This document shows, piece by piece, positions 1 through 64,000 of a DNA stretch of 64,000 nt. This DNA is from Pelagibacterium sp. (GTDB lineage Bacteria; Pseudomonadota; Alphaproteobacteria; Rhizobiales; Devosiaceae): assembly GCA_002723255.1 (NCBI GenBank), contig PBNW01000009.1:1-64000 (forward strand), written 5' to 3'. The notes under the pieces were generated by a model. That model was not told the DNA's origin and ran no database searches. It saw only the letters and a program-made list of their open reading frames with translations. Numbering within the stretch: the stretch's first letter is position 1; each line of letters begins with the position of its first letter. A program made the position numbers and the translations under genes.

Positions 1-317
1 CCCTTTCGGGAGTACGACGTGGACTCCCATCCTCGCCCGGCCATCCGTCCGCTTTGGGCCTTCCCTGCGGCGACCCGCATGGAACCCGGATCGGCCTGTC
101 GGATGGGATCGAAGTGCCCGAGGGCCAATGCGGTCCTAAGGCTCGGACCCATGCTCCCCCTTCTCCAATCCCGCCCTCACCGGAAGCTCGTATGCATCCT
201 CGTCTCTGGTGCAGCCGTGCGAGGAGAATGCCATGAGGGACTGGGGACGGGGATAAAGTTTTTTACGCAGCGTTTCCACCTTCACCCACGTCATCCTCGG
301 GCGTTGCTGCCCTCGCG

Positions 318-367
318 CATAGCGCTCCGGGCGTTCGCGCCTCAAATCGCTCCACCGGAGCGATTTG
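318..367 (+). repeat. Hairpin repeat element, copy R1
   Basis: This element has a 25-base conserved flank (318-342) followed by a perfect 11-bp hairpin: arms 343-353 and 357-367 around the loop ACC. The flank matches 21 of 25 bases of a second copy at 23903-23927. That copy also has an 11-bp hairpin with a 3-base loop (ACT), but most of the stem sequence differs. This looks like a dispersed REP- or MITE-like repeat. The surrounding inverted repeat CGTCATCCTCGGG (289-301) / CCCGAGGATGACG (399-411) may be part of a larger composite. Confidence 0.7.
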
Positions 368-449
368 CCTACGGACGGCACTCACTCCCCGGGTCAAGCC
401 CGAGGATGACGATGGGGGTGGGGCGAGCGACCGTGATAGGGCCGGGAGT

Positions 450-474
450 GGGTCAAGCCCGAGAACGACAATGA
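450..474 (+). repeat. Short direct repeat of 391-415
   Basis: GGGTCAAGCCCGAG at 450-463 repeats 391-404 exactly, and the following bases are similar (AACGACAAT against GATGACGAT). Part of the earlier copy forms the right arm of the 289-301/399-411 inverted repeat. Motifs of this kind are common in intergenic DNA of Hyphomicrobiales; no function is evident. Confidence 0.55.
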
Positions 475-538
475 GTGGGGTAAGTGGTGGCGAAAGACTG
501 CGGAGGGCGCTTGCCTGCTCGCAGTCGACAATAGCCGG

Positions 539-1135
539 TCAAGCGGCCTGGTCGGCGTTGAAATCCCGCGCGATATTGAGAAAATTCTGCAGGATGGCGT
601 GCCCGTTTTCCGAGGAAATGCTTTCGGGATGGAACTGGACTCCATGCACCGGCAAGTCGCGATGCTGGAGCCCCATGATCTGCCCGTCATCGGATCGGGC
701 CGTCACGGTCAGTTCGGCGGGCAGGGGATCGTCACGCACCACCAGCGAGTGATAGCGGGTGGCCTCGAACTGCTTGTTGAGCCCGCGAAACACGCCACGC
801 CCGTCATGGGTGATGGTGGAAACCTTGCCGTGCATCGGATGCGGCGCGCGCACCACGTCGCCACCAAAGGCCTGACCCATTGATTGCAGCCCCAGACAAA
901 CCCCGAACAGGGGGATTTCGCCTGCGAAACGCGAGATCAGCGGCAGGCAGATTCCTGCTTCGTTGGGCGTGCATGGACCGGGCGAAATGACGATAGCGTC
1001 GGGCGCCTTTTCGGCGACCTCATCGAGCGTGATCTTGTCGTTGCGCGCCACATCGACCTCGGCCCCCAGCTCGCCGATGTAATGGACGAGATTGTAGGTG
1101 AAGCTGTCGTAATTATCGATCATCAAGACGCGCAT
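539..1135 (-). CDS. trpG: Anthranilate synthase glutaminase subunit
   Basis: Component II of anthranilate synthase. It releases ammonia from glutamine for TrpE in the first step of tryptophan synthesis. The 198 aa form a complete class I glutamine amidotransferase: the oxyanion loop SPGPCTPNEAG near 51-61, nucleophile Cys80 in FGVCLGLQ, and His169/Glu171 in QFHPES. It starts 10 bases after trpE, so the two are co-transcribed. In many rhizobia the subunits are fused as TrpEG; here they are separate. A para-aminobenzoate role (PabA) alongside TrpE is possible, because the two enzymes can share this subunit. Confidence 0.93.
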   Translation of the reverse strand: MRVLMIDNYDSFTYNLVHYIGELGAEVDVARNDKITLDEVAEKAPDAIVISPGPCTPNEAGICLPLISRFAGEIPLFGVCLGLQSMGQAFGGDVVRAPHPMHGKVSTITHDGRGVFRGLNKQFEATRYHSLVVRDDPLPAELTVTARSDDGQIMGLQHRDLPVHGVQFHPESISSENGHAILQNFLNIARDFNADQAA

Positions 1136-1145
1136 TTTTTACCCG

Positions 1146-2657
1146 CTACTGACCCACTTTGGCCTGGCCGGCATAGCGTAACGCTTCCTCGGCGGCGCTG
1201 AAAAGAGCCTTTGCCTTGTTCTCGCATTCGAGTTGCTCAAGTTCGGGCTTGGAATCGGCGACGATCCCGGCGCCGGCCTGCACATAGAGCTTGTTGTCTT
1301 TGAGGATTGCTGTGCGCAAGACGATGCACGTATCCATGCGCCCGTCAGCCCCGAAATAGCCCACGCACCCGGCGTAAACGCCACGCCGGGCCACTTCGAG
1401 CTCGTCGATGATTTCCATGGCGCGCACTTTTGGCGCACCCGAAACGGTGCCAGCGGGAAACCCGGCGGCCAGCGCATCGATATTGTCGTATTTGGGATCG
1501 AGCTTACCCACCACATTGGAAACGATGTGCATGACGTGGGAATAGTATTCGAGGAAATATTTGTCGGTGACCTTCACCGTCCCGATCTGCGACACGCGCC
1601 CCACATCGTTGCGGCCCAGATCGAGCAGCATCAGATGTTCGGACAATTCCTTGGGATCGGCCAGCAACTCCTCGGCCATCTCCTTGTCCTGTTCGGGTGT
1701 CGCGCCGCGTTTGCGCGTTCCGGCAATCGGGCGGATCGTGACTTCGCCCTCATCGACGCGGACGAGGATTTCAGGGCTCGATCCCGCCACGGCGAAGTCG
1801 CCGAAATCGAGGAAATACATATAGGGCGAGGGGTTGGTACGCCGCAGCGCGCGATAAAGCGCCGTGGGCGGCAAAGTGAAATCGGCGGAAAACCGTTGGC
1901 TGAGCACCACCTGGAAGATATCGCCCGCCGCGATATAATCCTGCGCCGTGCGAACCATCGCAAAGTAATCATCGCGCGAGGTGTTCGAGCTGATCTCGAT
2001 CTTTGCCAGATCGGGAATTTCGCTCATGCGGGGCAGGGGCTTTTCCAGCCGCACGATCGCATCCTCGATCCGCTCATTGGCCGCTTCGAACGCCTGGCGG
2101 GCCGTGACGCCCTCGCGGGGATAGACCGGTGCGGTCAGAAACAATTCATCCTTGAGCGTGTCGAATACGGCAAGCAACGAGGGCCGCATCATAATCGCGT
2201 CCGGCACCCCGATCGAATCGGGATTGGTGTCGGGCAGCTCTTCCATGAACCGCACCATGTCGTAACCTAAATACCCGAACACGCCTGCCGAGTTGGCGGG
2301 CAACGCGTTAGGCATATCGATCTGGCTCTCGGCGATCAGCGCCCTCAGGGCGTCGAGGGGACGTTCACCGAGCGCACGATAGCCATCGGGGGCCGTTTGT
2401 GCAGAGCGGTTGATCTCAGCCACGCCATCGCGAACCCGCCACAACAGGTCGGGATCGAGCCCGATGATCGAGTAACGCCCGCGCACAGCACCCCCTTCGA
2501 CCGATTCGAGAAGGAAGCTGTAGCGCCGCCCTTCGGCCAATTTCAGATAGGTACCGATCGGCGTTTCAAGGTCGGCCACGATGCGCTTGTAGAGAACCTG
2601 TCCCTTGCCCGCATCATAGATTTCCGTAAAGGAAACAGAGTCATAGCCGTCAGGCAT
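1146..2657 (-). CDS. trpE: Anthranilate synthase component I
   Basis: It converts chorismate plus ammonia to anthranilate. The 503 aa have the usual two parts. The N-terminal domain carries the LLES motif (49-52), where tryptophan binds for feedback inhibition. The C-terminal chorismate-binding domain includes PIAGTRKRG and the segment AGAGIVADSKPE near the end. It begins 7 bases after the ppiD stop and is followed by trpG, forming a ppiD-trpE-trpG operon. There is no room for a leader peptide attenuator directly in front of trpE, so any attenuation would have to act before ppiD. Confidence 0.95.
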   Translation of the reverse strand: MPDGYDSVSFTEIYDAGKGQVLYKRIVADLETPIGTYLKLAEGRRYSFLLESVEGGAVRGRYSIIGLDPDLLWRVRDGVAEINRSAQTAPDGYRALGERPLDALRALIAESQIDMPNALPANSAGVFGYLGYDMVRFMEELPDTNPDSIGVPDAIMMRPSLLAVFDTLKDELFLTAPVYPREGVTARQAFEAANERIEDAIVRLEKPLPRMSEIPDLAKIEISSNTSRDDYFAMVRTAQDYIAAGDIFQVVLSQRFSADFTLPPTALYRALRRTNPSPYMYFLDFGDFAVAGSSPEILVRVDEGEVTIRPIAGTRKRGATPEQDKEMAEELLADPKELSEHLMLLDLGRNDVGRVSQIGTVKVTDKYFLEYYSHVMHIVSNVVGKLDPKYDNIDALAAGFPAGTVSGAPKVRAMEIIDELEVARRGVYAGCVGYFGADGRMDTCIVLRTAILKDNKLYVQAGAGIVADSKPELEQLECENKAKALFSAAEEALRYAGQAKVGQ

Positions 2658-2664
2658 GGCGAAC

Positions 2665-4533
2665 CTATTCGAGCCCGATCACGCGATTGAGGGCTTCCTC
2701 ATTGATCCTGATCCCAACGTCGGACCGGAGTCCTTCGACAAAATTGGCAAAGATCAGATCGGGGAAATCCACTTCCAGGGCCTCGGCAACCTGGGACGGA
2801 GCATCCTCCGCGGCCGGCGTCACATCGGTCACCTGGAATACAACGACATCGCCGTCCTGGGTCGAGACGTAATCGGCATACCCCTCACCGCCCTGGAACG
2901 CCGCCTGAGCCACGTCGGGGTCGACCGCAGCACCGGCCGTGTTGCGCGAAAAAGGTGCGGAACTCTGGGGAATCTGGCCCTGGTCGGCGGCGACCGTGAA
3001 GATGTCGCTGCCGCCATCGATTGCGGCCACGATATCATCTGCAGTGCGCGTCATTTCCATATCGGTCTGCAGATCCTGCCAGGCGGCGATCGCCTCATCC
3101 CGCACCTCGTCGAGCGTCTGGTCGCGCGCTGGCTGAACCTCGGAAAGCTCGAAGAAAACGGTGCGGTTCGAACCGAGGCTGATGGCCGGGGTCACGCGCG
3201 CATCGGGCGAGGCGGCAAACACCGCATTCGTGATCGTCTGGGTCGAACCTTGCGGAAGCGTCGCGATATCGGCCAATTGCGCCCCGTCCGCTGTCAGGTC
3301 CAGATCGTGGATCTCGAGCCCATACTGTTCGGCAACCTCGGAGATCGGTTGGAAAGCTGCCCGGGCTTCTTCGATTTCGTCGTAAACGTCAAAGAGCATA
3401 TCCTGCGCCTTGCGCGCCGCAACCGACTGCTCGACCTGATCGCGCACGACCTCAAGCGGCTGCTGTCCGCCGTCCTCGATCGCACTCACCCAGATGACGC
3501 GATAACCATTGCTGCCTTCGAGGACGACATATCCGTTCTGCTCGAGCCCGAACGCGGCCTGCGCCAGATTGGCATCGGTGATCTGACTTTCCGCCAGCGT
3601 GCCGAGCGAGGCGACCTCGGTCTGCAAACCCGCTTCCGACACCACGCTCGCAAAGCTCGCGCCGCTTTCGGCTCCGTCGATAAACGGCTGCGCGGCTTCG
3701 GCATCAGGCAGAACCAACTGGCTGATTGTCCGGCGTTCGGGCGCAATGAATTGCCCGGAAATCCGGTCGTACTCGGCGGCAATTTCCTCCTCGGTGACCT
3801 CGATGCCCTGCGCCAGCGCATCGACTGTCAGGGGCAAAAGGCTTACCGACCGGGTTTCAACGGTGCGGAACCGGGCCTGGTTTTCCGCAAAGAACTGCTG
3901 CAATTGCTCGTCGCTAGGCTCTTCGGTCACCGAAAAAAGCACGGGATTGAGTTCGACATACTCGATGGTGCGCTGGTCGCCGTCATAGGACCGCGCAATA
4001 TCGAGCGCGACCTGGGGAACGTCGGCGCCGGCGAAAATCGTTCCGATCTGCTCACGCGCCGCCGCGCGCCGCTGGAGGTTGAGATATTCGGTTTCGGTGT
4101 AGCCGGACTGGCGCAGCATGGAGACAAATTCGCTCGCGTCAAACAGGCCCAGCGCGCCGGCAAAGTTGGGATCCTGCCGCACAAGTTCCGCCAGCTTGGC
4201 ATCCGAGGCGCCAAGCCCCAGATCGCTGGCCAGGATTTCGATCGATGCGTCATTGGCCAGCCGCGCGATGGCGGAATTGGGAATGCCGAAACTGACCGCC
4301 TGCTGAGCGCTCGGAGCCATACCGGTCTGCGCGGCGAACTGGTTGACCTGGCTGCGATAGACCCGGTCGAAATCGCGTACCGAAATGTTCTGGTCCCCGA
4401 CCCGGGCCACCGTATTGGCGTTGAGGTCGAGAAAGACACTCGGAATGCCGAAACCGGCGACCGCGATGATCAGAACACCCAGGAAGACTTTGGCGACCCA
4501 GCTGCGGCCGAAATTGCGAAGATTATCGAGCAT
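2665..4533 (-). CDS. ppiD: Membrane-anchored periplasmic chaperone / peptidyl-prolyl isomerase (PpiD type)
   Basis: This 622-aa protein has one N-terminal membrane helix (about residues 12-34) that anchors a large periplasmic part. A SurA/PpiD-like chaperone domain is followed by a parvulin-like (PPIC) region around 265-370. PpiD-type proteins sit at the SecYEG exit and help exported proteins fold. The parvulin region is weakly conserved, so the chaperone role is more certain than isomerase activity. It is first in the operon with trpE and trpG, an arrangement seen in other Hyphomicrobiales, and is divergent from tpiA. Confidence 0.88.
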   Translation of the reverse strand: MLDNLRNFGRSWVAKVFLGVLIIAVAGFGIPSVFLDLNANTVARVGDQNISVRDFDRVYRSQVNQFAAQTGMAPSAQQAVSFGIPNSAIARLANDASIEILASDLGLGASDAKLAELVRQDPNFAGALGLFDASEFVSMLRQSGYTETEYLNLQRRAAAREQIGTIFAGADVPQVALDIARSYDGDQRTIEYVELNPVLFSVTEEPSDEQLQQFFAENQARFRTVETRSVSLLPLTVDALAQGIEVTEEEIAAEYDRISGQFIAPERRTISQLVLPDAEAAQPFIDGAESGASFASVVSEAGLQTEVASLGTLAESQITDANLAQAAFGLEQNGYVVLEGSNGYRVIWVSAIEDGGQQPLEVVRDQVEQSVAARKAQDMLFDVYDEIEEARAAFQPISEVAEQYGLEIHDLDLTADGAQLADIATLPQGSTQTITNAVFAASPDARVTPAISLGSNRTVFFELSEVQPARDQTLDEVRDEAIAAWQDLQTDMEMTRTADDIVAAIDGGSDIFTVAADQGQIPQSSAPFSRNTAGAAVDPDVAQAAFQGGEGYADYVSTQDGDVVVFQVTDVTPAAEDAPSQVAEALEVDFPDLIFANFVEGLRSDVGIRINEEALNRVIGLE

Positions 4534-4606
4534 TTAGTACCGATCGGTTGAGGGCGGACTCTAGCCTATTGTCGTAGGTTCACCCTATGGCATTCCAAGC
4601 GCGCGC

Positions 4607-4636
4607 ATAATAGACAGGGTGTATCGGGCCCTGCAA
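4607..4636 (-). promoter_or_regulatory. Possible promoter of ppiD-trpE-trpG
   Basis: Read on the minus strand, TTGCAG (4631-4636) is followed after 18 bases by TATTAT (4607-4612). This resembles a sigma70-type -35/-10 pair and would leave a leader of roughly 65 bases before ppiD. It is a sequence match only. Confidence 0.35.
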
Positions 4637-4701
4637 GCCGCACGCAGGACGCCCGGTTAAGCCATTCTCCGTGTGCGTGCAAGGTGTTGTTGGGGTAGGG
4701 G

Positions 4702-5457
4702 ATGCAGGAGCGATTGCGGCCACTGATTGCCGGGAACTGGAAGATGAACGGAACAAGCGCAGCGCTCGAGCAGATCGCCCGGCTCAAGCCCCTTCTCGGT
4801 GAAGCCGGAAATATCGACAGTGACGTTCTTGTTTGTCCGCCAGCCACCCTTTTGGAACGTGCATCCCAGAGAGCCCAGGGCAGTACGCTCCGCATCGGTG
4901 GTCAGGACTGTCATGCAAACCCGAGTGGCGCCCATACCGGCGACGTCAGCGCCTCCATGCTGCTCGACGCCGGCGCCTCTTACGTTATCGTGGGCCATTC
5001 CGAGCGCCGCGCCGACCATGGCGAAACCAGCGAAACCGTCAGGGCAAAGGCTGCGGCCGCACTTGCCGCCGGACTTGTCCCGATCATTTGTGTCGGTGAG
5101 ACCGAGGCCGAGCGCCTGGCAGGAACCGCGAATCAGGTGGTTGGCGAACAGGTCAAGTTTTCGCTGCCCGAAACCTTCGGCGAAACGCCGATCATCGTGG
5201 CCTATGAGCCCGTCTGGGCCATCGGCACCGGGCGGACACCCACGATTGACGATATCGCCCAGATGCATGCCCATATGCGCCAGCTCCTGGTCGCACGGTT
5301 CGGCAAGACCGGCGAAGCGGCCCTGCTGCTCTATGGCGGCTCGGGAAAGCCTTCCAACGCGGAAGAAATCCTGCGCACACCCAACGTCAACGGCGCACTG
5401 GTCGGCGGCGCGAGCCTTCTCGCCGACGACTTCTTTTCCATCATTGTCGCGGCCTGA
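4702..5457 (+). CDS. tpiA: Triose-phosphate isomerase
   Basis: It interconverts dihydroxyacetone phosphate and glyceraldehyde 3-phosphate in glycolysis and gluconeogenesis. The 251 aa are full length for a bacterial TIM barrel, with Lys14 in GNWKMNG, electrophile His99 in VGHSERR, catalytic base Glu169 in AYEPVWAIGTG, and the phosphate-binding GGS loop near the C-terminus. The ATG start places GNWK at the position usual for the family. It is divergent from ppiD and followed by secG; tpiA next to secG is a common bacterial pairing. Confidence 0.96.
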   Translation: MQERLRPLIAGNWKMNGTSAALEQIARLKPLLGEAGNIDSDVLVCPPATLLERASQRAQGSTLRIGGQDCHANPSGAHTGDVSASMLLDAGASYVIVGHSERRADHGETSETVRAKAAAALAAGLVPIICVGETEAERLAGTANQVVGEQVKFSLPETFGETPIIVAYEPVWAIGTGRTPTIDDIAQMHAHMRQLLVARFGKTGEAALLLYGGSGKPSNAEEILRTPNVNGALVGGASLLADDFFSIIVAA

Positions 5458-5702
5458 AATGTGAACGGGAAACTGTCGCTCCGGAGGGCTGGCCAATGCC
5501 GATCTTTGCGTGTAGAACGCCCGCCAACGCGATGCCTGTGCAGAACCTTGCTTGCCGGCCGGACGGTCGGGGCAGGGCTTGAGCCGTTAAGCCTTCCCAG
5601 GCGAACACGAACCACGCGCATCTAAGAGATATTGCGTTGCCGGGATTCGCTTCCCATATGTCCCGGCTTGAGCGCGAGAGCATTTGAAGGACGAACCGTT
5701 AA

Positions 5703-6227
5703 ATGGCCACAGTACTTATTGTCGCCTATCTGTTGATCGTGATCGCCATGATCGTGGTGATCCTGCTCCAGCGCTCCGAAGGCGGTGGCCTTGGGATGGG
5801 CGGCGGAGGTGGCGGCAATTTCATGTCCTCGCGCGGTTCGGCAAATCTTCTTACCCGGACCACTGCCATACTGGGTACGCTGTTCATGGTCACGGCCATT
5901 GGCCTCACCATCATCAGCCAGACCGATCGCAGCTCGACCTCGATCCTCGATCAGGCCGCGCAGAATCCAGACGGCACGCCAGCGACGGTGCTGGATGCTC
6001 TGGACGCCATGGGCACCGAAAACGACGATCTTGCCGTTCCCGCGCAGCCCGCCGCGACCAATGACGATCTGCTCGTGCCGGCGGCGCCCGACGAAGCGGC
6101 CCCGGCGGCTGAAGAACCTGCTGCCGAGCAACCCGAAGTGGTCGATCCCGGCGCGTCGATGATGTCGACAATGCCCGAGGAGCCCGCCGCCCAGGAGGCG
6201 CCGGCGCAGGAAACGGCGCCAAACTAG
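5703..6227 (+). CDS. secG: Preprotein translocase subunit SecG
   Basis: Small subunit of the SecYEG protein-conducting channel in the inner membrane. Helix 1 spans about residues 3-21 and is followed by the family motif LLQRSEGGGLG. A Gly-rich loop and helix 2 (about 55-74) come next. After residue 80 there is a long tail rich in Ala, Pro and Glu, making 174 aa; alphaproteobacterial SecG often carries such a tail, E. coli SecG does not. The 245-base gap from tpiA suggests its own promoter, and a strong terminator follows. Confidence 0.92.
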   Translation: MATVLIVAYLLIVIAMIVVILLQRSEGGGLGMGGGGGGNFMSSRGSANLLTRTTAILGTLFMVTAIGLTIISQTDRSSTSILDQAAQNPDGTPATVLDALDAMGTENDDLAVPAQPAATNDDLLVPAAPDEAAPAAEEPAAEQPEVVDPGASMMSTMPEEPAAQEAPAQETAPN

Positions 6228-6253
6228 CGACGCCGGAATATGGTACGAAGAAC

Positions 6254-6280
6254 GGGGATGGAAACATCCCCTTCTTTTTT
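6254..6280 (+). terminator. Rho-independent terminator after secG
   Basis: A 7-bp stem, GGGGATG (6254-6260) with CATCCCC (6265-6271), encloses a GAAA loop and is followed by TTCTTTTTT. It lies 27 bases after the secG stop and about 60 bases before pyrG. Confidence 0.88.
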
Positions 6281-6334
6281 GTGTGGGCGCGATCATTTTC
6301 GCGCTTCGAATCGAACGCGGCTTATGTAAGGTAA

Positions 6335-7966
<1,632 letters not shown>

Positions 7967-7982
7967 GGCAGGGAGCCGGGTA

Positions 7983-8171
7983 ATGGCCGAGATCGTCAAT
8001 CTCCGTCAGGCCCGCAAGAACAAGCTGCGCGCTGAAAAAGAGCGCGCAGCGGATGCCAATCGCGCCAAATTCGGCCGCGGCAAGGCCGAACGCCAGGCGG
8101 CCGAGAAACAGGCTGGCCGCGACGCGAAACATCTCGATCTTCACAAACGTCAATCCCAAGACGACCAGTAG
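7983..8171 (+). CDS. Small basic protein, DUF4169-like
   Basis: This 62-aa protein of unknown function starts 17 bases after pyrG, behind a GGGCAGGGAG stretch that can serve as ribosome binding site. It is rich in Arg, Lys and Ala and predicted to be almost entirely helical, with the opening MAEIVNLRQARKNK that I associate with the alphaproteobacterial DUF4169 family. It has no membrane segment or cysteine. The charge suggests nucleic acid or ribosome contact, but that is a guess. It is probably co-transcribed with pyrG. Confidence 0.7.
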   Translation: MAEIVNLRQARKNKLRAEKERAADANRAKFGRGKAERQAAEKQAGRDAKHLDLHKRQSQDDQ

Positions 8172-8236
8172 GAACCCGATCCGTTCAGGGGCGTTGTGCA
8201 CGCTCATAACAAAAGACCCCAAAACGGAGGTTGCTC

Positions 8237-8602
8237 ATGCCTACTGCATCCGGACACACAACCGCCATCCGCGCCACGCGCGCTGTTGGCACCGATGTCT
8301 ATAATCTCGATGGAAAGAAGATTGGCACGGACGAAGACATCGTTCTCGACAAGACCGACAATTCCATAATGTTTGCCGTTGTCGGTTTCGGCGGTTTCCT
8401 TGGAATGGGCGAGAAGTTTCACGCTCTTCCCTGGGCAACGCTCGATTACGATCAGGACCAGGAGGGCTATGTCGTGCCCTTCACCCGCGACGAGCTTGAA
8501 GCAGGTCCAGCCGACACCATCACCGAGTTGACCAAGGATGACGGGCTTCATGCCCGCCAGGAAGCCTATTCCTATTACAAGGTCGATCCATACTGGCATT
8601 AG
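8237..8602 (+). CDS. PRC-barrel domain protein
   Basis: The ATG at 8237 is chosen because ACGGAGG ends 6 bases upstream; a TTG six bases earlier is worse placed. The 121 aa contain a PRC-barrel fold, with DVYNLDGKKIG opening the first strands and VGFGGFLGMGEKFHALPW in the core. Such small PRC proteins are frequent in rhizobia and are often linked to stress responses, but no biochemical role is established here. A second PRC-type gene at 48199 shares the core pattern GGFLG(M/I)G. A terminator follows. Confidence 0.8.
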   Translation: MPTASGHTTAIRATRAVGTDVYNLDGKKIGTDEDIVLDKTDNSIMFAVVGFGGFLGMGEKFHALPWATLDYDQDQEGYVVPFTRDELEAGPADTITELTKDDGLHARQEAYSYYKVDPYWH

Positions 8603-8617
8603 CCGCAAGTAATATAA

Positions 8618-10024
<1,407 letters not shown>

Positions 10025-10032
10025 CAGGGCAG

Positions 10033-10056
10033 GGGGCGCCTCGGGCGCCCCTTTTT
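10033..10056 (+). terminator. Rho-independent terminator after eno
   Basis: An 8-bp stem GGGGCGCC (10033-10040) / GGCGCCCC (10044-10051) with loop TCG is followed by five T. It lies 8 bases after the eno stop. A GGGCAGGG octamer (10027-10034) overlaps its left edge. Confidence 0.9.
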
Positions 10057-10152
10057 CGATGCGATCACGCGCCGTTGGCAGCGCCGGAAACCAGTCCTTA
10101 AGCATAGCTGTGCGATAAGGAGCCTTCCAGTTCCTGCGTATCGTCCGATCTC

Positions 10153-10473
10153 ATGCCCACCCGCGTCAAACGCCCATCGATCCTGGTCAAGCTCGGCATC
10201 ACCGCCGGCCTGCTCGCGTTTCAGGGCTATCTGGGTTATCATGTCGTCACCGGAACGTTCGGGATCGACAGCCAGCGGGAAATGTTGGAAGAAATCAAGG
10301 TGCTGGAGGCCCGCAGGGCGGCTCTCGAAACCGAGATCGATTCCTATGAGCATCGGATAGCCCTGTTTGACCCGCGGCGGCTCGATCCAGACATCCTGAC
10401 GGAGCGGGCCCGCGCGCTTCTCGGCCTGGTGCATCCCGACGACATCATAATCGTTCCCGACGATCCAAGTTAA
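10153..10473 (+). CDS. ftsB: Septum formation initiator FtsB/DivIC-like
   Basis: This small bitopic protein of the divisome bridges FtsL and FtsQ. The 106 aa have a short cytoplasmic start, one membrane helix (about residues 15-33), and a periplasmic coiled coil (LEEIKVLEARRAALETEI). The C-terminal part has RARALLGLVHPDDIII, typical of the DivIC/FtsB family in alphaproteobacteria. Its position between eno and pdhA is the usual one in the class. The family assignment is secure; FtsB rather than another DivIC-like protein rests on context. Confidence 0.85.
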   Translation: MPTRVKRPSILVKLGITAGLLAFQGYLGYHVVTGTFGIDSQREMLEEIKVLEARRAALETEIDSYEHRIALFDPRRLDPDILTERARALLGLVHPDDIIIVPDDPS

Positions 10474-10477
10474 TCGG

Positions 10478-10508
10478 ATTGCGGTTAAGAAATAAAATTA
10501 ACCGCAAT
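10478..10508. promoter_or_regulatory. Perfect 11-base inverted repeat upstream of pdhA
   Basis: ATTGCGGTTAA (10478-10488) and TTAACCGCAAT (10498-10508) are perfect inverted copies separated by 9 A/T-rich bases. The repeat begins 5 bases after the ftsB stop and lies about 170 bases before pdhA. It could be an operator for a dimeric regulator of the pdh operon, or a terminator of ftsB. No clean T-run follows, which favours the operator. Confidence 0.5.
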
Positions 10509-10679
10509 TATGTTTATCGTCTTTTGTGCTATGAAATCAATGATATGCGTATTGTTTCGGCTTCGTAGCGGCGCTTGGCGTCTGGCGTCCTTCGGTCTAT
10601 TGTGCATCAATGCATTCAGCATCCCGTCCAGCCTCCAAAAGGGTGGCGGCAGCGATGACGTTCTTTCCGGAGATATCGC

Positions 10680-11687
10680 ATGGCGCGTAAAGCGACGGCC
10701 GCCAAGGCCAAATCCAATGCCCCCGAATTCACAAAGGAAGAGGAACTCCACGCTTTCCGCGAAATGCTGCTTGTCCGGCGCTTTGAAGAAAAAGCCGGCC
10801 AGATGTACGGCATGGGTCTGATTGGCGGGTTCTGTCACCTTTACATCGGCCAGGAAGCTGTCGTTACCGGCATCACCATGGCGTCCAAGAAGGGCGAAGA
10901 CGCCCAGATTACCGGCTATCGCGACCACGGGCACATGCTGGTCATGGGGCTCGACCCCAAAGGCGTCATGGCCGAGTTGACCGGCCGCAAGGGCGGGCTG
11001 TCCAAGGGCAAGGGCGGCTCGATGCACATGTTCTCCAACGAACATCGTTTTTATGGCGGCAACGGCATCGTCGGGGCGCAGGTTTCGCTTGGTACCGGGC
11101 TGGCCTTCGCTTCGAAATATCGCGGCGATGGATCGGTTTCGATCACCTATTTCGGTGACGGTGCGGCCAATCAGGGCCAGGTCTATGAGAGCTTCAACAT
11201 GGCCAAGCTCTGGAAGCTGCCGGTCGTCTATGTGATCGAGAACAACAAATACGCCATGGGCACCTCCGTCGAGCGATCCGCCTCGACCACCGATCTGTCC
11301 CAGCGCGGTGTGTCCTTCGGCATCGAGGGCGAACAGGTCGACGGCATGGATGTGCGCATGGTCAGGGAAGCCGCCGAGCGGGCCATCGAACATGCCCGGT
11401 CGGGCAAGGGGCCCTATATTCTCGAAATGCTGACCTATCGCTATCGCGGCCATTCCATGTCCGATCCGGCCAAGTACCGCTCCAAAGACGAAGTGACCAC
11501 CATGCGCTCCGAGCGCGATCCGATCGAGCAGGTCAGAAAGCGCATTCTCGAGCAGAAATTTGCCAGCGAGGACGAACTCAAGGATATCGAAAAGGATATT
11601 CGCGCCATCGTCACGGAAGCCGCGGACTTTGCCACCAACGATCCCGAGCCCGAAACGTCCGAGCTCTATACCGACATCACCGTATAA
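10680..11687 (+). CDS. pdhA: Pyruvate dehydrogenase E1 component, alpha subunit
   Basis: With PdhB it forms the heterotetrameric, thiamine diphosphate-dependent E1 that decarboxylates pyruvate and acetylates the E2 lipoyl group. The 335 aa show the ThDP/Mg motif GDGAANQGQVYESFNMA ending in NNKYAMGT, and the phosphorylation-loop-like segment YRYRGHSMSDPAKYRSK. The start follows CCGGAGATATCGC. It heads pdhA-pdhB-pdhC, with GDSL, lpdA, lipA and coq10 genes downstream. Confidence 0.96.
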   Translation: MARKATAAKAKSNAPEFTKEEELHAFREMLLVRRFEEKAGQMYGMGLIGGFCHLYIGQEAVVTGITMASKKGEDAQITGYRDHGHMLVMGLDPKGVMAELTGRKGGLSKGKGGSMHMFSNEHRFYGGNGIVGAQVSLGTGLAFASKYRGDGSVSITYFGDGAANQGQVYESFNMAKLWKLPVVYVIENNKYAMGTSVERSASTTDLSQRGVSFGIEGEQVDGMDVRMVREAAERAIEHARSGKGPYILEMLTYRYRGHSMSDPAKYRSKDEVTTMRSERDPIEQVRKRILEQKFASEDELKDIEKDIRAIVTEAADFATNDPEPETSELYTDITV

Positions 11688-11711
11688 GCGCCGGCAGGGA
11701 GACCTCACGAT

Positions 11712-13118
11712 ATGCCAACCGATATTCTTATGCCCGCGCTCTCGCCCACCATGGAAGAGGGCACTCTTGCCAAGTGGATCGTCAAGGAAGGTGACAAGGT
11801 CGGCCCCGGCGATGTCCTGGCCGAGATCGAGACCGACAAGGCCACCATGGAAGTCGAGGCCGTCGATGAAGGCGTGATCGGCAAGATTTTCGTCGCCGAG
11901 GGCACCGAAGGCGTCAAGGTCAACACCCCGATCGCCGCGTTGTTGGGCGAGGGTGAGAGCGCCGACGATGTCGCGACGCCCGAAATTGGCTCCGACGAGC
12001 CAAAGGAATCCGAAAAGCCCGGCCCCGATACCGAAGCGGCCGAAAAAACCGAGCCCACGACAAAGGCCAAGGACGCCCCCGCCGCGCCGCAGTTCAAACC
12101 GCAGGACGATCCCGATATCCCCGACGATGTCGAGATGGTGACCATAACGGTTCGTGAAGCCCTGCGCGACGCCATGGCCGAGGAAATGCGCGCCGACAAG
12201 GACGTCTTTGTCATGGGCGAGGAAGTGGCCGAATATCAGGGCGCCTATAAGGTCACCCAGGGCCTGCTGCAGGAATTCGGCGCCGAGCGGGTTATCGATA
12301 CCCCGATCACCGAGCATGGCTTTGCCGGTCTGGGCGTGGGCGCGGCGTTTGCGGGCCTCAAGCCCATCGTCGAGTTCATGACGTGGAACTTTGGCATGCA
12401 GGCCATCGACCAGATCATCAATTCCGCCGCCAAGCAGCTCTACATGTCGGGGGGGCAGGTGACCGCGCCCATGGTGTTCCGTGGCCCCAACGGTGTTGCT
12501 TCGCGCGTCGGTGCCCAGCACAGCCAGGATTATTCGGCCTGGTACAGCCACGTTCCCGGCCTGACCGTTATCGCGCCCTATACCGCGGCCGACGCCAAAG
12601 GGCTGCTCAAGGCCGCGATCCGGTCGCCCAATCCGGTCGTCTTCCTCGAAAACGAACTTCTTTATGGCACCACCGGCGAAGTGCCCAAGATGGACGATTT
12701 CGTTCTGCCGATCGGCAAGGCGCGCATCGCGCGTGAAGGCAAGGACGTGACCATCGTGTCCTTCTCCATGGGCATGCGCTACGCCACCCAGGCCACCGAA
12801 AAGCTGGTTGCCGCCGGCGTCGATGTCGAACTGATCGACCTGCGCACCCTGCGTCCGCTCGATATCGATACGGTGATTGAATCGGTGAAAAAGACCGGTC
12901 GCATCGTTACCGTCGAGGAAGGTTGGCCGCAGGGCGGTATCGGCTCGGAAATCTCGGCCCGCCTCATGGAACGCGCCTTCGATTACCTCGACGCACCGGT
13001 CACCCGGGTGACCGGCAAGGACGTGCCCATGCCCTACGCCGCCAACCTCGAAAAGCTGGCCCTGCCCAGCGTCGACGAGGTCATCGCCGCGGTCAACGCC
13101 GTCACCTACCGCAGCTAA
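11712..13118 (+). CDS. pdhB: Pyruvate dehydrogenase E1 component, beta subunit, with lipoyl domain
   Basis: This E1 beta subunit carries an extra N-terminal lipoyl domain (residues 1-80, lipoyl Lys43 in TDKATMEVE). It is joined by an acidic, Ala/Pro/Lys-rich linker (about 85-135) to the transketolase-like beta domain (140-468). The lipoyl domain closely resembles that of PdhC next door, including 26 identical bases (11742-11767 and 13163-13188). The same architecture is known in rhizobial PdhB. It provides an additional swinging arm outside the E2 core. Confidence 0.95.
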
Positions 13119-13132
13119 GGGAGGCTCTTGCG

Positions 13133-14503
13133 ATGCCTATCAACATCACGATGCCCGCCCTGTCGCCCACCATGGAAGAGGGCACTCTGGCCAAGTGGCA
13201 CGTCAAGGAAGGCGATAGCGTTTCGTCCGGAGACGTGATCGCCGAGATCGAAACCGACAAGGCGACCATGGAAGTGGAAGCGGTCGACGAAGGCACCATC
13301 GGCAAGATTCTGGTCTCCGAAGGCAGCGAGAACGTCAAGGTCAACGCCGTGATTGCCGTCCTGCTCGAAGAGGGCGAGAGCGCCTCCGACATCGACGAGG
13401 CCGCACCCGCCCCCACGACCGAAGCGCCGAAGACCGAAGCGCCGAAGGACGAACCCAAGGCTGATGCCGAGGAACCCAAGGCAGAGGAAAAGTCGAAAGA
13501 CACGCCCAAGGCGCCGTCTTCGAGCTCCGATGCCAAGCCAGCTCCCGAGCCGCTTCCCGCGCCCAAGTCTGACGGCAAGCGCGTTTTCGCCTCGCCACTG
13601 GCGCGGCGTCTCGCCAAGGACGCCGGGATCGATCTTGCCGCCGTTTCCGGCTCGGGCCCCAAAGGGCGCGTGATCAAGGCCGATATCGAGAAGGCCAAAA
13701 AGGACGGCGTTTCGACAAAGCCGGGCACGGCCCCCGCCACCGGTGCGCCACTGGCTGCCGGTCTGGGCAAGAACCAGGTTCTGGCCATGTACGAGGAGGG
13801 CACCTATGACATCGTGCCCAATGACGGCATGCGCAAGACCGTTGCCGCCCGCCTGACCGAATCCAAGCAGACCGTGCCGCATTTCTATCTTACGCTCGAT
13901 TGCAATATCGACGCGCTGATGAAAGCGCGTGAGGAAATCAACGCGGCCGCTCCCAAAGACAAGGACGGCAAACCCGGCTACAAGCTTTCGGTCAATGATT
14001 TCATCATGAAGGCCTGGGCCATTGCGCTTCAGCAGGTGCCAAAAGCCAACGCCACATGGGCCGGAGATTCGATCCTCTATCATCACCGCTCGGATGTCGC
14101 CGTGGCGGTCGCCGTGCCTGGCGGGCTGTTCACCCCGGTCGTCAAATCCTGCGACACCAAGAGCCTTCGCCAGATTTCCGACGAGGTCAAGGATCTGGCC
14201 ACCCGCGCCCGGTCGAAAAAGCTTGCTCCCCATGAATATCAGGGTGGCGCGTCGGCGGTCTCCAATCTGGGCATGTACGGCATCAAGCATTTCGGCGCCG
14301 TCATCAACCCGCCGCACGGCACCATCCTTGCCGTCGGTGCGGGCGAAGAGCGGGTCTATGCGGAAAAGGGTCAGATCAAGACCGGCAGCTTCATGACCGT
14401 GACGCTTTCATGCGATCACCGCTCGGTCGATGGAGCCCTCGGGGCAGAAGTTCTGGCCGCGTTCAAGAAGCTGATCGAAACGCCCGTGATGATGCTGGCT
14501 TGA
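13133..14503 (+). CDS. pdhC: Dihydrolipoamide acetyltransferase (PDH E2)
   Basis: The core of the pyruvate dehydrogenase complex transfers acetyl from lipoate to CoA. I chose the ATG at 13133, behind AAGGGAGG, 14 bases after pdhB. The 456 aa contain a lipoyl domain (1-80, Lys43), a flexible Ala/Pro/Lys/Glu linker (85-145), an E3-binding domain (about 148-185, [17 protein letters not shown]) and the catalytic acyltransferase domain with DHRSVDG near the C-terminus. There is a single lipoyl domain, as usual in alphaproteobacteria. Confidence 0.96.
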
Positions 14504-14513
14504 GGCGCCCCTG

Positions 14514-15140
14514 ATGAAAACCATCCTCGCCTATGGCGACAGTCTCACCTATGGCTCCGACGCTGTCGTACAGGGCCGGCGCCACGCCTATGAAGACCGT
14601 TGGCCGACCCGGCTCGAAGTCGGGCTGGGCGGCAAGGCGCGGGTTATTGCCGAAGGTCTGGGCGGTCGTAGCACCGCCTTTGACGACTTCACCACCACGG
14701 CAGACCGCAATGGCGCGCGTATCCTGCCGACGCTGATCCACAGCCACGCCCCGCTCGATGCCGTCGCCATCATGCTCGGCACCAACGACATGAAAAGCTT
14801 TGTCTGCGGCAGTGCCCTGGGCGCTTCGCGCGGCATCAAGCGGCTGGGTGAAATCGTCAGAGCAGAGGCTCCGCAAGCTCAGCTTCTCCTGATATCACCA
14901 CCCCATTGCATCGAACCGGCCAGCCCCCCGCTGGACCCCAGGTTCAGTGAGACAATCGCGGAAAGCCGCCAGCTGGCGCACCATTACAAGCGTGTCGCCG
15001 ACGAACTTGGCTGCCAATTCTTCGATGCGGCAACGGTCGCCAAAGCCGATCCGGCTGATGGCGTGCATCTCGACCCGGCCAACACACGCGCAATCGGCGA
15101 CGCACTGGCGCCGCTCGTCAAGGACATGCTGGGGCTCTAG
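14514..15140 (+). CDS. SGNH/GDSL-type hydrolase
   Basis: This 208-aa esterase/lipase-fold protein shows all four SGNH blocks: GDSLTYG (Ser nucleophile, residues 8-14), the Gly of GLGGRS, GTNDMK, and the Asp/His pair in DGVHLDP. It has no signal peptide, so it should be cytoplasmic. Similar proteins are annotated as arylesterases or acyl-CoA thioesterases, but the substrate is unknown. Its place between pdhC and lpdA, 10 bases after pdhC, is found in other Hyphomicrobiales and suggests thioester or lipoyl-related housekeeping; that is inference. Confidence 0.88.
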   Translation: MKTILAYGDSLTYGSDAVVQGRRHAYEDRWPTRLEVGLGGKARVIAEGLGGRSTAFDDFTTTADRNGARILPTLIHSHAPLDAVAIMLGTNDMKSFVCGSALGASRGIKRLGEIVRAEAPQAQLLLISPPHCIEPASPPLDPRFSETIAESRQLAHHYKRVADELGCQFFDAATVAKADPADGVHLDPANTRAIGDALAPLVKDMLGL

Positions 15141-15161
15141 CCCCGAACCAAGAGGAAAGCC

Positions 15162-16601
15162 ATGGCAGATCAATACGATATCATCGTGATCGGCGCCGGT
15201 CCCGGCGGCTATATTGCGGCCATCCGCGCGTCCCAGTTGGGCCTCAAGGCCGCAATCGTCGAGCGCGAGCACATGGCGGGCATCTGTTCGAACTGGGGCT
15301 GCATCCCGACCAAGGCGCTGCTGCGCTCGGCCGAAATCTACGGCCACATGGATCATGCCAAGGATTACGGGCTGACAGCCGACACGTTCGGGTTCGATAT
15401 CGAGGCCATCGTCAAGCGCTCGCGCGGTATTGCCGGCCGGATGAATGATGGCGTTCAGTTCCTGATGAAAAAGAACAAGGTCGATATCATCTGGGGCGAG
15501 GCAACCATCACCAAGCCCGGTGAGATCAAGGTCGAGGCGACCAAAAAGAAGGCCGTCGAACCTCAGCATCCCAAACCCAAGACGACACTGGGCGAAGGCA
15601 CCTACAAAGCCAAGAACATCATCGTCGCGACTGGCGCGCGCCCGCGCGTGCTGCCCGGCATCGAACCGGATGGCGATAAGATCTGGACCTATTTCGAAGC
15701 CCTCAAGCCTGCGAAGATGCCGAAATCCGTGGCCGTGATGGGGTCGGGCGCAATCGGCATTGAATTCGCCTCCTTCTATCGCTCGCTTGGCGCCGAAGTG
15801 ACCGTTATCGAACTGCTGCCGCAGATCATGCCGGTCGAGGATGCCGAGATCGCCGGTCTGGCCCGCAAGCGATTCGAAAAGCGCGGCATTTCGATTTTGA
15901 CCGATGCCAAGGTGTCCAAGGTCGACAAATCCAAGGACGGGATTACCGCCCATGTCGAGCTCAAGAACGGCGACAAGAAGGAAATCAAGGCCGATGTCCT
16001 GATTTCTGCCGTTGGGGTTCAGGCCAATTCGGAAAATCTCGGGCTGGAAAAGGCTGGCGTCAAGATTGACCGCGGCGTCATTGTCGTGGATGGCCATGGC
16101 CGCACCAATGTTGACGGCATCTGGGCCATCGGCGATGTCGCCGGCCCCCCAATGCTGGCCCACAAGGCCGAGCACGAGGCCGTGCTCGCCGTCGAAACCA
16201 TCGCCGGCAAGACGGTTCATGGCCTCGACAAGTCAAAGATCCCCGGTTGCACCTATTGCGAACCGCAAGTGGCCAGCGTCGGCATGACTGAAGCGAAGGC
16301 CAAGGAAGCCGGCCGCGACATCCGCGTCGGCCGTTTCCCTTTCGTGGGCAACGGCAAGGCAATCGCGCTGGGCGAGCCCGATGGTCTGGTCAAGACCATC
16401 TTCGACAAAAAGACCGGCGAGCTTTTGGGCGCACACATGGTCGGCGCCGAAGTGACTGAACTGATTCAGGGCTTTGTGGTGGCGATGAATCTCGAAACCA
16501 CCGAGGAAGACCTGATGCACACCATCTTCCCCCATCCGACCCTGTCGGAAACGATGAAGGAGAGTGTACTTGACGCATACGGTCAGGCACTCAACATATG
16601 A
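15162..16601 (+). CDS. lpdA: Dihydrolipoyl dehydrogenase (E3)
   Basis: This FAD enzyme reoxidises dihydrolipoamide with NAD+ for the pyruvate dehydrogenase complex. The 479 aa have the N-terminal FAD motif IGAGPGGYIAA and the redox-active disulfide in CSNWGCIPTK. They also have the NAD-binding MGSGAIGIEFA, the second FAD segment IGDVAGPPMLAHKA, and the dimerisation domain ending in HPTLSE. A Lys/Pro-rich stretch (about residues 126-145) precedes the ATG motif; this also occurs in rhizobial PDH-linked E3 proteins. It follows the GDSL gene by 21 bases. Confidence 0.96.
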   Translation: MADQYDIIVIGAGPGGYIAAIRASQLGLKAAIVEREHMAGICSNWGCIPTKALLRSAEIYGHMDHAKDYGLTADTFGFDIEAIVKRSRGIAGRMNDGVQFLMKKNKVDIIWGEATITKPGEIKVEATKKKAVEPQHPKPKTTLGEGTYKAKNIIVATGARPRVLPGIEPDGDKIWTYFEALKPAKMPKSVAVMGSGAIGIEFASFYRSLGAEVTVIELLPQIMPVEDAEIAGLARKRFEKRGISILTDAKVSKVDKSKDGITAHVELKNGDKKEIKADVLISAVGVQANSENLGLEKAGVKIDRGVIVVDGHGRTNVDGIWAIGDVAGPPMLAHKAEHEAVLAVETIAGKTVHGLDKSKIPGCTYCEPQVASVGMTEAKAKEAGRDIRVGRFPFVGNGKAIALGEPDGLVKTIFDKKTGELLGAHMVGAEVTELIQGFVVAMNLETTEEDLMHTIFPHPTLSETMKESVLDAYGQALNI

Positions 16602-16710
16602 AATGGCTCAGGGCTTTGCCGGCCGATCGTTCGTAAAGTAAATTCAAGGTTGATAATTCGGTAAGCAATTCATCCAATGTCCTCTCAGGAAGGAAGGCAC
16701 CCGTGGTAAA

Positions 16711-16745
16711 TATGGAGCGGATAGATATCTGAAACCGTCCATATT
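16711..16745. repeat. Inverted repeat before a small membrane gene
   Basis: ATATGGAGCGG (16711-16721) and CCGTCCATAT (16736-16745) pair with a single-base bulge. The enclosed sequence contains the palindrome AGATATCT. The repeat ends 10 bases before the ATG at 16756 and overlaps the area where the ribosome would bind, so a translational or operator role is possible. Confidence 0.35.
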
Positions 16746-16755
16746 GGGGTTCGTC

Positions 16756-17013
16756 ATGGCTCAAGAGCTCTTGATGTACTGGGTGCTGGTCGGACTGGTT
16801 ATTGGCCTGATCGGCGCATTTCTGTTTGGAACCAACTTGATCTGGCGTTATCTGGCCGCAGGCGTGGCCGGATCGCTCGCGGTAAGTTTCGCCATTGCCT
16901 ATTTTGGCATTGACGTACCGATAGCAAACTGGCTCATGCGCCAGCTCAGCGTGGCAGCCGCTGGGGCCGTATTCGTCGTAACCTTTGTCAGGGTGTTGGA
17001 CACATCAGCCTGA
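16756..17013 (+). CDS. Small three-helix membrane protein
   Basis: This 85-aa hydrophobic protein has three predicted membrane helices (about 8-27, 32-51 and 60-80). In related genomes a GlsB/YeaQ/YmgE-type membrane protein occupies the position between lpdA and lipA, and the size and Gly/Ala-rich helix 1 fit. The sequence is too diverged for me to be sure. The ATG at 16756 is preferred over the TTG at 16744. It lies 20 bases before lipA. Function unknown. Confidence 0.6.
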
Positions 17014-17033
17014 CGGGTTCGGAAAAGGACACA

Positions 17034-17993
17034 ATGGTCACTCTTCTCGATACCGTAGGCACCAAATCTCCAAGACACCCTGAAAAGGCGAAGCGTCCCG
17101 ACACCGAGATGCTGCGCAAGCCCGACTGGATCCGGGTCAAGGCGCCCGGTTCGGCCGTTTACCGCGAAACCCAACAGATCGTGCGCGAGAACAATCTCGT
17201 CACCGTTTGCGAGGAAGCGGGCTGTCCCAACATCGGCGAGTGCTGGAGCAAGAAGCACGCCACGATGATGATCATGGGCGAAATCTGCACCCGCGCCTGC
17301 GCCTTCTGCAATGTGCGCACCGGTCTGCCGACCGCGCTCGACCCCCATGAGCCCGAAAACGTTGCAAAGGCCGTCGAAAAACTTGGCCTCGAACATGTCG
17401 TCATCACTTCGGTCGACCGCGACGATCTCGCCGACGGCGGTGCGCAGCATTTCGCCGACGTTATCCGGGCCATCCGCGCCCGCAATCCCAGAACCACCAT
17501 CGAGATTCTGACGCCCGATTTCCTGCGCAAGCCGGGCGCTCTGGAAACCGTCGTTGCGGCAAAGCCTGACGTCTTCAACCACAATCTTGAAACCGTACCG
17601 TCCAAATACCTCACGGTCCGCCCGGGCGCGCGCTATTTCCATTCAATCCGGCTTCTACAGCGGGTCAAGGAACTCGATCCGCAGATGTTCACAAAGTCCG
17701 GCATCATGGTCGGGCTGGGCGAAGAGCGCAACGAAGTGCTTCAGCTCATGGACGATCTGCGCGTCGCAGACGTCGATTTCCTCACCATCGGTCAGTACCT
17801 CCAGCCGACCCGCAAGCATCACAAGGTCGAGCGGTTCGTGACTCCCGAGGAGTTCAAATCCTTTGCTACGGTCGCCAAGACCAAGGGCTTCCTTCTGGTG
17901 TCGTCGAGCCCGCTCACTCGCTCCTCGCACCATGCGGGCGAGGATTTCGCCGCCCTGCGCAAGGCGCGGCAGGAAAAACTCGGACTGGCTTGA
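17034..17993 (+). CDS. lipA: Lipoyl synthase
   Basis: This radical SAM enzyme inserts two sulfurs into protein-bound octanoate, making the lipoyl cofactor that PdhB, PdhC and other E2 proteins need. The 319 aa carry the auxiliary cluster cysteines in [12 protein letters not shown], the SAM-cluster motif CTRACAFC, and the C-terminal [11 protein letters not shown] with the serine that ligates the auxiliary cluster. Its place directly downstream of the PDH genes links cofactor supply to the enzyme. Its stop codon overlaps the next start. Confidence 0.96.
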
Positions 17994-18433
17994 TGCAGAA
18001 GCATTTGGAGCGGCATGTGCCGCACTCGGCAGCGCAAATGCTTGCGTTGGTGGCGGACGTCGACACTTATCCCAAATTCATCCCCCACTGCGAGCGCATG
18101 GAAGTGCGCCGCGATGCGGCAAATCCGAACGAAAAATTCGATGCCCGCATGCACATCCGCTTCGGCCCGATCAGCCAGGCTTATACCAGCCGGATCGCGG
18201 TCGATCCTGAAGCGATGACATTGAAGGCCAGAGCAGTTGATGGCCTGTTCAGCCATCTCGACAGCACCTGGCGCTTCACCGAAGACGGGCAGGGGACCGC
18301 TATCGTCTTCGACATCGACTTCAAGATCGCCAATCCGCTGATCCGCTCAGTGGCCGAACCCGCTTTCGCGGCAAAGCAGGAAGAGATCATGGATGCGTTT
18401 GTGGCCGAGGCCCACAAGCGCTACGGGGCGTAA
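17993..18433 (+). CDS. Coq10/RatA-type START-domain protein
   Basis: This 146-aa polyketide cyclase/START-like protein of the Coq10 family begins with [20 protein letters not shown] and has the family segment VDTYPKFIPHCERMEV. Mitochondrial Coq10 binds ubiquinone and supports respiration. The bacterial relative RatA is sometimes annotated as a toxin, but no antitoxin gene is present and a quinone-binding role is more likely. The ATG overlaps the lipA stop (ATGA), indicating translational coupling. Its end overlaps the converging cinA-type gene by 13 bases. Confidence 0.87.
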   Translation: MQKHLERHVPHSAAQMLALVADVDTYPKFIPHCERMEVRRDAANPNEKFDARMHIRFGPISQAYTSRIAVDPEAMTLKARAVDGLFSHLDSTWRFTEDGQGTAIVFDIDFKIANPLIRSVAEPAFAAKQEEIMDAFVAEAHKRYGA

Positions 18434-18912
18434 ACCTCCATCACCATTTCCAGCGCCACGCGCACCGTGGCCTGCCGGACCATGTCGCGGCCCAGATCGC
18501 CGAACCGCTCTTCGCGATGATGTGTCCCATCGGGTGTGGCCAGTCCGAAATGAACCAGCCCGATCGGCTTTTCGTCCGATCCGCCGCCCGGCCCGGCGAT
18601 GCCGGTTACCGAAATCGCCAGGTCTACGCTGGCCTTGCGTAAGGCGCCTTCGGCCATGGCGCGCGCTACCGGTTCTGAAACCGCCCCGTATTGCGCGATC
18701 AATGCCGCGGGCACACCGATCATTGCTGTCTTGGCATCGTTGGAGTACGTGACAAACCCGCCATAGAGCATGCCGGACGACCCCGAGACCGAAGTGATCG
18801 CCCCGGCGATCAGCCCACCCGTGCAGCTTTCCGCCGTCACCATCATATGACCGGCCAGGATCAGCCGGTCATTGACCTTCTTTGCCAGTGCCAGCGTTTC
18901 GTTATCGAGCAT
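18421..18912 (-). CDS. pncC: Nicotinamide-nucleotide amidase (CinA C-terminal type)
   Basis: A stand-alone CinA C-terminal domain of 163 aa. Such proteins deamidate nicotinamide mononucleotide to nicotinate mononucleotide in NAD salvage. The signature TAESCTGGLIAGAIT (catalytic Ser) lies at about residues 24-38, followed by GGFVTYSNDAK and VTGIAGPGGGS. It lies 3 bases downstream of ispDF in the same operon. It has no N-terminal MoCF-like CinA domain, so competence-related function is not implied. Confidence 0.88.
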   Translation of the reverse strand: MLDNETLALAKKVNDRLILAGHMMVTAESCTGGLIAGAITSVSGSSGMLYGGFVTYSNDAKTAMIGVPAALIAQYGAVSEPVARAMAEGALRKASVDLAISVTGIAGPGGGSDEKPIGLVHFGLATPDGTHHREERFGDLGRDMVRQATVRVALEMVMEVYAP

Positions 18913-18915
18913 CGT

Positions 18916-20100
18916 CTAACTCCGCGGCAGTTCGATGGTGGCAACGGCCTGCGCTGCGATACCTTCCTCACGACCGGTAAAGCCGAGGCGCTCCGAAGTG
19001 GTTGCCTTGATCGCAACCCGATCCACACTCACTCTCGCAATTTCCGCAATCCGCGCCCGCATGGCCCCGACATGAGGGCCGATTTTTGGATGCTCGCAGA
19101 TGATCGTTGCGTCCATATGGACGAGTCGCCCGCCGCGCTGCCGAACCAGCTCCGACGCGTGTTCGAGAAAGATCGAGGAGTCGGCATCCTTCCACTTCAT
19201 TTCACCGGGCGGGAAGTGCTTGCCGATGTCTCCATCGGCCAGCGCGCCGTAAATGGCATCCGCAAGAGCATGCAGCACCACGTCCGCATCCGAATGCCCC
19301 TTGAGCCGGGCGGTGTGCGGAATGGCGATATTGCCCAGAACGACGGCGTCGCCCTCGGCAAAGGCATGAACGTCATAGCCCGATCCGACCCGTGTTTCCA
19401 TCGTCTGTCCCTCAGTCATCATGCGCTCGGCCCGCTCGAAATCATCAGGCAGCGTTATCTTGATGTTGCGTGTATTGCCTTGTGCAAGAGCAACGCTCAA
19501 ACCGGCCCATTCGGCGATCGCTGCATCATCGGTAAATCCGTCGCTCATTTCGATGGCACGTCTGTGCGCGTTGTAAATGGCGTTGAAATGAAATCCCTGC
19601 GGCGTCTGCGCGGCAAAAAGCTGGGTGCGGTCCTCGGTACCGCCCACAGTCTTGCCATCGAGCGAACGCTTGATCGTGTCCGTCACCAGCGTCACCGGTA
19701 GCGCACCATCGGCGTCGGCCAGTGCCGCAATGACGTTGCCGATCAGGGCAGCATCGACAAACGGGCGGGCACCGTCGTGGATGAGCACGATATCGGGAGA
19801 CTGGCCGGCCAGCGATTCCAGTCCCTTCAGCACAGAAACCTGCCGTGTCTCCCCGCCAATGACCGGAGCTGCCAGCCTTGCGTCAGAAAGACCCAGATCG
19901 GCAAACATCTCTTCCTGTCCTGCACCAATAACTGCTATGACACGGTCGATTGCCTTCACCGCCAGCAATGCGTCGAGCGTTCGGGTCAGCAGAGGTTTTC
20001 CGGCCACCGAACGGTACTGTTTGGGAAGGCCGATGGTGCCCGCCCGCTCTCCGCGTCCCGCAGCGACAACCAGCGCAACGATCGTTTTGTCTTCGCTCAT
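18916..20100 (-). CDS. ispDF: Bifunctional MEP-pathway enzyme IspD/IspF
   Basis: A fusion of two non-consecutive enzymes of isoprenoid synthesis. The N-terminal IspD domain (about 1-225, VVAAGRGERAG and HDGARPFV) makes CDP-methylerythritol. The C-terminal IspF domain (about 230-394, GSGYDVHAF and GHSDADVVLHA) makes the cyclodiphosphate. The fusion is standard in alphaproteobacteria. I start at the ATG at 20100 behind GAGCAGGG; an in-frame TTG at 20148 would add 16 residues. It is followed directly by pncC. Confidence 0.94.
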   Translation of the reverse strand: MSEDKTIVALVVAAGRGERAGTIGLPKQYRSVAGKPLLTRTLDALLAVKAIDRVIAVIGAGQEEMFADLGLSDARLAAPVIGGETRQVSVLKGLESLAGQSPDIVLIHDGARPFVDAALIGNVIAALADADGALPVTLVTDTIKRSLDGKTVGGTEDRTQLFAAQTPQGFHFNAIYNAHRRAIEMSDGFTDDAAIAEWAGLSVALAQGNTRNIKITLPDDFERAERMMTEGQTMETRVGSGYDVHAFAEGDAVVLGNIAIPHTARLKGHSDADVVLHALADAIYGALADGDIGKHFPPGEMKWKDADSSIFLEHASELVRQRGGRLVHMDATIICEHPKIGPHVGAMRARIAEIARVSVDRVAIKATTSERLGFTGREEGIAAQAVATIELPRS

Positions 20101-20243
20101 AAAACCCTGCTCGATCCCTGCAACGCGTTGCGCAAACTTCGTCCGCAATTAAAGCCCAACGCCCTGCGAAACAAGGTCAGCACCGCTGTCTTTAGCAAAC
20201 TGATCTCACATCAGCCATTGAACGGGATCGAATTTTGACTAAT

Positions 20244-20272
20244 CTGTCACCAAATTTGAGCCCTTGTATAGT
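20244..20272 (+). promoter_or_regulatory. Possible promoter of dusB-ntrBC
   Basis: CTGTCA (20244-20249) is followed after 17 bases by TATAGT (20267-20272), a reasonable -35/-10 pair. It lies 14 bases before the proposed dusB start, giving a very short leader. Sequence match only. Confidence 0.35.
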
Positions 20273-20286
20273 TTTAAGGCAATAAA

Positions 20287-21285
20287 TTGGCCAAACGTGC
20301 CTGCGAAATAAGCATAGACGACCTCCGCCTGCCAAATCGCGCCTTCCTTGCGCCCATGGCCGGAATTACCGACCGCCCGATGCGCGATCTTGCCGCGCGG
20401 TTCGGGGCGGGGCTGGTGGTATCCGAGATGATTGCCAGTGCAGCCCTTGTCACGGGCCACAAGGAGATGATCCGCAAGCTGGCGCCCAGCCACGGCCTGC
20501 CCCATATCGTGCAGCTTGCCGGATGTGAGGCCGATTGGCTGGTGCGCGGTGCCCGGATAGCCGAGGAGGCGGGGGCCGACGTCATCGATATCAATTTCGG
20601 CTGCCCTTCAAAGCGCGTCACCAACGGATTTGCCGGGTCCGCACTGATGCGGGTGCCAGATATCGCCCTCTCGCTCGTCGAGGCAGTCGTCGCCGCCACC
20701 AGCCTGCCCGTTACCGTCAAAATGCGCCTCGGCTGGGATGACGACAACCTCAACGCCGCCGATATCGCCCGCCGCGCCGAGAACGCCGGGATCAAAATGA
20801 TCACGGTGCACGGCCGCACCCGCCAGCAGTTCTACAAGGACACGGCCCGCTGGCACCTCGTCAAGCCGGTCACGGAGGCCGTCAATATTCCTGTCGTCGT
20901 CAATGGCGATATTCTCGGACCGGACGAGGCCGATATCGCGCTGGACCAATCGGGCGCCGATGCCGTCATGATCGGCCGTGGCGCCCAGGGCCAACCATGG
21001 ATCGTCGGGCAGGTGGCCGCCCATCTCGATGGACGCAAAGCCCCGGCCACGCCCAAGGGTAGCGAGCTGATCGACCTTGTCGCCGCCCACTACCAGGACA
21101 TGCTGTCCGAATACGGCATCGAACTCGGCGTTCGCGTGGCGCGCAAGCACATTGGCTGGTACCTCGATGCTGCTGGCGAAGTGTCCAATGCGGCCCGCCG
21201 CCCGATCATGACCGAAAACGACCCCCACGCCGTCCTGCGCCTGCTGCCTCAACTTTTCGAACAAACATGGAGCCAGGCCGCATGA
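20287..21285 (+). CDS. dusB: tRNA-dihydrouridine synthase DusB (NifR3)
   Basis: This flavoenzyme reduces specific uridines of tRNA to dihydrouridine. The 332 aa form a TIM barrel with [16 protein letters not shown] near the start, catalytic Cys in NFGCPSKRV, and [12 protein letters not shown]. The start is a TTG, the only one that keeps the family N-terminus; AAGG lies about 8 bases upstream. The gene precedes ntrB with an ATGA overlap; this nifR3-ntrB-ntrC order gave the family its old name. No direct nitrogen role is implied. Confidence 0.92.
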
Positions 21286-22397
21286 GCGCGCTTATGGAAC
21301 TCGATCTCCATACCTCCATACTCCAGTCGTTGCCCCAGCCGGTCATCGTCTGTGCTCAGGACGGCTCGATAACTTTTGCCAATTACGCGGCCGAGGCGTT
21401 CTTCCACGCCTCCGCATCCATCCTGACGCGCCAGAAACTGTCCGATTTCATTGCGTTCGGCTCACCCATTCTGGGCCTGATCGAAAGCGTCGCGTCCCGG
21501 CTCGCACCAATGATCGAATATCGCGTTCAGGTCGGCACCGCCCGGGTGATCGAAGACAGGATCGCCGACGTCTATGCCAGCCCCATTCCCGAAATGCCCG
21601 GTCACGTCACGCTCATCTTCCAGGAGCGGACAATGGCCGACAAGATCGACCGCCAACTCGTATCGCGCGGGGCGGCGCGTTCGGTGACCGGCCTGGCCTC
21701 CATGCTGGCCCATGAAATCAAGAACCCGCTCTCGGGCATCCGCGGCGCCTCCCAATTGCTCGAGCAATCGGCAACGGGAGACGACCGGGCGCTGGCACGT
21801 CTCATTCGCGACGAAACCGACAGGATTGTCGATCTCGTCGACCGCATGGAGGTGTTTGGCGACGAACGGCCCGTCGAACGGACACCGATCAATATTCACG
21901 TCATTCTCGAACGGGTAAAGCTGCTCGCCGCCAACGGCGTGGCCAAGGGCATCACGTTTTCAGAGGATTACGACCCGAGCCTGCCGCCGGTGCTCGGTGA
22001 CCGCGACCAGCTGATCCAGATTTTCTTGAATTTGATTAAGAACGCCGCAGAAGCACTTGAAAGAACAAACAAACCGGAAATTCGGATTTTGACAGCATTC
22101 CGACCGGGCATCCGTATCAGCGTTTCGGGAAACAGCAATCGGGTCTCACTGCCGCTTGAAATCGTTATCGAAGACAATGGGCCCGGCGTGCCATCCGACA
22201 TCCTGCCGTTCCTGTTCGATCCGTTCGTCACGACAAAGCTCTCGGGCTCGGGCCTTGGCCTGGCGCTCGTCGCAAAAATCGTGGGCGACCATGGCGGCGT
22301 CATCGATTGCGACAGCAAGCCGGGACGAACGCGCTTCCGTATCCTGTTGCCCGTCGCCCAGAACACCGACATCAGCCAAGCCGAAGACCAGGACTAA
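21282..22397 (+). CDS. ntrB: Nitrogen-regulation sensor kinase NtrB
   Basis: This cytoplasmic histidine kinase/phosphatase acts on NtrC according to nitrogen status, normally through PII proteins. The 371 aa have an N-terminal PAS domain (about 10-120), the H-box [17 protein letters not shown] with the phospho-accepting His, and a GHKL ATPase domain with the N-box LIKNAAEAL and DNGPGVPSD / GSGLGLALV. There are no membrane helices. The ATG at 21282 overlaps the dusB stop, so translation is coupled. ntrC follows after 4 bases. Confidence 0.95.
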
Positions 22398-22401
22398 GAC
22401 C

Positions 22402-23850
22402 ATGGCCGGACAGACAATTCTCCTCGCAGATGATGACGCCGCGATCCGCATGGTGCTCAATCAGGCGCTCTCTCGCGCCGGCTACGAAGTCCGGCCCACC
22501 GGCAACATTTCGACAATGTGGAACTGGGTGACGCGCGGCGAGGGCGACATTCTCATTACCGACGTCTCGATGCCCGATGGCAACGCGTTCGACGTCATGC
22601 CCAAGATCAAGAAACTCCGCCCCGAATTGCCCATCGTCGTCATGAGCGCCCAGAACACATTCATGACGGCCATCAGGGCCTCGGAAATGGGCGCCTATGA
22701 GTATCTGCCCAAGCCCTTTGACATTACCGAGGTTCTGGCCGTCGTTGGCCGGGCCCTTGCCGATGCCAAACGGCCCGCGCCCGATCGCCGTCAGGAAGAC
22801 CAGAACGAAAACATGCCGCTGGTGGGCCGCTCGGCCGCCATGCAGGATATCTATCGGGCACTGGCCCGCCTTATGCAGACCGATCTGACCGTGATGATTA
22901 CGGGGGAGAGCGGTACCGGTAAGGAACTGGTCGCCAAGGCGCTGCACAATTTCGGCAAGCGCAAGAATGGGCCATTCGTTGCCATCAACATGGCCGCCAT
23001 TCCCCGCGACCTGATCGAAGCCGAACTGTTCGGCCACGAAAAGGGAGCCTTTACCGGGGCGACGTCGCGCTCCTCGGGCCGGTTCGAGCAGGCCGAAGGC
23101 GGCACGCTGTTTCTCGATGAAATTGGCGATATGCCCATGGACGCACAGACCCGCCTGCTGCGCGTGCTCCAGGAGGGTGAATACACCATGGTCGGGGGCC
23201 GTACGGCCATCAAGACCGACGTGCGTATCGTCGCTGCGACACATAGAGACCTCAGCCAGTTGATCCGGCAGGGCCTGTTCCGCGAGGATCTCTATTACCG
23301 CCTCAACGTCGTCCCCATCCGCCTGCCGCCGCTGCGTGAACGCATCGACGACGTGCCCGATCTCGCCGCCAGCTTTTTGAAGGCCGCGCAGCGCGAAAAC
23401 GAGGCACCCAAGGTGCTTTCTTCCGACGCGCTCAAGCTCATGCAGCAATATCACTGGCCGGGAAACGTCCGCGAACTCGAAAATCTCGTCCGGCGCCTTG
23501 CCGCGCTCTACGTCGACGAAGTCATTTCGCTCGAGATTGTCCAGAACGAACTCAACCTCGCCGACCGCGGCAATTTCTCGTCAAAGCCCGGACCTGCGGA
23601 CATCGTGACGGTTATCGAAAGCGATCTGGCCGAACTCTTCAGGGAATATGAGCCCAATCTGCCCCCCGCCGGCGTGTATCAGCGGATCATAGACAAGGTC
23701 GAGGTGCCGTTGATTTCGACGGTTCTCAATCTATGCGCAGGCAATCAGATCAAGGCAGCCGAACTTCTCGGCCTCAACCGCAATACGCTGCGCAAGAAAA
23801 TCCGGGGCCATGGCATCGAAATCGTCAAACACTCCCGGCAATTGGGGTGA
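22402..23850 (+). CDS. ntrC: Sigma54-dependent nitrogen regulator NtrC
   Basis: Response regulator that activates nitrogen-assimilation promoters when phosphorylated by NtrB. The 482 aa have a receiver domain (phospho-acceptor Asp54 in [10 protein letters not shown]) and an AAA+ domain with Walker A GESGTGKE, an intact GAFTGA loop that contacts sigma54, and Walker [11 protein letters not shown] Fis-type helix-turn-helix closes the protein ([16 protein letters not shown]). All residues for sigma54 activation are present, in contrast to NtrX downstream. Confidence 0.96.
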
Positions 23851-24167
23851 GCACCGTCCCAAAGGGCAAATCGCCGCCGACAGACCGGCTCGGCCCTGCG
23901 AGCATAGCTCTTCGGGCGTTTGCCCCTTTAAAAGGTCCACTGGACCTTTTAAGCCGCCTTTGCCGGCACGGGGCAAACACTGTCACATTTTGGCAACAAT
24001 AATCTTGAACCAAAGGCCGAGTTGGGCCAGACTCGGCCAAGCCGGAATGTTTCCTTCGGTTGTAACCGTCAGCGTGGGCGACCATTGCATGCTTTCAAGC
24101 GCAGCACTCCATAGCGGCCCCGGAGCCATTGCGCCGCCAGGCAAGTGGGGCAGGAGAGGCGGTGTGC
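23851..24167. other. ntrC-ntrY intergenic region
   Basis: This 317-base stretch has no gene I can support. It holds a hairpin repeat (copy R2, 23903-23952). The rest presumably contains the ntrY promoter, but I see no convincing -35/-10 pair. The gap separates ntrBC from ntrYX, so the two pairs are probably transcribed separately. Confidence 0.55.
23903..23952 (+). repeat. Hairpin repeat element, copy R2
   Basis: The conserved 25-base flank (23903-23927) is followed by a perfect 11-bp hairpin: TTAAAAGGTCC (23928-23938), loop ACT, GGACCTTTTAA (23942-23952). Copy R1 at 318-367 has the same flank, arm length and loop size but mostly different arm bases. In R2 the hairpin could also act as a terminator for ntrBC, although no T-run follows it. 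Confidence 0.7.
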
Positions 24168-26483
24168 ATGGCGGTTAGCGCAGGCAACCGGCAGATATCG
24201 CACTCGGGGGACAAATCTGCACCGCTGTTCAACGACAACCGCCTGCTGCGACAGGTCGGCTTTGTCGTTGTCCTGATTTCAGTCATTGTCGCCACCGGCT
24301 CGTTCCTCATCATGAGCGGGGCGACCGACATCGAGCCAGGGCCCGATGTCTGGACCTGGATATGGATTGCCAACGCAATCCTGATTACGCTCGTCGTCGC
24401 GCTGGTCCTGACCGAACTGGTCATGCTGGTGCAGACGCGCATCCGCAAGCAGGAGGGTGCGCGGCTTCAAGTTCGCATCGTCGTCATGTTTGCCATCGTC
24501 GCGGCCGGCCCTGCCTTTATCGTCGCCGTGGTCGCCACACTCTCGCTCAATCAGGGCCTCGACCAATGGTTCTCCGAGCGCATGCGCTCCATGGTGGAGA
24601 GTTCCCGCCTTGTTGCCAGGTCCTATATGCTCGAGCATGCGCAGGTCCTGCGTGACGATACGATCTGGGTCGCAAGCGAGCTTGAGACGGCCCGCGACAG
24701 TTTCACAAACGATGCCCCGCGCTTCCAGCGCATCCTGACCGCGCTCGCCAACACCCGCTCGTTACCGTTTACAAGCCTCGTCAATCAGGCGGGCGAAACT
24801 GTCATGCGGGCCCAGATCAATATACCGGGAGCCACGCCGCGCGTTCCCGACGCCGTGCTTGCCGCAGCCGGCGAGGGCGCCCCCACGCTCATCGCCCCGG
24901 GCGCCGCCAGCTCTCTGGTCGGCGCTGTCGTCAAGCTTCGCGGCTACGACGATCTTTTCCTCTTTGTCGCGCGTCCGGTCGATCCAGAGGTGCTCGAATA
25001 TGTGCGGCTGACCGACGAAAATATCACCGAATACCGGCTCTACGATTCCAGCCGACTGGTATTCCAGATCACTTTTGCCTTGATGTATGTTGGGGTGGCT
25101 TTCGTTTTCCTGCTCGCCGCACTGTGGATCGGCATTGCTCTGGCCAACGGTCTCATCGACCCCATCCGAAATCTGATGATCGCCTCGAACCGCGTATCCA
25201 GCGGCGATCTCGACGTTCAATTGCCCGTTCCCGAACGGGGCGGCGACCTGCACGACCTTGCAGTGCGCTTTAACAAGATGACAGCCCAGCTGCGCAATCA
25301 GCGTGCTGCTCTCGTGGCCGCCAGCCGGACCAACGATCAGCGCCGGCAGTTCACCGAAGCGGTTGTGGAGGGCGTTTCCGCGGGCATTATCGGGCTCGAT
25401 GCGTTCGGTCGCATTACCCTCGTCAATTCCCGGGCCTGCGCCGCCCTCGGCCAGACCGAACTGGACCTGATGAATCAGGAACTCTCGCAAATTGCTCCCG
25501 AACTTGCCCCCACCATGGAACGGGCGCAATTGGCCCGTCGGGGCAGGGTGCAGGACCAGGTGCAGCTTTCCACCGGGTTCGATCGGCGTACCTATCAGGT
25601 CCGGCTGACCCGTGAAGGCACCATCACCGAATCCAAGGGCTTTGTGGTCACCCTCGACGACATCACCGAACTGGTGGCGGCACAGCGCAATAGCGCCTGG
25701 GCCGATGTGGCCCGCCGTATCGCCCACGAGATCAAGAACCCGCTGACCCCGATCCAGCTTTCTGCCGAACGGTTACGCCGCCGCTACGCAAACAAGCTCG
25801 TCGACGATTTCGATGTTTTCGACAAATGCATATCGACCATCGTGCGCCAGGTCGGCGATATCGGACGCATGGTCGATGAGTTTTCCTCCTTCGCCCGCAT
25901 GCCCTCGGCAACGATCGTCAGGGCCGACCTTTCCGATACCGTGCGGCAGGCCGTTTTTCTCGAAAGCGTTCGCCAGCCCGAAATCAACATTAAGGCGGCG
26001 TTGCCCGACGAGACGATATACGCCCAGTTCGATACGAGGCTGGTCTCCCAGGCGCTGACCAATCTTATCAAGAATGCCGTTGAAGCCATTGAAAGCGTGG
26101 GCCTTGATACGGTTGAGGACCCCGAAGTCATTGTCGAGGCGTCGGTGAGCGGCGACGAAGCGGTTATCGAGGTCAGCGACAACGGCAAGGGCTGGCCGGA
26201 GGAAAACCGCCACCAACTCCTCGAGCCCTATATGACGACGCGGGAAAAGGGCACGGGGCTTGGTCTTGCTATTGTCGCAAAGATCATCGAACAGCATGGC
26301 GGTCGTGTCGATTTGCGCGATGCAGCACCCGATGCCAATGGCCGGATCGGTGCCTGCTTCGCCTTCACCTTGCCGCTGCAGAAAAGTGAAAAACAGCCGG
26401 TCGGACCTCAGGGCCATGGCCAGAGCACCGAAAAAACGACCCAAGAGGAGACATCGCGCGTATCCGCGATGGCAATAAAGTAA
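24168..26483 (+). CDS. ntrY: Membrane sensor kinase NtrY
   Basis: Sensor of the NtrY/NtrX pair, linked in alphaproteobacteria to nitrogen, redox and envelope responses. The 771 aa have three N-terminal helices (roughly residues 22-45, 60-85 and 100-122), an extracytoplasmic sensor region, and a fourth helix near 295-320. These are followed by HAMP, PAS, the H-box [20 protein letters not shown] and an ATPase domain with NLIKNAVEAI and GTGLGLAIV. The start may be the ATG at 24168 or the GTG at 24162, which sits 6 bases after AGGAG. It abuts ntrX. Confidence 0.93.
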   Translation: MAVSAGNRQISHSGDKSAPLFNDNRLLRQVGFVVVLISVIVATGSFLIMSGATDIEPGPDVWTWIWIANAILITLVVALVLTELVMLVQTRIRKQEGARLQVRIVVMFAIVAAGPAFIVAVVATLSLNQGLDQWFSERMRSMVESSRLVARSYMLEHAQVLRDDTIWVASELETARDSFTNDAPRFQRILTALANTRSLPFTSLVNQAGETVMRAQINIPGATPRVPDAVLAAAGEGAPTLIAPGAASSLVGAVVKLRGYDDLFLFVARPVDPEVLEYVRLTDENITEYRLYDSSRLVFQITFALMYVGVAFVFLLAALWIGIALANGLIDPIRNLMIASNRVSSGDLDVQLPVPERGGDLHDLAVRFNKMTAQLRNQRAALVAASRTNDQRRQFTEAVVEGVSAGIIGLDAFGRITLVNSRACAALGQTELDLMNQELSQIAPELAPTMERAQLARRGRVQDQVQLSTGFDRRTYQVRLTREGTITESKGFVVTLDDITELVAAQRNSAWADVARRIAHEIKNPLTPIQLSAERLRRRYANKLVDDFDVFDKCISTIVRQVGDIGRMVDEFSSFARMPSATIVRADLSDTVRQAVFLESVRQPEINIKAALPDETIYAQFDTRLVSQALTNLIKNAVEAIESVGLDTVEDPEVIVEASVSGDEAVIEVSDNGKGWPEENRHQLLEPYMTTREKGTGLGLAIVAKIIEQHGGRVDLRDAAPDANGRIGACFAFTLPLQKSEKQPVGPQGHGQSTEKTTQEETSRVSAMAIK

Positions 26484-27860
26484 ATGGCTCGTGACATTCT
26501 GATTGTTGATGACGAGGAAGATATCCGCGAACTGATCGCCGGAATTCTCGAAGACGAAGGCTATGAGCCGCGACAGGCGTCCGATGCCGACGGCGCACTC
26601 AACGAAATCGCCAAACGGCGCCCCAATCTGGTGTACCTCGACATCTGGATGCAGGGGTCACGCCTCGATGGCCTCCAGCTGCTCGATGTGCTCCAGACCG
26701 ACCATCCCGATCTTCCGGTGGTGATGATCTCGGGCCACGGCAATGTCGAAACCGCCGTCTCGGCCATTCGGCGGGGCGCCTACGATTACATCGAAAAGCC
26801 CTTCAAGATCGACCGCCTGCTGCTCATCACCCAACGCGCCATTGAGGCCAGCAAGCTCAGGATAGAAGTCGCCGATCTCAAGGAACGGACCGGCGACGAG
26901 ACCGAACTGGTCGGAGTGTCGGGCGCCATTTCCCAGGTGCGCTCCCTGATCGACAAGTCTGCGGGCACACGTTCGCGCGTTTTCATCTCGGGCGGAGCGG
27001 GGACAGGCAAGGGCATGTGCGCGCGCCTGCTTCACTTCAAGAGTCCGCGTGCCATGGGCCCGTTCATCGAAATCAACGCTTCACTCTATGCTCCGGACGA
27101 AATTCCCGTCGTTCTGTTCGGACGCGAAGTGCGCGACAAGAACGGCCTGCGCACGGAAGTCGGCGCGCTCGAACGCGCCCATGGCGGAACGCTCTATCTG
27201 TCCGAAGTCGCCTCGCTCCCTCTCGAGGCGCAGACCTCCTTGCTGCGCGCACTCGTCGAAAACAAGTTCACCCGCGTCGATGGCCACGGCCCGGTGCCGG
27301 TTGACGTGCGCATCGTCTCATCGAGCTCGCAAAACGTTGCCGGCCTGATCGAGGAGGGGAAATTCCGCACCGATCTTTTCCACCGCCTTTCGGTCGTGCC
27401 GCTCCAGCTCACCTCTCTGCGTGAACGCCGCGAGGACATTCCCTCGCTGGTCAGCCTGTTCGTGGCCCAGCTTTCGCGCATGCACAACCTGCCGCGTTTC
27501 CTGTTCGGCGACGATGCCATCGCTGTTCTTCAGGGCCAGGATTGGCCGGGAAACGCGCGCCAATTGCGCAACGCCATTGAGCGCCTGCTTATCCTGGTGC
27601 GCGACCAGAAGCCGGCCGACGGCGTCATCACCGCCGCCATGCTACCCTCTGACATTTCCGAGGTGCTGCCCACCATCGGCGACACCGACTCATCGGCGCA
27701 CCTGATGAGCCTGCCCTTGCGGGATGCGCGCGAAGTTTTCGAGCGCCAGTACCTGATCGCCCAGATCGAGCGGTTCGGGGGCAACATCTCGAAAACAGCG
27801 GAATTTGTGGGCATGGAGCGAAGCGCATTGCACCGCAAGATCAAATCGCTCGGGCTTTAG
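26484..27860 (+). CDS. ntrX: Response regulator NtrX with degenerate AAA+ domain
   Basis: Partner of NtrY; the ATG directly follows the ntrY stop. The 458 aa have a receiver domain (Asp53 in YLDIWMQG), an NtrC-like AAA+ domain with Walker A GGAGTGKG (170-177), and a C-terminal Fis-type helix-turn-helix (ISKTAEFVGMERSALHRKI). The sigma54-contacting GAFTGA loop is absent, and the Walker B segment reads TLYLSEVA, with Ser240 where Asp is expected. It therefore probably does not remodel sigma54 and acts as a DNA-binding regulator, as proposed for other alphaproteobacterial NtrX. Confidence 0.93.
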   Translation: MARDILIVDDEEDIRELIAGILEDEGYEPRQASDADGALNEIAKRRPNLVYLDIWMQGSRLDGLQLLDVLQTDHPDLPVVMISGHGNVETAVSAIRRGAYDYIEKPFKIDRLLLITQRAIEASKLRIEVADLKERTGDETELVGVSGAISQVRSLIDKSAGTRSRVFISGGAGTGKGMCARLLHFKSPRAMGPFIEINASLYAPDEIPVVLFGREVRDKNGLRTEVGALERAHGGTLYLSEVASLPLEAQTSLLRALVENKFTRVDGHGPVPVDVRIVSSSSQNVAGLIEEGKFRTDLFHRLSVVPLQLTSLRERREDIPSLVSLFVAQLSRMHNLPRFLFGDDAIAVLQGQDWPGNARQLRNAIERLLILVRDQKPADGVITAAMLPSDISEVLPTIGDTDSSAHLMSLPLRDAREVFERQYLIAQIERFGGNISKTAEFVGMERSALHRKIKSLGL

Positions 27861-27915
27861 TGACAGGTGATGGCGTGCTAACACATGCGCCGTTGCTTCC
27901 ATCTGGGACGCTGAA

Positions 27916-29292
27916 ATGAGAGTTATTATCTGCGGAGCCGGCCAGGTCGGCTACGGGATCGCCGAGCGCCTTTCGGCCGAAGGCAATGAAATCACCGTCA
28001 TCGACAACAATCCGGCCCTGGTGCAGCGCGTCAGGGACACGCTCGATGCGCGCGGGTTGCATGGGCACGGGTCCCATCCGGACGTTCTGGCCCAGGCCGG
28101 GGCGCGTGATGCCGATATGCTGATCGCCGTTACCCAGGTCGATGAGGTCAACATGACCGCCTGCCAGGTGGCCCATTCGATCTTCGAAGTGCCCACCCGC
28201 ATCGCGCGCATCCGCTCGCAAAGCTATCTCGATCCCGAATGGAGCAACATGTTCTCCCGGGATCACCTGCCCATCGACGTCATCATCTCGCCCGAGGTGG
28301 AGGTTGGCGAGCTCATCCTGCAGCGCATGGCCTATCCGGGCGCCAACGAGATCGTGACCTTCGAGGACGATCAGGTCGTGGTCATCGAGGTCAACGTGAC
28401 CGAGGACTGCGCGGTGATCGATACCCCGCTGCGGCACCTTACCGACCTGTTTCCCAATCTTCAGGCGACCGTTATGGGTGTGCGGCGCGACGGCGAAATG
28501 CGGGTCGTCCACTCCCACGAACAGATGATCGCCGGCGATCAGGCCGTGGTGGCCGTGGCGCGCGATCAGGTCCAGCGTGTTCTGGGCCTCTTCGGGCGCG
28601 ATGAAGTTCCACCCAGCCGCGTGGTCATTGCCGGCGCCGGCAATGTCGGCCGCTATGTTGCCCGCCGGATAGAGGAAACCGATCCCTCTGTGTCGATCCG
28701 CATCATCGAGAGCAACCGCGAAAACGCCCAGCGGACGGCCGAGGCCATGAAGCACTCCATCGTCGTGTTCGGCGATGCGCTGGCCGAAGACATCATGCGC
28801 GAGGTCGATGTTCGCGATGCCCATATGTTCCTGGGGCTGACCAATGACGACAAGACCAACATTTTGTCCTCGGTCATCGCCAGTGAAATGGGCTGCCACG
28901 CCAATATCGCGCTGGTCAACCAGAGCCAGTATCCCCGCGTCGCCCGGCGGCTCGGCGTTGATGCGTTCATCAATCCGCGCGCCATTACCGTATCTAAAGT
29001 CCTCCGCCACGTCAGACGCGGCCGCATTCGGGGCGTCTATACGCTGGGCAATGGCGCAGCCGAAATTTTGGAAGCCGAAGCGCTTGAAACCTCGACGCTG
29101 GTGGGAAAGCCGCTGCGCGAATTCAAGCTGCCTCCCGGCATACGCATCGGTGCCATCGTAAGAGGCAGCCAGTCGATCATGCCGACCGGCGATACCATCG
29201 TGCGCGCGGGCGATTTCGTGATCGTTTTCGCACTCGCCGCCAGTCTGCGACAGGTCGAACAGATGTTCAGGGTCAGCATCGACTTTTTTTAG
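27916..29292 (+). CDS. trkA: Trk potassium uptake protein TrkA
   Basis: Cytoplasmic gating subunit of the Trk/Ktr potassium system. The 458 aa contain two RCK modules. The first starts with the nucleotide-binding motif CGAGQVGYGIA, the second near residue 236 with IAGAGNVGRYVA; each is followed by a TrkA-C domain. It follows ntrX by 55 bases, the usual order, and precedes the channel gene trkH. The TAG stop codon (29290-29292) is the first three bases of a composite palindromic repeat. Confidence 0.94.
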   Translation: MRVIICGAGQVGYGIAERLSAEGNEITVIDNNPALVQRVRDTLDARGLHGHGSHPDVLAQAGARDADMLIAVTQVDEVNMTACQVAHSIFEVPTRIARIRSQSYLDPEWSNMFSRDHLPIDVIISPEVEVGELILQRMAYPGANEIVTFEDDQVVVIEVNVTEDCAVIDTPLRHLTDLFPNLQATVMGVRRDGEMRVVHSHEQMIAGDQAVVAVARDQVQRVLGLFGRDEVPPSRVVIAGAGNVGRYVARRIEETDPSVSIRIIESNRENAQRTAEAMKHSIVVFGDALAEDIMREVDVRDAHMFLGLTNDDKTNILSSVIASEMGCHANIALVNQSQYPRVARRLGVDAFINPRAITVSKVLRHVRRGRIRGVYTLGNGAAEILEAEALETSTLVGKPLREFKLPPGIRIGAIVRGSQSIMPTGDTIVRAGDFVIVFALAASLRQVEQMFRVSIDFF

Positions 29293-29394
29293 AGCGAGTC
29301 CGGAAAATCGGGAACCGGTTTCCCGATAAGACTTGCGTCAAAACAAGAGGGGTAGATCGTGTCAGCGATTCAATGAATCACTGACACGATCTAG
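29290..29394 (+). repeat. Composite palindromic repeat, copy A
   Basis: This 105-base two-module repeat resembles copy B at 62807-62912. Module 1 starts TAGAGCGAGTCC, contains a hairpin (ATCGGGAA / TTCCCGAT), and ends with CAAAACAAG. Module 2 is a long hairpin: 13-base arms TAGATCGTGTCAG and CTGACACGATCTA around an inner GATTC-AAT-GAATC. Repeats of this type occur widely between genes in Hyphomicrobiales. This copy supplies the trkA stop codon and ends 15 bases before trkH. Confidence 0.8.
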
Positions 29395-29409
29395 ATGTCC
29401 TGAGAGGGG

Positions 29410-30849
29410 ATGGGTTTGCCCACCATCGGAATTCTATCGGCCGGTGTGTTCGGGGTCTTCGCCCTCTCATTGGTGTTGCCGCTGTTTGTCGCGCTGGTCG
29501 AAGGCAATTGGCGCGCCCTCGAGGCGATTTTTCTGGTTGCCGTCGGGTACGGGTTTCTGTCCGCTGTCACCATTCTTTCGCTCAGCCGGCGGGCGCGCAC
29601 GCTTAACAGGGCAGGGGTATTCATGGCGGCCATTACCGTATGGCTGTCATTGATTGCCGCCGCAGTGCCCCTGTTCATTCTCGTCGAGGGCCAACAGCTC
29701 GTCCCAGCCATTTTCGAGGCCAGTTCAGCCGCCGTCACGCTTGGGGCAACCCTGCGTCCGCCCGCCGATTTGTCACCGTCCATGACCTTTTACCGGGCCA
29801 CGGTGGCATGGGTGGGCGGCCTGACAACCCTGACGCTGGCCGTCTATGTGTTGGGGCCATACCGGGTGGGCGGCATACCCAACGCAAACCTGCGGCAGGT
29901 CCAGCACGCCCGCACCGAAAACGATCCGCGCATTTTCGTCACGCTGCAATCGATCGCCGCGCCCTATCTGGCCCTGACGATTACCTGCGCCATGTTGTTG
30001 ATCATCGTGCGGGTCCCCGCGGACGACGCCATTGTCGTGGCGATGAGCATGCTTTCCACCAACGGATTCGTGCCCCCGGGATCGACGACATCCGTCCTCG
30101 ACAACCGGCTCGCCGAAATTGTCATGATGGTTTTCATGCTTATCGGCGCAACCAGCATAATCTGGCACCGCCTGCTTGTTGCCCGGGGCGGCGAAGGCTC
30201 GCGTGAACATCACGAAGGCATGCGCTATCTCGCGGCCATCGGTGCGTTGGTGGTTATGGCCATCCTTGCAGCCATTTTCGCGCCGCCGCTCGGTCGGCCG
30301 GGCTTTGAAAGCGCCTTCAATTACGTCTTCGACATGATCTCGATCGCCACCACGACCGGCATCACCCACGATCTGCGACTGGGGGTTTCCATACCGTTTG
30401 AGGCCATTCTCATTATCGTTTTCATTGGCGGCTGTTCATATTCGACGGCCGGAGGCATCAAGGCGATTCGCCTGCTCACTATGCTCAAGCACGTGGGCAA
30501 CGAACTCGACAGGCTCGTTTATCCCAGCGCCATTCTGCGAGACGACGTGCAATACGACACCCAGCAGCGCATCATCGCCAAATCCGTGTGGAGCACCTTT
30601 TTCCTCGGCGTGTTGGCCGTCACCATTGCGCTGCTGATCTTCGCCGCACAGGGCCATTCCCTGCCTTCTGCCATGGCACTTGCAGCGGGGGCCTTTTCAC
30701 AGGTCGGCAATCTCGTCGACTCTGCTGTTCCCGGCCTGTCCCAGGGCGTTGCGTCCGACGCCACCCTGCTAACGATCGCCGCACTGGCCACCATCGCCCG
30801 CATCGAAATCCTAGTGGTGCTGGCGGCAATTACAGGAAATCGCTGGTAA
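29410..30849 (+). CDS. trkH: Trk/Ktr-type potassium channel subunit
   Basis: Integral membrane ion-conducting subunit of the TrkH/TrkG/KtrB superfamily, 479 aa. Four pore-loop regions can be recognised around SAAVTLGATL, MSMLSTNGFVPPGS, MISIATTTGITHD and AGAFSQVGNLVDS, each between pairs of membrane helices. It is paired with trkA upstream, which gates it. The pore glycines are partly substituted in the first loop, so ion selectivity (K+ or Na+) cannot be settled from sequence. The ATG follows GAGAGGGG. Confidence 0.88.
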   Translation: MGLPTIGILSAGVFGVFALSLVLPLFVALVEGNWRALEAIFLVAVGYGFLSAVTILSLSRRARTLNRAGVFMAAITVWLSLIAAAVPLFILVEGQQLVPAIFEASSAAVTLGATLRPPADLSPSMTFYRATVAWVGGLTTLTLAVYVLGPYRVGGIPNANLRQVQHARTENDPRIFVTLQSIAAPYLALTITCAMLLIIVRVPADDAIVVAMSMLSTNGFVPPGSTTSVLDNRLAEIVMMVFMLIGATSIIWHRLLVARGGEGSREHHEGMRYLAAIGALVVMAILAAIFAPPLGRPGFESAFNYVFDMISIATTTGITHDLRLGVSIPFEAILIIVFIGGCSYSTAGGIKAIRLLTMLKHVGNELDRLVYPSAILRDDVQYDTQQRIIAKSVWSTFFLGVLAVTIALLIFAAQGHSLPSAMALAAGAFSQVGNLVDSAVPGLSQGVASDATLLTIAALATIARIEILVVLAAITGNRW

Positions 30850-31006
30850 TTCCGCTCTAGGCTCGTTCCATGAGATATGCAATAGTTACCGAGTTGACAT
30901 GTAATGCGTCAAACGGGCAGGGCGGCACCCAAGCTGGTTGTCAAACAAAAAGTCGGTCGGGCGTCTGACCGGTGCTCCATGTCCGACGCAAACAAGAGGC
31001 CGTACA

Positions 31007-31252
31007 ATGCCCAGTGAAAAGGTGCAGAACCTTCAAGATGCCTTTCTCAATCACGTTCGCAAGAACAAGGTTCCGGTGACGATCTTTCTCGTCAACGGCG
31101 TCAAATTGCAGGGCGTCATCACCTGGTTCGACAATTTCTGTCTGCTGCTGCGTCGCGATGCCCAGAGCCAGCTTGTCTATAAGCACGCAATTTCGACCAT
31201 CATGCCGGGCGCACCCATTCAACTGTTCGACCCCGAGAGCAACACCGATTGA
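31007..31252 (+). CDS. hfq: RNA chaperone Hfq
   Basis: Hexameric Sm-like protein that pairs small RNAs with mRNAs. The 81 aa have the N-terminal [21 protein letters not shown], the Sm1 part with [12 protein letters not shown] and [10 protein letters not shown], and the Sm2 motif [10 protein letters not shown] (canonical YKHAISTI). The start at 31007 follows AAGAGG and gives the standard N-terminus. Its stop overlaps the hflX start. Upstream lie 157 bases with TTGACA at 30894, but I see no matching -10. Confidence 0.96.
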
Positions 31253-32604
31253 TCGATAAAGAAGACGACGACGATGGCAAGGGCTTCGTGGACCTTCGCG
31301 AAGTCCCCACACGCACTGGTCTCGTAACCCCCGACGTCAGGCATAACCGTTATGCGCGCCCGGCCGAGGCGCGGCATGCCGAATTTATCGGGCTTGCCGC
31401 GGCCATAGCGCTCGACCTGGTGTTCACCGAAATCCTGCGCGTGCGCGAAATCAAGCCGTCGACCTATCTCGGTGGCGGGCAGGTGCAGCAGCTTGCCGAG
31501 TGGGCCAAGGAGCGAGAGATTGAACTGCTGGTCATCGATGCGCCGCTCTCGGCCATCCAGCAACGCAATCTCGAACGCGAGATCGGCGTAAAGGTCCTTG
31601 ACCGCACGGCGCTGATTCTCGAAATCTTCGGTGAGCGCGCCGCGACCCGCGAAGGTGTGCTGCAGGTCGAACTCGCTCATCTCAATTACCAGAAGGGCCG
31701 TCTGGTCCGCTCCTGGACCCACCTTGAGCGTCAGCGCGGCGGCGGCGGCTTTCTTGGCGGTCCGGGCGAAACCCAGATCGAATCCGACCGACGCCAGATT
31801 CAGGACCGCATTCTCGTTCTCGAGCGCCGCCTCGACAAGGTGCGCCGCACCCGTCAGCTGCAGCGCGGCCCCCGCGATTCTGTGCCGTTCCCCGTCGTCG
31901 CGCTGGTCGGTTACACCAATGCCGGCAAGTCGAGCCTGTTCAACGCCATCACCGGCTCGGGGGTCATGGCTGAGAACCTGTTGTTCGCAACGCTCGACAC
32001 CACCGTGCGCCGCGCCTCGCTCCCCCATGGCCGCGACGTCATCCTGTCCGATACCGTTGGGTTCATTTCCGATCTGCCGACCGATCTTGTGGCCGCCTTT
32101 CGCGGTACGCTCGAGGAAGTGACGCAGGCCCAGATCATCTTGCACGTCCGCGACGTTTCCAACCCCGACCATCCGGCACAGGCAAACGACGTGCTCTCGG
32201 TTCTGGCTTCGCTCGGTGTCACCGGCGAAACCACGCCGATCATCGAGGTCTGGAACAAGATCGACAGCCTGCCTGCCGAAGCCATCGACGGCCTGGCGAA
32301 TATCACGCCAGCGGGAAAAGTCGCGGCCGCCATTCCGGTTTCGGCCGTGACCGGCCAAGGGCTGCCCGACCTTCGCCTTGCCGTCGAAAAAACGCTGGCC
32401 CAGGATTCGCGCCTGTTCAGTGTCCTGATTCCGCACGAATCGAGTTCTGAAACAGGCTGGCTTTACGCCAACGCTGAAGTTGTCGAGCGCGGCGAACCCG
32501 ACGATGAAGGCACGCGCTACACGGTTCGGGTTCTGCCCCGGCACCGTGCCGAGTTTTCGGAAAAATTCGCCGGCCGGATTACCGGTCTCGACGGATCAAG
32601 CTGA
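31249..32604 (+). CDS. hflX: Ribosome-associated GTPase HflX
   Basis: This GTPase splits or rescues stalled ribosomes under stress. The 451 aa have an N-terminal HflX domain ([19 protein letters not shown] at its end), a coiled linker, and a G domain with G1 GYTNAGKS, G3 DTVGF and G4 NKID. The likely start is a TTG at 31249 that overlaps the hfq stop (TTGA), which would couple the two genes; a GTG at 31288 is an alternative. The hfq-hflX pair is conserved across proteobacteria. Its end overlaps convergent mazG by 9 bases. Confidence 0.92.
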
Positions 32605-33411
32605 TTTGTCGGCCTTGCGGATCTCGTTCCAGTAAAGATCCAGCCGTTCAAGGCCCGCCTCGGAAATCTCGATCTCGTCCTCGCGGCACCGGGCTTCCAC
32701 ATGTTCGAACCGCCGCACGAATTTGGCGTTGGCGTCGCGCAGCGCGGCTTCCGGGTCGATACCCGCATGACGGGCAAGGTTGGCGACTGCGAACAAAAGG
32801 TCGCCGATTTCCTCGGCCTTGGCCGCCTCGCTCGGCCCGGCAAGCGCCTCCTGGACTTCGCCCAGTTCCTCATCGATCTTGGCAATGACCGATGCAGTAT
32901 CCGGCCAATCGAACCCCACCCGCGCGGCGCGCTTGGCCAGTTTTCCCGCTCGCGTCAGCGCCGGTAGCCCAGCGGGAACATCATCGAGCAGGGACGGTGG
33001 CTTTTCTCCGCCACGCCGTTCGGCTTTCTTCGCCCGCTCACCAGCCTTGATCGCTTCCCAGCGTTTCTCGCTCGATGCGGCATTCCCGGATTCGTCGTCC
33101 CCGAACACGTGTGGATGGCGCCGGATCAGCTTTTCGGTGACCGCATAGATGACGTCGCCGATCTCGAACAGGCCTTCTTCCTTGGCCATCTGCGCGTGAT
33201 AGATCGGCTGTAGCAAAAGATCACCCAACTCATCGCGAAGATCCTCGTAGTCCTCGCGCTCGATCGCGTCCGCCACCTCATAGGCTTCCTCGATTGTATA
33301 ATGCCGGATCGATCTGAAATCCTGCTCTATATCCCAGGGGCAACCTGTTTCTCTGTCGCGCAGGCGCGCCATGATCTCGATAAGGCGGGAAATGTCGCGG
33401 GAGGGCTGCAT
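32596..33411 (-). CDS. mazG: Nucleoside triphosphate pyrophosphohydrolase MazG
   Basis: It hydrolyses (d)NTPs to monophosphates and can lower ppGpp or remove abnormal nucleotides. The 271 aa have two MazG domains. The first (about 10-120) has CPWDIEQDFRSIRHYTIEEAYE and the metal-binding DLRDELGDLLLQ; the second (about 150-255) has a similar KIDEELGEVQEAL and EEIGDLLFAV. I use the ATG at 33411 behind AAGG rather than the TTG at 33429. It is convergent with hflX, as in related genomes. Confidence 0.92.
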   Translation of the reverse strand: MQPSRDISRLIEIMARLRDRETGCPWDIEQDFRSIRHYTIEEAYEVADAIEREDYEDLRDELGDLLLQPIYHAQMAKEEGLFEIGDVIYAVTEKLIRRHPHVFGDDESGNAASSEKRWEAIKAGERAKKAERRGGEKPPSLLDDVPAGLPALTRAGKLAKRAARVGFDWPDTASVIAKIDEELGEVQEALAGPSEAAKAEEIGDLLFAVANLARHAGIDPEAALRDANAKFVRRFEHVEARCREDEIEISEAGLERLDLYWNEIRKADKSA

Positions 33412-33484
33412 GGAAAAAACCTTGGACAAAGAGTGGTGATGGTGAACCAGTTCTAGCGAGCGGTGAGGCGGGTCGCCACCCCGG

Positions 33485-35590
33485 TCAGCCCGCCTTGATC
33501 AGCGGAATGGCCAGATCCTTGCGGAAAATATAGAGCAGCGACCGCAGTGCTTCGCCCTCCGGCCCCTTGAGCCCGGGATTGCGCTCAAGCGCCGCCCGCG
33601 CATCGTCATGCGCCATTTCCAGCAGATGCTTGTGGACGTCCGGAACGGCGATCCGATAGCCGGGCATGCCCGATTGCCGCGTGCCCAGCAAATCCCCCTG
33701 GCCGCGCAATTCGAGGTCCTTTTCGGCAATCTCGAATCCGTCATCGGTTTGGCGGATGGCTTCGAGGCGTTGTTTGGCCGTTTCGCTCAGCGGCTCGGAA
33801 TAGAGCAACAGGCACGCCGAGCGCGCCGATCCGCGCCCCACGCGGCCGCGCAACTGATGCAACTGCGCCAGTCCGAACCGTTCGGCATGCTCAATGATGA
33901 TGATCGTCGCGTTGGGCACATCGACCCCCACTTCGATCACCGTTGTCGCGACGAGAATCTGGGCATCGCCTGAAGAGAACCGCGCCATCGCCTCCTGCTT
34001 GGCCGCCGCGCTCATCCGTCCGTGGACCAGTTCCACCCGGTCGCCAAAGCTCTTCTTGAGTTCTGTAAACCGGTCCTCTGCCGCTACAACGTCGAGCACG
34101 TCGCTTTCCTCGACCAGCGGGCACACCCAATAGGCCTGCGCGCCTTCCGCAAGCCGCGATGCCAGCCGGCCCACAACGCGCTCATATTCGGAAATCGGCA
34201 GCGTCGCCGTGTCGATGGGCTGCCGTCCCGCCGGTTTTTCGCGCAGCACCGAAACGTCCATGTCCCCGAAATGAGTCAGCACCAGCGTGCGCGGAATGGG
34301 CGTCGCCGTCATCACCAGCAGGTCCGTCTTGTGCCCCTTTTCGGACAGCGCCAGCCGCTGATGCACCCCGAACCGGTGCTGTTCGTCGACAACCGTCAGT
34401 CCGAGATTGTCAAACTCCACCCCGCTCTGGAACAGCGCATGGGTACCCACGGCAATGGTGATCGATCCATCGGCCAGCCCGGCCAACGCCGTCCGCCTTT
34501 CCGACGCCGGCATTTTCCCGGTCATCAGCACGGTCTTGAGCCCGGCCTTTTCGGCCAGCGGCTGGAGTGTCCGGAAATGCTGGCTCGCGAGAAGTTCGGT
34601 CGGCGCCATCAAGGCCGATTGCCCGCCATCCTCGGCCACCATCGCCATGGCCATCAGAGCCACCACTGTCTTGCCCGACCCCACATCGCCCTGCAAAAGC
34701 CGTGACATGCGGGTCGGCTTTTCCAGGTCCTCGCGAATATCCGAAATCGCCAGTCGTTGCCCATCGGTCAGCGCGAAAGGTAGGGCACTCTCTACCTTAT
34801 CGGTGATCTCTTCGGTCACGCGCCGCGCAATGCCCGAGGATTTGACCATGGTTTCCCGGATCAGAGACAGCGCCAATTGTCCGGCCAGGTATTCGTCATA
34901 AGCCAGCCGCATGCGCGAGGGTGAAACGATGTCGCCCTCGCTCGGCCGCTGCGGCGCATGAATATGGCGCAGCGCCTCGGAAAATCCCGGCCAGTTCATG
35001 ATGGTGCGCCGGTCTCTGCCCGTCCATTCGGGAATGATCGGCATGAGATCGAGGGCCGAGGCGATCACCTTGCGCAAAGCCCGTGACGAAAGCCCGTGGG
35101 TAAGCGGATAAACCGGCTCGACCATTGGCAGGCTCGAGAGGTTGTCGGGCTCCACGATGTAATCGGGATGCGTCATCTGCTTTTCGCGACCGAAAAAACC
35201 GATTTCCCCGGAGACGTACCGGATTTCGCCGATCGGCAATTGCTTTTCCACCCAGCCGCCTCTAGCCCCGAAAAAGCTCAGCGTGATCTCTCCGGTTTCG
35301 TCATGCGCCTTGATTCGCAACGGCGCCCGGCTGTTGCGTGGCGGCACGATATGCTCGTCGATATGAAGCTTCAGCGTGGCGATCGATCCGACAGGCGCAT
35401 AGGCCACCCCGTTCTGCGCGCGCCTATCGATAACCCCGGACGGCATGTGCATGAGCACATCGAGAACCACGGCGTCCTGCCCGTCGGGCGCGCCAAAGAA
35501 CCTGGCGAACAGCGCGCCCAGTTGCGGCCCGACGCCTTTCATCGATTTGAGCGATTTGAACAGCGGGTTCAGCAGATCGGGGCGGGGCAC
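33485..35590 (-). CDS. recG: ATP-dependent DNA helicase RecG
   Basis: It reverses stalled replication forks and migrates Holliday junctions. The 701 aa comprise the N-terminal wedge/OB domain (about 50-160, with VRYVSGEIGFFGREKQMTHP-like segment) and helicase domains with Walker A GDVGSGKT, DEQH box and the C-terminal QLRGRVGRG. The length is typical. It is divergent from sdhE-mfd with 127 bases between; recG close to sdhE and mfd is characteristic of Hyphomicrobiales. Confidence 0.95.
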   Translation of the reverse strand: MPRPDLLNPLFKSLKSMKGVGPQLGALFARFFGAPDGQDAVVLDVLMHMPSGVIDRRAQNGVAYAPVGSIATLKLHIDEHIVPPRNSRAPLRIKAHDETGEITLSFFGARGGWVEKQLPIGEIRYVSGEIGFFGREKQMTHPDYIVEPDNLSSLPMVEPVYPLTHGLSSRALRKVIASALDLMPIIPEWTGRDRRTIMNWPGFSEALRHIHAPQRPSEGDIVSPSRMRLAYDEYLAGQLALSLIRETMVKSSGIARRVTEEITDKVESALPFALTDGQRLAISDIREDLEKPTRMSRLLQGDVGSGKTVVALMAMAMVAEDGGQSALMAPTELLASQHFRTLQPLAEKAGLKTVLMTGKMPASERRTALAGLADGSITIAVGTHALFQSGVEFDNLGLTVVDEQHRFGVHQRLALSEKGHKTDLLVMTATPIPRTLVLTHFGDMDVSVLREKPAGRQPIDTATLPISEYERVVGRLASRLAEGAQAYWVCPLVEESDVLDVVAAEDRFTELKKSFGDRVELVHGRMSAAAKQEAMARFSSGDAQILVATTVIEVGVDVPNATIIIIEHAERFGLAQLHQLRGRVGRGSARSACLLLYSEPLSETAKQRLEAIRQTDDGFEIAEKDLELRGQGDLLGTRQSGMPGYRIAVPDVHKHLLEMAHDDARAALERNPGLKGPEGEALRSLLYIFRKDLAIPLIKAG

Positions 35591-35717
35591 GACTCAAAAC
35601 TGGGCTAATATGAACGGAAACGGAACGATATATGCTTGTGTGCCATGGCAAAAGGCTGACAGCGCCACCAAATGTCTCTAATAACTGCGGTCCCGAGCCT
35701 CAATATCTGTCTGGACC

Positions 35718-35990
35718 ATGACCGACACAAACGCCATCGAAATGCGCCGCAAGCGCGCGCTTTATCGCGCCCAGCATCGCGGCACCCAGGAAATGGATAT
35801 TTTGATCGGCGGATTCGTCGCCGATCATCTCGATTCGCTCGATGCCGAAATGCTCGATCGCCTCGAGGCCCTGATGGACCACGAGGAAACCGACCTTCAG
35901 GCTTGGCTCATGGGCCAGAGCGACATTCCCGACACCGCCGATCGCGCCCTGATCGACACGATCCGCAACCACAAGATTTCACAGAACTAG
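35718..35990 (+). CDS. sdhE: FAD assembly factor SdhE
   Basis: This small factor (SDH5/YgfY family) promotes covalent flavinylation of succinate dehydrogenase subunit SdhA. The 90 aa are all-helical with the conserved RGTQEMD (canonical RGxxE) at about residues 20-26 and the segment LMDHEETDLQAWLMG. It lies 4 bases before mfd and is probably co-transcribed with it. The sdh genes are not in the window. Confidence 0.92.
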   Translation: MTDTNAIEMRRKRALYRAQHRGTQEMDILIGGFVADHLDSLDAEMLDRLEALMDHEETDLQAWLMGQSDIPDTADRALIDTIRNHKISQN

Positions 35991-35994
35991 TTTC

Positions 35995-38900
35995 ATGGAC
36001 GATTTGCTGCGCGACAGACCCTCAAGGATTCTGGCCAACCTTCCCGACGGCATGCAGCCGGCGGTGTTGGCGCGCGAAATCGAGCAACGCCTGAAAGAAG
36101 CGCCACAAGCACCTGTTTCTATTATCTTTGTTGCGCGTGATGGTCGTCGCCTGCAGCGCATGGCCGATATCCTGCAAACCATGTTGCCCGGCCATCCCGT
36201 GCTGATCTTTCCCGCCTGGGACTGTCTGCCCTATGATCGCGTTTCGCCGAACGCCGTAACCATCGCCGCCCGCATGTCGGCACTGGCCCAACTGGTCGAT
36301 CCCGCGATCAAGGGCGCCATCGTCCTCACCGCCGTCAATGCGCTCATTCAGCGCGTCGTGCCGCGTGATGTGGTCGCCGCCATGACATTTTCGGCAGCGG
36401 CCGGACGCATGGTCGATAGTGTAAAGCTGATCGGATGGGCCACCAACAATGGCTATCTGCGCGTGCCCACGGTGCGCGAAGCTGGCGAATACGCGGTGCG
36501 GGGCGGACTGGTTGATCTCTACCCCGCCGGCCACGATGCTCCACTGCGCTTTGACTTTTTCGGCCAGCAGCTTGAAACCATTCGCGCTTTCGATCCCGAA
36601 AGCCAGCGCACCACCGGCAATGTCAAATCGGTCACCCTCGTTCCCATGAGCGAGGCGATGCTCACCGAAGACACGATCCGGCGCTTCCGCCGCAACTACA
36701 CAACCGCTTTCGGCGGCAACACGGCCGACGACCCGCTCTATGGCGCCATCAGCGCCGGGCAGCGTTTTGCGGGCATGGAGCACTGGTTGCCCTTCTTTTA
36801 CGATGAGATGGAAACGCTGCCCGCCTATATCGGCGATGCCCCTGTCTATTTCGACGATCAGTCGCGCGAGGCTTATGCCGAGCGCCGCGACCAGATCCTT
36901 GACTATTACAGCGCCCGCAAGGAGGCCCGCGAGCAGGGCAGCACCGCCGGCGCACCTTACAAGCCGCTTAAACCCGAACTGCTCTATAACGTGGAGCAGG
37001 GGCCATACGAGTTGGCCCGTGGCCACGAGATTTCCGAACTTTCGCCCTTCCTGCCCGCCGATGAGAACCTGCCCGTCATCGACTGCGCCGGTCATCTGGC
37101 GCCCAGCTTTGCCGCCGAACGCCAGGCGGCAGATACCAACCTGTTTGAAGCGGTCATTTCGCGCATCAAGACCGAGGCGAGGGCAGGGCGTAGGACCGTC
37201 ATTTCATGCTGGACCGAAGGCACCCGCGACCGCATGGGCCAGGTGCTCAAGGATCACGGCCTTAAGGCAGTCAAAAAGCTCGAGAACTGGAAACAGGTCG
37301 ATCTGCTCAAAATCGGCCAGCTCGGCCTCGTCGTCCTGCCGCTCGAAACCGGCTATCTGACAGATGATATCGCCGTCCTGTCCGAACAGGACATCCTCGG
37401 CGAACGCATCATCCGCCAGGCCCGGCGTAAAAAGGCGTCCGACGCGCTCACCGAAGCGAGCGCCCTTTCTGCTGGCGATCTTGTCGTCCACGTCGATCAC
37501 GGCATCGGGCGGTTCATCGGCCTCAAAGCCATCGAGGTGCAGGGCGCACCCCATGATTGCGTTGAGATCGAATACGCCAAAGGCGACAAGCTCTACCTTC
37601 CGGTCGAAAATATCGAACTGCTCTCGCGCTATGGCGCTGAAGGCGCCGAACTCGACAAACTGGGCGGCGTTGCCTGGCAGGCCAAGAAGTCCAAGCTTAA
37701 AAAACGCATCCGCGACATGGCTGAGCAGCTCATCAAGATCGCTGCCGCCCGCCAGACGGCCCATACCGATCCCATCGAAGTCCAGACGGGCGCTTACGAC
37801 GAGTTCTGCGCCCGGTTCCCTTACGAGGAAACCGAGGATCAACTCGCGACTATCGACGCCGTGTTCGACGACCTCACTTCCGGTCGCATCATGGACCGGC
37901 TGGTCTGCGGCGATGTGGGCTTCGGCAAGACCGAAGTGGCGTTGCGCGCCGCCTTCGTCATGGCCATGAGCGGGCGTCAGGTCGCCATTGTCGTGACCAC
38001 GACCCTGCTGTCCCGCCAGCACTTCAAAACCTTTTCGGACCGTTTCTCCGGTCTGCCGGTGCGTGTGCGTCAGGCTTCCAGGCTTGTGCCCGCCGCCGAA
38101 CTCAAGGCAACCAAGGAAGGGCTCAAGGACGGCAGCGTCGATATCGTCGTGGGCACCCACGCCCTGCTGTCGAAATCGATTCAGTTCCGCGACATTGGCC
38201 TGATGATCGTCGATGAGGAGCAGCATTTCGGCGTTGCACACAAGGAGCGCCTCAAGGAGATGCGCGCCAACGTCCACGTCCTCACCCTATCGGCAACGCC
38301 CATCCCGCGCACCCTACAACTGGCCCTGACCGGCGTGCGCGACCTGTCGCTGCTTGCGACGCCTCCCGTCGATCGCCTCGCCATCCGCACCTTCGTGTCG
38401 CCCTTCGACCCGCTTGTCGTGCGTGAAGCCCTGCTGCGCGAAAAATATCGTGGCGGGCAGGCCTTCTATGTCTGCCCGCGCATTTCCGATCAGGCCGACA
38501 TCGCGCAATTTCTGACGGACCATGTTCCCGAGGTCAGTTTCGTGGTCGCCAACGGGCAAATGGCGCCACAACAGCTCGATGACACCATGAACGCCTTTTA
38601 TGATGGCAAGTTCGATGTGCTTGTCGCCACCACCATCGTGGAATCGGGCTTGGATGTGCCGACAGCCAATACGCTCATTGTGCACCGCGCCGACAAGTTC
38701 GGCCTCGCCCAGCTCTATCAGATCCGTGGGCGCATCGGTCGTTCCAAGACCCGCGCCTACGCCATTTTCACGGTGCCGGCAGACCGCAAGCTCAATGATC
38801 AGGCCCAGCGCCGCCTCCAGGTGCTCCAATCCCTCGAATCGCTTGGCGCCGGCTTCCAGCTTGCCAGCCACGATCTCGATATTCGCGGCGCCGGCAATCT

Positions 38901-39477
38901 CCTGGGCGAAGAGCAGTCCGGTCACATCCGCGAAGTGGGGTTCGAGCTCTACCAGTCCATGCTCGAAGAGGCGGTAGCCTCATTAAGGGCAGGGCAGTCG
39001 GCCGAGGAGGAAGAGGCCGGACAGTGGTCGCCGCAGATTTCTCTTGGCATGCCCGTGATGATCCCGGAGGCCTACGTGCCCGACCTTCAGGTCCGTATGC
39101 AGCTTTACCGCCGCTTGGGCGATCTGACCGATGCCAACGAAATCGACGGCGTCGGCGCGGAAATGATCGACCGGTTCGGCCCACTGCCCGAGGAGGTCGA
39201 GGCGCTGCTCAAGGTCGTGCTCATCAAATCCCTGTGTCGTGCCGCCAATGTCGAAAAGGTCGATGCCGGCCCCAAGGGCGCGCTTATCACGCTGCGCAAT
39301 GGCGTTTTCCCAAATCCTGCCGGATTGGTGCGCCATATTGCAGATCCTGGCCAGGCGGCCCGGCTGCGTCCCGATCAGAAAATCATGTTCGCGCGCAACT
39401 GGCCGACTGCCGAGCAGCGGCTCAAAGGCAGCGCTGCGATCCTTTCGCGACTGGCCGGCCTCGCCGCTGGCCAGTGA
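35995..39477 (+). CDS. mfd: Transcription-repair coupling factor Mfd
   Basis: This translocase removes RNA polymerase stalled at lesions and recruits UvrA. The 1160 aa contain the UvrB-like N-terminal region, the RNA polymerase-interacting CarD-like domain (about 485-570, VHVDHGIGRFIGLKAIEV), and the RecG-like motor with Walker A GDVGFGKTE (from residue 639), DEEQHFG and IRGRIGRS. A C-terminal TRCF domain follows. It is full length. Two GGGCAGGG octamers lie inside (37181, 38987). Confidence 0.96.
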   Translation: MDDLLRDRPSRILANLPDGMQPAVLAREIEQRLKEAPQAPVSIIFVARDGRRLQRMADILQTMLPGHPVLIFPAWDCLPYDRVSPNAVTIAARMSALAQLVDPAIKGAIVLTAVNALIQRVVPRDVVAAMTFSAAAGRMVDSVKLIGWATNNGYLRVPTVREAGEYAVRGGLVDLYPAGHDAPLRFDFFGQQLETIRAFDPESQRTTGNVKSVTLVPMSEAMLTEDTIRRFRRNYTTAFGGNTADDPLYGAISAGQRFAGMEHWLPFFYDEMETLPAYIGDAPVYFDDQSREAYAERRDQILDYYSARKEAREQGSTAGAPYKPLKPELLYNVEQGPYELARGHEISELSPFLPADENLPVIDCAGHLAPSFAAERQAADTNLFEAVISRIKTEARAGRRTVISCWTEGTRDRMGQVLKDHGLKAVKKLENWKQVDLLKIGQLGLVVLPLETGYLTDDIAVLSEQDILGERIIRQARRKKASDALTEASALSAGDLVVHVDHGIGRFIGLKAIEVQGAPHDCVEIEYAKGDKLYLPVENIELLSRYGAEGAELDKLGGVAWQAKKSKLKKRIRDMAEQLIKIAAARQTAHTDPIEVQTGAYDEFCARFPYEETEDQLATIDAVFDDLTSGRIMDRLVCGDVGFGKTEVALRAAFVMAMSGRQVAIVVTTTLLSRQHFKTFSDRFSGLPVRVRQASRLVPAAELKATKEGLKDGSVDIVVGTHALLSKSIQFRDIGLMIVDEEQHFGVAHKERLKEMRANVHVLTLSATPIPRTLQLALTGVRDLSLLATPPVDRLAIRTFVSPFDPLVVREALLREKYRGGQAFYVCPRISDQADIAQFLTDHVPEVSFVVANGQMAPQQLDDTMNAFYDGKFDVLVATTIVESGLDVPTANTLIVHRADKFGLAQLYQIRGRIGRSKTRAYAIFTVPADRKLNDQAQRRLQVLQSLESLGAGFQLASHDLDIRGAGNLLGEEQSGHIREVGFELYQSMLEEAVASLRAGQSAEEEEAGQWSPQISLGMPVMIPEAYVPDLQVRMQLYRRLGDLTDANEIDGVGAEMIDRFGPLPEEVEALLKVVLIKSLCRAANVEKVDAGPKGALITLRNGVFPNPAGLVRHIADPGQAARLRPDQKIMFARNWPTAEQRLKGSAAILSRLAGLAAGQ

Positions 39478-39616
39478 CACCTTTAAGCAACACGAGTGGT
39501 CCAAGCGCATTGGCAGTGTCTCAACGTCATGCTATTGCCCGATTTCGCCGCTCTTGAACGTGTCTGAACCTTATGATTCCGGCAGGGTCTACCTGCCCAG
39601 AGCAACAGGAATGTCC

Positions 39617-40303
39617 ATGAAACTCAAAAACGCGATACTTGCCGGCGCTGTTGCCACGGGACTGGCCGTTTCAATGGCCGGCGCCGTCCATGCGCAGTCC
39701 GCAGACGCGGGAATGATCGACCAGGCCGAAACCTCTGAGGGCTCGGCCGAAGACAATTGGCTCAAGGTCTGTAGCGATCTCGACGATGGCGGCCAAGCGT
39801 GCATCATGCGCCAGGTGGTCAGCAACACCGGCGTGTTCACGGGCTCGTTCCTCCTGCGCGACGATCCCAGTCAGGAAAGCCGTCTTCTTGCTGTCGCTTC
39901 CGTCCCGATCGGCGTGCTGTTGCCCTTCGGCCTGACCTGGCAGATCGACAGCGGCAAGCCCGTGCGCGTCCCCTACATGCTGTGCGACCCGCAGGCCTGC
40001 TCTGCCCAGCTCGTTATCAACGAATCCTACATCCAGAGCCTCAAGCGCGGAAGCACCCTTACCCTGACCGCCAAGAACCGTCAGAACGAAGATATCACGA
40101 TCGATATCACGCTCGTGGGCTTCACGGCAGTCTATGACAATCCCGAAGGCGTCTCGATCGAAGAGCTCAACCAGGCCAATTCGACCGAGAACGTGCTTGA
40201 AAATGTCCTTCAGGACCGTGCCAACCAACTCCGCGAGGAGATGGAAGGCGGCGAGGCCGCTCCGGCCGAAAGTGCTCCCGTCGAAGAAGCGCCGGCCCAA
40301 TAG
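39617..40303 (+). CDS. Invasion-associated locus B (IalB)-like secreted protein
   Basis: A 228-aa exported protein of the IalB family. The signal peptide is residues 1-27, cleaved after VHAQ. The mature part has the typical pattern WLKVCSDLDDGGQACIMRQV, a second cysteine pair in YMLCDPQACSAQ, and an acidic, Ala/Pro/Glu-rich end. The family is named from Bartonella, but is common in free-living alphaproteobacteria, where its role is unknown. The ATG at 39617 is preferred over 39611 because AGGA sits 6 bases upstream. A terminator follows. Confidence 0.85.
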   Translation: MKLKNAILAGAVATGLAVSMAGAVHAQSADAGMIDQAETSEGSAEDNWLKVCSDLDDGGQACIMRQVVSNTGVFTGSFLLRDDPSQESRLLAVASVPIGVLLPFGLTWQIDSGKPVRVPYMLCDPQACSAQLVINESYIQSLKRGSTLTLTAKNRQNEDITIDITLVGFTAVYDNPEGVSIEELNQANSTENVLENVLQDRANQLREEMEGGEAAPAESAPVEEAPAQ

Positions 40304-40326
40304 GGCGCAACCGGATTTTCATACGG

Positions 40327-40356
40327 AAAAGGCGGACCATTCGGTCCGCCTTTTTT
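40327..40356. terminator. Bidirectional rho-independent terminator
   Basis: An 8-bp stem GGCGGACC (40331-40338) / GGTCCGCC (40343-40350) with loop ATTC is flanked by AAAA on the left and TTTTTT on the right. It can therefore terminate both the IalB-like gene (+) and the converging hydroxylase gene (-). The stop codon of the latter lies at the edge of the T-run. Confidence 0.9.
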
Positions 40357-41509
40357 ATTGTCCCATCCCAAAAGATATAGCCTGTTTTCGCAGCAGTGGG
40401 ATTGTCTTGAGTCCCCAAAGCCCCACGCTCCGCAACGCCTGGGCCGGCAAATGAGGCGAGAGCAGGGACGTAAACAAGCCGCCAACAAAAGCCCCGGTCC
40501 GCGTCAGATCGCCCCGCCGGGCCACGCCATAGCTGCGCGCCACGGCATCGGCCCAGCCATATGATCCCGGATTGGCCGCCTTGAGGCAGGCGTTAAGGTT
40601 TGCCACGTCCCGCAGACCCAGATTGAGGCCCTGTGCGCCGATGGGCGGAAACGCATGGGCCGATTCGCCCACCAGCACCGCAGCGTCGCGCCCGGCCACA
40701 TCAACCGAGAGAAGTGACAGCGGAAACACGAAACTGGGGCTGGCCGCCGATATCGTCCCGAAAAGGTGCCCCGACTTTGCGTTGAGAAGGGAAATTAGGT
40801 GCTCCGGTTCTCGCCGCGCGTCCTCAAGTGTTTCCAGCCTGTCGATCCACACCAGATTGGCGCGATTTCCACCCGCCGGAACCAGCGTGAACGGCCCATT
40901 GGGATAGTGAAATTCCACCGATTCCCCATCGAGCCCGCGCTCAAGCTCCAGATCGCAAACGAGTGCGGCCTGGTCGAACTTGCGCTCCCGCATCGAAATC
41001 CCCGCGGCCTTGCGCACGCTGGAGCCTTTGCCATCGGCCCCAACCAGCAACTCGGCAGTCAATGTGCCGCCATCGCCAAGTTCGAGATGCCACACCCCAT
41101 CGACCCGACTTGCCGATTTGAGCGTCGCGGCTCGGCGGTCGAGGTTTTCATTCCCCGCTGCTGCCTGCGAAAAACTCTCCCCGAGCCGGGCATTGGCAAA
41201 ATTCCATCCAAAGGCCCGGTGCCCGATTTCCGACGCACTGAATACGGTCTCCGGCGCGCGTAAAAGCCTGCCGGTCGCATCGATGATCCGGATGCGCGTG
41301 AGAGGTGTGCCCAGCGTTTCAGGGTCATCGATCAACCCTGCGTCGATCATGTAGTCGACCGACGGCCCCATCAGCGCCGAAGTCCTGCGGTCCACAGGCG
41401 CGTCGGGTGCCACATGAAGGGTTGAGAACCCGGCATTGGCCGCCGCAACCGCGGTCGCCTTGCCAACGAGCCCGCCGCCGATAACGGCGACCTGTGTGTG
41501 ATTGGCCAT
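40355..41509 (-). CDS. UbiH/UbiF-type FAD monooxygenase
   Basis: This flavoprotein hydroxylase probably acts in ubiquinone ring hydroxylation. The 384 aa begin with the FAD motif VAVIGGGLVGKATAVAAANAG, have GADGKGSSVRKAAG in the middle, and near residue 280 the second FAD motif VGESAHAFPPIGAQGLNLGLRD. The start at MANHTQVAV (41509) follows a good GAGGTGAAA. UbiH, UbiF, UbiI and UbiL cannot be told apart reliably from sequence alone, so I give no symbol. It is divergent from the TerC-like gene. Confidence 0.85.
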   Translation of the reverse strand: MANHTQVAVIGGGLVGKATAVAAANAGFSTLHVAPDAPVDRRTSALMGPSVDYMIDAGLIDDPETLGTPLTRIRIIDATGRLLRAPETVFSASEIGHRAFGWNFANARLGESFSQAAAGNENLDRRAATLKSASRVDGVWHLELGDGGTLTAELLVGADGKGSSVRKAAGISMRERKFDQAALVCDLELERGLDGESVEFHYPNGPFTLVPAGGNRANLVWIDRLETLEDARREPEHLISLLNAKSGHLFGTISAASPSFVFPLSLLSVDVAGRDAAVLVGESAHAFPPIGAQGLNLGLRDVANLNACLKAANPGSYGWADAVARSYGVARRGDLTRTGAFVGGLFTSLLSPHLPAQALRSVGLWGLKTIPLLRKQAISFGMGQ

Positions 41510-41691
41510 TTTCACCTCGATGATTGACCAAGATGTAAGCCGCCGGGATCGCCCTCGCAAGCCGCGCAAATGGCTCTGCCGCTTTATTGCCGTTGTTGCC
41601 CGCAAATGTGCACACATCGCGCGCCGGGGCGGTCGCCGTTCTTGCCATGGGCATCAGATGGATGCCCGTGTTCCAACCGCTGAGGGCAAAA

Positions 41692-42762
41692 ATGCTGGAT
41701 TTCGTCGTCGAACCGGCCTTCTGGGCCAGCCTCATTCTGTTGACCTGCATCGAAGTGGTGTTGGGAGCCGAAAACGCCAATCAGTGTTTGAGCCGGGCAG
41801 CGGGCCTGCCCGATGAGCAGCGTCGCCGTGCCAAGGTTCTGACAGCCGTCTTAGGCACTCTCTTCCGATTGGCATTGCTGGCGATTCTGCTCTGGCTTCT
41901 TGGCCTGCAGCGATCGGCCTTCAGCATCGCCGGCTGGTCCCCCACCTGGGGCGGGGTCGTCCTCTTGGCCGGTGGCCTGTTTCTGATCTATAGGGCCGTC
42001 ACCGAACTTCACCTTATGGTTGAACCCCACCTGGTTCCTCACGATGGCCCAGACCCGGCATTTTCCGAAAGCCCCACGCTGGCAATCGCCCAGCTTGTGG
42101 CCCTCAGCGTTATCTTTTCTGTCGATTCGATCATCCTCGCCATCGGCATGACGGCCTACGTTCCGGCCATGGTCATCGCCATAATTGCCGCGATCGTGAT
42201 CCTGTTTTTCGCTTCCGGTCCCATCGCCTCATTCATCGCCCGCCACGCCGCGATCCAGGCGGTGGCGCTGGGTATCTTGTTCGTCGTGGGCACCGTGCTG
42301 ATGGCTGAGGGCCTCGGCATGTCGGTTCTCCGCGACTATCTCTACATCGCCATTGGCGCGGGCTTGCTCGTGCTTGCCTTCTCCAAGCTCATCCATCGCA
42401 CGCCTGCCAGCCAGCCATCGATTTCGATGCCCGCCGCCATGCCCGTCCAGGATCGCGCCGAACCCAGCCTGGAGCCATCTATTCCTGTTCCCGATGATGG
42501 GTCCGCCAGCGCGCCGCGGTCAGTGGACCCCATCTTCGAGGACGTACCCGATACCGTTTTGGAAACCGAAGATTTCAGTGATCCCGCGCCGGATGAGATC
42601 AACGAACCTGCTCCCGCCGAGGGGCCGTTGCCGGACGAAATCCCCGACAGCGACGAACCGCCCCTTGGCGAACGCGATACCGCTGTGCAAAGGTCGCGCC
42701 GGAAAAAACCCGTACTCAGGCGCCGCCCTCCGAGGCTGCGCACGGCCAGAAAAAGAGAATAG
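41692..42762 (+). CDS. TerC-like integral membrane protein
   Basis: A 356-aa membrane protein with about eight helices in the first 245 residues and a long acidic, proline-rich cytoplasmic tail. The layout matches TerC-family proteins, which are implicated in metal (for example manganese) export at the membrane. In the family the first helix usually ends in an Asp-Asn motif (GxDN); here it is VVLGAENANQ, with Glu for Asp, while SVDSIILAIG later in the protein keeps the Asp. The ATG at 41692 follows GAGGG; earlier in-frame starts exist. Confidence 0.78.
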   Translation: MLDFVVEPAFWASLILLTCIEVVLGAENANQCLSRAAGLPDEQRRRAKVLTAVLGTLFRLALLAILLWLLGLQRSAFSIAGWSPTWGGVVLLAGGLFLIYRAVTELHLMVEPHLVPHDGPDPAFSESPTLAIAQLVALSVIFSVDSIILAIGMTAYVPAMVIAIIAAIVILFFASGPIASFIARHAAIQAVALGILFVVGTVLMAEGLGMSVLRDYLYIAIGAGLLVLAFSKLIHRTPASQPSISMPAAMPVQDRAEPSLEPSIPVPDDGSASAPRSVDPIFEDVPDTVLETEDFSDPAPDEINEPAPAEGPLPDEIPDSDEPPLGERDTAVQRSRRKKPVLRRRPPRLRTARKRE

Positions 42763-42770
42763 GCAGGAAT

Positions 42771-43739
42771 ATGAAAGCCATTGTCGTTGACCAATTTGGT
42801 GGCCCCGAAGCACTCGATTTCCGCGATGTCGAGGTTGGAGAGCCCGGTTCGGGCGAAATTCGGGTCCGCCATCACGCCATCGGCGTCAACTTCATCGATA
42901 CCTATCACCGCACCGGTCTCTATCCCAATCCGCTGCCCCTGATTCCCGGCTCCGAAGGCGCCGGCGAGGTGATTTCGGTTGGCGCCGGGGTCACCGGCTT
43001 CAAGCCCGGCGATCGCATTGCCTATCAGGGCACCATCGGTGCCTACACCGAGGAGCGGATCATGCCGGCGGCAAAGGCCGTTCTGCTGCCCGAATCGATT
43101 GATTACGAAACCGCGGCCGCCATCATGCTCAAGGGCCTCACGGCCTACTACCTGCTGTTTCTCACATGGCCCGTACGTTCGGGCGAAACCATCCTGTTTC
43201 AGGCCGCAGCCGGTGGCATGGGGCTCATTGCCTGCCAATGGGCCAAATCGATCGGTGCCCGCGTCATCGGCACCGCTGGTAATCCCGATAAGGTCGCGCT
43301 GGCCAAGGCCAATGGCTGCGACGAGGTCATCAACTATTCCGAAGAAGATTTCGCCGTGCGCGTCCGCGAATTGACCAACGGCAAGGGCGTCGATGTGGTT
43401 TACGACGGGGTAGGGCAGGACACCTTCGAGAAATCGCTCGATTGCCTGCGGCCGATGGGCCTCATGGTCAGCTACGGCAACGCCACCGGCCCGGTTTCCG
43501 TCCCCGATCTGGGCATTCTGGCCCGCAAGGGTTCGCTGTTTGTCACCCGCCCGACAGGCGCCCACTACTTCGCCGAACGTCCGGCTCTGCTGGCCGGCGC
43601 CAAGGCGCTTTTCGCAGCTGTCGAATCGGGCGCCGTCAAACCCCATATCGGCCAGCGCTTTGCGCTTTCCGAAGCTGCCGATGCCCACCGGGCGCTCGAA
43701 GGCCGCAAAACCGTCGGCTCGACCATCCTGCTGCCCTGA
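42771..43739 (+). CDS. NADPH:quinone oxidoreductase (QOR family)
   Basis: This zinc-independent medium-chain dehydrogenase/reductase has 322 aa. It has the quinone reductase pattern IGVNFIDTYHRTGLYP near the N-terminus and the NADPH-binding GGMGLIACQWAKSIGARVIGT. It lacks the zinc-binding cysteines of alcohol dehydrogenases. It likely reduces quinones or reactive enones. It starts 8 bases after the TerC-like gene behind AGGCAGGA, so the two may share a transcript; no functional link is evident. Confidence 0.9.
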   Translation: MKAIVVDQFGGPEALDFRDVEVGEPGSGEIRVRHHAIGVNFIDTYHRTGLYPNPLPLIPGSEGAGEVISVGAGVTGFKPGDRIAYQGTIGAYTEERIMPAAKAVLLPESIDYETAAAIMLKGLTAYYLLFLTWPVRSGETILFQAAAGGMGLIACQWAKSIGARVIGTAGNPDKVALAKANGCDEVINYSEEDFAVRVRELTNGKGVDVVYDGVGQDTFEKSLDCLRPMGLMVSYGNATGPVSVPDLGILARKGSLFVTRPTGAHYFAERPALLAGAKALFAAVESGAVKPHIGQRFALSEAADAHRALEGRKTVGSTILLP

Positions 43740-43808
43740 TTGCCTCTGTCGCGGGGACGAAGGCTGTGATACGGCCTTCGTTCAAGGCGGCAGGCAGGGA
43801 AATAACCG

Positions 43809-44702
43809 GTGGTTCGTGCAACGCTGATTGGATTTTCGGCCATCCTTATGTGGTCGCTTCTGGCGTTGTTCTCGAGCCTGTCGGGACAGGTGCCACCATT
43901 CCTCTTGTGCACCTTCTCGTTTGCCGTGGCGACGCTTGTCGGCCTTGCAGCAACCGGACGACGCGGCAAGCCCCGCACGCCGGCTGCAAAAGTCCCGCTC
44001 ATGGCCTGGGTCGTCGGCGTTGCGGGCCTGTTCGGCTATCATTTCTTCTATTTTTCGGCCGTCCGGAACGCTCCGGTGGTCGAGGCCAATCTGATAAATT
44101 ACCTCTGGCCACTGCTGATTGTTCTGGGCTCGGCCCTGATGCCCGGCGAAGGGTTGCGCTGGCATCACGTGGCCGGCGCCTTGCTGGGCCTGGCCGGCAC
44201 GGTGCTGATCGTGTCGAATGGCGGCCGCTTTGCCTTCGAGCCCGAATATATGTTCGGCTACGGTATCGGCGTCCTCGCCGCCTTCACCTGGGCCAGCTAT
44301 TCACTGATCTCGCGACGCTTCGCCCAGGTCCCCACTCGCATGGTCACCTGGTACTGCGCCGCCGCTGCCCTGCTTTCGCTTGTCTGCCACATAACGCTCG
44401 AGGAAACGGTGATGCCCGCCAATACCGTTCAATGGCTGGCCGTCTTCGGCATGGGCCTGATGCCGGTGGGGGGCGCGTTCTTTGTCTGGGACTACGGTGT
44501 CAAGCATGGCAACATCCAGGTCCTCGGCGCAGCCAGCTATGCTGCACCGCTGCTCTCGACCCTGCTGCTGATCGTCTTCGGCATCAGCGCCCTCACCATG
44601 CCCGTCGCCCTCGCCTGCCTGCTCATCACGGGCGGTGCGGCGCTGGCCTCCAAGGACATGATTGCCCGCCCGCGGCGCAAACCGCCGGTAACGGTCATCT
44701 GA
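43809..44702 (+). CDS. DMT-superfamily (EamA) transporter
   Basis: A 297-aa inner-membrane protein with ten predicted helices in two EamA repeats (about 5-135 and 150-285), the usual drug/metabolite transporter layout. Such proteins export amino acids, nucleotides or similar compounds; the substrate cannot be read from the sequence. The start is a GTG behind AGGGAAATAACCG. The 69-base gap from the quinone reductase gene and the tRNA downstream give no functional clue. Confidence 0.85.
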   Translation: MVRATLIGFSAILMWSLLALFSSLSGQVPPFLLCTFSFAVATLVGLAATGRRGKPRTPAAKVPLMAWVVGVAGLFGYHFFYFSAVRNAPVVEANLINYLWPLLIVLGSALMPGEGLRWHHVAGALLGLAGTVLIVSNGGRFAFEPEYMFGYGIGVLAAFTWASYSLISRRFAQVPTRMVTWYCAAAALLSLVCHITLEETVMPANTVQWLAVFGMGLMPVGGAFFVWDYGVKHGNIQVLGAASYAAPLLSTLLLIVFGISALTMPVALACLLITGGAALASKDMIARPRRKPPVTVI

Positions 44703-44778
44703 TCCTCTGGACAGCTTCGCGCCGAACAGCTAAACCGCAAATCAATCGGCCAGCCCTCACATGGGCTTGCGGCTCAAC

Positions 44779-44868
44779 GGGTGGGTGGCAGAGTGGTTGA
44801 TTGCACCGGTCTTGAAAACCGGCGGGCGTGAGAGCGTCTCGGGAGTTCGAATCTCCCCCCACCCGCCA
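44779..44868 (+). tRNA. tRNA-Ser (anticodon TGA)
   Basis: The 90 bases fold as a class II tRNA. The 7-bp acceptor stem GGGTGGG (44779-44785) pairs with CCCACCC, followed by discriminator G and an encoded CCA (44866-44868). The anticodon arm CCGGT-CTTGAAA-ACCGG gives anticodon TGA, followed by a long variable arm. The T loop is GTTCGAATC. It reads UCN serine codons, chiefly UCA. Confidence 0.95.
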
Positions 44869-44886
44869 TCTTCCAGACGCAAGGGG

Positions 44887-45921
44887 TCAGACCATCGGCG
44901 GATTGAGCCGTGCAAATCCCTCCTGCCGGCGATAGGGGAAATAGGGATAGGGAGCCGTCACGGCACTGGCATCATCGAGCCTGGCGACCTGCTCAGCGGT
45001 CAGATTCCAGCCGACCGCACCCAGATTCTGGCGCAATTGCTCTTCGTTGCGCGCCCCGACAATGACTGATGAGACTGTGGGGCGTTGCAGCAACCAGTTG
45101 AGCGCGACCTGCGCAACGGTCTTGCCGGATTCCTCAGCTACCGCATCGAGAGCCTCGACAACGCCATAGAGGTGCTCCTCATCCACCGGCGGACCAAAGC
45201 TTGCGGTTTCGTGCAGACGGCTGCCCTCCGGCAACGGCGCCCCGCGCCGGATTTTCCCCGTCAGCCGCCCCCAGCCCAGCGGACTCCAGACCAGCGCACC
45301 GAGCCCCTGATCCTGCCCGAGCGGCATCAATTCCCACTCATAGTCGCGCCCGACCAGCGAATAGTAGACCTGATTGGCAACATAGCGCGGCCAACCGCGA
45401 CGGTCGGCCATGGCCAGCGATTTCATCACCTGCCAGCCTGAGAAATTTGACACTCCGACATAGCGAACCTTGCCGGCGCGGACCAGCATATCGAGCGTTG
45501 AAAGCACCTCCTCGACCGGGGTCGCGATGTCGAAGGCATGAAGTTGGAGTATGTCGATATGGTCCGTCTCAAGGCGGCGCAGCGCATCCTCGACGGCGCG
45601 AACCAGACGGAAGCGGGAGGATCCGCCGTCATTGGGCCCATCCCCCATCGGAAGCCCGGTCTTGGTGGAGATCAGCACGGCATCGCGCTTGCCCTTGATG
45701 GCTTGCCCCAGAACCTCTTCAGAGGCGCCGTCAGAATAGACATCGGCGGTGTCGAACAAATTGACCCCCGCCTCAAGACAGATGTCGACGAGGCGGCCGG
45801 CTTCAATGGCATCGGAAGTGCCCCAATTGCCAAATAGTGGGCCGGCCCCACCGAACGTGCCGGCGCCGAAGCTGAGAACCGGCACCTTGAGGCCGGATTT
45901 GCCGAGCGGTCTGTAATCCAT
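44887..45921 (-). CDS. Aldo/keto reductase
   Basis: An NADPH-dependent oxidoreductase of 344 aa with a TIM barrel. Catalytic Asp and Tyr are in NLFDTADVYSDGASEE and the Lys in VLISTKTG; the active-site His is in DILQLHAFD. It resembles the YajO/Tas-like group with unknown physiological carbonyl substrates. The start follows AAGGAG. It lies 12 bases downstream of an MFS exporter gene in the same operon, next to a divergent LysR regulator, which suggests an inducible detoxification unit. Confidence 0.9.
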   Translation of the reverse strand: MDYRPLGKSGLKVPVLSFGAGTFGGAGPLFGNWGTSDAIEAGRLVDICLEAGVNLFDTADVYSDGASEEVLGQAIKGKRDAVLISTKTGLPMGDGPNDGGSSRFRLVRAVEDALRRLETDHIDILQLHAFDIATPVEEVLSTLDMLVRAGKVRYVGVSNFSGWQVMKSLAMADRRGWPRYVANQVYYSLVGRDYEWELMPLGQDQGLGALVWSPLGWGRLTGKIRRGAPLPEGSRLHETASFGPPVDEEHLYGVVEALDAVAEESGKTVAQVALNWLLQRPTVSSVIVGARNEEQLRQNLGAVGWNLTAEQVARLDDASAVTAPYPYFPYRRQEGFARLNPPMV

Positions 45922-45933
45922 GATAAAAACTCC

Positions 45934-47115
45934 TTAGACGATAGGATTGCAAGCGGGTTTCGCCAGGGGCCGTCCGACGGTTCGAACGGCAATCAGAGCG
46001 GTGGCGAGGGCGAGAAGCGGAAACAGTGTGGCGATGGCCGGCACGAGGATGAGGCCAGGCCCGTGGTCGATAACCAGGCCGCCAGTCCACGCACCAAGGG
46101 CATTGCCGAGATTGAAAGCGCCGATGTTGAAGCTCGATGCGAGGCTCTGGCCGGCCCCTTCGGCCCTTGAAAGTACCCACATCTGCAGGGGCGCTACCGT
46201 GGCAAATCCGGTCGCGCCAAGCAGGCCGGCGAAAAGCACGGCGGTAAATTGATTGCCGAAGGCAAAACTCATCAGCCCCAGGACGAGGGTGAGTCCCACC
46301 AATGTTCCGAAGATGGAGGGGACAAGGCCCCGGTCGGCGAACCTGCCGCCCAGCAAATTCCCCACAAACAGACCGCCCCCGAACACCAGCAGGATCGGCG
46401 AGACCGCACTGTCGTCAAACCCGCCGATCTCGGTCAGCAAGGGCGCGATATAGGTAAAGACCGCAAAAACACCCGCATACCCGAACACGGTCGTCAAAAG
46501 ACCAAGCAGCACAGGGCGCCGGGCCATGGCGCGGAAATCTGCCCGCCAATCCGATGCTTGCGGTCGTGTTCGGTCTTGGGGCACCAGAAAGGCGAGAACA
46601 GCGATGGCAACGAGCCCCACTCCAGTGACGGCCCAGAAGGTTGCCCGCCAGCCATAGTGTTGGCCAAGCCAGGTACCAAACGGCACGCCGAGGACAGTCG
46701 CCACAGTCAGACCGGTGAACATGATGGCAATGGCCGAAGCGCGCTTGTCCTCGGAAACAAGCCCCGTCGCCACCACAGCGCCGACGCCGAAGAACGTGCC
46801 GTGGGTCAGCGCCGTGAGCACCCGCGCCGCCATCAGCCACCCATAACTCGGAGCGAGAGCGCACGCAGCATTGCCGACGACGAAGATCACCATCAGCCCG
46901 ATCAACACGCGCTTGCGCGGCCAGCGTGCCGTGAGCACGGTAAGCACCGGGGCGCCGACGGTCACGCCAAGCGCGTACCCCGAAATCAAAAGGCCCGCCG
47001 CCGCTATGGTGACGTTCAATTCACGACTGACCTCCAAAAGAAGGCCCATGATGACAAATTCGGTGACGCCAACGCCGAAAGCGCCGACTGTCAGGGCATA
47101 AAGTGCCAAAGGCAT
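45934..47115 (-). CDS. MFS exporter (DHA1, AraJ/YdhP-like)
   Basis: A 12-helix major facilitator of 393 aa. The motif A-like loop between helices 2 and 3 reads VLTARWPRKRVLIG, and LTALTHGTFFGVGAVVAT follows, a pattern of the arabinose-efflux/AraJ-like DHA1 group. The substrate is unknown. It is the first gene of the MFS-aldo/keto reductase operon. The 102 bases to the divergent LysR gene must hold both promoters and the regulator's operator. Confidence 0.88.
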   Translation of the reverse strand: MPLALYALTVGAFGVGVTEFVIMGLLLEVSRELNVTIAAAGLLISGYALGVTVGAPVLTVLTARWPRKRVLIGLMVIFVVGNAACALAPSYGWLMAARVLTALTHGTFFGVGAVVATGLVSEDKRASAIAIMFTGLTVATVLGVPFGTWLGQHYGWRATFWAVTGVGLVAIAVLAFLVPQDRTRPQASDWRADFRAMARRPVLLGLLTTVFGYAGVFAVFTYIAPLLTEIGGFDDSAVSPILLVFGGGLFVGNLLGGRFADRGLVPSIFGTLVGLTLVLGLMSFAFGNQFTAVLFAGLLGATGFATVAPLQMWVLSRAEGAGQSLASSFNIGAFNLGNALGAWTGGLVIDHGPGLILVPAIATLFPLLALATALIAVRTVGRPLAKPACNPIV

Positions 47116-47217
47116 ATGAAATCTCTATCCATCCAAAACTGATGTCCGAAAGATAGACCTTCGGTACGCGATGAAATAGAATGCCTTCTGGAATAGCACT
47201 TGTGAGATGAAGTCATT

Positions 47218-48123
47218 ATGGCGCGACTTGACGTCAACCGATCCGGCGAGATGGAAGTGTTTGTGCGGGTGGTCGAACTCGGCGGCTTTTCGCCCGCCGC
47301 CCGCGCCGGACGCATGACGCCCTCGGCCGTGAGCAAGCTGATCGCGCGGCTGGAAGCCCGGCTCGGCGCCCGATTGCTCAATCGCTCGACTCGCCAACTC
47401 CAGCTGACGCCCGAGGGCTGCACCTTCTATGAGCGCGCAACACGCGTTCTGGCTGATCTCGAAGATGCCGAACGGGCAGCAAGCATTGGCGAGGAGGCGA
47501 TTGGACGGGTGCGCATCAACACCAGCGCATCCTACGCCACCCATATCCTTGCACCATTGCTGCCCGATTTTCTCGCGCGCCACCCCGGTGTCACCCTCGA
47601 CATCGTGCAAACCGATGCCGTGGTCGATCTTCTGGCCGAACGCATGGATGTCGCGATCCGGGCCGGACCGTTAAAAAGTTCGAGCCTTGTTGCCCGCAAG
47701 CTTGGTGAAACGCCGCTGCTGATCGTTGCCGCGCCATCCTATCTCGAACGTCGCGGCGAACCGCACAGCATCGCTGATCTTCAAAACCATGACCGCCTCG
47801 GTTTCGGATACGCCCGCGCCGTCGACGGCTGGGCACTTTGCGAGAATGGCAAAGCCGTTGTTGTGCCGGCCACGGGTCGTGTGCAAGTGAGCGACGGTGA
47901 GGCGTTGCGCCAGCTGGCTCTGTCCGGCGTAGGTCTCGCCAGGCTCGCTGCCTTTACCGTGAGAGACGATATCGCAGCGGGGCGCCTCGTCCCGGTGCTC
48001 GGCCACCTTGTCTCTGGCGACCCTGAACCCTTCCACGCCGTCTATGTGGGGCAGGGCGGCCCTCTCCCCTCGCGTGTCAGGGCACTGCTCGATTTCCTCG
48101 CCAGATATGGAAGAGTTGCCTGA
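47218..48123 (+). CDS. LysR-family transcriptional regulator
   Basis: 301 aa with an N-terminal winged helix-turn-helix (about 8-66; GGFSPAARAGRMTPSAVSKLIARLE is interrupted by no gap) and a C-terminal LysR substrate-binding domain. It resembles the DsdC/AaeR-like group of small LysR regulators found beside MFS pumps. Divergent orientation to the MFS-AKR operon makes that operon the likely target; the inducer is unknown. Confidence 0.9.
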   Translation: MARLDVNRSGEMEVFVRVVELGGFSPAARAGRMTPSAVSKLIARLEARLGARLLNRSTRQLQLTPEGCTFYERATRVLADLEDAERAASIGEEAIGRVRINTSASYATHILAPLLPDFLARHPGVTLDIVQTDAVVDLLAERMDVAIRAGPLKSSSLVARKLGETPLLIVAAPSYLERRGEPHSIADLQNHDRLGFGYARAVDGWALCENGKAVVVPATGRVQVSDGEALRQLALSGVGLARLAAFTVRDDIAAGRLVPVLGHLVSGDPEPFHAVYVGQGGPLPSRVRALLDFLARYGRVA

Positions 48124-48149
48124 CCCTTTGAAAGGACACGCCCGACATA

Positions 48150-48173
48150 AAAAGACCCCTGCCAAGGCAGGGG
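48150..48173 (-). terminator. Terminator of the minus-strand PRC-barrel gene
   Basis: CCCCTGCC (48156-48163) and GGCAGGGG (48166-48173) form an 8-bp stem with a 2-base spacer, so the real loop takes the innermost pairs. On the minus strand a CTTTTTAT run follows. It sits between the convergent LysR gene and the PRC-barrel gene and may weakly terminate the former too. Confidence 0.75.
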
Positions 48174-48198
48174 CCCTTTGCGTCTTCGCGTCATGCAA

Positions 48199-48501
48199 TC
48201 AATGATGATGATGCTCGGGCATGTCCTCGAGCGCATCCTTGGTCCAGCCGGTTACCGCATGCACTTCGCCATTTTCATCACGCATGAAATCGAGCTGATT
48301 GACAGCGACGGCGACGGGTTTGGACCCGATGCCGAGAAATCCACCGACATCGATCACCGCCTGGGCGCTCGCACCCACGCCATGCAGGTGTGACACCTTT
48401 CCGACTTTGTGGTCGTCGGCGCCGTAAACGGTGGCGTCCTGCAAGGTTGCTTCATTGAGCTCGGCTTCGCTGAGGCGAACATGATTGGAGTGATCCATCA
48501 T
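48199..48501 (-). CDS. Small PRC-barrel-like protein with His-rich tail
   Basis: 100 aa. The central part (VYGADDHKVGKVSHLHG and VIDVGGFLGIGSKPVAV) fits a PRC-barrel domain, as in the gene at 8237. The end, PEHHHH, is naturally His-rich and could bind metal. GAGGAG precedes the start; the first two codons are both ATG. Proteins of this type are common, multi-copy and uncharacterised in rhizobia. Confidence 0.78.
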   Translation of the reverse strand: MMDHSNHVRLSEAELNEATLQDATVYGADDHKVGKVSHLHGVGASAQAVIDVGGFLGIGSKPVAVAVNQLDFMRDENGEVHAVTGWTKDALEDMPEHHHH

Positions 48502-48615
48502 TAAGGCTCCTCTTTTTTGAGTGTGCAGGGTTAACCTGCGAGCCCCTCGTCCGTTCCCGTCGTAAACACCTGTTTGCCGCCACTGTCCGTCGGACGTCGC
48601 CTCACGCCCGCTCAG

Positions 48616-48861
48616 CTAGAATTCGGACTCGCCGGCGCCCGGCGCGCGCAGGTCCTCGGCGCTGGGCAGAGTCCCCGGATTTGTAGAGAAAGTGGCGGCC
48701 ACGCCGAGCTTGTGCGATGTCGTACAGCCATTGGGCTCGAAATTGCTCGCCACGCACTCGACTTCGATCTTCTGGCTGACATCGAGTTCGGGGTTTCCCG
48801 AAGAGGTCGAGGAACATCCAGCAAGGACAATAAGGAAAATGACGGCAGCTGCAGGTTTCAT
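48616..48861 (-). CDS. Small putative lipoprotein
   Basis: 81 aa starting at MKPAAAVIFLIVLAGCSS. The short hydrophobic signal ends in the lipobox VLAGC, so Cys16 is the likely lipidated residue. The mature part has two further cysteines (ECVASNFEPNGC), possibly a disulfide. I do not recognise the family. The frame is open upstream to 48999, but the signal peptide identifies the start. Confidence 0.68.
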   Translation of the reverse strand: MKPAAAVIFLIVLAGCSSTSSGNPELDVSQKIEVECVASNFEPNGCTTSHKLGVAATFSTNPGTLPSAEDLRAPGAGESEF

Positions 48862-48959
48862 AAAGCGCGTCTCGGCAATCGATCGGATGTCGATCCTATG
48901 CCCGGAACGATGGAAACTTTCCAGCGTTTTCGACAGCCACCGCGATCGTTTGGCCGGCC

Positions 48960-49199
48960 CTAGCGCGGTTCGCTTTCGCCCTTGTGCCGAAAGGCCCATT
49001 GCGGCACCACGATCACATTGCCATCGCGCTCGCCGCCATTGCGTTTATAGGCAAGCTCCCACGCGCGCTCGATGATTTCCTCGATCGAGAGGCTCAGGCA
49101 ACTCGGCAGGCTCTGCGAACGGCCGAGATTTTCCAGAACCGCCTCGGCCTGACCGCATAGGGCGCGTTGCTGCAATGTTTCTGATGGCATATGTTTCAT
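48960..49199 (-). CDS. Hypothetical small protein
   Basis: About 79 aa from the ATG at 49199 (MKHMPSETLQQR); an in-frame ATG at 49280 would give 106 aa with a less natural N-terminus, and neither has a strong ribosome binding site. The sequence is mixed-charge, with a helical SLSIEEIIERAWELAYKRNG segment and a C-terminal VIVVPQWAFRHKGE. No signal or membrane segment. Function unknown. Reading-frame support is moderate. Confidence 0.5.
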   Translation of the reverse strand: MKHMPSETLQQRALCGQAEAVLENLGRSQSLPSCLSLSIEEIIERAWELAYKRNGGERDGNVIVVPQWAFRHKGESEPR

Positions 49200-49283
49200 G
49201 GCCGCATCTGACCATAAAGATGCCAAAACCCGGCAAACGCATTTCGGAAAAATTGAATAAATCCAATCGCGCAGGATCAATCT

Positions 49284-49487
49284 CTAGGGAAGACTGGGCG
49301 GCTCACGATCATTTTTGTCGCTATCGGGCATGCGCTGATAGCGCCGCCGCGTGATGATATACATGACAACCGCCACGACCAGCGCACCCCCGAGCATCAC
49401 GAACCCGAACTCCGCCGCCGAAAGCCCCAGCGTCAGCAATGCAACCACCAGAACGACGAGACTGGCCGCTATAATGAAAATCCGCAT
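49284..49487 (-). CDS. Small two-helix membrane protein
   Basis: 67 aa with two membrane helices (about 2-21 and 26-46) and a short, highly charged cytoplasmic tail rich in Arg, Asp and Pro. The ATG at 49487 is supported by GGAGG 5 bases upstream. No family recognised. It lies 84 bases before the hypothetical gene ending at 48960, on the same strand. Confidence 0.62.
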   Translation of the reverse strand: MRIFIIAASLVVLVVALLTLGLSAAEFGFVMLGGALVVAVVMYIITRRRYQRMPDSDKNDREPPSLP

Positions 49488-49587
49488 CTTGCCTCCATCC
49501 TGATGGTCATGGTGTCGTGTTTGACTTGCCAATGCAAGCACACCCGGCTACGCCGTGACAGGCGTTGAAAAAGGGCAGGGGCACGCA

Positions 49588-50250
49588 GTGGACAGCGTTA
49601 TCGAGATCGTTCCCACACTCATGCCGCTCGGCGACAGCGGCGTTCTCGTGCGCTTTGCCGATCGCCTCGATCTCCAAGCCAACGCGGCAGCCATCGCTTT
49701 CGCAAGAAACCTCGAATCCAGCCCCATTCCTGGCGTTGTCGAAATCGTCCCCAATCTCGTCTCGGTCCTGGTGCGCTATGATCCCCGACGCATCGGCTTT
49801 GCCGGCCTGTGCGGCGAGTTGCGACTCATCGACCGTGACATCGAGAACACCGAACCACCGACCAATCACCGGATAGAGATTGCCTATGGTGGCGAGGATG
49901 GTCCCGATCTCGAGGCGGTGGCCGCAGAACTCGGACTGACGGTTCCCGCCTTCATCGCTGCGCACGCTGCGGAGCGTCTGGATATCCTCGCCGTCGGCTT
50001 TGCCCCGGGATTTGTCTATTGCGGCATGCACGCCGACGACCTGCTCGTGCCGCGCCGCGAAACCGTCAGGCGCTCGGTTCCGCCCGGCAGCATCCTTTTC
50101 GCCGCCCGCCAGACAGCCATCGCCGCCACTCCCGTGCCTACCGGATGGGCCGTGATCGGGCGGACCAGCCTCATCAATTTCGACCCGGCCGCTTCCCCGC
50201 CCACGCGGTTGCGGGCAGGGGATACGATCACCTTTGAGACGGCCCCATGA
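49588..50250 (+). CDS. pxpB: 5-oxoprolinase subunit PxpB (KipI family)
   Basis: Subunit B of the ATP-dependent 5-oxoprolinase, which opens pyroglutamate to glutamate. About 220 aa from the GTG at 49588 (AGGGG 6 bases upstream); an earlier GTG at 49555 is possible. Family marks are LGDSGVLVRF near the start, GFAPGFVYCGM and PRRETVRRSVPPGS. It overlaps pxpC by four bases (ATGA). The family was once annotated as KipI or allophanate hydrolase subunit 1; the company of pxpC and pxpA supports 5-oxoprolinase. Confidence 0.92.
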   Translation: MDSVIEIVPTLMPLGDSGVLVRFADRLDLQANAAAIAFARNLESSPIPGVVEIVPNLVSVLVRYDPRRIGFAGLCGELRLIDRDIENTEPPTNHRIEIAYGGEDGPDLEAVAAELGLTVPAFIAAHAAERLDILAVGFAPGFVYCGMHADDLLVPRRETVRRSVPPGSILFAARQTAIAATPVPTGWAVIGRTSLINFDPAASPPTRLRAGDTITFETAP

Positions 50251-51149
50251 GCCGCATCGCTCTCACCCGCGTCAGCCCGATGACCACAATCCAGGACGAC
50301 GGACGTCCCGGTCTCTTTGCCCACGGCATCGGTGCATCCGGCCCCATGGACCGCAACGGTTATGCGACGGCCGCCGCCATCACCGAAGTGCCTTGCGGTG
50401 CCGCCATCGAAATCGGGCCGCTCGGTCTCGATTTCACCTATCGCGGCGATCCGCTGTCTGCCGGCATGGCCGGAGGAACGTTTACGCTAACTGTCGATGG
50501 TGAGCCTCGACCTTGGCCGGCCCGCCTCGACCTCGTCGAAAACACGAAAATCTCCATAAAGCCCGGCCCTCAGGGCAATTACGCCTATCTTCGCTTTGCG
50601 GCCCAGATCGACGTTCCGCTCATCCTCGGCAGCCGCTCAACCAACGCAACGGTAGGGCTGGGCGGCTTGGATGGCCGCATGCTGGCGGCCGGAGACGAAC
50701 TCAGCCTGATTGATCTGACCGATACCGGCCCCGAGCTGACTCGTCCTGAGACCGCCTCGCCTGGCGACCCGATCCGCTTCGTCTGGGGCATTCACGCCGA
50801 TCTGTTTCCAGCCCCGATCCGCTCGGCATTTACCACTTCCGATTTCCGCATCTCATCGCGCATGGACCGCATGGGCGTCAGGCTCGACGACACCGGATCC
50901 GTCTTCGCCGACGCAAAACTGCTCAACCTCGTCTCCGATGCCGTCGTCCCCGGCGACGTCCAGATCCTGGGCGACGGCACCCCGATCATCCTTATGCGCG
51001 ACAACCAGCCGACCGGTGGCTATCCCCGCATCGGCACGGTCATCGATGCCGATCTCGACCGCTTTGCCCAGATTCGCGCCGGCAAGATGGTGCGCTTCGA
51101 ACCCGTCAGCGTGGCGCACGCTCACAGGATATCGAAATGGCTGCCCTGA
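50247..51149 (+). CDS. pxpC: 5-oxoprolinase subunit PxpC (KipA family)
   Basis: 300 aa. It works with PxpB, probably in the ATP-dependent phosphorylation step. Typical segments are TTIQDDGRPGLFAHGIGASGPMDR at the start (shown in part: QDDGRPG), VGLGGLDGRMLAAGD, and near the end ILMRDNQPTGGYPRIGTV. Start overlaps the pxpB stop; its own end overlaps pxpA by 13 bases, so the three are translationally coupled. Confidence 0.92.
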   Translation: MSRIALTRVSPMTTIQDDGRPGLFAHGIGASGPMDRNGYATAAAITEVPCGAAIEIGPLGLDFTYRGDPLSAGMAGGTFTLTVDGEPRPWPARLDLVENTKISIKPGPQGNYAYLRFAAQIDVPLILGSRSTNATVGLGGLDGRMLAAGDELSLIDLTDTGPELTRPETASPGDPIRFVWGIHADLFPAPIRSAFTTSDFRISSRMDRMGVRLDDTGSVFADAKLLNLVSDAVVPGDVQILGDGTPIILMRDNQPTGGYPRIGTVIDADLDRFAQIRAGKMVRFEPVSVAHAHRISKWLP

Positions 51150-51868
51150 TCGATCTCAACGCCGATCTGGGCGAGGGCATCGGCGACGACCTTTCTATGC
51201 TCGGAATCGTCACCAGCGCCTCGATCGCCTGCGGCGGCCACGCCGGCAACGCGCAAACCATGCGCGCGGCCGTCCGTGGAGCGCAGGCCAATGGCGTCCG
51301 CATCGGCGCCCATCCCGGTTTTGAGGACCCGGACAATTTCGGCCGCCTTCGCCTCGATCTGCCCTTCGAGACCATCCGCGATCAGGTTCTGGCCCAGATC
51401 GCCCGCCTCGCATCCATCGCGGCGGAGGAGGGGGCTCCGATCTCCTATCTCAAGCTTCACGGCGCGCTCGCCAACATGGCCGCGGAGGACGAAGCGCTTT
51501 CTCATGCCGTCTTCGCGGGCGTTGCCCGAGCGTATCCAGGTCTGGCCATTCTCGCCCTCGCGGCTTCCGCCCAGGAAAGCGCCGCGAAACAACTCGGTCT
51601 CCCCGTCATCGCTGAAGCCTATGCCGATCGCGCCTATAGGCCCGACGGATTGCTGGCCGCCCGCAGCCTGCCGGGCGGCGTCATTGAGGATACCGCCGCC
51701 GTCGTCGCCCGATGCCTGCGGCTCGCCGAGCAGGGCGAAATCATCGCCATCGACGGCACGGCCTTCAAATCCGACGCCCGCTCTATCTGCCTGCATGGCG
51801 ACACATCGGGCGCCCTCGAACATGCCCGCGCGGTGCGCGATGCCCTCAGATCTCGCAATCTGATGTAA
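51137..51868 (+). CDS. pxpA: 5-oxoprolinase subunit PxpA (LamB/YcsF family)
   Basis: 243 aa. Hydrolytic subunit of 5-oxoprolinase. The N-terminal IDLNADLGEG and the segment SIACGGHAGNAQTMRAAV are diagnostic, followed by GAHPGFEDPDNFGR and YLKLHGAL. Together with pxpB and pxpC this makes a complete salvage route for 5-oxoproline, which forms spontaneously from glutamine and glutamate. Confidence 0.94.
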   Translation: MAALIDLNADLGEGIGDDLSMLGIVTSASIACGGHAGNAQTMRAAVRGAQANGVRIGAHPGFEDPDNFGRLRLDLPFETIRDQVLAQIARLASIAAEEGAPISYLKLHGALANMAAEDEALSHAVFAGVARAYPGLAILALAASAQESAAKQLGLPVIAEAYADRAYRPDGLLAARSLPGGVIEDTAAVVARCLRLAEQGEIIAIDGTAFKSDARSICLHGDTSGALEHARAVRDALRSRNLM

Positions 51869-52041
51869 CGCACCGACCCTAAAGTTTGCCGCCGCGTTAA
51901 GAAAACCTACACAAACCTATGGTTTCTGGAAGGTTCGATGCGCGAAGGCACCGGCAGTCGCCTGGGAGTGCTTTCAGCACGAGTTGAGCCGGCCTTGCGG
52001 TTCGAAAGCACGACAATCTTGTTAGTATTGGGTCAGATTGT

Positions 52042-53103
52042 ATGAGCTCGAATATCGGATCGGCGCGCCGCCGTTCTCTTTTTGCCGCTTTTGGCACCTC
52101 GGTTGCCGCCGCCGTGCTGCTGGCCGGATGCACCGGTGCAGACTTGTTTGCAGGCAATGAGTTCTTCTCCGAATCCTCGATGGGCGTCAAAGCCTCGCCC
52201 CGGGTCACGACCTCGCGCAACGTCCCCAAGGGCGGCGGTCGCTATGTTGTCGGCCAACCCTATACGGTCGCTGGCAACCGCTTCGTGCCGCGCGAGCAAC
52301 CCGACCTCGACGTGACGGGCCGCGCCTCGTGGTACGGACCGGCCTTCCATGGCCGGCTGACCGCAAATGGCGAAGTCTTCGACATGTACGCGCTCTCGGG
52401 AGCTCACCCGACGCTGCCCCTGCCATCCTACGTCCGGGTGACCAACGCCGATAACGGCGCTTCGACGATCGTCCGCATCAACGATCGCGGTCCGTTTTCC
52501 TATGAGCGCACCGTCGATCTCTCCCGCCGCGCCGCTGAAGTTCTCGGTTTCCAGCAGCAGGGTACGGCCAATGTCCGCGTGCAGTATATCGGACCGGCTC
52601 CGCTCGAGGGCGATGACACCAAGTTCCTCGTCGCCTCGATCAACCAGTTGACCCCCTATGAGATCCAGAACAACACGCGCATGGCCTATCAGGAACCCGT
52701 GCAGGTCGCACAGGCCAGCCCTGAACCCGCCGCATCTCCCGCGGCCGCCCCGACGCCAGTTCCGCGTCCCGCAACGGCTTCGGAGGCCGCCGGCAGTATT
52801 GCCGCGCCCGAATATATCCCCTTCCGGGTCCTGTCCTACGCTGGCGCAACATCCCTTGAAACGACGTCCGAACCCAACGGAACGCCCGTTCGGATGGCGC
52901 TCGGCACCTGGAATGATGAAGCGGCTGCCCGCGACATCGCCACTCGGTTTGCTCTTCTTGGCGCCGTCGACACCACCACGGTGGTTCAGGGCGATCAGGC
53001 AGTCACCCATCTCATGCTCACCCATCTTCGCGAAGGTGTGACCGAAACCGACGCCGTGGATATGGCAACATCACTTGGCTTATCCTCCCCGACTTTGTAT
53101 TGA
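52042..53103 (+). CDS. rlpA: RlpA-like lipoprotein with SPOR-like end
   Basis: 353 aa. Signal peptide with lipobox LLAGC (Cys near residue 30). A double-psi beta-barrel follows (about 90-190), with GRASWYGPAFHGRLTANGEVFDM and the catalytic Asp region RINDRGPF. The C-terminal 80 residues, after a Pro/Ala linker, resemble a SPOR domain that would bind denuded peptidoglycan at the septum. RlpA family members are lytic transglycosylases acting in cell separation. It precedes the carboxypeptidase gene, another wall enzyme, by 49 bases. Confidence 0.88.
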   Translation: MSSNIGSARRRSLFAAFGTSVAAAVLLAGCTGADLFAGNEFFSESSMGVKASPRVTTSRNVPKGGGRYVVGQPYTVAGNRFVPREQPDLDVTGRASWYGPAFHGRLTANGEVFDMYALSGAHPTLPLPSYVRVTNADNGASTIVRINDRGPFSYERTVDLSRRAAEVLGFQQQGTANVRVQYIGPAPLEGDDTKFLVASINQLTPYEIQNNTRMAYQEPVQVAQASPEPAASPAAAPTPVPRPATASEAAGSIAAPEYIPFRVLSYAGATSLETTSEPNGTPVRMALGTWNDEAAARDIATRFALLGAVDTTTVVQGDQAVTHLMLTHLREGVTETDAVDMATSLGLSSPTLY

Positions 53104-53152
53104 GGGACCAAGGCTTAGCTTAAAAAAGGGCGCCGCAACGCGGCTGGTTCTC

Positions 53153-54319
53153 ATGGTTCGTCTGGAACGTACCTGGCGCGTAATCTTCGTTGGACTGGCC
53201 ATCATCGCTGCTCTGGCCCACCCGGCCAACGCCCAGCTCGATTTCGACACCAGCGCTCCATACGCCATTCTGGTCGATCATGAATCGGGCACGGTGCTGT
53301 TTCAGAAAGAGGCCGACACAAGGATCGAACCGGCCAGCATGGCCAAGCTGATGACGGTCGCAATCGTCCTCGACATGGTCGAACGCGGCGCGCTCAACCT
53401 CACCGATCAGTTCTTCATATCCGAACACGCATGGCGAACCGGCGGAGCGCCCTCGGGTGGCTCGGCGATGTTCGCCGAACTCGGTTCGCAAATCAGCGTC
53501 GATGATCTGTTGCACTCGGTGATCATCCAGTCGGGCAATGATGCCTCCATCGCGCTGGCCGAAGGCATCGCCGGCAGCGAACCGGCCTTCGCCGATATCA
53601 TGAACGAGTTTGCCCTGGACATCGGGCTCACCGATTCCCATTTCACAAATGCCAGCGGGCTGCCTGATCCTGACATGTACGTCACGGCCCGCGATCTGGC
53701 CAATCTTGCCCGCTACATCATCCATGAGTTTCCCGATTACTATCCGGTCTTCGCCATCGAAGAATTCACTTGGAACGATATCCGCCAATCCAACCGCAAT
53801 GGACTTCTCGGGCTCGGCATCGGGGTCGATGGCCTCAAGACAGGGCACACCGAATCTGCAGGCTATGGCATCGTCGCTTCGACCACAGAAGGCGGGCGTC
53901 GCCTCATAGCTGTTCTGCACGGCATGGACAGCGTCAACCAGCGCAATGAGCAGGCGCGCGCCCTCATCACGTGGGGCTCCCGCAGCTTCGAGCGCATCCC
54001 CGCCTTCGCGAACGGCGCAATCGTTGGCGAAGCCAGCGTCTATGGCGGCGAACGGGCCAGCGTTGGCCTAGTCGGCGAAGGCAGCATCGATATCTACCTG
54101 CCGCGCGGCAATCGCCGCTGCCTTTCCGCCAGTATCACCTATGCCGCGCCGATCCTTCCCCCGGTCCGCGCCGGCGACAGGCTTGCGCAACTCAACATAC
54201 TTTGCGATGACCAGATCATTCAGACCGCGCCGCTTTACGCGGCAGAGGCTGTCGGACAAGGTGGCATCATGCGGCGGGCGACCGACGCGCTTTGGGAACT
54301 GGCGTTCGGCTGGTTTTGA
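53153..54319 (+). CDS. dacF: D-alanyl-D-alanine carboxypeptidase (PBP5/6 type)
   Basis: 388 aa. A periplasmic penicillin-binding protein that trims the terminal D-Ala of peptidoglycan stem peptides. Signal peptide 1-26 (ends ANAQ). Catalytic motifs: SxxK as SMAK, SxN as SGND, and KTG in GLKTGHTESAG. A PBP5-like C-terminal domain follows. The ATG at 53153 is chosen for the signal peptide. Symbol by similarity of context (dacF-tmk-holB); other dac names are possible. Confidence 0.9.
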   Translation: MVRLERTWRVIFVGLAIIAALAHPANAQLDFDTSAPYAILVDHESGTVLFQKEADTRIEPASMAKLMTVAIVLDMVERGALNLTDQFFISEHAWRTGGAPSGGSAMFAELGSQISVDDLLHSVIIQSGNDASIALAEGIAGSEPAFADIMNEFALDIGLTDSHFTNASGLPDPDMYVTARDLANLARYIIHEFPDYYPVFAIEEFTWNDIRQSNRNGLLGLGIGVDGLKTGHTESAGYGIVASTTEGGRRLIAVLHGMDSVNQRNEQARALITWGSRSFERIPAFANGAIVGEASVYGGERASVGLVGEGSIDIYLPRGNRRCLSASITYAAPILPPVRAGDRLAQLNILCDDQIIQTAPLYAAEAVGQGGIMRRATDALWELAFGWF

Positions 54320-54369
54320 CACCGGGTGATTTCGGTCTGGCGGCCGCAACAGGATTTGATACGGACACG

Positions 54370-55062
54370 ATGGCGGCAGATCAGCACCGATCGATCACAC
54401 CCCGATTCATAACGTTCGAGGGCGGGGAGGGCGTGGGCAAGTCCACCCAGGTCCGCCGTCTGGCCGACCGGCTGTCCGAATACGGCATTTCGGTGGTCCG
54501 CACCCGTGAGCCCGGCGGCACACCAAAGGCCGAGGCCGTCCGCTCCTTCATCCTGCAGGGCAAGCCCGAAAGCTGGGGCGTAGGTGCAGAGGCTGTGCTG
54601 TTTGCCTCCGCCCGCCTCGATCACGTCAACCAGTTGATCGCGCCCTCGCTGGCCGAGGGCAAATGGGTCATCTGCGACCGCTTCGCCGATTCGACCCGCG
54701 CCTATCAGGGCCTGACCGGCGGTGTCGATGACAAACTGATCGATGCACTCGAACATCTCGCCCTCAACGGCCATACGCCCGAGCTCACCGTCATACTCGA
54801 CATGGATCCTGACATCGCCTTTGAGCGCGTGCGCAAACGCGCCACGGAAGACGGCATGCCCGCCATCGCCGACCGCTTCGAAAAAGAGGACCTCGCCTTC
54901 CATCGCCGCCTGCGCGACAATTTCCTTGCCATAGCGATATCCAATCCCGGACGCTGCGTTGTCCTGTCGGCCGATACCGAAGAAGACGTCCTCACCGTAG
55001 CGATCTGGCGCGCCGTGCTCGATCATTTCCCCGATCTGGCCCGCGAAGGATTGGCCGGGTGA
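54370..55062 (+). CDS. tmk: Thymidylate kinase
   Basis: 230 aa. Phosphorylates dTMP to dTDP. Walker A FEGGEGVGKST near residue 18, the DR(Y/F) motif in CDRFADSTRAYQG, and LID region RVRKRATEDG. The start at 54370 (MAADQHRSITPRF) leaves a short N-terminal extension. It overlaps holB by four bases (GTGA), so the two are translated together. Confidence 0.95.
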   Translation: MAADQHRSITPRFITFEGGEGVGKSTQVRRLADRLSEYGISVVRTREPGGTPKAEAVRSFILQGKPESWGVGAEAVLFASARLDHVNQLIAPSLAEGKWVICDRFADSTRAYQGLTGGVDDKLIDALEHLALNGHTPELTVILDMDPDIAFERVRKRATEDGMPAIADRFEKEDLAFHRRLRDNFLAIAISNPGRCVVLSADTEEDVLTVAIWRAVLDHFPDLAREGLAG

Positions 55063-56090
55063 GTGTAGAACGTCGCGAAGCCGATCAGATCACCGACGTG
55101 CCTGCGCCCGAATTCGGCACGCTTGTCGGCCATGACCAGGCGCGCGCCTCGCTTCTGAGCGCGCTCGAGCGCAATCGCCTGCCCAGCGCCATCCTGCTCC
55201 ACGGCCCGCGCGGTATCGGCAAGGCGACCTTCGCTTTCGACATCGCCCGTCAGGTTCTCTCGCGCACCTCCGATGAATCCGAGGAAAGAATAAGCGCCCA
55301 GGTCGCTGCGCTTTCCCATCCAAACCTGTTCCTGTTGCGCCGCACCACTGATCCCGCAAATTCCGAAAAATACTATTCGGCCATACGTGTCGACGACGTG
55401 CGTGCCATGCGCGACTCCCTGCACCAGACCCGGGGCAGGGCAGGCTACCGCCTCGCCATTGTCGACAGCGTGGACGATTGCAACGCCAATTCGGCCAATG
55501 CGCTCCTCAAGACCCTCGAAGAGCCACCCGCCGACACAATGTTCATCGTGTTGTCCCATCGCCCCGGCGGCATGCTGGCCACAATCCGCTCGCGCTGCCA
55601 GAGTTTTGGCCTGCGCCCGCTCGCCGATCCCGATACGGCACAGGTGATATCGCGTATCCGCCCCGAGCTGGCGGCCCAAGATGTCTCCCGCGCCGTAAGT
55701 TTTGCCGCCGGTCGCCCCCGCCGGGGCTTTGAATCCCTCATGCTTGAGGAAGGCGACGTTCTCGACGCGCTCCGGACCTGGCTAAAAGACCCGTCGGCTC
55801 ACCCTACGCGCGCCCATCTCAAGATTGCCGACGGGCTGGCCGCATCCAAGGGGGCTGAATTGGGCTTTGCCCAGGACATGATCCGCGACTGGCTTGCCAC
55901 CGAGGCGGAAAACGCCGCGCGCGCCGGCCCTGCCGCGCGTTTCCGCCTTGCTTCGACCAATGGCCTGTGGGAGAAGGCCAACGCCCTTATCGCCGATGCC
56001 GATATCTACAATCTTGACCGGCGGCAGACGCTGGTCGCAGTCTTTGATTTCCTGCGCGATCATGTGCGCCGAACCACGCCCGTGAGCTGA
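55059..56090 (+). CDS. holB: DNA polymerase III subunit delta prime
   Basis: 343 aa. Clamp-loader subunit. AAA+ fold with [18 protein letters not shown] (Walker A region), the motif [14 protein letters not shown], and the sensor segment [10 protein letters not shown] (SRC motif). The zinc-binding cysteines found in many delta-prime proteins are not evident. GTG start overlapping the tmk stop. metG follows after 7 bases. Confidence 0.92.
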
Positions 56091-56097
56091 TTTTCCT

Positions 56098-57651
56098 ATG
56101 AGCCGCCCGACCTTCTACATCACCACGCCGATCTTTTATCCCAACGGCGTCCCCCATATCGGCCATGCCTATACCGCCATTGCCAGTGACGTTATCGCGC
56201 GCTTTCACCGGCTGGACGGCAAGGATGTGTTTTTTCTGACCGGCACCGACGAGCATGGCCAGAAGATGCAGCAGACCGCCGAAAAAGAGGGGATCACCCC
56301 GATCGAGCTGGCGACCAAAAACTCGCAGGCCTTCAAGGACCTCTGGGCGACCCTCAACATCTCTTACGACGACTACATCCGTACAACCGAGGAGCGGCAC
56401 CATAAGGCCTCGCAAGCCATCTGGAACAAGATGGTCGAAAAGGGCGATATCTACCTCGACTCCTACTCCGGCTGGTATTCGGTCCGGCAGGAAGCCTTCT
56501 TCGACGAAAAGGAAACCACGCTCGGCGAGGACGGCATCCGGCGCGAACCGCTCGGCTCACCCGTCGAATGGGTGGAAGAGGAAAGCTATTTCTTCCGCCT
56601 CTCTGCCTATGGCGACAAACTGCTCGCCCACTATGAGGCAAACCCCGGGTTCATCCTGCCCGCCGAGCGGCGCAACGAAGTGGCCAGCTTCGTCAAATCG
56701 GGCCTGCGCGACCTTTCGATCTCGCGCACCACGTTCGATTGGGGCGTGCCCGTACCCAACGATCCCAAGCACATCATGTACGTCTGGGTCGACGCGCTGA
56801 CCAATTACATTACCGCCGCGGGCTATCCCGATGAGAATGCCGAGCGCTGGAAATACTGGCCCGCCGATATTCATATGATCGGCAAGGACATTGTGCGCTT
56901 CCACGCCGTCTATTGGCCTGCCTTCCTCATGAGCGCCGATATCGAGTTGCCCAAACGCGTCTTTGCCCACGGTTTCCTGTTCAACCGCGGCGAGAAGATG
57001 AGCAAATCGGTCGGCAACGTCGTCGATCCCTTCGAACTCGTCGCGAAATACGGCCTCGATGCCATGCGGTATTACTTCCTGCGCGAAGTCTCGTTCGGCA
57101 GCGACGGCTCGTACAATCACGAAGCCATCGTCAACCGCATCAATGCCGACCTCGCCAACGATCTGGGCAATCTCGCCCAGCGCTCGCTGTCCATGGTCGC
57201 CAAGAACTGCGAAGGGCAGGTGCCCACCCCAGGCGAATTGACGGACGAAGACAACGCCATTCTTGGCGCCGCCGATGCCCTGCTCGAAACGTCCCGAACC
57301 GCGATGGACGATCAGGCCATCCACCAGATGCTCAACGCCGTCTGGCAGGTGGTGGCCGATGCCAACCGGTACTTTGCGGGGCAGGAGCCCTGGGCGCTGC
57401 GCAAGACCGACCCGGCCCGCATGGCGACCGTGCTCTATGTGACAATCGAGGTGGTGCGTCAGGTTGCCATTCTCGCCCAGCCGGTGATGCCCGCATCGAG
57501 CGAAAAACTGCTCGATCTTCTGGGTCTGCACGCAGAGGGCCGCTCTTTCGAGCAACTGGGTTCCTACGGCCGCCTCGCCGCAGGCACCGCACTGCCCGCG
57601 CCAGAGGGGGTCTTCCCCCGCTATGTGGAAAAGGACGAAGGCGCAGCCTGA
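56098..57651 (+). CDS. metG: Methionyl-tRNA synthetase
   Basis: 517 aa, class Ia. The HIGH box is PHIGHAYT (residues about 19-26) and the KMSKS box [10 protein letters not shown] (about 299-308). It is the shorter type, without the four-cysteine zinc knuckle and without the C-terminal EMAP-like dimerisation domain; this form is normal in alphaproteobacteria. Its stop overlaps the tatD start by one base (TGATG). Confidence 0.96.
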
Positions 57652-58433
57652 TGCTTGTCGATAGCCACTGCCACCTCGATTTCGACGTCCTTGCCGACGA
57701 TATCGACGGCGTTCTTTCGCGCGCCCGCGACAATGGAGTGAGCCATTGCGTCACCATCTCCACCCGCATTCGGCGCTTTGAAGCGCTCCTCGCCATTGCC
57801 GAAACGCATGAAAACGTCTTTTGCTCTGTCGGCACACATCCGCACAATGCACATGAAGAACTCGATGTAAGCGTCGACGAAATAATCGCTTTATCCCAGC
57901 ATCCCAAATGCGTCGCCATCGGCGAGGCCGGCCTCGACTACCACTACGATTCCTCGCCCCGTGACGCCCAGGCTCAGGGATTCCGCAATCACATCGCCGC
58001 CGCCCGCCAGACGGGCCTGCCGCTGGTCATCCACGCCCGCTCCGCCGATGACGACATGATCGCCATTCTCGAGCAAGAAACCGGGCAGGGGGCCTTCCCC
58101 TTCGTGCTGCACTGCTTTTCCTCCGGCGCCGAACTGGCCCGTCGCGGCCTGGCGCTTGGCGGTTATGTCTCGTTTTCCGGCATCGTCACCTTCAAGAACG
58201 CCGCCGAAATCCAGGACGTCGCCAAATTCGTTCCCGACGACCGGTTCCTGGTCGAGACGGACGCGCCCTATCTCGCGCCGGTTCCCCATCGCGGCAAACC
58301 CAACCAGCCCGCCTTCGTGCGCCACACCGCCGAAAAGCTGGCCGAATTGCGCGGCGTTCCGTTCGAAACCATCGCCGAGCAATCGACCCGCAATTTCGCT
58401 CGCCTGTTCTCAAAGACAGGGCTGACCGTATGA
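57651..58433 (+). CDS. tatD: TatD-family metal-dependent DNase
   Basis: 260 aa. TIM-barrel hydrolase with the metal ligands DSHCHLDF at the N-terminus, GEAGLDYHYD, VIHARSADDD, VLHCFSSG and VETDAPYL. TatD-type enzymes have 3'-5' DNase activity and act in DNA repair or fragmentation; YcfH-like members sit beside tmk-holB as here. ATGA overlap with the next gene. Confidence 0.93.
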   Translation: MLVDSHCHLDFDVLADDIDGVLSRARDNGVSHCVTISTRIRRFEALLAIAETHENVFCSVGTHPHNAHEELDVSVDEIIALSQHPKCVAIGEAGLDYHYDSSPRDAQAQGFRNHIAAARQTGLPLVIHARSADDDMIAILEQETGQGAFPFVLHCFSSGAELARRGLALGGYVSFSGIVTFKNAAEIQDVAKFVPDDRFLVETDAPYLAPVPHRGKPNQPAFVRHTAEKLAELRGVPFETIAEQSTRNFARLFSKTGLTV

Positions 58434-59254
58434 GCGACAGACCCGCCACCCGGCTCACCGCCCGTATTCTGGGCTGCGGTTCGTCCGGCGGCGTGCCGCG
58501 TATCGGCAATGTCTGGGGCGCCTGCGATCCCGAAAATCCAAGGAACCGCCGTCTGCGCTGCGCCCTGCTGATCACCGGCACGCGCGACGATACCGACGGC
58601 ATCACCCGTGTTCTTATCGACGCCGGACCCGACCTGCGCGAGCAGATGCTCGCCGCACAGGTGCCAGAGATCGATGCCGTATTTTTCACCCATGAACATG
58701 CCGACCACACCCACGGCATCGACGATCTGCGCGTTCTGGCTCTCAACGCCAAACGCCGCGTCGACGCCTACATGTCGACGGCGACCGAAGTGCGGCTGCG
58801 CGAAGCCTTCGGCTATTGCTTTACAGCACCCCAGGGCAGCTCCTACCCACCGATTCTCAACACGAACTCCATTGCCGACGGCGAGGAAATCGTCATCGAT
58901 GGGGCAGGGGGCACCGTCACTCTACGGCCCTTCGAACAGCAGCACGGCTCGATCACTTCGCTCGGTTTCCGTATAGGTAAATTCGCCTATTCCTGCGATC
59001 TTTCGGGTATTCCCGAAACGTCGCACTGGGCAATCGAGAACCTCGACACCTGGGTCCTCGATGCATTGCGCTACACACCCCATCCGAGCCATCTCGATCT
59101 TGAACAGGCTCTGGCGCTGATCGAAACACATCGGCCGCAACAGGCCGTACTCACCAATCTCCACGTCGATCTGGACTATGTGACCCTCGGCGCCGAAACC
59201 CCGGGTAACGTCACACCGGCCTTTGACGGCATGGAGATCGACATCAGGCTTTAG
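58430..59254 (+). CDS. Metallo-beta-lactamase-fold hydrolase (PhnP-like)
   Basis: 274 aa. Opens with LGCGSSGGVPRIG and has the metal-binding HEHADHTHG, with further ligands downstream (FEQQHGS, DLSGI, TNLHVDLDY). This group is related to PhnP phosphodiesterase and RNase Z-like enzymes; the true substrate in the tmk-holB-metG-tatD cluster is unknown. The start overlaps the tatD stop, so all are likely one operon. Confidence 0.9.
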   Translation: MSDRPATRLTARILGCGSSGGVPRIGNVWGACDPENPRNRRLRCALLITGTRDDTDGITRVLIDAGPDLREQMLAAQVPEIDAVFFTHEHADHTHGIDDLRVLALNAKRRVDAYMSTATEVRLREAFGYCFTAPQGSSYPPILNTNSIADGEEIVIDGAGGTVTLRPFEQQHGSITSLGFRIGKFAYSCDLSGIPETSHWAIENLDTWVLDALRYTPHPSHLDLEQALALIETHRPQQAVLTNLHVDLDYVTLGAETPGNVTPAFDGMEIDIRL

Positions 59255-59289
59255 GACCGCTACGGTTTCGTCTCACGCGAGCGCCCGCC

Positions 59290-60702
59290 ATGAGCAATCC
59301 TGCCGACAGTTCCCAAACCCCCATCCGCGACACGCACTGGGTGCTTCCCACCACCATTCTGGGCTCCAGCCTGGGCTTTATCGACGGCTCGGTGGTCAAT
59401 GTCGCCTTGCCCGCCATACAGTCCGACCTCGATGCCGGGCTCGCAACTGCCCAATGGGTGGTCAACGGCTACATGCTCATGCTCGGCAGCCTCATCCTGC
59501 TTGGCGGCACAATCGGCGACCGCTTCGGCCAGCGCCGGGTCTTTCTTTTCGGCCTTGTCGGCTTTGCCTTGGCCTCCATCGCCTGCGCGCTCGCCCCGTC
59601 CCCACTGGCCCTCGTTGTCGCGCGGACAATCCAGGGGATCGCCGCTGCCTTCCTCGTCCCGTCCAGCCTGGCCCTGATCGGCTCTGCTTTCACTGGCGAA
59701 GCACGCGGCAAGGCCATAGGCACGTGGGCGGCAGCAGGAGCACTCACTACCGCACTCGGCCCGCCCTTTGGCGGCTGGCTCGTCGATACGGTTGGCTGGC
59801 GGGCCATCTTTTATATCAACATTCCCATTGCCGCCGCCGCGCTGGCCATGGGCTGGCGCATCGCCGCAGCACCCTCTGGCCGCACCCATCGCGAGTTCGA
59901 CATTGCCGGCACGATCGCCATGGTCGCAGGGCTCGGCCTGCTCTCTTACGGCCTCATCACCGCCGGCGAGGGCAATACAACCAACGGTAGCCTCGCCATT
60001 GCCGCTTCAATTCCCTTCGCCATCGCCTTTTTCTTCATTGAGCGCCGCGCCGGCGAACCGCTCGTGCCCATGGGGCTGTTCGCCAACAGTCAGTTTTCCG
60101 GCGCAAACCTGCTCACCATAACCCTCTATGCTTCGCTTTCAGGCTCTCTGTTCATCCTGCCTTTCGTCTTGATCTACGCAAACGGCTACAGCGCCACCAT
60201 GGCCGGCGCCGCGCTGTTGCCGTTCTCGATCCTGCTCGGACTGGGCTCGCGCTATGCCGGCGCGCTGGCCAAGCGCATCGGCACCCGCATCATGCTGATC
60301 GCCGGGCCGGCAGCCACCGGCGTCGGCTATGTGGTCCTGGCCCTGATGGTCGACCTCGGCGGATATTGGATGGCCTTCTTCCCGGGCCTCGTCATCATCG
60401 GGGTGGGCATGACGATAACCGTCGCGCCGCTCACCACTGCCGTGTTCGATGCCGCCCCTGACGATGCCGGCGGCACCGCCTCGGGCATCAACAACGCTGC
60501 CTCGCGCATTGGTGGTCTGGTCGCCGTCGCTGCCCTTGGCTTTGCTTTTGGTGGGTCCGATCTTTCAACCCTGCCACCCGAGGCCCTGCGTATGTCCTAT
60601 CGCTGGATCATGGCCGCAGCCGCCTGCCTGGCCTTCCTGAGCGCGTTGGCAGCCGCCGGCACCATCGGAGTGGGAAAGGGCAGGGCGCAAGAAACCTCCT
60701 GA
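59290..60702 (+). CDS. MFS drug exporter, 14-helix (DHA2, EmrB/QacA-like)
   Basis: 470 aa with about 14 membrane helices. Motif A-like LLGGTIGDRFGQRRVFLFG and motif C-like GPPFGGWLVDTVGWRAIFYINIP (quoted in part: GWRAIFYINIP) mark the EmrB/QacA group of proton-driven multidrug exporters. No EmrA-type adaptor is adjacent, so it may work as a single pump. It lies 35 bases after the hydrolase gene and converges with the DUF4180-like gene. Confidence 0.9.
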   Translation: MSNPADSSQTPIRDTHWVLPTTILGSSLGFIDGSVVNVALPAIQSDLDAGLATAQWVVNGYMLMLGSLILLGGTIGDRFGQRRVFLFGLVGFALASIACALAPSPLALVVARTIQGIAAAFLVPSSLALIGSAFTGEARGKAIGTWAAAGALTTALGPPFGGWLVDTVGWRAIFYINIPIAAAALAMGWRIAAAPSGRTHREFDIAGTIAMVAGLGLLSYGLITAGEGNTTNGSLAIAASIPFAIAFFFIERRAGEPLVPMGLFANSQFSGANLLTITLYASLSGSLFILPFVLIYANGYSATMAGAALLPFSILLGLGSRYAGALAKRIGTRIMLIAGPAATGVGYVVLALMVDLGGYWMAFFPGLVIIGVGMTITVAPLTTAVFDAAPDDAGGTASGINNAASRIGGLVAVAALGFAFGGSDLSTLPPEALRMSYRWIMAAAACLAFLSALAAAGTIGVGKGRAQETS

Positions 60703-60703
60703 A

Positions 60704-61066
60704 TCAGCTCACAAGCCGCGCCTCGAGCGCCGCCATATCGGCCACGAACCAGAGCGTCAGTCCCTTGTTGGTCTCATAGACGTAATCGCGGAAGGCTTTG
60801 CTCGCTTCCACATGGCCAGAGACATCCCCGATAATGACCATCCGAACGCGATAATTGGACGCTTTCTGAGCCATTTCGCCCAGAATCCCTGACCGCAAGT
60901 CAAACACCTCGTCCGGCAGGCAACCGGCCGGCACGACGATACGCTCCGCTTCATGCTCCCACGCCAACCCGATCAGATCATTGGCCAAATTCTCCGCTGG
61001 CAGCTTCTCCGCCCCATCGACGACAAACGTTTTTAGATTGGCGATCCAGGTAGCGGTACGGCCCAT
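60704..61066 (-). CDS. DUF4180-like protein
   Basis: 120 aa, soluble, with alternating strands and helices and the segment RIVVPAGCLPDEVFDLRSGI that fits DUF4180, a small STAS/SpoIIAA-like fold of unknown role. It is convergent with the MFS gene, whose stop is one base away, and divergent from the binding protein gene. No partner evident. Confidence 0.65.
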   Translation of the reverse strand: MGRTATWIANLKTFVVDGAEKLPAENLANDLIGLAWEHEAERIVVPAGCLPDEVFDLRSGILGEMAQKASNYRVRMVIIGDVSGHVEASKAFRDYVYETNKGLTLWFVADMAALEARLVS

Positions 61067-61175
61067 GTGTGTGATCTCACGCTGAAACGGTGTGCAATTG
61101 TATCAGGCACCCAAATTCTGAGGTAGTATCCGACTTCAGGCAAAGAAAGTGCTGCAATTTGGGAAGGAGAACGGT

Positions 61176-62747
61176 ATGACCAGATTAGGGCTTATAGCGG
61201 GTGTGCTGTTAGCGACATCTGCGATGGCTGGCATTGCCAACGCCGAGACCTTTCGCTGGTCAGCCACGACCGATCCATCGACCATGGATCCTCATGCGGC
61301 CAATCTGGCACCGGTCACCTCGTTTCTCAACAACATATACGAAGGGCTCGTCCGCCGCGGCAAGGACATGGCGCTCGAACCCTCTCTGGCCACCAGTTGG
61401 GAGCCGCTCGAGGATGAAGATGGCTGGCGCTTCCATTTGCGCGAAGGGGTCACGTTTCATGACGGTTCGACCTTTAACGCCGACGATGTGCTGTTTTCCT
61501 ACGAGCGTGGGATCTCCGAACAGTCGGACGTTCGCTCATGGTTCGCGCCGGTATCTGAAGTTCGCGTAGTGGACGATCTCACCGTTGAGATCGTGCTCAA
61601 TGCGCCCAACCCGATTTTCCCCGATTCCATCGCCAACTGGATGATCATGGATCGCGACTGGGCCCAGGCCAATGGCTCGATTGCCCCGGCCCGCGATCAG
61701 CAGACCGCGGCTACATTGGAGACCAACGGCACAGGGCCATTTATGCTGGTCGATCGGGAACCAGGGGTCCAAACAACGCTCGTGCCCAATCCTGACTGGT
61801 GGGATACCCCCGAACACAACATCACCCAAGCCATCTTCAATCCCATTACCACAGCCGCGACCGCTATCGCCGCCCTTGTCTCCAACGAGGTGGACATGCT
61901 GGCTTCGGTGCCGGTCCAGGACGTCGAGCGCTTGCGGGCCAGTGAGGGCATCACGATCTTTGAAGGGATCGAGGCACGCGTTATCATGCTCGGCTTCGGC
62001 CACGACAAGGACATGCTTTATGGCGGCGATGGCTCTGTGCAAGGCAATCCCTTTCAGGACGTTTTGGTTCGCCGGGCCGTAGCGCATGCGGTCAACGTCG
62101 AAGCCATCGATCAAATCCTGATGAACGGCCTCGCCAAGCCCGCAAGCCAGCTTCAACCCGCCGGATTGTCAGGCTATTCACAACAACATTCCGACCGCCC
62201 GGAATATGACCTCGAACGGGCAGCCCAACTTTTGACCGAGGCCGGCCATCCAGACGGGTTCAGCTTCAATTTCAAGTGTACCAACGATCGCTATCTCAAC
62301 GATTCAGAGGTCTGCCAGGCCATCGTTGCCATGCTCGCTCAGATCGGCCTTGAAGCGCAGCTCGAAGCAATTCCGGTTGCCAATTACTGGACCGAACTGC
62401 GTGAAGGCAATTACGATATGTATCTGCTCGGCTGGTCACCGGGCACCTTCGACGCTGAGCACCCGATCCGCTTTCTTGCACACACGCCGACCGACACTCT
62501 GGGCACATGGAACTACGGTGGCTACTCGAACGCCCGCATCGATGAATTGCTTCCCATGGTCCAATCAGAACTCGATCCCGAGTTGCGTCAGTCCATGCTC
62601 GACGAAATCGCCGGCATTCTGCAAGAGGAGGTCGCATACGTTCCGCTCTATGAAGAACCGCTCGTCTGGGCGGCACGCGACGGGATATCAGTCGTGCAGC
62701 GTCCCGACAATTTCTTCATGCTGCGCTGGGTCACTGTCGATCGCTAG
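61176..62747 (+). CDS. ABC transporter substrate-binding protein, family 5
   Basis: 523 aa. Periplasmic binding protein of the dipeptide/oligopeptide/nickel class. Signal peptide 1-24 (ends NAET), then RWSATTDPSTMDPH, the family segment NNIYEGLVRRG, and FHLREGVTFHDGSTFNADDVLFS (quoted in part: FHDGSTFNADDV). AAGGAG precedes the ATG at 61176. Permease and ATPase genes normally follow, but here only repeats, a dif-like site and an insertion sequence do, so the transporter may have been split. Confidence 0.9.
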   Translation: MTRLGLIAGVLLATSAMAGIANAETFRWSATTDPSTMDPHAANLAPVTSFLNNIYEGLVRRGKDMALEPSLATSWEPLEDEDGWRFHLREGVTFHDGSTFNADDVLFSYERGISEQSDVRSWFAPVSEVRVVDDLTVEIVLNAPNPIFPDSIANWMIMDRDWAQANGSIAPARDQQTAATLETNGTGPFMLVDREPGVQTTLVPNPDWWDTPEHNITQAIFNPITTAATAIAALVSNEVDMLASVPVQDVERLRASEGITIFEGIEARVIMLGFGHDKDMLYGGDGSVQGNPFQDVLVRRAVAHAVNVEAIDQILMNGLAKPASQLQPAGLSGYSQQHSDRPEYDLERAAQLLTEAGHPDGFSFNFKCTNDRYLNDSEVCQAIVAMLAQIGLEAQLEAIPVANYWTELREGNYDMYLLGWSPGTFDAEHPIRFLAHTPTDTLGTWNYGGYSNARIDELLPMVQSELDPELRQSMLDEIAGILQEEVAYVPLYEEPLVWAARDGISVVQRPDNFFMLRWVTVDR

Positions 62748-62806
62748 GTCATTTTGCGGGAGGATGGATGCCGCATTCCCGACAAAAACGTGACCGAACA
62801 AACACT

Positions 62807-62912
62807 TAGAGCGTGTCCAGCAAAAGTGGAAACGGTTTTGCGGTTCGGACACGCGACAAAACAAGGATTTAGAGCCAAGGATTTGATTCAATCAAATCCT
62901 GAACGGCTCTAG
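62807..62912 (+). repeat. Composite palindromic repeat, copy B
   Basis: 106 bases, the same two-module design as copy A at 29290-29394. Module 1 begins TAGAGCGTGTCC; GCGTGTCC and GGACACGC form perfect outer arms around GCAAAA / TTTTGC, and it ends with ACAAAACAAGG. Module 2 has outer arms TAGAGCC / GGCTCTA and a 10-base inner palindrome GGATTTGATT / AATCAAATCC. Shared landmarks with copy A include TAGAGCG, GTCC, CAAAACAAG and GATTCAAT. Confidence 0.8.
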
Positions 62913-62965
62913 AGAGGCTTTTTGCAGCTCCACACGGCCATGACCGCAGTTGTCGTTTGTGATAA

Positions 62966-62993
62966 AAGTTCCATAATATATATTATGCGAATA
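62966..62993 (-). other. dif: Candidate dif site (XerC/XerD chromosome dimer resolution)
   Basis: Read on the minus strand: XerC-like arm TATTCGCATAA (62983-62993), 6-base centre TATATA (62977-62982), XerD-like arm TTATGGAACTT (62966-62976). It agrees with E. coli dif, as I remember it, at 20 of 28 positions, including the CGCATAA and TTATG core. The core (62972-62987) is a perfect 16-base palindrome. The polarity of GGGCAGGG octamers across the window points to it. Orientation of the arms is less certain than the site itself. Confidence 0.75.
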
Positions 62994-63010
62994 ACGGATG
63001 TAGCGGCTAT

Positions 63011-63049
63011 TTAGTAATGCGACACATGGGCCACTTAGAGATGCGACAC
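63011..63049 (+). repeat. Subterminal direct repeats of the IS
   Basis: Two 15-base copies (63011-63025 and 63035-63049) differ at two central positions and share TTAG and ATGCGACAC. Their start-to-start distance of 24 bases is a little over two helical turns, which would place both on a similar face of the DNA for a bound transposase. Confidence 0.7.
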
Positions 63050-63127
63050 CCGCCCCTCTAACTGTGGTCAAGTTCAACATTGGAAGGAAGACTGGCTTCG
63101 ACGACGCTTAGCGCTGACGGAGTTGCC

Positions 63128-64000
63128 ATGTCCTTGATCACCATGTCGCAGAAAGAACTGAACCGCCTCGAAGCCATTCAGAAAATCCGGGCACGCCAAT
63201 TGAGTGTTGTCCAGGCCGCTGAACTGCTCCACATCAGCCGCAGCCAGGTTCACCGGCTCTTGCAAGCCTACGATCGCGCCGGCGCCGATGGTCTTGCGTC
63301 CAAGAAGCGCAGCCGGCCGAGCAATCGCCGCCATACAAACGATTTCCGTAATCATGTGCTCGATCTGGTTCGTGCGCATTATCCGGATTTCGGGCCGACC
63401 TTTGCCCGAGAGAAGCTGGTCGAGCGACATGGCCTCGGGATCAGCAAAGAGACCTTGCGCAAATGGATGATCGAATCTGGGCTCTGGACGTCTCGCCGCG
63501 AGCGCAAGCGGAGGATTTTCCAACCCCGCGGCCGCCGCGATTGTTTTGGAGAGCTGGTGCAGATCGATGGCTCTCATCACTGGTGGTTCGAGGAGCGCGG
63601 CCCCAAGTGCGCCCTGCTCGTTTATATCGACGACGCGACCGGCAAGCTCCTTCACCTGCGTTTTGCCAAGTCCGAGAACACCTTCGACTATTTCCAGGCG
63701 ACGAAGGCTTATTTGCAGGAATGGGGCAAGCCGATCGCCTTCTATAGCGATAAGCACGGCGTTTTCCGCACCACGCATGCCTCCGAGAAGGACCGCACCA
63801 GCGGGTTCACCCAGTTCGGCCGCGCCCTTTATGAGCTCAATATCGACATCATCTGCGCAAACACGCCGCAGGCCAAGGGCCGTGTGGAGCGCGCCAACCT
63901 CACTCTGCAAGACCGACTGGTCAAGGAGCTTCGGCTACGCCGGATCTGCACCATCGAGGCTGCAAACGCTTACGTTTCCGAGTTTATCGCAGATTTCAAC
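63128..64000 (+). CDS. IS1202/ISNCY-like transposase (cut by window end)
   Basis: The first 291 codons are open without a stop. An N-terminal helix-turn-helix (LSVVQAAELLHISRSQVHRLL) is followed by a second one (KETLRKWMIESGLW) and a DDE integrase core. The catalytic residues visible are Asp in ELVQIDGSHHWW, Asp in AFYSDKHGVF and Glu in KGRVERANLTLQ. The pattern is that of transposases filed as ISNCY or IS1202 in databases; IS481 is a more distant alternative. The C-terminal part lies beyond 64000. Confidence 0.88.
   Translation, partial: MSLITMSQKELNRLEAIQKIRARQLSVVQAAELLHISRSQVHRLLQAYDRAGADGLASKKRSRPSNRRHTNDFRNHVLDLVRAHYPDFGPTFAREKLVERHGLGISKETLRKWMIESGLWTSRRERKRRIFQPRGRRDCFGELVQIDGSHHWWFEERGPKCALLVYIDDATGKLLHLRFAKSENTFDYFQATKAYLQEWGKPIAFYSDKHGVFRTTHASEKDRTSGFTQFGRALYELNIDIICANTPQAKGRVERANLTLQDRLVKELRLRRICTIEAANAYVSEFIADFN

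Follow-up and report, generated by a model that had tools for sequence, protein, structure and literature searches.

A chromosomal dif site of Pelagibacterium with an IS1202-family element 5 bp outside its XerC arm

We are highly confident that the 28-bp site near the right edge of the analysed stretch of Pelagibacterium sp. DNA (64,000 nucleotides, hereafter the window) is the chromosomal dif of this bacterium, presumably used by XerC/XerD, and that an insertion sequence of the IS1202 family has inserted 5 bp outside its XerC arm. The site, its conservation in relatives, the polarity of the octamers around it, the 5-bp spacing and an empty counterpart are directly visible in the DNA. Both dif and the element belong to already known kinds, of which this locus is another instance. 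The locus fixes the terminus of the Pelagibacterium chromosome by independent evidence and presents an IS1202 'dif hunter' beside the chromosomal dif of an alphaproteobacterium, the empty counterpart being known in the same species.

The dif site and its conservation

On the minus strand the site reads TATTCGCATAA-TATATA-TTATGGAACTT, i.e. two 11-bp arms around a 6-bp spacer, in agreement with the consensus of the lineage (Table 1). Hereby, the XerC arm is the right-hand one, and dif thus reads on the minus strand. Compared to the A. tumefaciens dif, as given in the accessible part of PMC2731167, 26 of 28 bases are identical (2 mismatches). Searching the window for the A. tumefaciens site with up to 3 mismatches returns this single match, and 0 of 100 shuffles contain one; the palindrome CATAATATATATTATG, searched with the same tolerance, likewise occurs once in the window (chance expectation 0.01). 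The first-pass annotation had described the two arms around TATATA, a perfect 16-base palindrome and an agreement of 20 of 28 bases with E. coli dif. Arms and palindrome are present as claimed, and recomputation with the E. coli letters (taken from an excerpt of PMC3025954) gave the same figure on the minus strand; no other position of the window exceeds 17.

Table 1. Features of the window and related positions; strands refer to the window.
Feature	Position	Strand	Basis or remark
Chromosomal dif	62966..62993	minus	arms assigned against published dif sites
XerC arm TATTCGCATAA	62983-62993		right-hand arm of dif
Spacer TATATA of dif	62977-62982		
XerD arm TTATGGAACTT of dif	62966-62976		
Perfect 16-base palindrome CATAATATATATTATG	62972..62987	no strand	core of dif
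5-bp ACGGA	62994..62998	no strand	between XerC arm and element
Left part of 2,017-bp IS1202-family (ISNCY) element	62999..64000	plus	continues to G000:C9:65015; tips TGT...ACA
Terminal-repeat box CTATTTAGTAATGCGACAC, putative transposase binding site	63007..63025	plus	sequence; binding suggested by the accessible part of PMC10132070
Second internal box copy ACTTAGAGATGCGACAC	63033..63049	plus	sequence
Transposase ORF, 446 aa	63128..64000, stop ends at C9:64468	plus	NCBIfam transpos_ISNCY_2
MFS-transporter-like gene	59290..60702	plus	XerD side of dif; from reading the translation
GGGNAGGG octamers pointing at dif	719..60678	21 on plus, 1 on minus	
Secondary dif-like sites	G167:C1:1247556, G001:C1:3353530, G011:C42:70404, G000:C45:126, NZ_CP146276 (L028)		

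To evaluate conservation we used the pattern TTCGCATAA-N6-TTATGGAAC with at most 2 mismatches. As this pattern was derived from the window site, the match of the window itself proves nothing, whereas matches in other genomes do. Among 61 genomes drawn from genus, family and order, 56 contain the pattern (35 of 40 genera), while the reversed control pattern is found in 1 of 61. A single match occurs in 44 of the 56 matching genomes; the other 12 contain extra matches with differing spacers. Within the family, 36 of 37 genomes match (own genome included), the sole exception, G018, being 71% complete, and 32 of these 36 carry the spacer TATATA. The TATATA site occurs once in the own assembly and once in the chromosome of the same species; dif is thus unique on the chromosome and conserved in relatives. 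Judged from these sequences, TTATGGAAC is the usual dif arm in the family and common in the order. A comparison with the dif sites of relatives had been called for at first pass, and both the family matches and the 26 identities with A. tumefaciens dif speak for the site.

In the accessible part of PMC2731167, the dif sites of other Hyphomicrobiales (A. tumefaciens, Mesorhizobium loti, Brucella chromosome I) share with the present one the length of 28 bp, the XerC and XerD arms, the 6-bp spacer, the XerD arm TTATGGAAC and the location at the terminus, and a table there already holds this arm for Agrobacterium, Brucella and Mesorhizobium. They differ in the spacer, which is GATATA or GATAGA compared to TATATA here, and in 1-3 bases at the start of the XerC arm, and here an insertion sequence adjoins the site.

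An empty counterpart is found in G167, a genome of the same species with a 3,695,125-bp contig. Positions 52983-62999 of the window are 98.7% identical to this chromosome over 10 kb, and its dif lacks the element, yet the XerC arm is followed by the identical 5 bp, which read TCCGT on the dif strand. Because ACGGA is identical to the flank of this empty site, we read it as the left copy of a target duplication. In a congener (G001), a homologue of the MFS-like gene likewise adjoins dif on the XerD side, the XerC side holding ORFs read as glmS and glmU, and the XerC side of the G167 dif aligns to this glmS-glmU stretch.

Position at the replication terminus

We located dnaA in 16 relatives, in 10 of which it shares a contig with dif (different contigs in 6). 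In these ten the distance between dnaA and dif amounts to 0.33-0.50 of the contig, nine falling between 0.43 and 0.50 and one, G054, at 0.33; measured in relatives, dif thus lies roughly opposite the origin. The contig of G167 opens with dnaA-, dnaN- and recF-like ORFs, identified by reading the ORFs, and its dif at 1,994,239 is at 0.46 by the shorter way.

The octamer GGGNAGGG, the FtsK-orienting sequence (KOPS) of E. coli, converges on dif. In the 140 kb around dif of G167 (~70 kb each way), the ratio of plus to minus copies is 18:0 on the left and 1:21 on the right, and the polarity flips between -2,886 and +2,306 bp of dif, i.e. within 5.2 kb. In the window, the part left of dif holds the 21 plus and 1 minus copies of Table 1, compared to 3.1 and 7.5 expected from a first-order model (60 simulations). 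Stretches sampled from the chromosome arms gave the same picture, with 33:6 on the left and 5:43 on the right in 20 stretches of G167, and 43:4 and 2:28 in 19 stretches of G001, where stretch L029 was left out because of its position before dnaA. This octamer polarity is the strongest evidence that the chromosome arms meet at dif.

A turning point of the GC skew at ~63 kb, which had been suggested as a further mark of the terminus, was not found at dif, and the octamer polarity was used in its place. Throughout the window the skew is negative up to dif, while in G167 it is positive on both sides near dif and, on one side, turns negative at a distance of ~20 kb. Close to dif the sign is thus the reverse of what is usually expected. 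Sampling two relatives with single-contig chromosomes, 20 stretches of 20 kb per genome, the arm means differ by only ~0.02-0.03, values that are weak and noisy, and the skew in these stretches points to no other terminus site. Being weak, noisy and of the wrong sign near dif, GC skew was dropped as a terminus marker; a turning point is a usual correlate of dif, not its defining feature. The placement of the replication terminus at ~63 kb holds on other grounds, namely the position of dif roughly opposite dnaA in relatives and the reversal of GGGNAGGG in G167.

In conclusion, conservation, the position roughly opposite dnaA, the chromosomal flank shared with the same species and the reversal of octamer polarity bear out the earlier assignment of the site as chromosomal dif. 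That it is a plasmid dif-like site (pdif) instead, the contig being a plasmid and not chromosome, appears very improbable. Such a reading would account for the DNA to the right of the element, which is 99.3% identical to a P. nitratireducens plasmid with a dif-like site of its own. The plasmid site, however, differs in spacer (TTTACA) and XerC arm, the 10 kb on the left share 98.7% identity with a 3.7-Mb chromosome around the single TATATA site of the latter, and the octamer polarity turns here. A chance palindrome or a terminator in place of dif is still harder to believe: AT-rich palindromes can act as terminators or operators, but the A. tumefaciens match is absent from all 100 shuffles and the pattern recurs in 35 of 40 genera, and a palindrome of that kind would also have to fall roughly opposite dnaA and where the octamer polarity turns.

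Taking the site as chromosomal dif, we infer its operation by analogy with the known system. XerC would occupy positions 62983-62993 and XerD positions 62966-62976. FtsK, if it reads the octamers in this genus, would be steered by the GGGNAGGG copies converging from both chromosome arms and bring dif to the septum; recombination by XerCD at TATATA would resolve chromosome dimers. Since the 28 bases and the native 5-bp flank are unchanged compared to the empty site, dif should still be functional beside the element.

The IS1202-family element and the join to plasmid DNA

To the right of position 62998 no chromosome follows; instead there is an element of the IS1202 family and, beyond the window, plasmid-type DNA. 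The first-pass annotation missed this element, which is a known kind of 'dif hunter'. Its left end faces dif and is separated from the XerC arm by exactly 5 bp, as in the ISAjo2 group. The transposase ORF matches NCBIfam transpos_ISNCY_2 with E=1.4e-148 and contains the D, D and E motifs with a Q at E+7, matching the IS1202 family. Further hallmarks of the family are the TGT/ACA tips, imperfect terminal repeats and an internal second box, the inner box being repeated at both ends. Downstream of the transposase stop, the last ~0.5 kb of the element contain no ORF longer than 73 or 74 aa.

The bounds of the element were set from the contig beyond the window and from the complete P. nitratireducens plasmid NZ_CP146276. 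In this plasmid the same element, differing in one base and also 2,017 bp long, occupies a dif-like site of the same species at a distance of 5 bp and is flanked by AAAGG on both sides. AAAGG fixes the right end at C9:65015, in the contig (C9) and the complete plasmid alike; other right ends first considered were ruled out by this duplication. The 5-bp target duplication is thus seen via the plasmid, while at the window dif only the left copy, ACGGA, is seen. The plasmid of the same-species genome G167 coincides with that of P. nitratireducens ZH15.

According to the part of Harmer et al. 2023 (PMC10132070) accessible to us, the IS1202 family includes members whose left end faces a dif or pdif site at a distance of 5 bp from its XerC arm. 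With the ISAjo2-type dif hunters described there, our element shares this spacing and orientation, the TGT/ACA tips, the 5-bp duplication, the internal second repeat box, a transposase of similar size (446 aa) and the Q at E+7. Unlike them, it measures 2,017 bp compared to ~1.5 kb, with ~0.5 kb between transposase and right tip, and resides in an alphaproteobacterial host at a site with the XerD arm TTATGGAAC. ISRel10, ISRel26 and ISMex6 are closer in this respect, being alphaproteobacterial and 5 bp from sites that mostly carry this XerD arm. By analogy, the transposase probably recognised XerC on dif, one possibility proposed in the same source.

Right of the element, the contig matches the P. 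nitratireducens plasmid at 99.3% identity up to 68,750 and contains an IS30 gene, a regulator and a metal ATPase. The element is flanked by ACGGA on the left and by AAAGG, the flank of the plasmid, on the right; given this mismatch and the plasmid-type DNA that follows, the element is the point at which chromosome and plasmid are connected in the contig. Another contig of the assembly, C45, carries the plasmid-like left half (99.2% over 5,990 bp) together with a left end of the element and AAAGG. A right-hand copy of ACGGA is absent from the assembly, in which a single right end, with AAAGG, was found; the assembly is 84% complete and also yielded no chromosomal far side of the element. Comparison of the assembly with the glmS-glmU stretch of the congener gave one 58-bp match and none past the glmS cut-off.

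Two explanations fit this join. We favour, with moderate confidence, an assembly chimera via two 2-kb copies of the element, the cell containing dif-element-chromosome and plasmid-element-plasmid separately. A near-identical repeat of 2,017 bp in an assembly of 80 contigs, the start of C45 inside the element with 82 bases exactly shared, and the same-species plasmid being continuous through the join point are all in line with this explanation, whereas one would then expect a second right end of the element, which was not found in the assembly. The less likely, though still quite conceivable, explanation is a real fusion of plasmid and chromosome, arising when the element transposed replicatively from plasmid to dif or when two of its copies recombined. 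Hereby, the left flank would be that of the target (ACGGA) and the right flank that of the donor (AAAGG), as in a replicative cointegrate, and the contig with the other half of the plasmid indeed ends in a left end of the element with AAAGG. Against a fusion speak the two left ends of this genome, which differ by 2 bases within the 118 bases compared, the single right end found and the missing chromosomal far side in the 84% complete assembly.

Transposase families at dif-like sites

To evaluate whether relatives of the element share its target, we examined 46 named loci encoding relatives of the transposase, of which 17 were dropped (3 without left flank, 14 without a recognisable tip). In the remaining 29 loci the left tip is recognisable by motif, and in 26 of them a dif-like site, defined as at least 13 of 18 template positions (maximum 18), lies at a distance of 5 bp (23) or 6 bp (3), although these 26 are not independent, as several Rhizobium entries share one insertion. 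Only 22 of 92,000 random placements reach the same threshold. Of the three misses (L062, L083, L100), L083 and L100 are real, while L062 was counted as such because the leftmost of two tip matches was taken; it has 16/18 at 5 bp. The XerD arm starts with TTATGGAAC in 21 of the 26 dif-like sites. In the complete chromosome of Mesorhizobium sp. AR07 such a site beside a partial element is identical to the published M. loti dif.

As far as the accessible text of PMC10132070 goes, the targets of ISRel10, ISRel26 and ISMex6 resemble pdif only loosely and perhaps are degenerate or follow another consensus. Its Table 8 lists nine targets for these three, eight of which carry TTATGGAAC. Our data touch on this question in that the 'loosely resembling' rhizobial targets mostly carry the dif arm usual in these bacteria. 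In the part of PMC2731167 available to us, 14.2% of 161 dif sites adjoin genes of insertion sequences, transposases or integrases. Five further Mesorhizobium copies of IS1202 type (L075, L077, L079, L081, L088) lie 5-6 bp from sites with a near-intact XerC arm and an altered XerD arm (G..TGGAA); these are perhaps attachment-like sites using XerC only.

An IS30-family clade likewise often adjoins dif-like sites (L109, L110, L107, L160-L174, L205-L222); 13-15 bp separate its end box, GGCACATTC or a similar sequence, from the XerC arm. The sites of G007, a genome of the same genus, match those of the P. luteolum genome; in G007 such an element lies beside the chromosomal dif as well as beside a secondary site. 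Relatives of the IS30 transposase (E up to 1e-60) occur in 10 of 136 family genomes with 15 copies, six with a dif-like site in the stretch examined and nine without. Among 18 plasmid copies, hand-picked for taxon spread among 60 listed of 548 matching records, 12 show a dif-like site of matching orientation 73-86 bp ahead of the gene and six have none, figures obtained with a loosened template and a cut-off chosen after looking. In these 18 loci, 14 of 42,474 placements reach that score, true ones included. Some IS30 copies, e.g. L211, split the left tip of an IS1202 element, as read from the sequence, while the Rhodobacterales copies L214, L216 and L222 show no such tip.

We tentatively propose, as a rather doubtful generalisation, that two unrelated transposase families use the same landing platforms in Alphaproteobacteria, namely dif and plasmid dif-like sites, the IS1202 type at 5 bp and the IS30 clade with its box at 13-15 bp, sometimes splitting an IS1202 tip. 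As part of this proposal, IS1202 transposition from a plasmid into dif would fuse plasmid and chromosome at the terminus, as the contig would show if its join is real. If both families read the Xer complex, dif would be a testable model of targeted insertion without dedicated targeting proteins. Among the titles and abstracts listed for IS30 with dif or Xer and for IS1202 or insertion sequences at dif, none describes the IS30 findings above; subscription papers are mostly outside these searches.

The flank on the XerC side was inspected in 52 chromosomes without a clear insertion sequence. YAYA occurs at -9 to -6 in 14 of them (background 0.9%), or in 9 of 33 when one per genus is counted, and C at -11 in 30 of 52; the tip TACA of the insertion sequences falls on the same place as YAYA. 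Such a flank may represent an accessory motif native to these chromosomes and lying beyond the 28 bp, or else the footprints of past insertions. The idea of scars left by lost elements at dif sites without insertion sequence was not adopted because the C preferred at -11 differs from the base of the element tip. A transposase homologue was found in 4 of 27 dif-bearing loci scanned (L006, L156, L128, L124). Of 14 sites with TACA at -9 to -6, four have this transposase and three an IS30 gene in the stretch examined, the rest showing a tip-like end only.

In addition, chromosomes of Pelagibacterium and one plasmid repeatedly show a secondary dif-like site, its spacer being TTAACA or TTTACA (Table 1). 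A cytochrome P450 gene lies beside it, annotated in the plasmid and recognised by DNA similarity or ORF reading in three of the four others, namely G167, G011 and G000. Secondary site and P450 gene possibly form a dif module of Pelagibacterium.
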